Below are positions 1-43,848 of a stretch of DNA of 43,848 nucleotides, in pieces. Where the stretch lies: positions 1 through 43,848 of the forward strand of contig JALRJE010000010.1 of NCBI GenBank assembly GCA_023268965.1, written 5' to 3'. Both the position numbers and the translations under genes were made by a program. Source of the stretch: Crocinitomicaceae bacterium. Its GTDB lineage: Bacteria > Bacteroidota > Bacteroidia > Flavobacteriales_D > Crocinitomicaceae. The notes under the pieces were generated by a model. That model was not told where the DNA came from. It was given only the letters and a program-made list of their open reading frames with translations, and made no database searches. The stretch's first letter is position 1. Each line of letters opens with the position of its first letter.

Positions 1-1
1 G

Positions 2-91
2 GACCTATTCGTCAAGATCGCAACTGGGGCAAACATCGCCTCTGCTGCGGCAGATGCCGATGCGGCAATTGAAGAAATCCTGAACAGGTAA
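2..91 (+). CDS. C-terminus of a sugar ABC transporter solute-binding protein (partial)
   Basis: Frame 2 of the first bases is open from the window edge to a TAA at 89-91. It encodes 29 residues, an alanine- and glutamate-rich tail (...ADADAAIEEILNR). Tails of this kind end family 1 extracellular sugar-binding proteins, where the last helix packs on the C-terminal lobe. The position directly upstream of two sugar permeases fits the usual binding protein-permease-permease order. The substrate cannot be read from this fragment; the nag genes downstream suggest an amino-sugar oligomer. The assignment rests on tail composition and context only. Confidence 0.6.
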   Translation, partial: DLFVKIATGANIASAAADADAAIEEILNR

Positions 92-101
92 GAAATGATA
101 G

Positions 102-137
102 AGGCGGTAGGGTCCAATTAGCGGGCCCTACCGCCTT
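102..137 (+). terminator. Strong intercistronic hairpin between binding protein and permease genes
   Basis: An 11-bp perfect stem (AGGCGGTAGGG at 102-112, CCCTACCGCCT at 126-136) encloses a 13-base loop and is followed by TCTTC rather than a clean T-run. It begins 10 bases after the binding-protein stop. Such hairpins often stabilise the upstream binding-protein mRNA or partly terminate transcription, so that the binding protein is made in excess over the permeases. The stem is seen directly; the function is inferred. Confidence 0.65.
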
Positions 138-157
138 CTTCAAGTCAGCGAAGAGAC

Positions 158-1048
158 ATGAAAAGACTAAAGAGCCTCGGCCCATGGGCAATGCTTTTCC
201 CGGCCATAGCGGTACTAGCTGCCGTTATCGGTTGGCCTTTGATCAATTTGGTCATCATGTCTACCCAGGAGTACGGACGGGCCCAAGTATTTGGTGCCCC
301 AGCGCCTTTTGTAGGCCTGGACAACTTCGTTTATGTGCTCCAAGACGACAAGTTTTGGGCGGTCTTCAACAGAAGTGTTCTCTTCGCCGCAGTCAATGTT
401 GTGTTGACAATGACACTGGGCACATTGGTCGCCCTTGCGATGTTTCAGATGAGCAAAGCGCTTCGATACCTCGTTCAGGCAGGACTTCTGGTCGCCTGGG
501 CAATGCCTCAGTTAACTGCTGTGATTGTCTGGGGCTGGATGTTCAACACGGAATATGGGGTTATTAACTACTCGCTCACAGAGTTTTTTGGTCTTGACTA
601 CCTAGGACACTCCTGGTTCGCGGAACCCCTTAGTTTTTTTGCGGTGGCGACAATAATCATTACTTGGCAATCCGTCCCATTTGTCGCTTTCACCATTTAC
701 GCGGGTCTAACCCAAATCCCAAATGAGGTGCGTGAGGCAGCAATGCTTGACGGAGCTTCTGCAACACAGAGGTTTGTAAACCTCACAGTCCCCTACCTGA
801 GGCCTGTGTTTGCAATCGTGATTACTTTGCAGATTATTTGGGATCTTCGAGTGTTCACTCAGATTTATGCGCTGCAGGGGCTTGGTGGGCTACGCGAACT
901 GACTTCCACGTTAGGTGTCTACATTTACAACGTCTCGCTGGGTAGCGGAGACTACGGAATGGGCGGCGCAATATCTCTGATCATGGTGGTGCTGATGTCT
1001 GCGCTTTCGTTCTATTACGTGAGACGAACCATAAAGGAGGCCGCGTAA
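158..1048 (+). CDS. Sugar ABC transporter permease (MalF/DasB-type)
   Basis: This 296-residue inner-membrane protein has about six hydrophobic segments. The first, near residues 10-35, is a signal-anchor-like helix after a basic MKRLK start. The binding-protein-dependent permease EAA loop is visible at residues 193-200 (EAAMLDGA); this loop docks on the ATPase. Length and layout fit the MalF-like permease of CUT1 carbohydrate importers. It follows the binding-protein gene and a hairpin, and its TAA overlaps the next ATG (TAATG), so the two permeases are translationally coupled and should form a heterodimer. No ATPase gene is in view, as in actinobacterial systems that share one MsiK-like ATPase. 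Uptake of GlcNAc or chitooligosaccharide is inferred from the nag genes downstream. Confidence 0.9.
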   Translation: MKRLKSLGPWAMLFPAIAVLAAVIGWPLINLVIMSTQEYGRAQVFGAPAPFVGLDNFVYVLQDDKFWAVFNRSVLFAAVNVVLTMTLGTLVALAMFQMSKALRYLVQAGLLVAWAMPQLTAVIVWGWMFNTEYGVINYSLTEFFGLDYLGHSWFAEPLSFFAVATIIITWQSVPFVAFTIYAGLTQIPNEVREAAMLDGASATQRFVNLTVPYLRPVFAIVITLQIIWDLRVFTQIYALQGLGGLRELTSTLGVYIYNVSLGSGDYGMGGAISLIMVVLMSALSFYYVRRTIKEAA

Positions 1049-1890
1049 TGCTTAGAAAGCGCTTGTTGAAGGCCTCCTTAGCGGCATTCGCCGTGGTCGT
1101 TTTCCTAATGTCAGTTTTCCCGGTTTATTGGATGCTAAACACAGCATTCACTCCAAATGGCTTGACCAGGCAACAAACCCCAAGCTTTTTCCCTGTGAAT
1201 TTCACCTTGGAAAACTTTGAAACTGTTTTATTCGACGAGCAGCAAACCCCTTTTATCCCCGCCCTAATTAATTCACTGTCAATTACCTTGCTAACTGTGA
1301 CCTTTGCCTTGGCTTTCGCTTTCTTGTCGGCGATAGCCTTGGCAAGGTTTCAGTTCATTGGAAGAAAGACCTTCCTAGTCCTAATTCTTTTGATTCAGAT
1401 GATTCCCGGCGAGGCAATGATCATCTCCATCTTTAGGGTCGTAAACGATGTCAACCTGCTTAACACCATCCTTGGACTGACCATCGTTTACGTTGCAACC
1501 GTGCTGCCATTTACTATCTGGATGCTCAGGGGATTTGTAGCAGGTGTTCCTCAAGAGCTGGAGGAAGCAGCTATGGTCGATGGCTGCACTCGTCAGCAGG
1601 CCTTTAGAAGAATCACGCTACCCCTCTTGGCGCCTGGCCTAGTCGCAACAGGAGTATTTGGTTTTATCCAAGCCTGGAATGAATTCCTGCTTGCACTTGT
1701 GATCAACGGTCGGCCCGAGATGATGACACTGCCTGTTTGGCTTCGTACCTACCAGCAAGTTAGTAGTGAGACAGATTGGGCAGCAATTATGGCGGGCTCA
1801 GTTCTCATGACAATTCCGGTTTTGATTTTCTTCATGATTGTTCAGGGGCGAATGACATCGGGCTTGGTTGCAGGGGCGGTGAAAGGTTGA
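1048..1890 (+). CDS. Sugar ABC transporter permease (MalG/DasC-type)
   Basis: This 280-residue membrane protein is the second permease of the importer. An N-terminal helix (about residues 10-30) ends in the FPVYWMLNTAF stretch typical of MalG-family proteins. The EAA loop is at residues 172-180 (EEAAMVDGC). About six membrane spans can be read. The ATG overlaps the preceding stop by one base. The TGA at 1888-1890 overlaps a probable TTG start of nagZ, so the gene sits in the middle of a tightly coupled operon. Family assignment is firm; the transported sugar is inferred from neighbours. Confidence 0.9.
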   Translation: MLRKRLLKASLAAFAVVVFLMSVFPVYWMLNTAFTPNGLTRQQTPSFFPVNFTLENFETVLFDEQQTPFIPALINSLSITLLTVTFALAFAFLSAIALARFQFIGRKTFLVLILLIQMIPGEAMIISIFRVVNDVNLLNTILGLTIVYVATVLPFTIWMLRGFVAGVPQELEEAAMVDGCTRQQAFRRITLPLLAPGLVATGVFGFIQAWNEFLLALVINGRPEMMTLPVWLRTYQQVSSETDWAAIMAGSVLMTIPVLIFFMIVQGRMTSGLVAGAVKG

Positions 1891-3248
1891 CGCACTCTAT
1901 TTTGTCGCGACTCATGATTGGCATCCAAGGCCAGCAAATTCCGTCTTGGCTCCCAGAACTCAGCGCTAGGGGCCTGAAGAGCGTTTGTATTTATGGCGAG
2001 AATGTCGATTCTGAGGAGCAACTGACTGGCTTCGTGTCCGAACTTCGTGAGGTGCTTGGTCCCGAGGCAATAATCGCAATTGACGAGGAAGGTGGCGAAG
2101 TTACCAGGGTTGATTACCGATCCGGCAGCAGGTTTGCTGGGAACGGATACCTCGGGCGGCTTGGGGACCCTGAGATTACTGCTAGGGATGGCAGATTGAT
2201 CGCTGAGCTCCTGGCTCGATTAGGAGTAAACCTAAACCTCGCGCCTGTAGCAGACGTGAACATAGAACCGACCAATCCGGTAATCGGCATCAGGAGCTTT
2301 GGTGCGGATCAGGAGATGGTTGCAAAGCACACTGCAGAATTTGTGACAGCTCATGAAGGCGTCGGGGTTGGAACAACACTGAAACACTTTCCGGGTCACG
2401 GCAACACAGTTTCAGATTCGCACACCTCTCTTCCAAAAATAACTGGGGGCTTGAAAGAACTGATGGCGACTCAGTTCAAGCCATTTGAGTCCGGCATCGC
2501 AGCCGGCGCATCGGCAGTGATGCTGGCCCACCTGGATATCGGCCTCGCGGCACCTAGTTCACTTTCGCAGGAGGTTGTAAATCTTCTCCGAGGCCCAATG
2601 GGTTTCCAGGGCTTGATAATCACCGATGCGCTTGACATGGGCGCACTAGGGCATAGAAGTCAGTTGCCAAGTAATGCTATTAGGGCAATGCTGATTGGAG
2701 TCGACCTGATCTGCCTTGGGCCACGAACTACCCTGGAAGAAATTCTTGAGATAGAGACACTTGCCGAAAACCTACGAGTTGCTGAGTTACAGAACTCTGA
2801 CGAGAGCCTTCAGCGCATTAAGCATTTCGCGAACCGTGTTCCAAGAGGGGCCAAAGAGGTCATGCCGCATTATCCCCAGCTAGAAACAGATGTGGATTTT
2901 GTGACACCAATCCGAATAATCCGCTTTTTGGGTGAGTCCAATGCTGCGATCGGCGAAGTCCCTTGGTACGGGGAGATAGTTGCAGATTATGAGGTCCGAA
3001 CCCCTGAAGAGCTTTCCGAGAGGTTGTCATTGGAGACACAGAACGTAGTTCTGTTTCGTAACGCTCGACAAATGGAAGAAGCTCTCTCGCGCCTAACCGA
3101 AGAACTACTAGAAACCGTTGTCCCATTTGTTCCAGATCTAAGCACACAGTGGGCCGGAAAAGCCCACGTTACCTATGGGAGCGCCAGACCCCAGACCAAA
3201 GTACTGAGAGCGCTCTTGCAAGAAAGGCGGCATTCAAATGTCAAATAG
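1887..3248 (+). CDS. nagZ: Glycoside hydrolase family 3 beta-N-acetylhexosaminidase (NagZ-like)
   Basis: The protein removes terminal beta-N-acetylglucosamine from chitooligosaccharides or muropeptide sugars. Counted from the TTG at 1887 it has 453 residues. KHFPGHGNT at about 166-174 followed by DSH (His near 179) is the NagZ flexible-loop signature carrying the Asp-His general acid/base pair. ITDALDM has the nucleophile aspartate near 247. A further ~120-residue domain of unclear role follows the barrel. The frame is open upstream to 1776, inside the permease gene, so that longer start is unlikely. TTG 1887 overlaps the permease stop and follows a purine-rich AGGGG; ATG 1914 is the alternative. 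No signal peptide is visible, so it is probably cytoplasmic and acts on imported oligomers. The symbol is by family. Confidence 0.87.
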   Translation: MTHSILSRLMIGIQGQQIPSWLPELSARGLKSVCIYGENVDSEEQLTGFVSELREVLGPEAIIAIDEEGGEVTRVDYRSGSRFAGNGYLGRLGDPEITARDGRLIAELLARLGVNLNLAPVADVNIEPTNPVIGIRSFGADQEMVAKHTAEFVTAHEGVGVGTTLKHFPGHGNTVSDSHTSLPKITGGLKELMATQFKPFESGIAAGASAVMLAHLDIGLAAPSSLSQEVVNLLRGPMGFQGLIITDALDMGALGHRSQLPSNAIRAMLIGVDLICLGPRTTLEEILEIETLAENLRVAELQNSDESLQRIKHFANRVPRGAKEVMPHYPQLETDVDFVTPIRIIRFLGESNAAIGEVPWYGEIVADYEVRTPEELSERLSLETQNVVLFRNARQMEEALSRLTEELLETVVPFVPDLSTQWAGKAHVTYGSARPQTKVLRALLQERRHSNVK

Positions 3249-4122
3249 ACCGGTGCAGGTTGGAGTCGATCTTGGGGGTACAAAAGTGCATTCCGTGGTG
3301 CTTGGAGAGGATCTTCAAATACTCTCCGAGGACACCAGACTCAGTGGTTTTGGCCCTGAAGAGGTTATGCAGAACCTAAGGGAATCCATTTCAGACGCAT
3401 TGTCTTTTTTGTCGCACATCGCAGTCACCTCAATAGGCATAGGCACACCTGGAACCGTCGACGTTAGGACTGGGATTGTGCGACATTCCTTGAACCTGGG
3501 CATCCAATCGCTGGATCTAAGAACGCCAATCTCTGGTTTGTTTGAGTGCTCGGTCCAGGTTGAGAACGACGTTAATGCCACGGCACTTGGCTTGACGAGG
3601 CTTTTTCCAAAGCACGAATCACTCTGCTACTTGAACTTCGGAACGGGGTTAGCAGCGGGATTCGTAATCAATGGTCGAGTGTGGTCAGGGGCTTCAGGGC
3701 TTGCTGGAGAAATCGGTCACATCCCGATTTCTGGAAAAAACAACCAGTGCAGTTGCGGACAAGCGGGATGTCTTGAATTGTTCAGCTCCTGGTCGGGCCT
3801 GCGTAAGCAGCTTCCTGGTTACGAAACCCTTACGGATGCTTTGGGAGATCGCGGCACCGTCCCCGCCGTGGCGGAGGCTTGGGAGGCCTTCATTTCGAAT
3901 GCTGTGTTGAGTATTCAGACAGTGTTTCTAACACTTGACCCTGAGGTGATCTTCATCGGCGGGGGTGTTGTTGCATCGAGCACCGAGGTTTTCGACGAAA
4001 TCGTCGCGAGGGTAGTTGATCTCGAACAGAAAGCACCTCTGTTTGCCGAAAAAGGCATCTCTAAGCGGATAGCAAGAATGCCACACAACGTTCCCGTGGC
4101 CGCGATTGGGGCTTTGGGGTAA
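3238..4122 (+). CDS. ROK family sugar kinase (probable N-acetylglucosamine kinase)
   Basis: This 294-residue cytoplasmic kinase has the ROK layout. The N-terminal phosphate-binding motif is DLGGTK (residues 11-16), the catalytic aspartate lies in VENDVNA (Asp about 111), and GEIGH (158-161) precedes the zinc cluster CSCGQAGCLE (171-180), the ROK signature. Glycine-rich IGGGV follows near the C-terminus. The ATG lies 11 bases inside nagZ, so translation is coupled. Placed between nagZ and nagB, it most likely phosphorylates the GlcNAc released by NagZ to GlcNAc-6-phosphate. Glucokinase or ManNAc kinase activity cannot be excluded from sequence alone. ROK repressors carry an N-terminal helix-turn-helix, which is absent here. 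Confidence 0.85.
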   Translation: MSNRPVQVGVDLGGTKVHSVVLGEDLQILSEDTRLSGFGPEEVMQNLRESISDALSFLSHIAVTSIGIGTPGTVDVRTGIVRHSLNLGIQSLDLRTPISGLFECSVQVENDVNATALGLTRLFPKHESLCYLNFGTGLAAGFVINGRVWSGASGLAGEIGHIPISGKNNQCSCGQAGCLELFSSWSGLRKQLPGYETLTDALGDRGTVPAVAEAWEAFISNAVLSIQTVFLTLDPEVIFIGGGVVASSTEVFDEIVARVVDLEQKAPLFAEKGISKRIARMPHNVPVAAIGALG

Positions 4123-4125
4123 GCG

Positions 4126-4815
4126 GTGGAGCTGCGAGTATTTAACACCGCGCAAGAGGCAGCGGTGGAGGCTGCAAGCGTCATGCGGCAACAGTCAAGC
4201 TCAAGCTCGGTGTATGGCTTTGCAACTGGTAACACGCCTCTCAAAATTTACGACGAGCTTCGCAGGGGCGGCCCACTTGAAATGGCGGCAGCCTTTGCCC
4301 TCGATGAATATCTTGGTCTGGAGCCTCAGGACGAGCGTTCGTTTAACTGGTACGTAAGAAATCGCGTAGAGCCAGCTCTGGGTTTACCTACCGGGTCTAT
4401 TCGTTGCCCGAATGGTGCGGCAGAGGATCCGGAGCTGGAGGCAAGCCAGTTCGAGGCCAACATCAAGGAAAGCCCTATCGACCTACAACTATTGGGCACT
4501 GGAAGAAATGGCCACATTGCTTTCAATGAACCTGGAAGCGAAGGTGACTCGCTGACCCGCGTAGTTGAACTGCATGAGATCACCCGAGTCGATAACGGGT
4601 CAGATTTCGACGGGCTAGCACCTGAGAAAGCGATCACACAGGGTATTGCGACGATCCTCAGGGCCAAAAAACTGCTTTTGGTAGCAACCGGCGAATCTAA
4701 GTCAGAGCCGATTAGAAAGCTTTTGGCGGGGAAAGTAGATACTCAGTGGCCGTTGACGCACTTGGTGGACCATCCAAATTTGGTGGTTCTAGTTGACCGT
4801 GCTGCCATGGATTAG
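4126..4815 (+). CDS. nagB: Glucosamine-6-phosphate deaminase
   Basis: The enzyme converts glucosamine-6-phosphate to fructose-6-phosphate and ammonia, the last step of amino-sugar catabolism. The 229 residues include ATGNTP (33-38, phosphate loop), LDEY (59-62) with the conserved Asp-Glu, and GTGRNGHIAFNEP (124-136), the family signature with the catalytic His. At 229 residues it resembles the shorter monomeric type (B. subtilis NagB-like) rather than the 266-residue allosteric E. coli enzyme. The start is a GTG four bases after the kinase stop. Its 3' end overlaps convergent nagA by 27 bases. Confidence 0.92.
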   Translation: MELRVFNTAQEAAVEAASVMRQQSSSSSVYGFATGNTPLKIYDELRRGGPLEMAAAFALDEYLGLEPQDERSFNWYVRNRVEPALGLPTGSIRCPNGAAEDPELEASQFEANIKESPIDLQLLGTGRNGHIAFNEPGSEGDSLTRVVELHEITRVDNGSDFDGLAPEKAITQGIATILRAKKLLLVATGESKSEPIRKLLAGKVDTQWPLTHLVDHPNLVVLVDRAAMD

Positions 4816-5877
4816 TCGCCCGTCTCTATAAACCTCAAGGGGTTCAAACTCGTCCCAAAGCACCAGGTCGGCCGTTCCACCTACTTTGATTTGGTGATTC
4901 TTGAGGCCATAGGCGTTAGCAGGCCGGGTGCTTGCTGCGGCCAGCGCAACATCTTCGGCAAGCCCCCAGGAAACACAGTTTTTTACGGCCTGGTTGAGAG
5001 TCAATGTTGAACCAGCGAGTGCTTGATTATCAGTTCTCCGGGCAACTCCCGATTGGACTTTGACGCCCACGCCTCCAAGTTCAAGCTCAATGTCCCCGAG
5101 CCCGGCAGCGGCAATGCTGTCAGTAACGAGGATTGCCTTGTTTGTCATGGCAAACAGTCCAACAACCGTTGCTGGATGCAGGTGGTTACCGTCGGCGATT
5201 ATCTCTACGTAGGCATCAGCTTTTATTGCCGCGCCAAGTGGTCCTGGAGACCTCGATTCGAATCGAGGCATTGCATTCAGAGCGTGGGTAAGGATGCGAG
5301 CACCGGCTCCAAAATACTTGAGTGACAACTCATAGTCGGCATCAGTGTGGCCGATGGCAACCAAGACTCTCTTGGCCAGACCCACGGTTTGCTCGAGCGT
5401 TACTTGTTCAGGTGCGATTGTGATTGAGCTCAGAGAGTCAAATTGCAAAACCTTCTCGAGTTCTGAGTCGGCCGCTGGACGTAATTCTCCAATTGCGTGA
5501 GCCCCACATCTCGACTCGGAAAGATACGGGCCTTCAAGGTGAACGCCAATTAGCCCAGATGACTGGGGAACTCCACTGGCTGCTTGAAGAACGGCGATCA
5601 TTTCATCTAGAGGTGAGCTCACAAGGGAGACAATGGTGCGTGTAACGCCATAGCGGGCGGCTGCCTCGGTGATTGAAACGAGATCGTCAGCTTTTGCTGA
5701 CACAGAAAAGCCGTCCAAGCCATGCATGTGAGTGTCGATCAGCCCCAATGACAGAATTGGAAGCTCGGAAGCCGTTTCAATGTCAGTAATCGAAACTATT
5801 CGTTCATTAAATTCGACTCGTATCGATTTGGAGCCATCAGAGCTAGGGAGCCTACCCTCTATGAATTTCGTCTCCAC
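4789..5877 (-). CDS. nagA: N-acetylglucosamine-6-phosphate deacetylase
   Basis: The enzyme hydrolyses GlcNAc-6-phosphate to glucosamine-6-phosphate and acetate, feeding NagB. The 362 residues form an amidohydrolase TIM barrel: HMH (50-52) opens the metal site, HLEGP (113-117) carries the metal-binding Glu, GHT (176-178) and HALNAM (198-203) supply histidines and substrate contacts, and TDS (252-254) holds the catalytic Asp. The start is a GTG. It is transcribed against nagB, and the two genes overlap tail to tail. The esterase stop lies 12 bases upstream on the same strand, so the native actinobacterial genome may co-transcribe esterase and nagA. Confidence 0.93.
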   Translation of the reverse strand: METKFIEGRLPSSDGSKSIRVEFNERIVSITDIETASELPILSLGLIDTHMHGLDGFSVSAKADDLVSITEAAARYGVTRTIVSLVSSPLDEMIAVLQAASGVPQSSGLIGVHLEGPYLSESRCGAHAIGELRPAADSELEKVLQFDSLSSITIAPEQVTLEQTVGLAKRVLVAIGHTDADYELSLKYFGAGARILTHALNAMPRFESRSPGPLGAAIKADAYVEIIADGNHLHPATVVGLFAMTNKAILVTDSIAAAGLGDIELELGGVGVKVQSGVARRTDNQALAGSTLTLNQAVKNCVSWGLAEDVALAAASTRPANAYGLKNHQIKVGGTADLVLWDEFEPLEVYRDGRLIHGSTVN

Positions 5878-5889
5878 CTAAAGAGATTA

Positions 5890-7656
5890 TCAGCTCCGTG
5901 GCGGAGCCTGTAGCCACCAGTTCAGAGCCTCTGCCACCCTTCTAGCCCAGTAGCTCTCGTGGTGCCCAGTGTTTGGGTAGATGGCTGCAACTAGGTTCTT
6001 TGGCTCCGAGTAGCCCTTTTGCTTTACGAGCTCCACGGCTTTGTTGTGGAAGGGCGGGTAGAGCTCGTCCAATTCGATTGTCCCGCTATCGGTCCAGAGC
6101 CTGTGAGTATTGCCATCGGGCAGCATGCCGGTGAGCTGCTCAACCATCAAATCGCCCCCAAAGGGCCAGTGGGTTGAGAAACAGATGGCGGTGCCGAATA
6201 CCTCCGGACGCTTGCTCATTGCATACATGGACATAAGTCCACCCATTGAGGAGCCCATAACCGCGGTTCTCTCTGGCGAGAGCTGCAGGTCAAACTTCTC
6301 CGCTACAAATGGCAGGATCGCGTCAGCAATCAAGGACACATATGCATCACCCATCCCTGCACCGCGGTCCGCCTCATACTCGGCAGGAACGACATTCCAA
6401 ATCTCAGGGTGGGCATCTAGAACACTCTGCGGGGCTAGCTCTCTGAGCCTGGTGAAATCACTTAGTCCCCAAACCGCTACAACCACCGGGGCATTGGCCC
6501 TGACCTCGTCGCGAATTGCAGGTAACACCTCCCAGGTCTTACCAGTGAACGAGTCGCCCTCATCAAAGACGTTGCGACCATCGTGCATCACAAGCACTTT
6601 GGTGGTCGGGTTTACATCTTTTGGAACCCAAACATCGACGACGTGTTCGTCAAAGCTAAAGCGATGCAGTGAACCACCAGCCAGCCTGTTCTCCAGAATC
6701 TTCTTCTCACGGTTTGCCATGAAAAGCGGAAAAGTAAAGGCGATGGCTGTTACACCCGATGCTAGGAAGTAGAGCCAGACTCGCTTCATGCCGAGTCTTT
6801 TTGCCTCTACCAGCATGAAAACCACAACCGCCATGGCGACTACGAGTAGGTCAATTGAGAGCACCCAGTCGACAATGGTGCCAGTTGCCTTACCATTTTC
6901 TATCACAATGCGTTCTACATTGGCAGAGGTCTGAATTTGAACACCCTGCTCTTGGGCAATATGTGCAAAGGCCTTGATAAATTCGTGCATGCCCTTCATT
7001 GGATACCAGGTTCCGAGCTGGATGTCTGCATAGTTCATCAAGGAGTAGAGTGCTGGCGTTTCATTGGGCATGGCTCCCAAAAATAAGACAGGAAACTCTA
7101 GGAGTGATAAAATTTTGGGATGTTTAAAGTATTTACGAATAAAAGAGGAAAACGAAGAGAAGAGATGCATCTTGAATAAGCCTCCAAGTACTCTGCTGTC
7201 TATAAATTCAGTGAGGCTCAAGCTTGGTTTGTACACCAAATCTTCCATTCCTACTTTGTATTTGTATGCAGCGTCTTTTAAAAAGGCTTTTAAACTTTTG
7301 GCACTACCTGGCTCAAGAGATTCAAACCACTCTTCTATTTGGGACATGTTGGCCGGAACATTGGTGTAAGAATGATCGGGCCAATAAACGCGGTAAGAAG
7401 GATCTAAGCGTTTGAGCTCATAAAAATCAGCTGCGGTGTAGCCAAATTGTTGATAAAACTTTTCGAAGACATCTGGCATCCAATACCAAGATGGCCCCAT
7501 GTCAAAAGTAAAACCTGCGGTTTCGAACTGACGAGCACGCCCGCCGATGGTACTGTTCTTTTCGAAAATTTGAACTTCGTAACCTGATTTTCCTAAAAAT
7601 GAAGCGACTGAGAGGCTCGAAATTCCCGAGCCAATTACGTGTACTTTTTTTGTCAT
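5890..7656 (-). CDS. Chimeric frame: N-terminal half of a CrtI-type desaturase joined to a membrane-anchored esterase
   Basis: The 588-residue frame joins two unrelated halves. Residues 1-258 (about 6882-7656) are the N-terminal half of a Bacteroidota phytoene desaturase-like flavoprotein. A GxGxxG dinucleotide site (VIGSGISSL) and a downstream acidic residue (FEKN) bind FAD, and IGGRA and MGPSWYWMP are typical of carotenoid desaturases. Full-length relatives have about 490 residues, so the substrate and C-terminal FAD regions are missing. From about residue 260 (5890-~6880) the protein becomes two hydrophobic helices and then an alpha/beta-hydrolase of the IroE/putative-esterase type. That part has GSSMGG (nucleophile Ser about 470), a possible acid near 523 and GHHES (His about 565). 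Composition changes at the same point. Each half is probably a truncated gene from a different organism; the desaturase starts 3 bases after the sigma-factor stop. Confidence 0.8.
   Translation of the reverse strand: MTKKVHVIGSGISSLSVASFLGKSGYEVQIFEKNSTIGGRARQFETAGFTFDMGPSWYWMPDVFEKFYQQFGYTAADFYELKRLDPSYRVYWPDHSYTNVPANMSQIEEWFESLEPGSAKSLKAFLKDAAYKYKVGMEDLVYKPSLSLTEFIDSRVLGGLFKMHLFSSFSSFIRKYFKHPKILSLLEFPVLFLGAMPNETPALYSLMNYADIQLGTWYPMKGMHEFIKAFAHIAQEQGVQIQTSANVERIVIENGKATGTIVDWVLSIDLLVVAMAVVVFMLVEAKRLGMKRVWLYFLASGVTAIAFTFPLFMANREKKILENRLAGGSLHRFSFDEHVVDVWVPKDVNPTTKVLVMHDGRNVFDEGDSFTGKTWEVLPAIRDEVRANAPVVVAVWGLSDFTRLRELAPQSVLDAHPEIWNVVPAEYEADRGAGMGDAYVSLIADAILPFVAEKFDLQLSPERTAVMGSSMGGLMSMYAMSKRPEVFGTAICFSTHWPFGGDLMVEQLTGMLPDGNTHRLWTDSGTIELDELYPPFHNKAVELVKQKGYSEPKNLVAAIYPNTGHHESYWARRVAEALNWWLQAPPRS
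6870..6890. other. Chimeric junction between actinobacterial and Bacteroidota DNA
   Basis: On the minus strand the desaturase reads to GKATG (last codon about 6880-6882) and is then followed by TIVDWVLSI, the start of a hydrophobic helix foreign to the family. Left of this point genes are G+C-richer and actinobacterial in type. Right of it they are A+T-richer, with Bacteroidota families and promoters. There is no transposase, integrase, tRNA or direct repeat at the switch, which argues against a mobile-element insertion. The exact base cannot be fixed without either parent sequence. Confidence 0.8.
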
Positions 7657-7659
7657 AAA

Positions 7660-8172
7660 TTAATTTGCCGAAAATGCGAATTCCGGTAGCGCCTCCATTA
7701 GCTTTTTTCTTGCAATGAAAATCCGGCTTTTCACGGTTCCGATTGGAATACCTAGTTTGTCTGCGATCTCTTTGTATTTGAATCCTTGAAAATGCATTTC
7801 AAAAGGGGTTTGATATTCCTCTCCTAATAAGTTTATTTGTTTGTTGATGTCTTTAACACCAATTTTCTCAATAGCGCTGTCTTCGTGGCTATGGATGTTT
7901 CCGATCAAGAAAACTTCTTTACTGTGATCGAAAATGGCACCCGATTTTACTCTTCTGCGATACTGATTGATGAACAAGTTACGCATAATTGTGAAAACCC
8001 AGGCTTTGAAATTGGTCTGGGGCGTGTAATAGTTGCGATAAGTAATCGCTTTCAGCATGGTTTCTTGAGTTAAATCCCTTGCATCTTCACGGTTTCTTGT
8101 GAAAGACAATGCAAACGATTGTAAATTATTTTCTAGTCCAATTAGTGCTTCGTTGAATTCGATTGTAGACAT
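7660..8172 (-). CDS. ECF-type RNA polymerase sigma factor upstream of crtI
   Basis: This 170-residue sigma-70 family factor contains only regions 2 and 4. Region 2 includes DARDLTQETMLKA and the AWVFTIMRNLFINQYRR stretch (about residues 30-76), which contacts the -10 element and core polymerase. Region 4 is the helix-turn-helix FKYKEIADKLGIPIGTVKSR (about 130-150). It lies three bases before the desaturase start on the same strand, an arrangement known from flavobacterial carotenoid clusters, where the factor is thought to control pigment synthesis. No anti-sigma factor is beside it. Its upstream region carries several TGTTTAAC-like sites. Confidence 0.9.
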   Translation of the reverse strand: MSTIEFNEALIGLENNLQSFALSFTRNREDARDLTQETMLKAITYRNYYTPQTNFKAWVFTIMRNLFINQYRRRVKSGAIFDHSKEVFLIGNIHSHEDSAIEKIGVKDINKQINLLGEEYQTPFEMHFQGFKYKEIADKLGIPIGTVKSRIFIARKKLMEALPEFAFSAN

Positions 8173-8183
8173 GTTGAAATATT

Positions 8184-8250
8184 TTGTTTAACAATTACGA
8201 TATAAAGTTAAACATTATTTGTTTAACTAAACATGAAAAAACTTAAACAA
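8184..8250 (-). promoter_or_regulatory. Operator-like array of TGTTTAAC sites upstream of the ECF sigma-crtI operon
   Basis: At least four copies of an octamer or its complement lie within 67 bases: TTGTTTAACAA (8184-8194), AGTTAAACA (8206-8214), TGTTTAACTAAACA (8220-8233) and TTAAACAA (8243-8250). The second and third form a perfect 9-bp inverted repeat with a 5-base spacer; the third is itself a palindrome with a 2-base centre. A near match to the Bacteroidota -7 element (TAACTTTA, minus strand, 8203-8210) lies within the array, so a bound regulator would overlap the promoter. A MerR/LitR-type light regulator is a plausible partner in carotenoid clusters, but none is encoded here. Confidence 0.6.
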
Positions 8251-8288
8251 AATATATAATTTTTTTCTATGATAGCTATAGAAGAAAT

Positions 8289-9224
8289 CTATTGAATGTT
8301 TTCGAGCATCACTTCAACCATAGCTTTGGTATCAAAATGAGCTTTCCATCCCCAATCGTTTGCAGCAGCGCTATCGTCAATGGAGTTTGGCCAGCTGTCG
8401 GCAATCGTTTGTCTGAAGTCAGGCGCGTAGTCGATATTAAAATCTGGAAGGATTGTTTGAATTTCAGCTGCTAGTTCAGCGGGTGTAAAGCTGCAGCCCG
8501 CAAGGTTATAGGCCGATCTGATTTTTACTTGTTCAGATGGCGCTTCCATAAGTTCGATGGTAGCCCTAATCGCATCATCAATAAACATCATGGGTAGTGC
8601 AGTATCGGCATTTAAAAAAGAAGTGAATTTTCCTTCTGATTTAGCCTTGTAGAAAATATCAACCGCATAATCAGTGGTTCCGCCGCCAGGCAAACTCTTG
8701 TAAGAGATCAGGCCAGGGTAGCGAATACTGCGCACGTCCACGCCAAATTTGTTGTAGTAATATTCGCACCACCGCTCACCAGCTTGTTTTGAAATGCCAT
8801 AGACGGTTGTGGGTTCCATGACCGTATGTTGTGGCGTCTGATTGGCAGGTGTTGTTGGCCCAAATACGGCGATAGAACTCGGCCAGAATATTTTTTGGAG
8901 TTGCCCTTCTTTAGCCAAGTCTAGGATGGTAAATAATCCTTCCATGTTTAAGCGCCAAGCAAATTCGGGATTTTTCTCAGCTGTGGCGGAAAGCAGCGCT
9001 GCTAATAAGTAAACTTCTTTGATATTTTCACCGATAATGTAAGAGCGAACGCCTTCCTTATCGAGGGCGTCTAGTTGAACATAAGGCCCGTTATTCAGAA
9101 TAGCCGGACACGCTTCTTTGAGGTCAGCGGCTATCACCGTTTGGTTTCCAAACTTTTCGCGGAGTGCTAAAACGAGTTCGGTTCCGATTTGGCCACATGA
9201 ACCAAGTACCAATATTTTTGACAT
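8289..9224 (-). CDS. NAD-dependent epimerase/dehydratase-type L-threonine 3-dehydrogenase
   Basis: This 311-residue short-chain dehydrogenase of the extended type probably oxidises L-threonine to 2-amino-3-ketobutyrate. The N-terminal Rossmann motif is LGSCGQIG (residues 6-13), and the catalytic YGISK (Tyr-x3-Lys) lies mid-protein after the SSIAVFGP strand. The ISYKSLPGGGTTDYAVDIF segment is characteristic of the short-chain threonine dehydrogenase subgroup. The frame is open 11 codons further upstream, but the ATG at 9224 puts the Rossmann strand at the usual distance from the start. It is divergent from hmgA-hpd across about 100 bases, and a TACTTTTG element at 9246-9253 on the minus strand fits its promoter. 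A sugar-nucleotide epimerase is less likely. Confidence 0.82.
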   Translation of the reverse strand: MSKILVLGSCGQIGTELVLALREKFGNQTVIAADLKEACPAILNNGPYVQLDALDKEGVRSYIIGENIKEVYLLAALLSATAEKNPEFAWRLNMEGLFTILDLAKEGQLQKIFWPSSIAVFGPTTPANQTPQHTVMEPTTVYGISKQAGERWCEYYYNKFGVDVRSIRYPGLISYKSLPGGGTTDYAVDIFYKAKSEGKFTSFLNADTALPMMFIDDAIRATIELMEAPSEQVKIRSAYNLAGCSFTPAELAAEIQTILPDFNIDYAPDFRQTIADSWPNSIDDSAAANDWGWKAHFDTKAMVEVMLENIQ

Positions 9225-9245
9225 TGTGATGATTTGATGTTGAAA

Positions 9246-9253
9246 CAAAAGTA
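9246..9253 (-). promoter_or_regulatory. Bacteroidota -7 element for the threonine dehydrogenase gene
   Basis: The minus strand reads TACTTTTG, an exact match to TAnnTTTG, 21 bases before the ATG at 9224. No clear TTTG -33 element is seen at the expected distance, so the promoter may be weak or activated. Confidence 0.5.
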
Positions 9254-9272
9254 ACAAAACTGACCAAAATCA

Positions 9273-9303
9273 TTTGTCGAATCCTTCTAATGGATTAGTT
9301 TTG
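9273..9303 (+). promoter_or_regulatory. Bacteroidota-type promoter for hmgA-hpd
   Basis: TTTG (9273-9276) is separated by 19 bases from TAGTTTTG (9296-9303), an exact match to the Bacteroidota -33/-7 consensus TTTG-N17-23-TAnnTTTG. The hmgA ATG is at 9324, which leaves a short leader of roughly 15 bases. This is the best-formed promoter in the window. Confidence 0.75.
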
Positions 9304-9323
9304 GACTAATAAACTGAAAAATC

Positions 9324-10481
9324 ATGCCATTTTACCATAAACTCGGGGCCATTCCTCACAAGCGACACACTGTTTTTCGTCAGCCAGATGGGTCTCTCTA
9401 TCATGAGCAACTCTTTGGAACTATTGGATTTGATGGAATGTCGGCGCTCTTGTACCACGTACAACCACCCACCGTTGTGAAATCCGTTGGTGCCCAAACC
9501 AACATTGCTCCGGAAATTGGTATTCAAAAAAACATGCTGATGCGCAGTTTTAGAGGATTCGACCTCAAGCCTGCCTCAGATTATGTGGAGAGTAGGGTTC
9601 CTGTTTTGGTCAATTCTGATGTATACCTAGAACTCGCTGCGCCTTCAGAAAGCATGAAAGACTATTTCTATAAGAATGCCGATGCCGATGAAATCATTTT
9701 TATTCACAAAGGTTCAGGTAAATTGCGCACGCAAATGGGCAATATTGACTTTTCTTACGGTGACTACCTCGTCATTCCTCGGGGCATGATTTACCAGCTC
9801 GAATTCAATGATGCCAATAATCGTTTATTTATTATTCAGTCTTTTCATCCAGTTTATACACCCAAGCGCTACCGAAATTGGTTTGGTCAGTTACTCGAAC
9901 ACTCCCCATTTTGTGAGCGCGACATCCGAACTCCATCCGAACTCGAAACGCACCGCGAGGAAGGAGATTTTTTAATTCGCATTAAAAAACAAGATGTGCT
10001 CTATGACTACACCTACGCACATCATCCGTTTAACGTCGTGGGTTGGGATGGCTATAACTATCCTTATGCTTTTTCTATTCACGATTTTGAACCCATTACT
10101 GGCAGAGTGCATCAACCGCCGCCTGTGCACCAAACTTTTGAAACTTCAGCTTTTGTGGTTTGTTCATTTGTGCCTCGACTTTACGACTACCACCCAGATT
10201 CCATCCCGGCTCCTTACAATCATTCCAATATTGATTCAGACGAGGTGTTGTATTATGTAGACGGTGATTTCATGAGTCGCAATAACATCGAAAAAGGTCA
10301 GATTACCCTGCATCCAGCAGGAATTCCGCACGGCCCGCATCCCGGAACTTACGAACGCAGTATTGGCAAAAAAGAAACGGAAGAATTGGCGGTTATGGTC
10401 GATACCTTCAAGCCACTCTCCCTTACCAAACGCGCTTTAGAGATGGAATTGCCAGACTACATGTTTTCTTGGCAGCACTAA
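9324..10481 (+). CDS. hmgA: Homogentisate 1,2-dioxygenase
   Basis: The enzyme opens the ring of homogentisate to maleylacetoacetate with Fe(II) and O2 in phenylalanine/tyrosine catabolism. The 385 residues match the short bacterial form. HHPFNVVGWDGYNYP (233-247) is a conserved family block and HQPPPVHQTFE (263-273) another. Candidate iron ligands lie in PYNHSNIDSDEV (His 300, Glu 307) and IPHGPHP (His 336). A clear TTTG/TAGTTTTG promoter precedes it and hpd follows 38 bases after its stop, so the two genes probably form an operon covering consecutive steps. Fumarylacetoacetase and maleylacetoacetate isomerase are not in the window. Confidence 0.95.
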   Translation: MPFYHKLGAIPHKRHTVFRQPDGSLYHEQLFGTIGFDGMSALLYHVQPPTVVKSVGAQTNIAPEIGIQKNMLMRSFRGFDLKPASDYVESRVPVLVNSDVYLELAAPSESMKDYFYKNADADEIIFIHKGSGKLRTQMGNIDFSYGDYLVIPRGMIYQLEFNDANNRLFIIQSFHPVYTPKRYRNWFGQLLEHSPFCERDIRTPSELETHREEGDFLIRIKKQDVLYDYTYAHHPFNVVGWDGYNYPYAFSIHDFEPITGRVHQPPPVHQTFETSAFVVCSFVPRLYDYHPDSIPAPYNHSNIDSDEVLYYVDGDFMSRNNIEKGQITLHPAGIPHGPHPGTYERSIGKKETEELAVMVDTFKPLSLTKRALEMELPDYMFSWQH

Positions 10482-10519
10482 CTCGTGTATATTCCCTAAT
10501 TTTGACGAAAATCAACAAA

Positions 10520-11680
10520 ATGGAAGAAATCAAAAACTTAAAAGATATTCAAAACTACAATTACAGTCTTGAAAAAATATTCCATGACGCCGAAGACTTC
10601 CTTCCACTTTTGGGTACTGACTACGTTGAATTGTACGTCGGTAATGCCAAACAAAGTGCGCACTTTTATAAAACAGCTTTTGGCTTTCAGTCCGAGGCTT
10701 ACGCTGGGCTAGAAACAGGAATGAAAGACCGCGTGTCTTATGTTTTGAAGCAAGACAAAATTCGTTTGGTACTTACTACCCCGCTTACCGAAGGAGGCGA
10801 ACTCAATGCGCATATTGACAAGCACGGCGATGGCGTTAAGGTTGTGGCATTATGGGTAGAAGACGCCACCAAAGCTTACGAAGAAACCACGAAGCGCGGA
10901 GCAAAACCTTACATGAAACCCACGCGCGAAGAAGATGCAAACGGTTGGGTCGTACGTTCGGGTATTTACACCTACGGCGAGACCGTTCATATATTTGTGG
11001 AACGCGGGCAATACAATGGTACATTTTTACCTGGCTACAAAAAATGGGATTCACATTACAACCCAGCACCTGTTGGGCTTAAATTTATCGACCATATGGT
11101 GGGCAACGTAGGTTGGAACGAAATGAACGATTGGGTCGAGTTTTATGGAAAGGTGATGGGCTTTGCTCAAATTGTTTCTTTCGACGATAAAGATATTTCC
11201 ACAGACTACACTGCGCTGATGTCTAAAGTCATGTCAAATGGAAATGGCCGAATTAAATTCCCGATCAATGAACCAGCTGAAGGCAAGAAGAAATCGCAAA
11301 TCGAAGAATACATCGATTTTTATAACGGCCCAGGTGTACAACACATTGCCGTAGCCACCGACGATATCGTGACTACGGTATCAGCCATGCGCGACCGCGG
11401 AGTTGAGTTCTTATATGTCCCAGAAACTTATTATGATGACCTTTTAGAACGTGTAGGCGCTATAGACGAAGATGTGGAACTTCTGAAGTCTCATGGAATT
11501 CTTATTGACCGCGACGAAGAAGGCTACTTGTTACAATTATTTACCAAGCCTGTCGTTGACCGCCCAACTATGTTCTTTGAAATCATTCAAAGAAAAGGAG
11601 CGCAGTCTTTCGGGAAGGGTAATTTCAAGGCTTTGTTTGAGGCGATCGAACGCGAGCAAGAAAACCGCGGAACGCTTTAA
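10520..11680 (+). CDS. hpd: 4-Hydroxyphenylpyruvate dioxygenase
   Basis: The enzyme turns 4-hydroxyphenylpyruvate into homogentisate, the substrate of HmgA upstream. From the ATG at 10520 it has 386 residues in two vicinal-oxygen-chelate halves. Probable Fe(II) ligands are His about 192 (KFIDHMVGNV), His about 275 (GVQHIAVATDDI) and Glu about 354 (MFFEIIQRKG). The C-terminal GYLLQLFTKPVVDRPT and FGKGNFKALFEAIE blocks are diagnostic. The frame opens earlier, at 10469 inside hmgA, but the ATG at 10520 is the natural start and gives the usual length. Confidence 0.95.
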   Translation: MEEIKNLKDIQNYNYSLEKIFHDAEDFLPLLGTDYVELYVGNAKQSAHFYKTAFGFQSEAYAGLETGMKDRVSYVLKQDKIRLVLTTPLTEGGELNAHIDKHGDGVKVVALWVEDATKAYEETTKRGAKPYMKPTREEDANGWVVRSGIYTYGETVHIFVERGQYNGTFLPGYKKWDSHYNPAPVGLKFIDHMVGNVGWNEMNDWVEFYGKVMGFAQIVSFDDKDISTDYTALMSKVMSNGNGRIKFPINEPAEGKKKSQIEEYIDFYNGPGVQHIAVATDDIVTTVSAMRDRGVEFLYVPETYYDDLLERVGAIDEDVELLKSHGILIDRDEEGYLLQLFTKPVVDRPTMFFEIIQRKGAQSFGKGNFKALFEAIEREQENRGTL

Positions 11681-11688
11681 AACCTCGA

Positions 11689-12285
11689 TTACATTTCGTT
11701 GAGTAGGCATTCAAATTCATTATAAATGCCAGCTTGTTTGTCTTCGTTATATGCCTTTTGGATTTGCTCAACAATGGTAGCAATTTCAGTAATACCCTCT
11801 GCCTTGAGTCGGTTCATGACCTCTTGAATAACCGCTGGTCTTGGCCCCCAAGTAAATAGCTCTTTTCCAGTTTTATCGAGGCAAATTAATTTGGGTATAG
11901 ATCGTCCGCCATTGGTTAAATAAGCATCCATTACTTCAGGGTGTTCGTCGCGTAGCAAATATAGCGTTTGAATATTGCCGGCACTTAAGGCCAGTTTTTC
12001 AATTACCGGAACGCATTGTGCTGCATCTCCACACCAAGGTTCTGTTAGAATCACCCAGGTCCAGTTTGCCGCTTTTTCTTTTAAAAGTTCGATGACGTTT
12101 GCAGGGACTTCAATTGTCTTATTCAAGCGTTTCATTCGCTGGACATTTAGCTTGGTATAATATACGTATGCTTCAGACTGATTTGGCCCGCTGGTCCGTT
12201 CTTCTTTGACGAGGAGTGCAGATAACTGCAGGTAAGCGTCGTAAGGAATAGCTTGTGCAAGAATGCTTGAATGAATCGCTGTCAT
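11689..12285 (-). CDS. Thioredoxin-like family protein
   Basis: This 198-residue protein has a thioredoxin fold in its central and C-terminal part. TWVILTEPWCGDAAQCVPVI (about residues 80-100) resembles an active-site strand and helix, but the two cysteines are separated by four residues (CGDAAQC) instead of the CxxC of true thioredoxins. The cis-proline loop follows as SIPKLICLD. No signal peptide is visible. The ATG at 12285 is preferred to the longer start at 12312. It matches a family common in Bacteroidota annotated only as thioredoxin family protein. It is convergent with hpd, with 8 bases between the stops. The substrate is unknown. Confidence 0.75.
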   Translation of the reverse strand: MTAIHSSILAQAIPYDAYLQLSALLVKEERTSGPNQSEAYVYYTKLNVQRMKRLNKTIEVPANVIELLKEKAANWTWVILTEPWCGDAAQCVPVIEKLALSAGNIQTLYLLRDEHPEVMDAYLTNGGRSIPKLICLDKTGKELFTWGPRPAVIQEVMNRLKAEGITEIATIVEQIQKAYNEDKQAGIYNEFECLLNEM

Positions 12286-12374
12286 AATGGAATGAACAAA
12301 TATTGGACGCAAAAATACACATATAAAAATTGCATACTCAAAAAAATGGATTTTATCAATTCAAGAAGATTTTG

Positions 12375-12383
12375 TATATTTGC
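12375..12383 (+). promoter_or_regulatory. Bacteroidota -7 element for tRNA-His
   Basis: TATATTTGC matches TAnnTTTG exactly and ends 13 bases before the tRNA. Upstream, a T-rich TTTTA at 12351-12355 lies at the -33 distance but lacks the G. Confidence 0.6.
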
Positions 12384-12395
12384 ACCCACCAAAAT

Positions 12396-12470
<75 letters not shown>

Positions 12471-12477
12471 CTTTAAA

Positions 12478-12506
12478 AAATAGCCAGTAGTTTTACTGGC
12501 TATTTT
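12478..12506. terminator. Bidirectional terminator between tRNA-His and the hydrolase
   Basis: A 12-bp perfect stem (AAATAGCCAGTA, loop GTTT, TACTGGCTATTT) has T-rich flanks on both strands. It lies 8 bases after the tRNA and just beyond the hydrolase stop, so it can serve both transcripts. Confidence 0.85.
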
Positions 12507-12509
12507 CGT

Positions 12510-13328
12510 TTATAAACATTTCAAAGTCTGCTGACATAATTCTTTGAGAAGCGGAGGCAGTGTAGGTTTGTTCCAAGGATGGCTTGCGCCAAACACATGA
12601 TCAGCCCCATGTATTTCGATGACCTTTACACCTGACACCTCTTGTAATTCATAGGCTTCTGAAATAGGTACAGAAGCATCTTGGTCTCCGTGAAAAATAT
12701 GAAGGTGTTTAGCGATGTCTTTCGCTGCTGCTTTGATATCAAGTCTATGCCGATTCCTTTCAAAATTTGCATATAATTCAAAGAACTGAGGTAGATCTTG
12801 CAAGGTCCGGCTATTTTTTACGTATCGAACTCCTGATTTTTCCCATTTTTTGAGATCTTGCCCTTGAGCAAAACGCCGTTCGATATCGCAAATACCAGCC
12901 CAGGTGCATACCTGTCCGAGGGGGCTCTTTTGCTTCCATTGTTGTGCAGCCAAAATTGCCATGCCACCACCTCTAGAATGTCCTATCAGATGTATCTTTT
13001 GATAGGTCCGATGCTGTGTTTCAAGATGATCCAAAAGGGAGGAAATATCGAATGTCTCTTTTGAATAGGTATTTTTTCCGAAAGCTGCTGTATCAGGAAA
13101 ATCAATTGGATCAGTAGGCGTGCCACCATTATGAGAAAGGTTAAAGCGGCAAAAATCGTAACCCTTTTTGGTAAAAAAGTTTTGTACGAGAGGCCAAGCT
13201 CCCCAGTCCATGAATCCCATGAATCCGTGCACAAAAACAATCAGTTCTTGATGCTGTACATTTGTACTCCATTCATATAAACTTTGGCGGCCTTCAGCAC
13301 CGATGTATATATAGCGTTCGATTTCCAT
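12510..13328 (-). CDS. Alpha/beta hydrolase family protein
   Basis: The 272 residues show the alpha/beta-hydrolase order. HGFMGFMDWG (about residues 30-40) forms the oxyanion loop, GHSRGG (about 115-120) carries the nucleophile serine, FHGDQDASVP (about 212-221) the acid and GADHVFG (about 242-248) the histidine. No signal peptide or lipobox is seen, so it is probably cytoplasmic. The substrate is not predictable; dienelactone hydrolase-like or acyl-esterase activity is possible. A TTG at 13340 could add four residues, but the ATG at 13328 is preferred. The preceding zinc-ribbon gene ends 5 bases upstream on the same strand, suggesting a two-gene operon. Confidence 0.8.
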   Translation of the reverse strand: MEIERYIYIGAEGRQSLYEWSTNVQHQELIVFVHGFMGFMDWGAWPLVQNFFTKKGYDFCRFNLSHNGGTPTDPIDFPDTAAFGKNTYSKETFDISSLLDHLETQHRTYQKIHLIGHSRGGGMAILAAQQWKQKSPLGQVCTWAGICDIERRFAQGQDLKKWEKSGVRYVKNSRTLQDLPQFFELYANFERNRHRLDIKAAAKDIAKHLHIFHGDQDASVPISEAYELQEVSGVKVIEIHGADHVFGASHPWNKPTLPPLLKELCQQTLKCL

Positions 13329-13333
13329 TTTTT

Positions 13334-13702
13334 TCAACAAGCGTTATGGACTAATAACAACTGATTTTCTGACAACCGAAGGTAACCAAAATCATAACAA
13401 AAGAAGTAGAGCTGTCCATTTTTAGCTTGTTTGTGGTGGGTATGAAAATCGAAATGATAACCCTTTGCCTTCAGGTCGAGTGCTAAAATTTTTCTTCTCT
13501 TTTCAATGAGGTAGCATTTTGCTAAAATTTGCTGATTTTGCAGTAGTATTCGATTGATCTGACGTTGTTGCGCCAATTTTTTCGCGTATTTTCTATTATT
13601 GAACTGATTGCGGCATTGGTCAGCACAATATTTTTGATCGCGGCGTCCTTTGAGTGGCACTCCACATTCTTTACAATATCTATTATTTATAATTGAATCC
13701 AT
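13334..13702 (-). CDS. Small zinc-ribbon protein of unknown function
   Basis: This 122-residue basic protein starts with a cysteine cluster, CKECGVPLKGRRDQKYC-x3-C (about residues 10-30). Four cysteines probably bind zinc in a ribbon like those of DUF2116-type proteins. The rest is rich in Lys, Arg and Gln with a predicted helix (KYAKKLAQQRQINRILLQNQ), followed by an aromatic C-terminal stretch (YHFDFHTHHKQ...YFFCYDFGY). The frame is open upstream to 13780, but ATG 13702 places the first cysteine near the N-terminus. Nucleic-acid binding is a reasonable guess from charge and zinc ribbon, but no function is recognised. Confidence 0.7.
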   Translation of the reverse strand: MDSIINNRYCKECGVPLKGRRDQKYCADQCRNQFNNRKYAKKLAQQRQINRILLQNQQILAKCYLIEKRRKILALDLKAKGYHFDFHTHHKQAKNGQLYFFCYDFGYLRLSENQLLLVHNAC

Positions 13703-13915
13703 ATGAACCAAACGCAACTTCAAGGGTTCAAGGTATAGTATGCGGTTCAAGTGCAGCTTTTTTCCTAGACAGCTTGCCAAAAATCTTCATCAGTATCCGT
13801 AAAATATACAGTAGAAAGGGGCTTTTGCTCAAATCTTTGTAACGCTCGAAAAAAAAATGCGTTCAAGTCGAACCTTTCTGCAATTTATCAGTACAAGGCA
13901 TAGCAATTAAAAAAT
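13703..13915. other. Divergent intergenic region upstream of the primary sigma factor
   Basis: These 213 bases separate the divergent zinc-ribbon and rpoD genes and must hold promoters for both. I see A/T-rich sequence and several TTTG or TTTC strings but no clean TTTG-N19-TAnnTTTG pair. No RNA gene or repeat is recognisable. Confidence 0.4.
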
Positions 13916-14785
13916 ATGAGGCAGTTAAAAATCGCAAAACAGGTCACCAACAGAGAGACCGCATCTTTAGACAAGTACTTACAAGAAATTGGTCGGGTTG
14001 ATCTCATTACCGCTGATGAAGAGGTAGAGCTCGCACGAAAAATCAAAGCAGGAGATCGCCTTGCGCTCGAACGCCTAACCAAAGCCAATCTTCGTTTTGT
14101 AGTATCCGTAGCAAAACAGTACCAAAACCAAGGTTTGGCATTGCCAGATTTGATCAACGAAGGCAACTTAGGTCTAATTAAAGCCGCAGAACGTTTTGAC
14201 GAAACCAGAGGTTTTAAGTTCATTTCTTATGCCGTTTGGTGGATTCGACAGTCGATTCTTCAGGCATTGGCAGAGCAAGCGCGTATCGTGCGTCTACCTT
14301 TGAACAAAATTGGAAACATCAATAAAATCAACCGTGCTTACTCAGAACTCGAGCAAAAATTTGAGCGTCCGCCATCCGCAGACGAACTTGCTGAGTTTTT
14401 GAATGTCACGCCAGAAGAAGTAAAGCAAACGCTTTCTCAAAACGGACGTCATATTTCTATGGATGCACCTTTGATAGAAGGAGACGAATCCACGTCTACC
14501 ATGTACGACGTTATGCAAGGCGACTCTCTTCCTGGTCCTGAGGCTAACCTTACCCTAGAATCTTTGCGTTCGGATATCCGCCGTTCACTTACGAGCTTAA
14601 CTCCGCGTGAAAGCGAAGTTATTAGCATGTTCTACGGTCTTGAGGGTAAAGCACCGCTGTCTTTAGAAGAAATCGGTGATAAATTCGAACTTACCCGTGA
14701 GCGCGTGCGTCAAATCAAAGAGAAGGCCATTCGCCGCCTCAAACACACCAATAAAAATAAAGTGCTGAAAAGCTACTTAGGATAA
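13916..14785 (+). CDS. rpoD: Primary RNA polymerase sigma factor RpoD (SigA), short Bacteroidota form
   Basis: This sigma-70 of 289 residues directs transcription from housekeeping promoters. It lacks the long region 1.1 and non-conserved insert of E. coli RpoD, as is usual for the Bacteroidota primary factor. Region 1.2/2 begins [36 protein letters not shown] and [15 protein letters not shown] form regions 2.1-2.4, region 3 includes [18 protein letters not shown], and region 4 ends with [19 protein letters not shown] (helix-turn-helix). This factor should recognise the TAnnTTTG elements seen throughout the right part of the window. It stands alone, with a terminator directly downstream. Confidence 0.95.
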
Positions 14786-14790
14786 ATATC

Positions 14791-14816
14791 AAAAGGAACC
14801 GAAAGGTTCCTTTTTT
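14791..14816. terminator. Bidirectional terminator between rpoD and priA
   Basis: AAAGGAACC-GAAA-GGTTCCTTT forms a 9-bp stem with a GNRA-like loop. It is followed by a T-run on the plus strand and preceded by A residues that serve the minus strand. It lies between the convergent rpoD and priA stops. Confidence 0.9.
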
Positions 14817-14819
14817 GTT

Positions 14820-17303
14820 TTACATCGGATCCACGTCAATGCTGATCTTAATTCCTTTGAACCTTACATTTTGATAAAATGAATCGATATCTTGTAAGAT
14901 GCGGGCTTTTACTTTTTTGTCGGGAGCGCCGCGTTCAATCTTGAGTTTAATTTCTTTGAGGAATTTATTTTGAATGCGCTTGATGATCGGGAACTCAGGC
15001 CCTAGTACGCGTTCTTTAAAGACGTCGCGCAGCTGATTCGCTAAAAATACTGCACCCTCATTGACCACCTCTTCTTTTTCATGTTTGAGCGTGAGTTGAA
15101 CAATTTTGTAGTAGGGCGGATAAAAAAAGCGCTCGCGTTCTTCAATTTCTACTTCGTAAAAGCCGATAAAATCATGTGCCATGACGCGTTCGAGTACCCA
15201 GTGTTCTGCCTGCGCACTTTGTATGACCACCTTTCCTTGTTTTTCTTTGCGCCCAGCTCGGCCTGCCACCTGAGACATCAGTTGAAAAGCACGTTCGTAG
15301 GCCCTGAAGTCGGGGCGGTTGAGCAACATGTCGGCATCTAAAATACCTACTAAAGAGACATGATCAAAATCCAGACCTTTGGTCACCATTTGGGTGCCAA
15401 TTAAGACGTCAATGCGCCGTTGTGAGAAGTTGTCAATGATTTCTTCATAGGCATTTTTGGAGCGTGTGCTATCGAGGTCCATGCGTTTAAAAACGGCATT
15501 TGGAAAGAGCAGTTGAAGTTCGTCTTCAATTTTTTCTGTTCCAAAACCAATCATGCGCAAGCGGTTGCTACCACAATTGGTGCAAGAGCCGATAGGCGGC
15601 GTTGTATAGCTGCAATAATGGCACTTGAGCATATTGCTGAGCTTGTGGTAAGTCAGGCTGACGTCACAATGTTGGCAGCGTGGTGTCCAAGCGCATACTT
15701 CACACGACCAAATAGGGGTATAACCACGTCTATTTTGGAATAGAATGATTTGTTCTTTTTTTGCGAGTGCAAGTTTGATTTCTTCTAGTAATAGACTAGA
15801 GAAATGCGATTGCATGTTTTTAAGCCGCTTTTCTCTTTTGAGGTCAGCACAAAGCATGAGTGGTAATTTGAGGCCTTTATAGCGTTCTGCAAGTTGTACC
15901 AGATGGTATTTTCCTTGTTTAGCATTGGTATAAGACTCAATAGACGGCGTTGCTGAACCCAAGAGTACTTTTGAGCTGTGTAAATGAGCGAGCACAATAG
16001 AGGCATCGCGGGCGTTGTAGCGCGGTGAGGGGTCATATTGCTTAAATGAAGATTCGTGTTCTTCGTCTACAATGACCAAACCGAGGTCGGTAAATGGTAG
16101 GAAAACAGAACTTCGGGCACCTACAATGATCCTAAATTTCTTGGGGTCATTGGCTAATACGTGGTTCCAGATTTCTATGCGTTCGTTCTGATTGAAACGG
16201 CTGTGATAGACGCCAACGAGCTCTCCAAAATAGTGTTGTAAACGCCCAATAAGTTGTGAGGTGAGTGCAATTTCAGGAATCAAGAATAAAACTTGTTTAC
16301 CAAGGTCTAGATATTGCTGGATTAATTGGACATAAATTTCGGTTTTTCCAGAACCGGTAACACCATAAAAAAGACAAACATCTTTGGTTTGAAAGCCTGT
16401 TTCGATTTGTTGAAGCGCAACTTGCTGAACGTCTGTAAGTTGTTTAAATGCACCCTTTCCTTCTCCTGTGCTGGTATGGCGATCCACTTGTAATCGCTCG
16501 ATGAGCAACACACCTTGCTTTTCAAGGGTAGCAAGTGCAGATGAACTTACTTCATGTTTAAGCAAAAGGGTTTTAGATACCGGAGCAGCCAAGCCTCCTG
16601 CTTCAGTGGCCAACTGGATAAAGCGGAGCATGGCCTGTAGTTGCTTCTCAGCACGTGCTTTGCGTTCCAAAGTATTCAAAAAACTACTGAGTTGTTCTTC
16701 TTGCTGAAAGTCTGGATGTAAAAAAATGAAGAGCTGTGTTTTGGGGGTGTAGCGCTCCTGCACTTCCTCAGCACCTGCAATCATTTTAAGCTCGATGAGC
16801 TTTTTAAGGTAGGGTTGGATGGTTTTGATACCCAAGCGCTCAGCGATTTCTTTTGTGCTCATTTGTGCCTGAATTTCTAGGAGATCTAGAATTTCTTTGG
16901 CTCGCACACTAAGTTCGGGTCTTTGCAGAGGCGCGTCTGGATGTAAACAAAATTTAGATTCGCTGGCTAGTTTGAAATTAGCCGGCAAGGCGGCATTCAT
17001 GACATCTCCAATTGGCGCCATATAATAGGTGCTGATCCAGTCCCAGAAGGCGAGTTGTTTGCCCGTCACAATTGGCAGTTCATCGAGTATAGTATCGATG
17101 TATTTCGCTTGGTAGTTTTGCGGTACATCGGAATGGATGTTCGTCACCAATCCGGTCAGGAGTTTGTTTTTTCCGAATGGCACCAGCACACGCAAACCAC
17201 TGCGCATTTGAGCATTGAATTCGAATGGAACACGGTAGGTGAAAACCTGCCGCATCGGGACTGGCAGCAAGACATCGGCAAAGAGTGTCTGGCGCTCAGT
17301 CAT
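14820..17303 (-). CDS. priA: Primosomal replication protein N' (PriA helicase)
   Basis: This 827-residue superfamily 2 helicase reloads the replisome at stalled forks. The N-terminal 3'-end-binding domain starts ADVLLPVPMRQVFTYRVP. Walker A is GVTGSGKT (314-321) and the DEEH box is at 413-416. The helicase halves are separated by a zinc-binding insert (about 530-575) with paired cysteines (CEVC, CQHC, CHYC, CTNC; eight Cys in all). RAGRKEKQGKVVIQ holds motif VI. Length is normal for Bacteroidota. The ATG directly abuts the stop of the upstream lipoprotein gene, so the two may be co-transcribed. Confidence 0.95.
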   Translation of the reverse strand: MTERQTLFADVLLPVPMRQVFTYRVPFEFNAQMRSGLRVLVPFGKNKLLTGLVTNIHSDVPQNYQAKYIDTILDELPIVTGKQLAFWDWISTYYMAPIGDVMNAALPANFKLASESKFCLHPDAPLQRPELSVRAKEILDLLEIQAQMSTKEIAERLGIKTIQPYLKKLIELKMIAGAEEVQERYTPKTQLFIFLHPDFQQEEQLSSFLNTLERKARAEKQLQAMLRFIQLATEAGGLAAPVSKTLLLKHEVSSSALATLEKQGVLLIERLQVDRHTSTGEGKGAFKQLTDVQQVALQQIETGFQTKDVCLFYGVTGSGKTEIYVQLIQQYLDLGKQVLFLIPEIALTSQLIGRLQHYFGELVGVYHSRFNQNERIEIWNHVLANDPKKFRIIVGARSSVFLPFTDLGLVIVDEEHESSFKQYDPSPRYNARDASIVLAHLHSSKVLLGSATPSIESYTNAKQGKYHLVQLAERYKGLKLPLMLCADLKREKRLKNMQSHFSSLLLEEIKLALAKKEQIILFQNRRGYTPIWSCEVCAWTPRCQHCDVSLTYHKLSNMLKCHYCSYTTPPIGSCTNCGSNRLRMIGFGTEKIEDELQLLFPNAVFKRMDLDSTRSKNAYEEIIDNFSQRRIDVLIGTQMVTKGLDFDHVSLVGILDADMLLNRPDFRAYERAFQLMSQVAGRAGRKEKQGKVVIQSAQAEHWVLERVMAHDFIGFYEVEIEERERFFYPPYYKIVQLTLKHEKEEVVNEGAVFLANQLRDVFKERVLGPEFPIIKRIQNKFLKEIKLKIERGAPDKKVKARILQDIDSFYQNVRFKGIKISIDVDPM

Positions 17304-18446
17304 TTAGTTACAAGCAAAGGACTCCTCTTGCCCAACAACGTTATCGCCAGGATGATTGGAGCAAAAGAATAAGAAACCGGTAATTGGCCCGCTGCATAGT
17401 TCACGGGTAGATTTTTTGTCTATTGCTCTAATGTAGGCTTGTTGTGGTGATGTATAAAATGGTTTGTAGTAAGTGACGGTTTGACGAGAAGAGAAGATGC
17501 CTACTACTCTTTTTCCATTGGTGACGCTGAGGTTGGTGTAAGTTGGTTTACTTTGAGCAAGACTTGAACTTGGCGAATTAACGCTCATGTAATTGTAAAG
17601 ATCTTCGGCTCCACCAGTGAGGATAACACGCATTGCTTTAAAGGTGCGTTTATCTATGCTAGGGTTGTTGGTGATATTGGTTTTGACAAGGTCGTAAAAG
17701 GTGCGTCCGATAGCTGAAAAAGTACGCGTAGAAAAAGGTTCAACTGCCGCCTCTCCAAGTTTCCAGCGAAAAGATTTTTCAGCAACTGTGGTGCCAATAT
17801 GTTCGTTAAAGAGAACGTCTAAATGCGCACTGGTAATGTAAGAATTACCTGTATTGGAAATGGCAATACCTGTGGAGATGTATTCTCCTGGATCGTCGGC
17901 AAATTTGAAGGTAAAATTTTGAGAGGCAGCAGGGGAAGTCATGCCTCGAACAAGTTCGGTTTCTCCACTTACTTCAAATTCACCTCCATTGATGATGGCT
18001 TTGAACCGATAAGTAGCCGTCGGGATCAGCGAACTCAACTGTGGGTTGGGTGAGGTTTGAATAGCTTCTAAAGGACCGGTAGGTAATGTTTTGAAGTAAA
18101 AGACTTTTTGATAAGGACCGTAGAATAGGCCATTGGTGTCTTTGTCTTGAACGGTAGAGTCTTGAAGAGCCCATGTGCGCGTCACCTGACCATTCACTAC
18201 TTCACTAACAGTAGCTTCTACCTGATCAAAGTAACTTGAATCTGGTATTTGTGCGATATCTAAAGCAGAGCCTGGGCCAATAAAGGCACGTGTTATTTTG
18301 ATAAAGTGAATAGAGTCGGCTTGATCGAGCAGGCCGTAGACAACGGCTGTTTCTACGAAGTCGCCATCGAGAATAATGTCTTCTTCACAGGAACTAAATA
18401 AAAAAGAACCTGCGAAAAATAGGGAGATGATTTTAGAAAAGCGCAT
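17304..18446 (-). CDS. Putative outer-membrane lipoprotein (DUF4249-like)
   Basis: The 380 residues start with a lipoprotein signal peptide: basic start, hydrophobic stretch, then a lipobox with Cys about 20 (FLFSSC), followed by EED. The mature region begins FVETAVVYGLLDQADSIHFIKI, resembling the N-terminal strand of DUF4249 proteins, which often accompany TonB-dependent receptors in Bacteroidota. No catalytic motif was found. The C-terminal part includes a short cysteine-containing segment (CSGPITGFLFFCSNHPGDN). The DUF4249 assignment is tentative. The gene sits between an FKBP lipoprotein and priA, all on the minus strand. Confidence 0.65.
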   Translation of the reverse strand: MRFSKIISLFFAGSFLFSSCEEDIILDGDFVETAVVYGLLDQADSIHFIKITRAFIGPGSALDIAQIPDSSYFDQVEATVSEVVNGQVTRTWALQDSTVQDKDTNGLFYGPYQKVFYFKTLPTGPLEAIQTSPNPQLSSLIPTATYRFKAIINGGEFEVSGETELVRGMTSPAASQNFTFKFADDPGEYISTGIAISNTGNSYITSAHLDVLFNEHIGTTVAEKSFRWKLGEAAVEPFSTRTFSAIGRTFYDLVKTNITNNPSIDKRTFKAMRVILTGGAEDLYNYMSVNSPSSSLAQSKPTYTNLSVTNGKRVVGIFSSRQTVTYYKPFYTSPQQAYIRAIDKKSTRELCSGPITGFLFFCSNHPGDNVVGQEESFACN

Positions 18447-18464
18447 GGTCTAAGGTAAGAAATT

Positions 18465-19397
18465 TTATGGTTTTTGAATGGGCTGTGGCATGCTAGTATT
18501 TGGCGCGCTTGCCTTTTCTATTTCCAAGAGTTCCATTTCAAAAATAAGAGGAGCATAAGGTTTAATGTTAGCTCCTTGGGGTGGGTTGCCAGCATAACCC
18601 AATTCTTGAGGAACAAATAAGCGGATTTTACTACCAACACTCATGAGTTGCAATGCTTCGGTCCAGCCTGGAATTACTTCGGTGAGCCCGAAGCTTACGC
18701 CGTCGCCCGCTGGAGATTGATCAAAAATACTTCCGTCGGTGTTCATGCCGATGTAGCTCATTTTTACGCGTGAATCAAGTTTAGGCTTTGGACCTTTGCC
18801 TTCTTTGATTACGGTGTATTGTAAGCCACTAGCGGTTGTTATCATACCTTCCTTTTTCTTATTTGCCGTCATAAAGGCTTCACCTTCGGCTTTGTAAGCT
18901 TCGGTGATTTTTAAGTATTTTTTATTCATGAGCGCTTCAAAACCTGCCATAATTTTTTTGCGGTCTAGACCTTTGAGCGCTTCAGTGTCTTTTTTATTTA
19001 GACCGTCGGCAAAGCCTTTCTTGACAAAATCACTATTGATGAGCGACTTGGCATCGAGCTCTTCAAAATAGTGATCAAAGCGTTCGCGGTTGATTTTACC
19101 AACAGCAAGTGATCCTTGCGCTAGGTATTTTTCATTGAAACTTTGGCCGTCTTGACCTAGTAACAATTCGAGTTCCTTGTAGTATTTTTGAAGCTCAGCT
19201 TCTTTGACAGGGTTTTCAAAACCTTCAATCATTTTTTCTTTATCCATTTTGGTAAATGGTGCTTGCGTGATGAACGGTTTGGCGATTTCAACACCTAACA
19301 AATAAGAATAGCGTTCTTTATCAGTTTTAAAGGTAACTACCTCGTTGCCGCAAGCGAACAAGGTAATAGTCAAGGCAAAAAGGGCTAGAAATTTCAT
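18465..19397 (-). CDS. FKBP-type peptidyl-prolyl isomerase, lipoprotein (FkpA/Mip-like)
   Basis: The protein catalyses proline cis-trans isomerisation and aids folding in the cell envelope. Of 310 residues the first ~16 are a lipoprotein signal (LTITLFACG, lipobox Cys 16). An FKBP_N helical domain follows (KERYSYLLGVEIAKPF onwards, to about 190), as in Mip/FkpA dimers. The C-terminal FKBP domain starts at TTASGLQYTVIKEGKG and contains VKMSYIG, GSIFDQSPAGDGVSFGL, VIPGWTEALQLMSVGSK and PQELGYAGNPP. A Pro-rich tail ends the protein. It lies just downstream of a second FKBP gene, in the same direction, 12 bases apart. Confidence 0.9.
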   Translation of the reverse strand: MKFLALFALTITLFACGNEVVTFKTDKERYSYLLGVEIAKPFITQAPFTKMDKEKMIEGFENPVKEAELQKYYKELELLLGQDGQSFNEKYLAQGSLAVGKINRERFDHYFEELDAKSLINSDFVKKGFADGLNKKDTEALKGLDRKKIMAGFEALMNKKYLKITEAYKAEGEAFMTANKKKEGMITTASGLQYTVIKEGKGPKPKLDSRVKMSYIGMNTDGSIFDQSPAGDGVSFGLTEVIPGWTEALQLMSVGSKIRLFVPQELGYAGNPPQGANIKPYAPLIFEMELLEIEKASAPNTSMPQPIQKP

Positions 19398-19409
19398 AGG
19401 GTGCTGGGT

Positions 19410-20009
19410 TTAGGCGATAGAAATAAGTTCGACATCAAAAATGAGTGCTGCATAAGGTTGTATAGCGCCACCTGGATGAGGGTTGGCTCCGTAAGCCAAT
19501 TCTTGTGGAATGGCCAAGCGGTATTTTGCTCCTTCGGACATAAGTTGTAGGGCTTCTGTCCAGCCGCGTATGACTTGGCTAACTCCAAATGTGGCAGGCG
19601 TACCTCTTTCAATTGAGCTGTCGAAGACCGTTCCATCGATGAGGGTTCCGTGGTAGTGCACCGTTACTTGGCTAGTTGGACCAGGTTGTGCTCCTGTTCC
19701 TGGGGTCAATATTTCGTATTGTAAACCACTTTCCGTGGTTTGGACTTCCGGACGAAGTGCGTTTGTCTTCAAAAATGCTTCACCAGCACCTTTTACAACC
19801 TCGTATTTCATTTGTTTTTGAGCGTCTAGAAAACGTTGGATATGAAGGTTCGCTTCTTCAGGTGTAATGGCGGGTGTTTCTCCATTAAATATGACACGCA
19901 TACCGGCCAACAACTGCTCGAGATCTAGTGTGTTGAGGTCTTGTTGGGTTAAACTTTCAGCGATGCTCATGCCTACGCCATACGATGCTTTTGATTTGTC
20001 TGCTTCCAT
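19410..20009 (-). CDS. FKBP-type peptidyl-prolyl isomerase, non-lipoprotein paralogue
   Basis: This 199-residue FKBP from the ATG at 20009 has no signal peptide. It opens with an FKBP_N-like helical part (ASYGVGMSIAESLTQQDLNT) and ends with an FKBP domain (VTVHYHGTLIDGTVFDSS, VIRGWTEALQLMSEGAKYRL, PQELAYGANPHPGGAIQPY). Aromatic and Asp residues of the isomerase pocket (Tyr, FDSS, Trp) are present. The last ~90 residues closely resemble those of the downstream lipoprotein, suggesting tandem duplication. Upstream in-frame residues to 20084 do not look like coding sequence for this family. A cytosolic chaperone/isomerase role is inferred from the lack of an export signal. Confidence 0.88.
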   Translation of the reverse strand: MEADKSKASYGVGMSIAESLTQQDLNTLDLEQLLAGMRVIFNGETPAITPEEANLHIQRFLDAQKQMKYEVVKGAGEAFLKTNALRPEVQTTESGLQYEILTPGTGAQPGPTSQVTVHYHGTLIDGTVFDSSIERGTPATFGVSQVIRGWTEALQLMSEGAKYRLAIPQELAYGANPHPGGAIQPYAALIFDVELISIA

Positions 20010-20113
20010 TAGATGTAAAAACGCGAATTTACCGAAAAAAGCGAGTTTTTTCACCCTTTGAAATAAATAAATTACTCGAAACAAAATAACCGATGCTGCG
20101 TATAAATGCCCCT

Positions 20114-20584
20114 ATGAATCAAGAGTTTACACTTCAATACAATATAGTTTCGGCTGAATCAGAGCTTCATGCAGCTGACCAACAATTAGTTAGTGCTGCC
20201 AAAGCAGCAAGGTCACGGGCATATGCGCCTTATTCGCGCTTTCAGGTAGGTGCTGCATTGCGTTTGGAGAATGGACAAATTATTGAAGGAAATAATCAAG
20301 AGAACATTGCTTATCCGTCAGGATTATGCGCCGAAAGAGTTGCATTGTTTTATGCCGGTGCCAACCATCCAAATGTAGCTATTGAAACAATTTGTATTGT
20401 GGTTCAAGGCGATTTAATTGCCCCAGAAAATGCGGTTTCTCCTTGTGGTTCTTGTCGACAAGTGATGCTAGAAAGTGAGGCAAGGCAGTCTCGTCCCATC
20501 CGTGTATTATTGGTACAAAATGACGCCCGAATTTTTATTTTAAATGCTTGTAAAGACTTATTGCCTTTTGGCTTCATGAAGTAG
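20114..20584 (+). CDS. cdd: Cytidine deaminase
   Basis: The enzyme converts cytidine and deoxycytidine to uridine forms in pyrimidine salvage. The 156 residues include YAPYSRFQVGAAL and the zinc site: CAERVA (Cys with the catalytic Glu) and PCGSCRQ (two further Cys ligands). These are the standard three Cys and one Glu of the homotetrameric type. Two starts are possible, 20093 and ATG 20114; the second is preferred because it lies closer to the conserved core. The gene is divergent from the FKBP gene and ends 34 bases before lysA. Confidence 0.92.
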   Translation: MNQEFTLQYNIVSAESELHAADQQLVSAAKAARSRAYAPYSRFQVGAALRLENGQIIEGNNQENIAYPSGLCAERVALFYAGANHPNVAIETICIVVQGDLIAPENAVSPCGSCRQVMLESEARQSRPIRVLLVQNDARIFILNACKDLLPFGFMK

Positions 20585-20606
20585 CAATCTTCTGCCAAAA
20601 GCGTTG

Positions 20607-20615
20607 TATCTTTGC
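20607..20615 (+). promoter_or_regulatory. Bacteroidota -7 element almost touching the lysA start
   Basis: TATCTTTGC matches TAnnTTTG and ends only 3 bases before the lysA ATG at 20619. Transcription would begin at or a few bases around the start codon, giving a leaderless or nearly leaderless mRNA. Confidence 0.55.
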
Positions 20616-20618
20616 ACC

Positions 20619-21833
20619 ATGATTACCAATTCTCAACTTTTAGACGCGGCTAATTCATTCGGAACCCCATTATTTATTTACGATGCTGATAAAATACGGG
20701 CTCAATTCAAACGTTTGAATAGTGCATTTCAAGTACCTAAGTTAAAGTTACACTATGCTTTGAAGGCTTTGAATAATATTAATATTTTACAGTTACTCAA
20801 AGCAGAAGGTGCTGGTCTGGATGCCGTTTCGATTCAAGAAGTTCATCTTGGGCTACGTGCCGGATTTAGCCCTGAACAAATCATGTTTACGCCTAACGGT
20901 ATATCATTCGATGAATTTCAAGAGGCTGTAGAACTTGGTGTGCATGTTAATATTGATAATCTACCTTTACTTGAGAAATTTGGTGCAACCTATGGGTCTA
21001 CTGTGCCATGCTGTATACGAATCAACCCACACATCACCGCAGGAGGAAGCCATCATATTTCTGTAGGTCATATCGATTCGAAATTTGGTATTTCTATCCA
21101 CCAGATTAAACATATTGAAAGAATAATGAAGCATTATGGAATCCATGTAAATGGTTTGCACATGCACACAGGGAGCGATATCATCAATCCAGAGGTTTTT
21201 ATTCAGGGCGCAAATTTACTGTTTGATGCAGCGGCTCACTTCCCTGATCTCACATTTATGGATTTTGGAAGTGGTTTTAAGGTGGCGTACAAGGAGGGTG
21301 ATATTGTTTCAGATATCGAGGATATAGGCATAAAAATTAGTTCAGCCTTCAATGATTTTTGTTCAGCCTATGGAAAAGAATTGGCATTATGGTTTGAACC
21401 TGGAAAGTTTTTAGTAAGCGAATCAGGTAATTTGCTTGTTCGTGCAAATCTCATCAAACAAACTACCTCAACTGTATTTATTGGTGTTGATAGTGGGCAA
21501 AACCACCTTATTAGACCCATGTTTTATAATGCGTATCACCACATCCGTAATTTATCGAATGAATCAGGTCCTCAAAAACTTTATAGTGTTGTAGGATATA
21601 TTTGTGAAAGCGATACCCTTGGTCATGATCGTTTAATCAATGAAGTTCAGGAAGGGGATGTTCTTTGCATTCAAAATGCCGGCGCCTATGCATACAGTAT
21701 GTCAAATAATTACAATGCCCGTTTACGTCCTGCTGAAGTACTTTTTCATCAGGGTGAGTTACATTTGATCAGAAAACGAGAAGAATTAGCAGATATTTAC
21801 AAAAATGAAATTGAATTAAATTTATTCGCATGA
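20619..21833 (+). CDS. lysA: Diaminopimelate decarboxylase
   Basis: The enzyme makes L-lysine from meso-diaminopimelate with pyridoxal phosphate. The 404 residues form a group IV decarboxylase: HYALKALNN carries the PLP lysine (Lys about 49), HMHTGSDI follows in the barrel, GSGFKVAYK binds phosphate, and CESDTLGHDR in the C-terminal domain supplies the active-site Cys-Glu. The ATG at 20619 is chosen over 20604 because it begins the conserved reading (MITNSQLLDAA). The TGA overlaps the ATG of the next gene (ATGA), so lysA heads a four-gene run with DUF4494, pdxH and an M16 peptidase. Confidence 0.93.
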   Translation: MITNSQLLDAANSFGTPLFIYDADKIRAQFKRLNSAFQVPKLKLHYALKALNNINILQLLKAEGAGLDAVSIQEVHLGLRAGFSPEQIMFTPNGISFDEFQEAVELGVHVNIDNLPLLEKFGATYGSTVPCCIRINPHITAGGSHHISVGHIDSKFGISIHQIKHIERIMKHYGIHVNGLHMHTGSDIINPEVFIQGANLLFDAAAHFPDLTFMDFGSGFKVAYKEGDIVSDIEDIGIKISSAFNDFCSAYGKELALWFEPGKFLVSESGNLLVRANLIKQTTSTVFIGVDSGQNHLIRPMFYNAYHHIRNLSNESGPQKLYSVVGYICESDTLGHDRLINEVQEGDVLCIQNAGAYAYSMSNNYNARLRPAEVLFHQGELHLIRKREELADIYKNEIELNLFA

Positions 21834-22411
21834 ACAGTTGGTTTACCGTCAAGGTCAAGTATACAAAACAATTAGAAAACGGCACATTTAAAAGGGTTTC
21901 TGAGCCTTATTTACTTGCCGCCATGACCTTCACTGACGCCGAGGCGCGCATCTACGAAGAATTAGGATCGAGCATTCGCGGAGAATTTCAAGTCACAGGC
22001 ATTGCCCGTACTGATCTCCACGATATCTTCCAATACGACGATGCAGAACAATGGTTCAAGTGCAAGGTTACCTATGACCGCATAGACGAAGACGGTGAAA
22101 AAGCCAAGACCATCTCTCAAAACTTCTTGGTGAGTGCAGCTCAGGTCAAAGAGGCCTATGAGCGCATTGAAGAAAGTCTTGCCACACTCATGATTGACTT
22201 CAATGTGGTGTCAATTACGGCTTCTCCAATAGTCGAAATCTTCCCTTATCGTGAAGAAGACGTGCAGTCTCCTGTGCAAAAGGCCTCAAAATTTGAAGAA
22301 GAAACAACACATACACCTCTTCGCCAAGTCTTTTCTGCATCCGGTACCGATACCGACGAAGACGTCTTTCTCGACGATTCCGAAATTTCAGATGAAACCG
22401 AATCAGTCTAA
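21830..22411 (+). CDS. DUF4494 domain-containing protein
   Basis: This 193-residue protein has no signal peptide or membrane helix. The N-terminal ~145 residues (WFTVKVKYTKQLENGTFKRV...SEPYLLAAMTFTDAEARIYE...) match the Bacteroidota-specific DUF4494 pattern of two related halves: FTVKVKY/FKCKVTYDRIDEDGEK and TDAEARIYEEL/VKEAYERIEESL. The fold therefore looks like an internal duplication. The last ~45 residues are acidic and low in complexity. It overlaps lysA by four bases and pdxH starts three bases after it. No function is known. Confidence 0.8.
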   Translation: MNSWFTVKVKYTKQLENGTFKRVSEPYLLAAMTFTDAEARIYEELGSSIRGEFQVTGIARTDLHDIFQYDDAEQWFKCKVTYDRIDEDGEKAKTISQNFLVSAAQVKEAYERIEESLATLMIDFNVVSITASPIVEIFPYREEDVQSPVQKASKFEEETTHTPLRQVFSASGTDTDEDVFLDDSEISDETESV

Positions 22412-22413
22412 TA

Positions 22414-23058
22414 ATGAGCGAGTGGCTTCAGTCATATAGAGAAAATCACGCAGACTTCGACCTTCCGTCGGCTATCAATCTACTATCTACCGATCCTTTT
22501 GCCGCATTTTCAGAATGGTTCGACGCAGCAGTCAACGCCCAAGAAATCGAGGCCAATGCCTGTACGTTAAGTACTTGCAACACGGAGCTGCAAGTAAGTG
22601 CTCGGGTACTTTACCTCAAAGAACTACTTGACAACCAGTTTATTTTTTATACGAATTACCTATCGAAAAAAGGAACAAATCTTCATGCAAATGCAAATGC
22701 TTCGCTGCTGTTTTTTTGGCCAAAAATGATGCGTCAAGTAAGAATTGAAGGTCGTGTTGCTCCTATCGATGCTGCCATTTCGGATGCTTATTTTGCAACA
22801 CGTCCGCGCGAAAGTCAGCTCGGAGCTTGGGCTTCTCAACAATCAGAAGTACTGAGTAGTCGGCAAGAATTAATCGAACGCTTTGCATCCTATGATGCTC
22901 AATTTCCAGATATTGTTCCTCGTCCTCCACATTGGGGGGGGTATGCGCTAGATGCACATTTACTTGAATTCTGGCAAGGCCAACCATCGCGATTGCACGA
23001 AAGACGTGTTTATACGCGCAACCTAAATGAATGGCATTCTAATCTCCTCAATCCATAA
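22414..23058 (+). CDS. pdxH: Pyridoxamine/pyridoxine 5'-phosphate oxidase
   Basis: This FMN enzyme oxidises PNP or PMP to pyridoxal phosphate. The 214 residues include FIFYTNYLSKKGTNLHANA (FMN phosphate and substrate contacts), the VRIEGRVAPI strand, SQLGAWASQQSEVL, and the C-terminal RPPHWGGY, EFWQGQPSRLHERRVYTR and final W-x3-LLNP blocks that define the family. Length is normal. Its TAA overlaps the next ATG (TAATG), so the M16 peptidase is coupled to it. Confidence 0.94.
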   Translation: MSEWLQSYRENHADFDLPSAINLLSTDPFAAFSEWFDAAVNAQEIEANACTLSTCNTELQVSARVLYLKELLDNQFIFYTNYLSKKGTNLHANANASLLFFWPKMMRQVRIEGRVAPIDAAISDAYFATRPRESQLGAWASQQSEVLSSRQELIERFASYDAQFPDIVPRPPHWGGYALDAHLLEFWQGQPSRLHERRVYTRNLNEWHSNLLNP

Positions 23059-24290
23059 TGAAGGCCTACCAACCCATCTGTGAAGTGCTAGCCAATGGCA
23101 CACGTCTTGTATATTTAAAGGTTCCGAGCCAAGTAGCACACCTCGGCTTTTTCTTTGCTGCAGGTTCACGCCACGAGGGGCCAAATCAAATTGGTTTGGC
23201 GCATTTTTTAGAACATTGTTTGTTCAAAGGAACGCAAAAGCGAAACGCACTTCACATCTTATCTAGGATTGACGCGGTTGGTGGAGAACTTAACGCTTAT
23301 ACCGCTAAAGAGGAAATGTGCTTATATGCCTCTTTTTCTAAAGAACATACCCAAAGAGCTATAGATTTACTTTCAGATATTTCCATCAATTCCACGTTTC
23401 CAGAAAAGGAAATCGAGAAAGAGAAGGAGGTTATTCTCGATGAAATCAACTCATATCTAGATTCTCCATCCGATAAAATATTTGATGATTTTGACGCCAA
23501 ACTCTTTGAAAATCATCCACTAGGTCAAAATATACTGGGCACCAAAGAGAGTGTTTCTTCATTTACGCAACAAGACCTTCAGCAGTATGTTCAACAATAT
23601 TTTACGGCTGATAACCTCGTTGTTTCATTTGTAGGTAATGTTCCGCTTGCAAGGCTTAAGGCAGCACTAGAGGCAGCACTTTCGCAAATGCCACTGACAG
23701 CCGCGCGCTCGGTACCTCAGCCATTTACCTTTACAACGCCCTTCAACGAAGTGGTAAAGGAGGCCAACTACCAAGCTCATGCTGTTTTGGGTGGTTTGGC
23801 ACCAAGTTACCACGATGACGAGCGCGTTGCCATGTCGTTGCTCATCAATATTTTGGGTGGACCTGCCCTCAATTCCCGACTTAATTTATCTGTCAGGGAA
23901 CGCTATGGATATGCCTATACTATAGAAGCAAATTACCATACTTTTGCCGATACTGGTTATTGGCAAATTTACTTTGGATCAGAGCCCAAGAATGTGAATA
24001 AAACCCTCGCTTTAATAGATAAAGAACTTGACAAGTTAAGAGAAAAAACCCTGAGCGCGAGTCAATTGTTGCAAGCAAAACGTCAATATAAGGGGCATTT
24101 AGCGTTGGGTATGGACGTCAATTCAGGTCTGATGCAAGGCCTGGGTAAAAGCATGTTGGCGTTTGGACAAATTGATACGATCGCTGAGATGCATCAGGCT
24201 ATCGACAAAATCACCTCACAGGAAATCCAGGCACTTGCGCAAAAACACCTTCGAAAAGAGGTCTTTTCTTCATTAATCTTCGACGTTTAA
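23058..24290 (+). CDS. M16 family zinc peptidase (processing-peptidase type)
   Basis: This 410-residue protein has the inverted zinc motif HFLEH (His 49, Glu 52, His 53), with the third ligand Glu near 129 in EKEVILDEINSY. The second half (about 220-410) is the inactive M16 repeat, including GYAYTIEANYHTFADTGYWQIYFG. No signal peptide is visible, so it may be cytoplasmic, although Bacteroidota M16 proteases are often envelope-associated. The size fits the single-chain bacterial peptidases related to mitochondrial processing peptidase (PqqL/YmxG group). Its stop overlaps that of convergent yggS by four bases (TTAA). Confidence 0.9.
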   Translation: MKAYQPICEVLANGTRLVYLKVPSQVAHLGFFFAAGSRHEGPNQIGLAHFLEHCLFKGTQKRNALHILSRIDAVGGELNAYTAKEEMCLYASFSKEHTQRAIDLLSDISINSTFPEKEIEKEKEVILDEINSYLDSPSDKIFDDFDAKLFENHPLGQNILGTKESVSSFTQQDLQQYVQQYFTADNLVVSFVGNVPLARLKAALEAALSQMPLTAARSVPQPFTFTTPFNEVVKEANYQAHAVLGGLAPSYHDDERVAMSLLINILGGPALNSRLNLSVRERYGYAYTIEANYHTFADTGYWQIYFGSEPKNVNKTLALIDKELDKLREKTLSASQLLQAKRQYKGHLALGMDVNSGLMQGLGKSMLAFGQIDTIAEMHQAIDKITSQEIQALAQKHLRKEVFSSLIFDV

Positions 24291-24946
24291 CGCCCCCCAA
24301 AGATTTTACTCCCAACCCTTACCATCGTGCTGCCATTTGCGATAGCCAATTGGTAATCTCCACTCATGCCCATGGATATTTCCTTGAAGGCATCTTGCTT
24401 GGGGAAATATTTAGTTTGGAGTTCATCGAAAATTTGCTTTAGGTTGCGAAATTCACTCGCAACTTGCTTTTCATTAGAGGTATTACTGGCCATACCCATG
24501 ACTCCACATACCCTGACGTGCTTGAGTTGTTGAAACTCGATTGAATTGAGTATTTCTTGGGCTTCAGAGATATCAAGACCAAATTTGGTATCTTCCTGAG
24601 CGATATAAAACTGCAGTAAGATATCCTGGATTCTATTTACTTTTTTAGCTTGTTTATTAATTTCGATCAGAAGTTTTAAGGAGTCTACACCATGAATGAG
24701 GTGCACAAAACCAGCCATATACTTCACCTTATTGGTTTGGAGGTGTCCAATTAAATGCCAATGGATGTCATTGGGGAGTAGCTGTGCTTTTTCTACCATT
24801 TCTTGAACTTTATTCTCACCGAAGTGCCTTTGCCCTGCATCGTATGCAGCCTGAAGATCGGCGATTGGTTTGGTTTTGGAAACGGCGATGAGCACGACGT
24901 GCTCAGGAAGCTGCGCTTGTACTTGCTTGAGTTGTGTTTGGATCAT
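24287..24946 (-). CDS. YggS/PROSC-family PLP homeostasis protein
   Basis: This 219-residue single-domain protein folds like the barrel of alanine racemase, binds PLP and helps keep vitamin B6 and amino-acid pools balanced. The PLP lysine is in AVSKTKP (Lys about 24). Family blocks FGENKVQEM, HWHLIGHLQTNKVKYM, VCGVMGMAS and SMGMSGDYQLAIANGSTMVR (phosphate-binding serine/glycines) are all present. The ATG at 24946 overlaps the stop of the DUF1015 gene (ATGA). Longer starts fall inside that gene. It faces pdxH, which makes its ligand. Confidence 0.93.
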   Translation of the reverse strand: MIQTQLKQVQAQLPEHVVLIAVSKTKPIADLQAAYDAGQRHFGENKVQEMVEKAQLLPNDIHWHLIGHLQTNKVKYMAGFVHLIHGVDSLKLLIEINKQAKKVNRIQDILLQFYIAQEDTKFGLDISEAQEILNSIEFQQLKHVRVCGVMGMASNTSNEKQVASEFRNLKQIFDELQTKYFPKQDAFKEISMGMSGDYQLAIANGSTMVRVGSKIFGGR

Positions 24947-26178
24947 GTAGTTAGCGAATAGATGGTGAGCCCACTTCGGAGTTTGGGTTCTACCCAAGTT
25001 GATTTTGGCGGCATATTCATACCTGCATCGGCCACTTTTTTGATGTCGGAGATACGCGCTGGATGCAATAAGAAGGCAACTTCAAATTCTTTTGTATCGA
25101 TGTATTCGATAATTTTTTCGATGGGTTCAATACCGGGCAAGAACTCGAGCTGCTCGGTTGTTTTGAGATCAGTTATGCCAAAAATTGGTTTAAGGATGAG
25201 ATCAGACAAGATAAAAGCATCGAGTTGTTCAACAGGATCTTGGTCATTAATAAAATGCAAATTAGGTCTAAATTTAAGCCAAGTACTATCCATGTAGATA
25301 TGAATGTCGTGTTTTTTTTCTGGTAGCGAGGCAGACGCCATGGTTTCAACGGTGCCTTCATTGGATAAAATGGCAATGAGACCTTTGAGGTCTAGCCCGT
25401 TGGTCGATCTGAGTAAGCGGTGAAAAGCAGCAATTTGCACGTCGTTTTCATCTACTAAATAGCCAAGAAAGAAATTAGCAGCTGTTGGATAGCTTTCTCC
25501 TTTTTCTCGCAATTGTTGTGTGTAACGAGCCGAAGATGCACAGCGGTGATGGCCGTCAGCAATATACAATGCAGGCACTTTTTCAAAAGCAGAACAGATG
25601 TATGCAGCGTCTGTTGGGTTGAGTACCCATACTTCATGCGTAATGCGGTCAGTTGTGGTGAATTCATATTCTGGCCTCGTTAAAAGATAGGTATCGAGTA
25701 TAGCCTGAATGGGCTTCTGACCTTCATAGGTGAGCAATACAGGTTCCGCATTGAAACCAACAACATCTAGATAACTGGTAAAAATATCTTCCCTGGCAGT
25801 AAGGGTTTGCTCGTGTTTTTTAATTTTCCCGGTGAGGTAATCATCTACACTCACCCCTGCAAAAAAACCGGAGACTACAAAGCCGTCTTTTGATTGTCGG
25901 TATATATAAAGGTGGGATTGTTCATCAGTGACGAGAATACCTGCTGCTTTGAATTGTTCAAATTTTTGTTTGACCTGAAAAAAACGTGCTCTTGAATTTG
26001 GTTTGGTTTTGATTTGAGCTCCAAATTCAGGGTTGATGATATGCAGAAATGTATATGGATTGTCTTCAAGTTTAGCTTTGAGTACGTTTTTCTTGTAGGA
26101 ATAATAAGGGCGTGTCGCAACCAAATGTACTTTGCTGCGAACCGGCCGTATTGCTTCAAAAGCCCTAATATGTGCCAT
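24943..26178 (-). CDS. DUF1015 family protein
   Basis: This 411-residue protein starts MAHIRAFEAIRPV, close to the DUF1015 N-terminal consensus (F-x-A-x-RP). It contains NPEFGAQIK, YIYRQS, FVVSGFFAGVSVDDY, the ADGHHRCASSARY block (about residue 211) and FFLGYLVDENDVQIAAFHRLL. The histidines and arginine of the DGHHR block look catalytic or ligand-binding. Relatives include the archaeal free-serine kinase SerK group, and many Bacteroidota copies lie beside serine biosynthesis genes; here it is coupled to yggS instead. No signal peptide. The function in this organism is unproven. Confidence 0.85.
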   Translation of the reverse strand: MAHIRAFEAIRPVRSKVHLVATRPYYSYKKNVLKAKLEDNPYTFLHIINPEFGAQIKTKPNSRARFFQVKQKFEQFKAAGILVTDEQSHLYIYRQSKDGFVVSGFFAGVSVDDYLTGKIKKHEQTLTAREDIFTSYLDVVGFNAEPVLLTYEGQKPIQAILDTYLLTRPEYEFTTTDRITHEVWVLNPTDAAYICSAFEKVPALYIADGHHRCASSARYTQQLREKGESYPTAANFFLGYLVDENDVQIAAFHRLLRSTNGLDLKGLIAILSNEGTVETMASASLPEKKHDIHIYMDSTWLKFRPNLHFINDQDPVEQLDAFILSDLILKPIFGITDLKTTEQLEFLPGIEPIEKIIEYIDTKEFEVAFLLHPARISDIKKVADAGMNMPPKSTWVEPKLRSGLTIYSLTT

Positions 26179-26181
26179 TAC

Positions 26182-28518
26182 TTAGAATTTGTAGCTGATG
26201 CCTAAACTTGGTAGAACTGGGAATTGATATATGATTTCGTTGGTCACGCGGTTCACATAAAATATGTTGTTGCGGTTGTAGACATTGGTGATTCCGAAGA
26301 CAATTTCTAAATCATTTTTATCCTTGGTAATGATGCTGTGTTTTACGGTAATATCTAAGCGATGGTAATAGGGTAAGCGCTGAGAATTGAAGCTACCAAG
26401 CATTGTAGCCACATTATTCGGATTGTTGGTAACGTAATCAGTGGTGAGCCCTTCGCCAAAGTTTTCAAGCTGATAGTAACCAGCTGTTGGCGTAAATGGC
26501 AAGCCAGAGCCTAAATTCCAGCGGACATTCAGCTCGGTTTTCTTTTCTTTTCCAAAGGCATAGGATCCGACAAGGTTGACATTGTGGCGGCGGTCAAATA
26601 CGGGGAAGTAGGTATCGAATCCGTCCCAACGGGTATTGTAACCAAAAGAATAAACTGCCCACAGAAAAATGCGGTCTTTGGCATACTTGATAAGGGCATC
26701 AACTCCATAAGATTGTCCAGATTCAATAATGAAGTCTTTTTTGAAAACATCGTCGATGAGCTCAAATTGAGCGATGTCCGTGTATAGTTTATTTTGATTG
26801 ATATTGCTCAGTTGGTCAAAATATTTGTAATAAGCTTCTATGTTGATATTCCAATATTTATTGAGGTCGTATTCAAACCCTGCAATTGCATGCCATGCGT
26901 ATTGTAAACCATTTTTAATTGCTGATACTTGTTGGAATTCATTGATAAACTGGTCCTGAACATTGGTTGGTGCAGATAAAAGACCGTTGAATAAATTCAC
27001 AACATCTTTATCAGAAGATGCAGAAGTAAAGTTTTGAGAAAAACGCCCACCCGAGAATTTGAAGCGAAGATTGTCAGTAGCATTGTATTTGGCACCAAAG
27101 CGTGGCTCTATAGATACGGTATTGAGGGATGCGTACAATTGCATCCGTAAACCACCTTGATACACCCAACGAGGCAGCACCAAGCGGTAGTTAATGTACG
27201 TACCAATTTCTGTAGTAAAATTGCTGGCTTCAATCTTTCTTTGTAGTTCATTAAAAGTGATAAATTGTGTATTGAAACCACTTAGGTTGAAACCATAGTT
27301 GAGCTCGCTTTCATTTTTTTGAAAAAAGGTAAAGTCAAAACCCATGTCAAAGCCACCTATTTTTGAATAGCGCGGTTCTTGACCAATTTCTGCAAAGGTG
27401 GTTTCGTAGTTGCTGCCATTGACATGGCCACGGATAAAAATAGGTGAGCTACTGGGCACGAGCGTAAAATTGAGCCCGCCTCCTGCTGCGTTCCAGTCGA
27501 GGTCCGCGACGTTGTAATGGACAGAATCTTGATTAGAAAAACCAAAAACACTTACTTTAGAACCGCCTTCTCCGTTGAAAGTGACTTTGCCGTATAAATC
27601 TGTAAAATTAAAAGGAAGGCCATTGCCATCATTGATTGTCGGGTACAGTGCCTTACTCGTGTAATCTAAGAGGGAGTGCTTAGCCGTGAGCATATAGGAG
27701 CCCGAAGACAAGCCGTCCTTGCTTTTTGGACCAAGGGGCCCCTCCAAAACAGCCTTACTCATGAACGGTGATGCGGAGATCTTACCTGCAAACTTGCTGC
27801 GGTTACCATCTCGGTAGGTGATGTCCATGATAGAAGAGATCCTTCCTCCGTATTTAGATTCAAAACCGCCTGTATAGATATCTACTGATTTAACGAGTTC
27901 GGTTTCAAAAATGGAATAAAAACCGATGGAGTGAAAAGGATTGTAGATGGTCATGCCATCTAGTAAGGTTTTATTTTGGATAGGTGTACCACCGCGCACG
28001 TACAATTGCCCGCCTTGGTCACCAGTGGTAATAACCCCTGGCGTAACACTCAAGGCACCTACAATGTCGCTTTCTGCACCATACATAGGGATACGCTCTA
28101 CAGCTTGTTTGTCCATTTTTGTTTCAGACATGCCAATTTGCTGTTTTTTAGCCTTTGCCTCATTGCTCACCCGAACATCTTGCACATTGAGCGTATTTGG
28201 ATTTAAATACCAGGAGCCAACGTCGTATATTTTTTTATTGGGCGTCATTTCCACTGAGATGAATGTACGTTCGTACTTGGCTTTTTCGATTTTTAGAATA
28301 TAATTACCATAGGCTAATTTTGGAATAGAAAAGAACCCTGCAATGTTAGAGTAGGCAACGGCTACGGGTGTGCTGTCGGCTTTTAGTACTTTGATGCGTT
28401 CATCGGAAATTGGCTCTCCGTTAGAAGCATCGTGTAGAAAGCCACGAATGGTGTAGTCTTGGGCAGCTAAAGTATTGCAAACCAGAAGGAGCAACGAGAG
28501 GAGTATACGTTTAAGCAT
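26182..28518 (-). CDS. TonB-dependent outer-membrane receptor with carboxypeptidase-like N-domain
   Basis: The 778 residues begin with a signal peptide (LLSLLLLVCNTLAAQ). A carboxypeptidase regulatory-like beta domain follows (about 20-110: YTIRGFLHDASNGEPISDER...). The plug domain is next (about 125-235: ADIVGALSVTPGVITTGD-type segment, LYVRGGTPIQNKTLLDGMTI), and the rest is a beta-barrel ending in an aromatic residue (LGISYKF). It imports a ligand across the outer membrane using TonB energy. No SusD partner is beside it, so it is not a classical polysaccharide-utilisation pair. The ligand is unknown. A TATCTTCG element lies at 28538-28545. Confidence 0.92.
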   Translation of the reverse strand: MLKRILLSLLLLVCNTLAAQDYTIRGFLHDASNGEPISDERIKVLKADSTPVAVAYSNIAGFFSIPKLAYGNYILKIEKAKYERTFISVEMTPNKKIYDVGSWYLNPNTLNVQDVRVSNEAKAKKQQIGMSETKMDKQAVERIPMYGAESDIVGALSVTPGVITTGDQGGQLYVRGGTPIQNKTLLDGMTIYNPFHSIGFYSIFETELVKSVDIYTGGFESKYGGRISSIMDITYRDGNRSKFAGKISASPFMSKAVLEGPLGPKSKDGLSSGSYMLTAKHSLLDYTSKALYPTINDGNGLPFNFTDLYGKVTFNGEGGSKVSVFGFSNQDSVHYNVADLDWNAAGGGLNFTLVPSSSPIFIRGHVNGSNYETTFAEIGQEPRYSKIGGFDMGFDFTFFQKNESELNYGFNLSGFNTQFITFNELQRKIEASNFTTEIGTYINYRLVLPRWVYQGGLRMQLYASLNTVSIEPRFGAKYNATDNLRFKFSGGRFSQNFTSASSDKDVVNLFNGLLSAPTNVQDQFINEFQQVSAIKNGLQYAWHAIAGFEYDLNKYWNINIEAYYKYFDQLSNINQNKLYTDIAQFELIDDVFKKDFIIESGQSYGVDALIKYAKDRIFLWAVYSFGYNTRWDGFDTYFPVFDRRHNVNLVGSYAFGKEKKTELNVRWNLGSGLPFTPTAGYYQLENFGEGLTTDYVTNNPNNVATMLGSFNSQRLPYYHRLDITVKHSIITKDKNDLEIVFGITNVYNRNNIFYVNRVTNEIIYQFPVLPSLGISYKF

Positions 28519-28537
28519 TGATTCAAATAAGAGTTCT

Positions 28538-28545
28538 CGAAGATA
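28538..28545 (-). promoter_or_regulatory. Possible -7 element for the TonB-dependent receptor gene
   Basis: The minus strand reads TATCTTCG, one base from TAnnTTTG, 19 bases before the ATG at 28518. The same octamer occurs before the acyltransferase at 35572. The -33 element is not clear. Confidence 0.4.
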
Positions 28546-28560
28546 AGGAATTGTTTTGAT

Positions 28561-30087
28561 TTAATGGCCGCGGTCCAAATTCCGATACTGAATGGCCTCA
28601 CTAATATGAGCTGTTGCAATTTGTGTGGCACCGTCAAGGTCGGCGATTGTTCTGGCCACTTTTAAAATACGCTCGTATGCGCGTGCCGATAAGCCTAATT
28701 TTTTCATGGCAATTTGTAGTATGTTTTGCCCATCAGTACAGAGTTTACAGTATTGTTCCACCTCGCGCCGGCTCATTTGAGCATTGGCATGGGTACCGCT
28801 TTGTGCAGCGTACCTTTCTTGCTGAATTTTTCGGGCTGCTAAAATACGCAGCCTAATTTCCTGACTGCACTCTGCTGTGCTGCGTTCGTTGAGTTCGGTG
28901 TATTTAACTGGGCTCACTTCAATATGCATATCGATGCGGTCGAGTAATGGTCCAGAAACGCGCTGGAGATAGCGCTGCACAGCATTGGGATGGCAGCCGC
29001 ATGCCTTTTCAGGATGGTTTAGAAACCCGCACGGGCAGGGGTTCATGGCCGCAACTAACATAAAATTAGCAGGATAATCTATCGAAAATCTGGCCCTTGA
29101 GATATTCACGGAACGGTCTTCTAAGGGTTGTCTTAAGACTTCTAATACATGCCTTTTATACTCCGGGAGTTCATCTAAAAATAAAACCCCGTTGTGGGCC
29201 AGAGAAATTTCTCCGGGTTGCGGATAACTACCTCCGCCGATAAGGCCGATATCTGAAATGGTATGATGGGGTTTTCGGAACGGCCGGTGCGTTACAATTC
29301 CAGTACTGCGTTTTTTACCAGCAACACTATGAATTTTTGTGGTTTCTAGCGCTTCGTTTAAGGACATTGGTGGCAAAATAGATGGCAGCCTTTTGGCTAG
29401 CATGGATTTGCCAGCGCCGGGTGGCCCAACCAAAATAAGATTATGTGCGCCTGCTGCCGCAATTTCAAAGGCACGCTTGACGTGTAATTGGCCTTTTACC
29501 TCGGCGAAGTCTAATGCCGTTTGGGTAGCGAGTTGTTCGAATTCTTCGGGCTTGATCGTTGGGGTTTTTTGAAGCGATCCTTTGCCATTTAGTAAGTCAA
29601 TGACCTCTTGTATATTTTGAACGCCAAATATGTCTAAACCGTCAACTATTGCGGCCTCTGCGGCGTTTTCTATTGGAACAATAAGACCTTTGAAACCTTC
29701 AGCTTTGGCTTGTAAGGCAATAGCTAAAATTCCTTTGGTGCGTTGAATGCTGCCATCGAGAGAGAGCTCACCGAGCAACAGCAGTTCTGCGAGGCGCGTA
29801 TCTTTAACTTGTTTGGTAACGGCAAGAATTCCAATGGCAATGGGAAGGTCAAAAACAGAGCCTTCTTTGCGGATATCGGCAGGTGAAAGGTTGATCGTGA
29901 CTTCCTTTCCAGGGAAATGGAGTTTGTTGTTGCGAAAAGCGGCTTTAATGCGCTGGTGGCTTTCGCGTACGGCAACGTCCGGAAGCCCAACTAAATGAAA
30001 ATTAATACCGATATCGATATTGACCTCGACCTGAATGGTGGTGGCACTGATGCCAAAAACGGCGCTAGAGTAAGTTTTGATGAACAT
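28561..30087 (-). CDS. YifB/ComM family Mg-chelatase-like AAA+ ATPase
   Basis: From ATG 30087 the protein has 508 residues. The N-terminal Lon-protease-like domain (about 1-165) starts MFIKTYSSAVFGI and includes GLPDVAVRESHQRIKAA. The AAA+ domain has Walker A GPPGAGKS (about 221-228), FLDELPEYKRHVLEVLRQP (Walker B), and NPCPCGFLNHPEKACGCHP, the cysteine-rich segment typical of the family. The C-terminal Mg_chelatase_C region ends in SARAYERILKVARTIADLDG. ComM promotes branch migration during natural transformation; in this organism that role is inferred by homology. Confidence 0.92.
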   Translation of the reverse strand: MFIKTYSSAVFGISATTIQVEVNIDIGINFHLVGLPDVAVRESHQRIKAAFRNNKLHFPGKEVTINLSPADIRKEGSVFDLPIAIGILAVTKQVKDTRLAELLLLGELSLDGSIQRTKGILAIALQAKAEGFKGLIVPIENAAEAAIVDGLDIFGVQNIQEVIDLLNGKGSLQKTPTIKPEEFEQLATQTALDFAEVKGQLHVKRAFEIAAAGAHNLILVGPPGAGKSMLAKRLPSILPPMSLNEALETTKIHSVAGKKRSTGIVTHRPFRKPHHTISDIGLIGGGSYPQPGEISLAHNGVLFLDELPEYKRHVLEVLRQPLEDRSVNISRARFSIDYPANFMLVAAMNPCPCGFLNHPEKACGCHPNAVQRYLQRVSGPLLDRIDMHIEVSPVKYTELNERSTAECSQEIRLRILAARKIQQERYAAQSGTHANAQMSRREVEQYCKLCTDGQNILQIAMKKLGLSARAYERILKVARTIADLDGATQIATAHISEAIQYRNLDRGH

Positions 30088-30178
30088 AATGAACCTTGAT
30101 TTTTTCAAAGTTCATCAGAACCGCGCTGCGTTGCTTCAGTAGATCTACGGAGTCTGGTGCTTTTTGGAAATTAAATGT

Positions 30179-30889
30179 CTATTCTATCAGTAATTTCTGA
30201 CTCATTCCGTTGTCAATTGTGAATAAGTAGCATCCTTTGGGTAGCCGTTCGAGGTCAATTTTCATTTCGATGGCATGTACTTCGGTGGAGAAAACCAGTT
30301 GGCCATAGACATTATAAAACCGAAGTGTTTTTTCCAATTGAAGGGGCTTCAAGCTAAACACGCCGTTACTCGGATTTGGATAAACAAGAATTGGGTTAGT
30401 GGCCATTGCCTGCACTTTACTCGTGATGCATTCGCCAGGATAAAATGAACTGACGCCATAATAACTGGTGGCGATATATGAATTTTGATAAGTGATGGAA
30501 TCGCAGCCGCAAACGGGGTCAATGACGTCTGGGCACAACACTTGAAGGTCGATCAATGCTGAATCAATGCAACTTAAAATGACAACGGTGTCTTGAAGAC
30601 AAGCGCTATTGCAAGCATCTAATGAACCAAAAAATGAACTCGTGTAATCAATGCCGTCACTACCAATCCAGCCACAACCTGAAAGCACTACGCAGCCTGA
30701 ATCTGTGAGTGCCCAACCAAGTGCCATAGAACAAACGCCGAAGTCAACACCAAAGGGAATGGCTTCACAGGTATCGTTGAAGTCTTTGTCATTGGGCCAA
30801 GCAGGGGTTCCTTTAATTGGCCAATCCTGGGCATTATAAAAAGTAGGAAATAGCAGAAATAAAATGAGAAATAGAAAAAATTTAGTCAT
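30179..30889 (-). CDS. Secreted cysteine-rich protein with Kunitz-like and Kazal-like modules and a T9SS sorting domain
   Basis: From ATG 30889 the protein has 236 residues. The first ~20 form a signal peptide (FLFLILFLLFPTFYNAQ). Next comes a six-cysteine segment (DTCEA...FGVCSMALGW... GCVVLSGCGW...DACNSAC), whose last spacing C-x3-C and SGCGW near the fourth Cys recall a Kunitz/BPTI fold. A second module has CPDVIDPVCGCDSITYQNS and YPGEC, close to the Kazal consensus CP-PVCG-D-TY-N-G-C, but with Tyr where Kazal has its central Cys. The C-terminal ~75 residues (VYPNPSNGVFSL...YNVYGQLVF...GCYLFTIDNG) are a type IX secretion sorting domain. It may be a secreted protease inhibitor. The Kunitz assignment is tentative. 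Confidence 0.7.
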   Translation of the reverse strand: MTKFFLFLILFLLFPTFYNAQDWPIKGTPAWPNDKDFNDTCEAIPFGVDFGVCSMALGWALTDSGCVVLSGCGWIGSDGIDYTSSFFGSLDACNSACLQDTVVILSCIDSALIDLQVLCPDVIDPVCGCDSITYQNSYIATSYYGVSSFYPGECITSKVQAMATNPILVYPNPSNGVFSLKPLQLEKTLRFYNVYGQLVFSTEVHAIEMKIDLERLPKGCYLFTIDNGMSQKLLIE

Positions 30890-30940
30890 GTAAAATTTTT
30901 TGTTTCGCAATATTTTTGATCTAACCTTCAAGTTTTCAAT

Positions 30941-32155
30941 TCAATGTAGATGGCCCATTATTTTTTCAACTGAAGCAATGACCGCTTTAATAACGGTTTG
31001 TACTTGTTCATCATGGAGATCATAATATACAGGTAACGAAATTTCAGTGGAGTAGTGAGTGTAGGCCCGTGGGAAATCAGTCATTTTGTAGCCTAAATTT
31101 TGATAGGCAGTGAGCAGGGGCAAGGGCTGAAAATGGACATTTACCGCAACGTCGTGTTCAAAAATCTCTTGAATAATCGCATCGCGTTGTGCTTCAGTAC
31201 AATCGTGAATACGCAGTTGATAAAGGTGGTAAGAACTTTGCTTTTGTTCGGTTTGATAAATTGGCGTTATTGCCCATGCGAATGGGTCAAATGCTTTATC
31301 GTAGGTGGCAAAAATAACCTTGCGTCGGTCTAAATTTTCTTGGTAGCGCTCCAGTTCAATTAAGCCGATAGCTGCCTGAATATCAGTCATGTTGCATTTG
31401 TAACCTGGTTCTAAAACATCGTAGCGCCAAGCGCCTTTTTGGGTTTTTGCCAAGGCATCTTTAGATTGGCCATGTAATATTTTGATGTTAAAAGTTTTGT
31501 AGATTTCTTCGTGGTCAAAATTGTCCGGAAGATTGAAACTTATTGCGCCTCCTTCTGCGGTGGTGAGGTTTTTTACGGCATGAAAAGAAAAAACGGTAAT
31601 GTCGGCAATACTACCTATGCGTTTGTTATTGTATGAAGCACCAAAACTATGTGCGGCATCAGCTGCAATTAAAATGCGTCCAAGTTGCACCTGTTCAGCA
31701 GAATTGGGTTCAAACAAGTGCTTTTTCTCTTCAATGAGTTGATAAAGCGCCGTGTAATCGCAGGGGAACCCACCAAGGTCTACGGGCATAATTACTTTGG
31801 TCTTATTTGTAATTTTTGCTGCAACAGCATTAATTGAAAGATTAAAATCTGCGGCATTGATCTCTACAAAAACTGGAGTTGCTCCAGTATGAATGACGAC
31901 GTTAGCACTCGCACAATAGGTATAGACCGGAATAATGACCTCATCGCCGGGCCCAACTCCCCACCAGCGCAGCAATACTTCCATGCCGGTTGTCCAAGAA
32001 CTAACAGCAATAGTTGTTTTGGCGCCACAATAGGCACTAATTTCTTTCTCAAACTGTTTGGTACGTGGCCCAGTAGTGATCCAACCGCTTTTCAAAGCTG
32101 CGGTAACTTCGTCGATGACAGCTTGATCAATTCTAGGAGGTGAAAATGGGATCAT
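30941..32155 (-). CDS. DegT/DnrJ/EryC1/StrS family PLP aminotransferase
   Basis: This 404-residue enzyme probably transfers an amino group to a keto-sugar nucleotide for surface glycans. The PLP lysine is in FHAVKNLTTAEGG (Lys 195). DAAHSFGA (about 166-173) supports the cofactor ring, and SGWITTGP and TYCASANVVIHTGATP are sugar-aminotransferase blocks. It is the distal gene of the leftward glycan operon, 13 bases after the GT2 stop. The sugar made (for example a 4-amino-4,6-dideoxyhexose) cannot be told from sequence alone. Confidence 0.9.
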   Translation of the reverse strand: MIPFSPPRIDQAVIDEVTAALKSGWITTGPRTKQFEKEISAYCGAKTTIAVSSWTTGMEVLLRWWGVGPGDEVIIPVYTYCASANVVIHTGATPVFVEINAADFNLSINAVAAKITNKTKVIMPVDLGGFPCDYTALYQLIEEKKHLFEPNSAEQVQLGRILIAADAAHSFGASYNNKRIGSIADITVFSFHAVKNLTTAEGGAISFNLPDNFDHEEIYKTFNIKILHGQSKDALAKTQKGAWRYDVLEPGYKCNMTDIQAAIGLIELERYQENLDRRKVIFATYDKAFDPFAWAITPIYQTEQKQSSYHLYQLRIHDCTEAQRDAIIQEIFEHDVAVNVHFQPLPLLTAYQNLGYKMTDFPRAYTHYSTEISLPVYYDLHDEQVQTVIKAVIASVEKIMGHLH

Positions 32156-32168
32156 TTAGATAAGATTG

Positions 32169-33179
32169 TTAACGTGAGAGTTCTTTTTGTTTGTCACTTG
32201 GTTTTTTTCTTAGGATTAGAAAGTCAAAAATACCAAGAATATACCCCATGCCATAACTCAAGTGAATGAGTGGAAATAAAAGTGTAGTTTGAAAGAATGC
32301 TGGCCCACTCACTTGAATGCCAAAATAAATCAGGCCTAAGATATAGAGCCCTAGAGGGATGATGTATATGATTTGCAAGAATGTTGGCAAAATATAAAGA
32401 AGGCTGAGCGAAGCTAAATAGAAGACAAACAAAGGCGGGAAGAGCTGCCTGATGGTTGTCATTTTTCCGTGTTTTTGATTGACAAAAACTTTCCAATAAC
32501 CATATTGAAAATACTGTTTTCTGAGGCCGCCAACGGTTGCTCTTACATAGTACTTTAAAGAGATGTCGTGGATCAGGAAGAGTTTGCCGCCTGCTACTGT
32601 AATGCGAAAATTGAAGTCGTCATCTTGGTTGCGAATCAGCGTTTCATCGAAAAACCCAATTTTTTCAAAAACCCAATACGGATACATGGGGCTCGTAACG
32701 GTATCCGTGTAACCCGATGTAACCATCGTTCTGAAATTCCCCATACCTACGCCAAAACTTGAAGACATCACCGCTGAAATGCGCCGCCCTATTTTATTGA
32801 CAGATTCATTCAGTATTTGCCCTCCGACACCCCAAATCATTGGCTCGGCTTGTAGTTTTTCTAGACAAGCCATCAAATAATTTTTACTGAGGATGTGTCT
32901 GGCGCCAACAATTTGTATGAAGTCGACTTTTCCTCCGGCATTGATACCGAGGTTAAAAGCAAATGGCGTTAGTTGTTTTGGGTTGTCTACTAGGTGCAAG
33001 TTAGGGTAATGAGTACACAATTCTTCAATGATATTTCTTGTCCCGTCGTCACTCATGCCATCTACTACAAAAACTTGAAGTTGACAGTCTGAGGGCAAGG
33101 CGCAGTCATATATGGCAGCAATGCATTGCTGAATAAAAGGACGCTCATTTCTACACGGAATGACTACAGTTAATTTCAA
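32169..33179 (-). CDS. Glycosyltransferase family 2 with C-terminal membrane helices
   Basis: The 336 residues begin with the GT-A strand VVIPCRNERPFIQQCI and the metal/nucleotide site VVDGMSDDGT (about 39-48, an equivalent of DxSxDxT). RNQDDDFNFRI (about 183-193) supplies the conserved (E/D)DxDF-like block. Hydrophobic helices from about 240 to 330 anchor it to the inner membrane. It resembles succinoglycan/exopolysaccharide-type transferases. Its ATG overlaps the ligase stop by four bases, so it is coupled to that gene. Confidence 0.9.
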   Translation of the reverse strand: MKLTVVIPCRNERPFIQQCIAAIYDCALPSDCQLQVFVVDGMSDDGTRNIIEELCTHYPNLHLVDNPKQLTPFAFNLGINAGGKVDFIQIVGARHILSKNYLMACLEKLQAEPMIWGVGGQILNESVNKIGRRISAVMSSSFGVGMGNFRTMVTSGYTDTVTSPMYPYWVFEKIGFFDETLIRNQDDDFNFRITVAGGKLFLIHDISLKYYVRATVGGLRKQYFQYGYWKVFVNQKHGKMTTIRQLFPPLFVFYLASLSLLYILPTFLQIIYIIPLGLYILGLIYFGIQVSGPAFFQTTLLFPLIHLSYGMGYILGIFDFLILRKKPSDKQKELSR

Positions 33180-34399
33180 GCTTTTACTTGCTTTGGAGGG
33201 TTGATAATCGCAATAAATGCACTCAAAAATAATAAGTAAAATACAATGCCTGACTGGCGCTGAAGCATACTTTCAAACAGTGCATTTAAAACAAAACTGG
33301 CAATAATGAATCCAAAAATCAAGTCTTTTCTTCGCCATGCAAGTTTTGCCAGTAAAAGAATGGTACCGATAAGCCAAAGCAGCGCAAACCAACCGAGTTC
33401 GGCTGTGATTTGTAGAAATTGATTATGAGGATTCCAATGCTTGGCAGCTATTTCATGAAAGCCTAAGTGGTGAAGTCTTTTTGATAGCTCGATGTCTAGG
33501 CCACTGATGCCGACACCAAAAGGATGTTGGGCAATGATTTCGCCACTAATAGTCCATAAGATGAGCCTCGCCTGATTTCCAGACATTTTTTGTGGACAAT
33601 TTTCTATAAAAGTCTGAGGGTCTGAAATGTAATCTTTGGTGAGCGCAATGGTATGCTTGACATTTGCTTCAAGACTTGGCTGCAAAAAGAGTAATCCTCG
33701 AATGGTAAGCATTCCGAGTAAAATCATGGCCATAAATAGCGCTTTGTGAAAATTGTGCCAGGCCCAATTCAATACAAAATAGCAAAAGATACAGACCAAC
33801 ATCAGTATACCCGCAAGACTTTCAAGCGGTATGTGGAGGCATGAAAAAAATAAGATCAGCCCAATTGAAACGACCAACTTTATTCCTTTTTTGTTTTTAA
33901 GATTGAGCACTAAATAAAAGATGGCCAATGAAAAGAATGCGGCCGCATAACTAGGGTGATGGTTGTAGGCAAACCATGATGAATGAAAGTTTTGAGTTTG
34001 TCCTGTTGACATGTAACTCAAAATAGCATTGACCCAATAAAGCAAACCTAATAAAACACAAGCCCATGTAAAGGTATCGAGCACCTTTTTGCGCTCAATG
34101 CCTTGTTCAGGTTTGAAACTGAATAAAACAGGAAATATGACAAATGATAGTTTGTATTCTAATTGTGGGAGGTCTTGTTTGAGTTGCGGGCTTGTTAAAA
34201 TGGCAAGGGCATAAATAGCATAAAGCACCACAAAACCAATAAAAATAGGGTGCAGTTGAAATTTAAGTTTTTGCTTGATACTGCCGTAAACAACAACGCC
34301 GGCAAATAGGGCAATAGCTAAACCGCCTAGTTTTGGAAACGGAATCCAGAGTGCACATAGCAGTAAAAAGGAATATTGATAAATTTTATCAAAGGTCAT
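33176..34399 (-). CDS. O-antigen ligase/polymerase-type membrane protein
   Basis: From ATG 34399 the protein has 407 residues with about ten to twelve membrane helices. The long periplasmic loop near residues 240-320 contains HPFGVGISG and AAKHWNPHNQFLQITAELGW, matching the Wzy_C pattern of O-antigen ligases and polymerases (arginine-rich loop, conserved His). It may ligate glycan to lipid A or polymerise repeat units. The start overlaps the stop of the upstream GT4 gene by 11 bases. A second protein of the same type lies at 36152-37369. Confidence 0.83.
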   Translation of the reverse strand: MTFDKIYQYSFLLLCALWIPFPKLGGLAIALFAGVVVYGSIKQKLKFQLHPIFIGFVVLYAIYALAILTSPQLKQDLPQLEYKLSFVIFPVLFSFKPEQGIERKKVLDTFTWACVLLGLLYWVNAILSYMSTGQTQNFHSSWFAYNHHPSYAAAFFSLAIFYLVLNLKNKKGIKLVVSIGLILFFSCLHIPLESLAGILMLVCIFCYFVLNWAWHNFHKALFMAMILLGMLTIRGLLFLQPSLEANVKHTIALTKDYISDPQTFIENCPQKMSGNQARLILWTISGEIIAQHPFGVGISGLDIELSKRLHHLGFHEIAAKHWNPHNQFLQITAELGWFALLWLIGTILLLAKLAWRRKDLIFGFIIASFVLNALFESMLQRQSGIVFYLLFLSAFIAIINPPKQVKA

Positions 34400-35522
34400 G
34401 AGGCAAGGACTTTTGATAAAATGCGACCAATCGCTTTTCTTCGGCAGTCCAATTATAGGTACTTTGGACCATCTTTTTGCCATTTTCTCCCATCTGTTGG
34501 GCTATTTCAGGGTGAGCCACTAAATAGGCAATGGCATGAGCAATTTCATTGGAATTTTCTGGATCAACGCAGATCCCGCAATGATTGTCTTCGATCAGGG
34601 CTTTCCATAATGGAAAATTAGAACCGATGACGGGTAAACCAGCAGACATATATTCAAATATCTTGTTGGGTTGCGCATTGACATGATTTGGCAGCGGAAG
34701 AAAAGTAACGATACCTGCAATAGCTTTTTGTTTAAGCGCTACTGAGGTGTTCCGATCAATAAAGCCCATTTCTTGTACATTTTTCCAACCTTGACGCTGT
34801 TGTAAAATTGCTTTGAATGCAGGATCAATTTTTCCCGCCAAAGCCAATTTTACCTCACTCGTTTCGAAGGCATCGACCAGCGTTAAAAGACCCCTCGAAG
34901 GCCAAATGCCACCGATGTAACAAACGTAATTCTCTTTTGAATGCGTCGGTCCTTCAACCATTTCAATTTCAGTAGCAAGCGGATAATTATTGATGTCAAT
35001 AGTGTTGGCATTGATTTTTTCGAAGCGAGCTGCAATAAATGGCGTTGCTGTTATAATGCCATCTACTCTTTTTGCGAAGTAATTTTCTATGCGTTCAATG
35101 ATGCCAGAGAGCAATTGCTTGGCAGGTAGTTTTGAATTACCAATGAATTGTCGCGGGAGATCTTCATGGGCGTCATAAATGACTTTTTTACCTTTTCTTT
35201 TGAGCTTCAAAGAGAGGCGTAAAAGTTCGGGATCATGCAGGTGATAACAAATTCCGTCGAGTTCAAGGGCCTTTTTATAAACTTGATTGACAGTATGATA
35301 CATTCTTTGAAACTTGGATGCTCTACGTGGGCCGGCACTATGAATGTGCACGCCATCTTCAATGCGTGGCTTGACTCCCGACAATACTAAATGAATTTCG
35401 TGCTCAGGAAAATTTGCTGCAAGTGATTTACATTCTTTTAAAAAGATGCGGACATCATGGTCGTGATGCGCACTACTCAGATGAATGATTTTAGGTTTGG
35501 AAAGTAGACCGGTATTTGTCAT
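34389..35522 (-). CDS. Glycosyltransferase family 4 (GT-B fold)
   Basis: From ATG 35522 the protein has 377 residues. The N-terminal acceptor domain begins IIHLSSAHHDHDVRIFLKEC. The C-terminal donor domain has YIGGIWPSRGLLTLVDAF (the usual start of the GT-B C-domain) and the conserved EYMSAGLPVIGSNFPLWKAL block with its donor-binding Glu. It has no signal peptide and is expected at the cytoplasmic membrane face. The longer frame to 35597 overlaps the divergent promoter region and is unlikely. It is the first gene of the leftward glycan operon. Confidence 0.88.
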   Translation of the reverse strand: MTNTGLLSKPKIIHLSSAHHDHDVRIFLKECKSLAANFPEHEIHLVLSGVKPRIEDGVHIHSAGPRRASKFQRMYHTVNQVYKKALELDGICYHLHDPELLRLSLKLKRKGKKVIYDAHEDLPRQFIGNSKLPAKQLLSGIIERIENYFAKRVDGIITATPFIAARFEKINANTIDINNYPLATEIEMVEGPTHSKENYVCYIGGIWPSRGLLTLVDAFETSEVKLALAGKIDPAFKAILQQRQGWKNVQEMGFIDRNTSVALKQKAIAGIVTFLPLPNHVNAQPNKIFEYMSAGLPVIGSNFPLWKALIEDNHCGICVDPENSNEIAHAIAYLVAHPEIAQQMGENGKKMVQSTYNWTAEEKRLVAFYQKSLPHDL

Positions 35523-35595
35523 TTTGAATAGCGCTGCGAAGCAAAAATACTCAATATATGCTTGTTTTTGATATCTTCGCTTGCAATCGAATGAC
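35523..35595. promoter_or_regulatory. Divergent promoter region of the polysaccharide locus
   Basis: Leftward, the minus strand carries TATTTTTG (35542-35549), an exact TAnnTTTG match 19 bases before the GT4 ATG. Rightward, TATCTTCG (35572-35579) lies 16 bases before the acyltransferase ATG at 35596 and has one mismatch. The two operons therefore start within about 70 bases and may share regulation. Confidence 0.55.
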
Positions 35596-36174
35596 ATGCA
35601 ACAAAAAAACGGTATTCTTCACAAAGTTTTAAGGCGCTTTTTCTTGGCATTTCGCCCTGCAATGAATCAGCGCATTTATGACAATAATGGAAGACGCATT
35701 GCGCATACGCGCATCTCGAACACGACTTTCATTGATCACCCACAAAATTTGGTTGTCGGTGAAAATGTTTTCATCGGACATTACAATTTTATTGAAGCAA
35801 GTCAGGGAATAACCATAGAGGAAGGTTGTCAGCTTACCACATTTATCAACATGACTTCCCATTCGAGCCATATGGCTATACGCATCTACGGCAAACATTA
35901 CCACCAACCCAACCACGAAGTATACGAAAGAGGAGCCATTCATATCGGTAAATACACTTTTATTGGTCCTCATTCCACCATCATGCCAAAAACAAAAGTT
36001 GGTAAGGGGTGCCTGATTGCTGCTTACAGTTACCTCAAAGGTGATTATCCAGATTTTTCCATCATTAGCGGTAACCCAGCAAAAGTGATTGGAGACACCA
36101 GAAAACTAGACGAGCGTCAGCTCAGACAACACCCGGAACTAAGCGCTTTTTATGAAGAGTGGGCAAACGATTAA
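35596..36174 (+). CDS. Left-handed beta-helix (hexapeptide repeat) acyltransferase
   Basis: The 192 residues fit the WbbJ-like O-acetyltransferase group that decorates surface sugars. Hexapeptide turns are seen in NLVVGENVFIGHYNFI, GITIEEGCQL, GAIHIGKYTFIGPHSTIMP and TKVGKGCLIAAYSYLKG. The SSHMAIRIYGKH segment probably carries the catalytic His. The ATG at 35596 is preferred to an in-frame TTG at 35581. The 3' end overlaps the next gene by 23 bases. Confidence 0.87.
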   Translation: MQQKNGILHKVLRRFFLAFRPAMNQRIYDNNGRRIAHTRISNTTFIDHPQNLVVGENVFIGHYNFIEASQGITIEEGCQLTTFINMTSHSSHMAIRIYGKHYHQPNHEVYERGAIHIGKYTFIGPHSTIMPKTKVGKGCLIAAYSYLKGDYPDFSIISGNPAKVIGDTRKLDERQLRQHPELSAFYEEWAND

Positions 36175-37369
36175 TTTCCCAACCATTTTGGGTATTTTTT
36201 TGCTTTTTGCGGCGCTTTGTTTGCCATCAGTGGCATTCGCAACCCAATTTCCTTCGGTTCATTGGGTTGACCTCTGTTTACCATTGATATTGCTCCTCTT
36301 GTTCTTTAATAGGTCTAAAATTCAATTTTCGAAATACTACGCCCTGCCTTTTGCTATGGCAGGTTATGTCGGTTTGACCATCCTCATTCAAGCGCACACA
36401 AACTCAGTTTCAGATTATTTTGAAATTTATAAGTGGTTCAAGTTTGGGGTATTATTGTTGTTTCTTGGTTTGATGGATTTTGACCAATTGAAAAAATGCT
36501 TGCCCTATCTCTTTTTAGTACTTGTTGTGCTTAATCTCTTGCACTTTTTTGAATTTCCTGGCATCAATCAACTCTTAGAGGAGCAATATAATGGAGGATT
36601 ACAAATTCAATTTTTTGGCAAGAATTCGCTCGGAGAGCCAGCAGTGAAGCGCATGGTGGGCACTATGGGAAATCCAAATATCAATGCACTTCTTTTTACT
36701 TTTTTCAGCATTTTATTTCTACCCTTCCAATTCAATAAAAAACAATTGGGCCTCTTCTTACTGGCATTGACAATGGTTTTTTTATGTCAGTCAAGAACTT
36801 CTATAGTTGTGATCCTCATTTTATTGAGCTATCTAGCCGTTTTCCATTTGCACTTATGGAAACGCAGGCAATGGTTGACCATCATTGGAGGGCTCGTTTT
36901 AACCTATTTTTTAGCCTTGTTGTTTGCCACTTCTTTTTTTAAGTATTCAGCGTATAGTTCAAGTTTGTTGGATGGTACTGCATTATATAGCGGGTCTGTA
37001 CGAGGGCGCTTTGAAACCTGGGCCTTGCTTGGCCAACAAATTTTGGAATATCCGATTTTTGGACACGGCCCCTACAAACAATATTTTTATGCCAATCGGC
37101 TTTATGCTGAAAATGAATATATCCTTATGGCATGGCGTTATGGTCTCATTGGCTTAGTGGTATACCTGCTAGTTTATTTGCTTCCTTTTGTACAAGTATT
37201 ACGTTTGAAAAATAGAAGCTATATCCCATTTGTTTTGGTCATCTTACTGATGCTCACTAGTGCCCTCACAAATAACCCTTTTACTGAGCGAAACATTGAG
37301 TTGCTATTTTGTCTAGCTTTGGCTTGGGCTTTTAAATGTATAAAGACGGCAGATGCAAGGAACAGCTAA
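36152..37369 (+). CDS. O-antigen polymerase/ligase-like membrane protein (second copy of this type)
   Basis: This 405-residue protein has about ten membrane helices. NPNINALLFTFFSILF and CQSRTSIVVILILLS are helices typical of Wzy/ligase proteins. The large loop (about 265-315) has GSVRGRFETWALLGQQ and YPIFGHGPYKQYFYANR, the (R)G-x-W ... FGxGPxxxY pattern of the Wzy_C family. It overlaps the acyltransferase upstream and the GT4 downstream (17 bases), so all three are coupled. Overall similarity to the 33176-34399 protein looks low, so the pair may divide polymerase and ligase roles. Confidence 0.8.
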   Translation: MKSGQTINFPTILGIFLLFAALCLPSVAFATQFPSVHWVDLCLPLILLLLFFNRSKIQFSKYYALPFAMAGYVGLTILIQAHTNSVSDYFEIYKWFKFGVLLLFLGLMDFDQLKKCLPYLFLVLVVLNLLHFFEFPGINQLLEEQYNGGLQIQFFGKNSLGEPAVKRMVGTMGNPNINALLFTFFSILFLPFQFNKKQLGLFLLALTMVFLCQSRTSIVVILILLSYLAVFHLHLWKRRQWLTIIGGLVLTYFLALLFATSFFKYSAYSSSLLDGTALYSGSVRGRFETWALLGQQILEYPIFGHGPYKQYFYANRLYAENEYILMAWRYGLIGLVVYLLVYLLPFVQVLRLKNRSYIPFVLVILLMLTSALTNNPFTERNIELLFCLALAWAFKCIKTADARNS

Positions 37370-38432
37370 GAAAAAATTATTACTCATTGGCAGTAGCAAA
37401 GGAAATGCGCATTTGCTCAATTACAAGGCGCTCATAGCACCGTATTTTGATGAAATCCTGATTGTATCTGGTCATCATATAGAAGGCCATTATGCCATCC
37501 AACTCGATTTTGGCCTGAAGCATCCATTGCGAATTTTAAAAAATGTCCGTGCCCTAAGAACAGTAATCCATGACTTTAATCCGGATGTCATACATGTACA
37601 TCAGGCTAATTCTTATGGTTTAATCACGACACTTGCCAATCGCAGCTTCAAACCACTCGTGATCACAACTTGGGGAAGTGATGTGCTCTTGCTACCGCAA
37701 AAAAATTGGTTTTATAAAGCGATGGTGCGATTTGTTTTGAAGCGCGCTCAAAAAATAACAGCTGATGCTCAATTTATGGCTACTGCAATAATCAATCTAG
37801 CACCAGAGCAAGCCGTACTTGTTGCCAATTTTGGTGTGGAACTCGTCATTCCAGATGTTCCTATCGAAAAGCAGCATCTGATTTATTCAAACCGGATGCA
37901 CGAACCGCTTTATCGCATCAACGAAGTAATATTGCAAAGTGCTGCCTTTCTGAACGCAAATCCTGACTGGAAATTGATCCTTGCTGCAAGTGGTTCCCAG
38001 ACGGAAGCATTGAAACAGCTCGCAGCGAAGTATTTACCTGAAGGTTCTTTTGAATTTGTGGGATTTCTTAAACCTGAAGAAAATAGAAATTATTACGCGA
38101 AGGCTAAAGTATATATTTCGATTCCGGAATCTGATGGTACTGCTATAAGTCTTTTGGAAGCAATGGCCTATGGTTGCATTCCGCTGGTATCAAATTTACC
38201 AGCCAATAAAGAATGGATCAATTCAGGTACTAACGGAATCATATTTTCTTCAAACTTAAGTACAGATATCGAAAAAGCCCTACAATTAAACGCCGAATTG
38301 GTGGCTCAAGAAAATAGGAAACTCATTGAAGCAAAAGCTACCAAAGCAGTCAATCAAGAACGCTTTTTTAAGCTCTATGACCAACTATTTGATCAGCCCT
38401 CTTTGCGTAATGATAAAGCAAGCCAATCGTAA
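37353..38432 (+). CDS. Glycosyltransferase family 4 (second)
   Basis: The 359 residues start KKLLLIGSSKGNAHL (short N-terminal acceptor domain). They contain TTWGSDVLLLPQKNW (about 105-118), WKLILAASGSQTEAL, YISIPESDGTAISLLEAMAY (donor-site Glu pair) and PANKEWINSGTNGIIF. This fits the GT-B family 4 layout. The last gene of the rightward operon, it ends 65 bases inside the 3' end of the oppositely transcribed flippase. Confidence 0.88.
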   Translation: MQGTAKKKLLLIGSSKGNAHLLNYKALIAPYFDEILIVSGHHIEGHYAIQLDFGLKHPLRILKNVRALRTVIHDFNPDVIHVHQANSYGLITTLANRSFKPLVITTWGSDVLLLPQKNWFYKAMVRFVLKRAQKITADAQFMATAIINLAPEQAVLVANFGVELVIPDVPIEKQHLIYSNRMHEPLYRINEVILQSAAFLNANPDWKLILAASGSQTEALKQLAAKYLPEGSFEFVGFLKPEENRNYYAKAKVYISIPESDGTAISLLEAMAYGCIPLVSNLPANKEWINSGTNGIIFSSNLSTDIEKALQLNAELVAQENRKLIEAKATKAVNQERFFKLYDQLFDQPSLRNDKASQS

Positions 38433-39669
38433 CGAGCAACCAAAGCGCTTGCGTGTAAGAAACAATTTGCAAGCTGAATAAAAATACAGCATCTGAATTC
38501 CCGTAGGCCCAATGCAATATCCAATAAGGCAGCACTTGTATCAGAGAACTAACAATTCCAAGCATAAAAAAAACATTTTGTTTTTTCAAAATCATGGGAA
38601 GCGCGGCAATAGGGGTAAGGATGAAATTAACCATTAACCAAACAGACATCGTTTCCGAATAGGATCCTGCAATTTCCCAGTTAGCCCCAAAAACGAAGCT
38701 AAAAATTTCGGTCCCATAAAAAAATAAGATGCCAAAAGGAATGAAAGAAAGCAGCGCTAAGCCCAACAACAATTTTCGAATGAGGGGAAGAATGGCTTTT
38801 TGTTGGTTATAAAGTTCTGAAGCACGGTTGTAGAAAATCTGACCTAGCGAAACTCCTATAAGCGTGAGTGGCAGCCTGAGCATTGTATAAGAATGGTTGT
38901 ATGAACCATAAATGACATCCGAGTAGAATCCAAAAATAAATGTGGCGATAAGCATCTCGCGGGCGTTATCTACAAAAACATGTGGCAAGCTGACAATCGG
39001 AAAATCTTTGTGCTCGCGCATGAGCGCTGTTGTTTTCTTCTTAGAAATGTAATGTTTAAAGCGATGGTGAATTTTCTTAAAGTCAAGTAGAAATTCAAGC
39101 GATGAAGCAAAATAACCTAAAAAGGTTGCTAAAATTAGGCCAAGGGTTTGCAATTGAAATAATGCAAAAACCCATTTGAGTAAATTAGAAAGACTAGAAT
39201 TGATGATTTTTTGACGAGAGATCATGCCGTACTGACCAATTCGGACAGACCAATTTGTGCCAATATTAATAATGACAATACAAGCTGACCCCATGATGGT
39301 GAGTAAGAAAAACCACCATGAAAATGGTATGCCAATACCCGCTTTTAGCACAAAAATCAAGACGAGTGCACTAACGGCCAGAACAATAAATGAAATTCGG
39401 TAGGCCAGGCGGTACAGCAAATAAGAATGCTCATCTTGTTTCGGTAAAGGAAGTGCGGCTTCGTAACGCAGCGTGGCTACTGCTGAAATAAAGCCTGTAA
39501 GCCGCATGTAAAACCCGAGTTCGCCCATTTGCCCCGGTGTATACAAACGAGAGAGCAGCGGCGCAAAAAGAAGGGCAATGAGTTGCGAAATGACAGTCCC
39601 GGACATTAGGATGACCAAAGAACTTAAAAACTTTGTTTTGAAAGAATTGCCGTTAAATAGGAACCTCAT
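38368..39669 (-). CDS. Oligosaccharide flippase family protein (Wzx-like)
   Basis: From ATG 39669 the protein has 433 residues with about twelve membrane helices, of the Polysacc_synt/MATE-like fold that moves lipid-linked repeat units across the inner membrane. LVILMSGTVISQLIALLFAP opens the first helix pair and LYTPGQMGELGFYM follows. LRLPLTLIGVSLGQIFYNRA and the AGSYSETMSVWLMVN segment lie in the second half. It is convergent with and overlaps the GT4 gene. It completes the Wzx/Wzy set of the locus. Confidence 0.88.
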   Translation of the reverse strand: MRFLFNGNSFKTKFLSSLVILMSGTVISQLIALLFAPLLSRLYTPGQMGELGFYMRLTGFISAVATLRYEAALPLPKQDEHSYLLYRLAYRISFIVLAVSALVLIFVLKAGIGIPFSWWFFLLTIMGSACIVIINIGTNWSVRIGQYGMISRQKIINSSLSNLLKWVFALFQLQTLGLILATFLGYFASSLEFLLDFKKIHHRFKHYISKKKTTALMREHKDFPIVSLPHVFVDNAREMLIATFIFGFYSDVIYGSYNHSYTMLRLPLTLIGVSLGQIFYNRASELYNQQKAILPLIRKLLLGLALLSFIPFGILFFYGTEIFSFVFGANWEIAGSYSETMSVWLMVNFILTPIAALPMILKKQNVFFMLGIVSSLIQVLPYWILHWAYGNSDAVFLFSLQIVSYTQALWLLVTIGLLYHYAKRADQIVGHRA

Positions 39670-39726
39670 TGCAAACAAAGATACAAGGATTCCTGTGTTT
39701 TTTTAGTGTAGTTGCAAGAGGTGCCT

Positions 39727-39734
39727 TATATTTG
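39727..39734 (+). promoter_or_regulatory. Bacteroidota -7 element for the 3-hydroxyacyl-CoA dehydrogenase gene
   Basis: TATATTTG matches TAnnTTTG exactly and ends 16 bases before the ATG at 39751. Upstream, a T-run at 39698-39704 lies near the -33 distance without a clear G. Confidence 0.55.
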
Positions 39735-39750
39735 TCCAAATTTCAAAAAC

Positions 39751-40641
39751 ATGAAAAACGTAGCAGTAATCGGAGCAGGTACAATGGGTAATGGCATCGC
39801 GCATGTCTTTGCACAATTTGGATACCAAGTCAATCTCATCGATGTATCTGAAGACGCGCTCGACCGTGCTGTGGCAACAATAGTCAAAAACCTGGACCGC
39901 CAAGTGGCCAAAGGGGGCCTAACAGAAGCGCAAAAGGCACAAACCTTACAAAACCTAACTACGTTTGCCAACATGGCTGAAGGCGTAAAAGGAGTAGAAT
40001 TGGTTGTAGAGGCTGCAACAGAAAACGTAGATCTCAAACTTAAAATTTTTAAAGATTTAGATGCACTTACGCAATCAGACGTCATTCTTGCCACCAATAC
40101 TTCTTCCATTTCTATTACTAAAATTGCAGCCGTTACCACACGACCCGATAAAGTGATTGGCATGCACTTCATGAATCCGGTACCGGTCATGAAACTGGTG
40201 GAAATTATCCGCGGATATTCAACTTCTGATGAAGTGACCCAACTCATTATGGAAACATCGCGCAGTTTGGCAAAAGTACCGGTTGAGGTCAATGATTACC
40301 CGGGCTTTGTAGCCAACCGCATTTTAATGCCGATGATCAACGAAGCAATTTATACATTATTTGAGGGCGTTGCAGGAGTTGAAGAAATAGACACCGTCAT
40401 GAAATTGGGAATGGCACACCCAATGGGCCCACTTCAACTCGCAGATTTCATTGGCCTCGATGTGTGTTTGGCTATCTTGGAAGTTTTACACGACGGTTTT
40501 GGCAATCCAAAATATGCACCTTGTCCACTTTTGGTCAATATGGTGATGGCGGGTAAAAAAGGCGTGAAGTCAGGTGAAGGCTTCTATTCTTGGACCCATG
40601 GCACCAAAGACTTGATTGTAGCTTCGAATTTCAGGAAATAA
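39751..40641 (+). CDS. 3-Hydroxybutyryl-CoA (3-hydroxyacyl-CoA) dehydrogenase
   Basis: This 296-residue NAD-dependent enzyme oxidises 3-hydroxyacyl-CoA in beta-oxidation or butyrate-type pathways. The Rossmann motif is GAGTMGNGIAHVFA (about 8-21). ATNTSSISITKIA and GMHFMNPVPVMKLVEIIRG contain the catalytic His (HFMNP), NDYPGFVANRILMPMINEA begins the helical dimer domain, and KLGMAHPMGPLQLADFIGLD is conserved. Length fits the short stand-alone type (Hbd/PaaH). No partner hydratase or thiolase is nearby. The ATG at 39751 starts the Rossmann strand at the usual place; the frame upstream to 39712 covers the promoter. Confidence 0.93.
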   Translation: MKNVAVIGAGTMGNGIAHVFAQFGYQVNLIDVSEDALDRAVATIVKNLDRQVAKGGLTEAQKAQTLQNLTTFANMAEGVKGVELVVEAATENVDLKLKIFKDLDALTQSDVILATNTSSISITKIAAVTTRPDKVIGMHFMNPVPVMKLVEIIRGYSTSDEVTQLIMETSRSLAKVPVEVNDYPGFVANRILMPMINEAIYTLFEGVAGVEEIDTVMKLGMAHPMGPLQLADFIGLDVCLAILEVLHDGFGNPKYAPCPLLVNMVMAGKKGVKSGEGFYSWTHGTKDLIVASNFRK

Positions 40642-40659
40642 GAAGATCTTCCTTTTTTT
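40633..40659 (+). terminator. Possible terminator after the dehydrogenase gene
   Basis: AGGAA (40633-40637) can pair with TTCCT (40649-40653), followed by a seven-T run. A nested palindrome GAAGATCTTC lies inside. The stem is short, so the call is weak. Confidence 0.4.
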
Positions 40660-40685
40660 ATTGATCCTTTTTAGAAAGCTCTTTT

Positions 40686-41132
40686 TTACTCAAGAGGAAG
40701 ATACTCTTTTTGCAATTTTTCTAGTACAAGTTGATCGATCGGAAAAGTAAGGTCAGTAGTTTGAAGGTGGTTGAGGTCAATCCAGCGCTGTTTTTCTTGT
40801 TCGATAAAAAACGGAATTTGATACATTGAATTCGAAATGGCGATCTCATTTTTATCGACTGAAACACGATAATAAAATGCAACCAAATGACTGTCGTCAA
40901 ATGCAGATGCCTGATAAAACTCATTGAAATAAAAGAAGTCGGCAGTCGCAATTTCTAGTTGGAGCTCTTCTTTTAATTCTCGGAATAGCCCTTCTTTGAT
41001 GCCTTCATTTGCCTCGACCCCGCCTCCTGGAAATTTACTGAAAAATTGACCATGTCGGTATTCGTCAGCAATTAGAATTTCGTTGAATTCGTTGGTTATT
41101 AAGGCGTAAACCCGTAGATTGAAGCGCGCCAA
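40686..41132 (-). CDS. Nudix hydrolase
   Basis: This 148-residue protein contains the Nudix box GGVEANEGIKEGLFRELKEE (about residues 37-56), matching G-x5-E-x7-RE-U-x-EE. The conserved Gly after EE is Gln here (EELQL). The box binds Mg2+ and cleaves nucleoside diphosphates linked to another group. The substrate is not predictable; relatives include MutT- and ADP-ribose-type enzymes. The gene starts one base before the enolase stop region and runs in the same direction, so it may be co-transcribed with eno. Confidence 0.88.
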   Translation of the reverse strand: MARFNLRVYALITNEFNEILIADEYRHGQFFSKFPGGGVEANEGIKEGLFRELKEELQLEIATADFFYFNEFYQASAFDDSHLVAFYYRVSVDKNEIAISNSMYQIPFFIEQEKQRWIDLNHLQTTDLTFPIDQLVLEKLQKEYLPLE

Positions 41133-43522
<2,390 letters not shown>

Positions 43523-43536
43523 TTATTAATTTTCTC

Positions 43537-43544
43537 CAAAATTA
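43537..43544 (-). promoter_or_regulatory. Bacteroidota -7 element for carA-eno
   Basis: The minus strand reads TAATTTTG, an exact TAnnTTTG match, 14 bases before the carA ATG. With the terminator just upstream this suggests carA-eno has its own promoter and a short leader. Confidence 0.6.
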
Positions 43545-43577
43545 CGGACTTTGTTAAAATAGGAGGGATATAAAAAC

Positions 43578-43607
43578 AAAAAAGGCGGACACAGTCCGCC
43601 TTTTTTA
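43578..43607 (-). terminator. Terminator of the upstream (probable rplQ) operon
   Basis: AAAGGCGGAC-ACA-GTCCGCCTTT forms a 10-bp stem with a 3-base loop. On the minus strand a T-rich run (TTTTTTGTTTTT) follows. It ends the minus-strand gene to its right before carA begins. Confidence 0.88.
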
Positions 43608-43623
43608 TCAACATTGTGTCAAT

Positions 43624-43848
43624 TTATTCTTCAGTTTTCTCTTCTTCAGTAGCAGTGTCTGCTTCTTCGGTTGATTCAGCCGTCGGTGTTTCTTCGACAA
43701 CTTCGGCAACTGGTGTTTCTTCAACAACTTCAGCAACTGGTGTTTCTTCAGCTACTTCAGCTACTGGCGTCTCTTCAACAACTTCAGTAGCTACTGTTTC
43801 TTCAACAACTTCAGCAACTGGTGTTTCTTCAGCCGTTACGGCTGCAAC
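43624..43848 (-). CDS. C-terminal tail of a truncated gene, probably ribosomal protein L17
   Basis: The minus-strand frame runs from the window edge to a TAA at 43624-43626, giving 74 residues made almost only of Glu, Val, Ala, Thr and Pro. Six copies of a nine-residue unit, EETPVAEVV or close variants, are followed by an acidic end (EEADTATEEEKTEE). Flavobacterial L17 proteins often carry acidic Ala/Glu-rich extensions, and rplQ commonly precedes carA and eno, so rplQ is the likely gene. No part of the L17 core is in view, and another protein with an acidic repeat tail is possible. Confidence 0.6.
   Translation of the reverse strand, partial: VAAVTAEETPVAEVVEETVATEVVEETPVAEVAEETPVAEVVEETPVAEVVEETPTAESTEEADTATEEEKTEE
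43669..43830 (-). repeat. 27-bp coding tandem repeat (nine-residue EETPVAEVV unit, about six copies)
   Basis: Six consecutive 27-base units encode EETPVAEVV, EETVATEVV, EETPVAEVA, EETPVAEVV, EETPVAEVV and EETPTAEST. Copies differ mostly at synonymous sites (GAA/GAG, GTT/GTA/GTC, CCA/CCG), so the repeat is retained as protein rather than freshly slipped DNA. Confidence 0.85.

Follow-up and report, generated by a model that had tools for sequence, protein, structure and literature searches.

An apparent desaturase-esterase fusion in a Crocinitomicaceae genome is almost certainly a chimeric contig

Introduction

Contigs or molecules that combine fragments of different origin are known from metagenome-derived and amplified genomes. 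The cited sections of the GUNC paper describe chimeric contigs that arise in MAGs through wrong assembly, while calling misassemblies relatively rare, and state that estimates from marker genes pick up non-redundant contamination less readily (PMC8201837). Chimeras formed in MDA, as presented in the cited part of a study of such molecules, were joined over 2-21 complementary bases; they were formed within one E. coli genome and were mostly intramolecular inversions (PMC1855051). The contig analysed here resembles the systems of these sections in its differing sources within one contig, its low marker contamination and joins of short complementarity (PMC8201837, PMC1855051). It differs from the MDA chimeras of the cited part in that those came from one E. 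coli genome and were mostly inversions (PMC1855051), and the comparison does not fix the kind of artefact here.

The two gene families that meet in this contig are each known in complete form. The CrtI family (TIGR02734 / NF058655) has an intact member in the sister genome of the organism studied, whereas the gene on our contig breaks off and gives way to unrelated DNA. The DUF2834-esterase has a complete homologue of 372 aa in an Aquiluna MAG (locus L026, gene 9875-10993); the gene on our contig is 89% identical to it in amino acids over 330 compared residues and is short of about 45 N-terminal residues.

The window is the whole of contig C15 (43,848 nucleotides) of genome G000, an assembly of 2,047,096 bases in 127 contigs with stated values of 94.99% completeness and 0.07% contamination. 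It contains a 588-aa open reading frame on the minus strand (5890-7656) that stays open over the join described below. The features are collected in Table 1.

Table 1. Features around the join in the window
Feature	Position	Strand	Evidence
Putative foreign Aquiluna-like block: two ABC permeases, GH3, ROK, glucosamine-6-P isomerase-like, amidohydrolase (NagA-like), DUF2834-esterase without N-terminus	1..6871		Pfam, Aquiluna loci, tetranucleotides
DUF2834-esterase gene, first ~45 residues missing	5890..6871	-	89% aa identity to Aquiluna L026
Junction, almost certainly artificial	6871..6872		Exact C6 match ends at 6872; actinobacterial alignment ends
crtI (phytoene desaturase family), residues 1-261; rest on C6 up to C6:900	6872..7656	-	97.7% aa to G069 residues 1-261
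69 crtI bases common to C15 and C6:147-215, true overlap of neighbouring contigs	6872..6940	-	Exact match; contiguous in G069
ECF-type sigma factor, directly upstream of crtI	7660..8172	-	Pfam Sigma70_r2/r4_2

Results

Two truncated genes share one open frame

A sequence-only reading of the window had reported an in-frame switch from a carotenoid desaturase to an esterase, and the domain scans together with the open 588-aa frame confirm it. Pfam places the desaturase-type domains exclusively within residues ~1-275 and the DUF2834 and esterase domains from residue 265 on. When the two parts were searched separately, as that reading had advised, residues 1-258 matched the crtI-family models TIGR02734 and NF058655 only up to profile position 251-253 of 478-504, and the esterase part, the one with 89% identity to Aquiluna, matched DUF2834 only from profile position 43-44 of 96. 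Since the former models stop in mid-profile and the latter starts in mid-profile, both genes are truncated at the join, and neither domain is complete as it would be in a natural fusion. The crtI gene has lost about 228 C-terminal residues on this contig. The loss from the esterase is put at about 45 residues because the stretch compared begins after 42 codons of the L026 gene, and the first four residues of that stretch overlap crtI. A natural desaturase-esterase fusion enzyme was considered as a candidate and rejected, as both genes are truncated.

The last base identical to the true continuation of crtI, found on contig C6, is 6872, which sets the join between 6871 and 6872, with a leeway of a few bases common to both sides. 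Alignments of 14 actinobacterial loci to the window end at 6870-6882 in 12 cases and at 6819 in 2, and the right-side alignments of six loci from the genus of G000 each end at 6871-6886. The position proposed earlier (6870-6890, around 6880) was thus within 10 bases of the join, but the desaturase extends to residue 261 and not, as had been stated, to 258.

The remainder of crtI lies on another contig

Contig C6 (14,920 bases) carries at C6:147-215 an exact copy of window bases 6940-6872. The bases that follow, C6:216-900, encode the remainder of crtI, so that the true continuation of the gene (C6:147-900) is present elsewhere in the same assembly. Beyond the stop codon C6 carries genes of the squalene/phytoene synthase, NUDIX, PTPS, photolyase and AhpC-TSA families; the first is named by its Pfam family, no NCBIfam phytoene synthase model having been matched at cut-off.

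The order of the two contigs is given by the sister genome G069 (2.2 Mb, 10 contigs; 93-97% nucleotide identity). The alignment of window bases 6872-20585 to it, at 93.0%, reaches locus position 14634, and that of C6 149-4594 to the same contig, at 94.8%, begins at 14568, such that the two matches adjoin and overlap by 67 bases. Spanning them is an intact crtI of 489 aa, which scores above the NCBIfam cut-offs of NF058655 and TIGR02734. Residues 1-261 of the window gene are 97.7% identical to this protein in amino acids, and the C6 part is 97.2% identical to its residues 240-489. Elsewhere in this otherwise colinear stretch, about 1.2 kb of the window (20586-21817), holding most of a 409-aa ORF (20604-21833), is without a counterpart in G069.

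More distant relatives likewise have the site intact and the join absent. Six loci of the same genus, out of the 8 best matches outside G000, align with the right side of the window at 75-82% over ~8-9 kb, in one or two pieces, and all six also align with C6 from position 147-163 onward, colinear on both sides (6/6). One relative, L107, has a 170-aa ORF (10007-10519) beside its 489-aa crtI ORF, in the same place as the sigma factor of the window.

We surveyed crtI in 61 genomes, namely G000 and 60 others of the same genus. Among the matches listed, 58 of the 60 had some match. In 57 there was a desaturase match of 52-96% identity, which lay in a frame of 478-509 aa in 55 genomes and was cut off by the start of a contig in 2; G016 had only a 25% paralogue for the desaturase half, and G055 and G067 had no match. 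Also among the matches listed, none of the 60 genomes combined the two halves in one row, the longest N-terminal match reached residue 295 (in G012), and matches to the esterase half, at 21-35% identity, lay in separate places. Bases 6872-43848 appear to belong to the genome of a Bacteroidota-like bacterium of a genus other than that of the left block. The Bacteroidota placement comes from the sequence-only reading and from general features, and contig C106 hints at it through short DNA matches to loci of Flavobacteriaceae.

The left block resembles Aquiluna

For the esterase half we kept 80 of 162 relatives found, comprising 14 actinobacterial loci at 46-89% identity and 66 Bacteroidota loci at 29-35%. 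The left 6871 bases had no match elsewhere in G000, and none in 60 of 60 other same-genus genomes with at most 4 candidates scored per genome. A DNA search of the block in 13 actinobacterial genomes (those of the 14 loci, with L029 left out) did not find its donor; all matches fell in the esterase region 5895-6870, except one of 51 bases in G081.

Bases 1-5877 read as an N-acetylglucosamine-type cluster of two ABC permeases, a GH3 protein, a ROK protein, a sugar-phosphate isomerase and a NagA-like protein, which the esterase adjoins. NagA relatives were found in 3 of the 13 actinobacterial genomes, at only 39-42% identity. When the left-block proteins were compared with seven loci by tblastn, one actinobacterial locus, L130, held permease (41%), ROK (26%) and NagA (39%) matches together. 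Composition and these weak protein matches, which form the basis, hint at an actinobacterial origin of 1-5877. None of the 13 actinobacterial genomes showed this cluster arranged beside the esterase when searched, and there may therefore be another join near 5880. As a whole, bases 1-6871 appear to come from an Aquiluna-like actinobacterium.

Composition changes at the join

The drop in G+C to the right of the junction, noted in the sequence-only reading, is borne out by 1-kb bins, which range from 0.475 to 0.543 up to base 7000 and from 0.379 to 0.464 thereafter. Mean G+C is 52% in 1-6871 versus ~42% in 6872-43848, and the likelihood change point within 1-14000 falls at 7078, some 200 bases right of the join. 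The comparison of tetranucleotides on the two sides, which had been proposed as a check, gave an Aquiluna-like left side and a right side like its own genus. In raw counts, 1-6871 correlates with five Aquiluna loci at r 0.80-0.87 versus 0.29-0.38 with five right-hand pieces of the window, and the piece 6872-13742 correlates with four loci of its own genus at 0.86-0.94. Correcting for base composition reduces the contrast (0.83-0.88 versus 0.61-0.70). The two sides of the join thus carry the signatures of different taxa.

The head of C6 and other odd contig ends

The first 146 bases of C6 are also unrelated to crtI. They have 36% G+C and are phage-like, with 48 residues at 83% amino acid identity to one IMG/VR contig, IMGVR_UViG_3300047476_001839, to which 125 of the 146 bases are identical. 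At the C6 join this viral relative and crtI both have the 11 bases TCAAATTCAGA. No match to C6:1-146 was found elsewhere in G000, in 149 other genomes of the family, in Pfam or in phage records, nor in the 13 actinobacterial genomes, a search run without a positive control.

Exact overlaps of at least 31 bases were sought among 23 of the 127 contigs, most of them over part of their length: C15, C6, C106 and 20 others, the last represented by their starts. Three pairs were found: C15/C6 (69 bases), C106/C12 (54) and C1/C11 (78). In the second pair, C106 1-525 and C12 1-121 have an internal 54-base overlap with diverging heads, like C15 and C6; G069 shows C106 (from 472) and C12 (from 47) to be neighbours, the 54 shared bases being a single place. 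The head of C106 (1-471; 30% G+C) encodes a DNA polymerase III delta-type domain and matched nothing in G069 or in the rest of G000; on C12 the unrelated head measures no more than 67 bases.

Two further observations concern other contig ends. The 78-base exact overlap of the third pair lies at C1 1-78, and 152 further bases of C11 diverge from C1. Bases 1-4000 of C3 have a G+C of 0.28-0.33 versus 0.40-0.47 in the next 4 kb, perhaps a foreign end or an island.

Discussion

We conclude that C15 is almost certainly a chimera, an artefact of chimeric molecules or of misassembly. Assembly or library chimerism had been the simplest explanation offered from the sequence, and it is supported by the rest of crtI on C6 with its 69-base overlap, by the contiguity of the two contigs in G069, by the lack of any match to the left block in the 60 other same-genus genomes and by the similar fault at C106/C12. 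According to this explanation, Aquiluna-like DNA (1-6871) would have been joined to Bacteroidota-like DNA (6872-43848) inside crtI, and the join would by chance have kept the frame open, giving the apparent 588-aa fusion. The real crtI runs on into C6 through the 69-base overlap, and the squalene/phytoene synthase-family gene comes after it.

As to the kind of artefact, the evidence leans weakly towards a chimeric DNA molecule, arisen in amplification or ligation, rather than an event purely in the assembler, because the microhomology is short (11 bases where C6 is joined, going by the phage relative) and the overlaps are unequal (69 and 54). A purely computational misassembly, in which the assembler crosses a stretch common to two genomes, is a sub-case of the artefact and not an additional explanation, and we regard it as possible but somewhat doubtful. 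In its favour, the assembly is fragmented (127 contigs) and there is more than one place where a contig end departs from its neighbour, but the joined partners appear to share little, namely 11 bases at C6 and, at the C15 join, only the 'GT' common to all sequences compared, and the contig overlaps vary in length. Shared stretches this short are below the usual assembly k-mer sizes, and for the 11 bases of microhomology at C6 chimeric molecules are a better fit than a k-mer repeat.

A real strain-specific insertion into crtI, bordered by a direct repeat of 69 bases and with the Aquiluna-like block (on C15) and the phage-like piece (on C6) as its ends, is very improbable. The geometry fits, with the N-terminal part of crtI, the shared 69 bases and foreign DNA on one contig and foreign DNA, the shared 69 bases and the C-terminal part on the other. 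However, the two ends are unlike both in source and in composition (actinobacterial with 52% G+C, phage-like with 36%), a like geometry is seen again at C106/C12 with different foreign pieces, and the left block is unmatched in 60 of 60 other same-genus genomes. In addition, no integrase, transposase or other mobility family was found by Pfam in the 7 left-block ORFs scanned, which cover one strand, and a target duplication of 69 bases is outside the usual transposon range.

Least credible of all is a recent horizontal transfer of an actinobacterial block of at least 6.9 kb into G000 at crtI, for which contiguity in the contig is the only argument, whereas the break in both genes coincides exactly with the join, the continuation of crtI is present in the same assembly, the border has no mobility family in the scanned ORFs and no tRNA or Rfam RNA nearby (the single tRNA of the window is at 12397), and the 69 bases repeated on C6 are a contig overlap. 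This alternative, raised in the sequence-only reading, is not needed.

The low stated contamination counts against a chimeric contig, but this is tempered because marker-based estimates are, according to the cited sections of the GUNC paper, less sensitive when the contamination is non-redundant (PMC8201837). Also weighing against it are the relative rarity of misassemblies stated there, the predominance of inversions among the MDA chimeras (PMC1855051) and the failure to find the 1-5877 cluster next to the esterase in the 13 actinobacterial genomes. With the chimera supported, the earlier advice to withhold any claim of synteny across the join, or of a desaturase-esterase enzyme, was right. 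There is no desaturase-esterase enzyme and no transfer here, and nothing novel is left in the fused feature.

For the organism, the finding is a data-quality flag only. Neither the 588-aa fusion nor the first 6.9 kb of the contig should be assigned to G000, and C15/C6 and C106/C12 are contig pairs to be handled as neighbours whose ends are false. Chimeric contig ends can thus coexist with a contamination that is stated as 0.07%.
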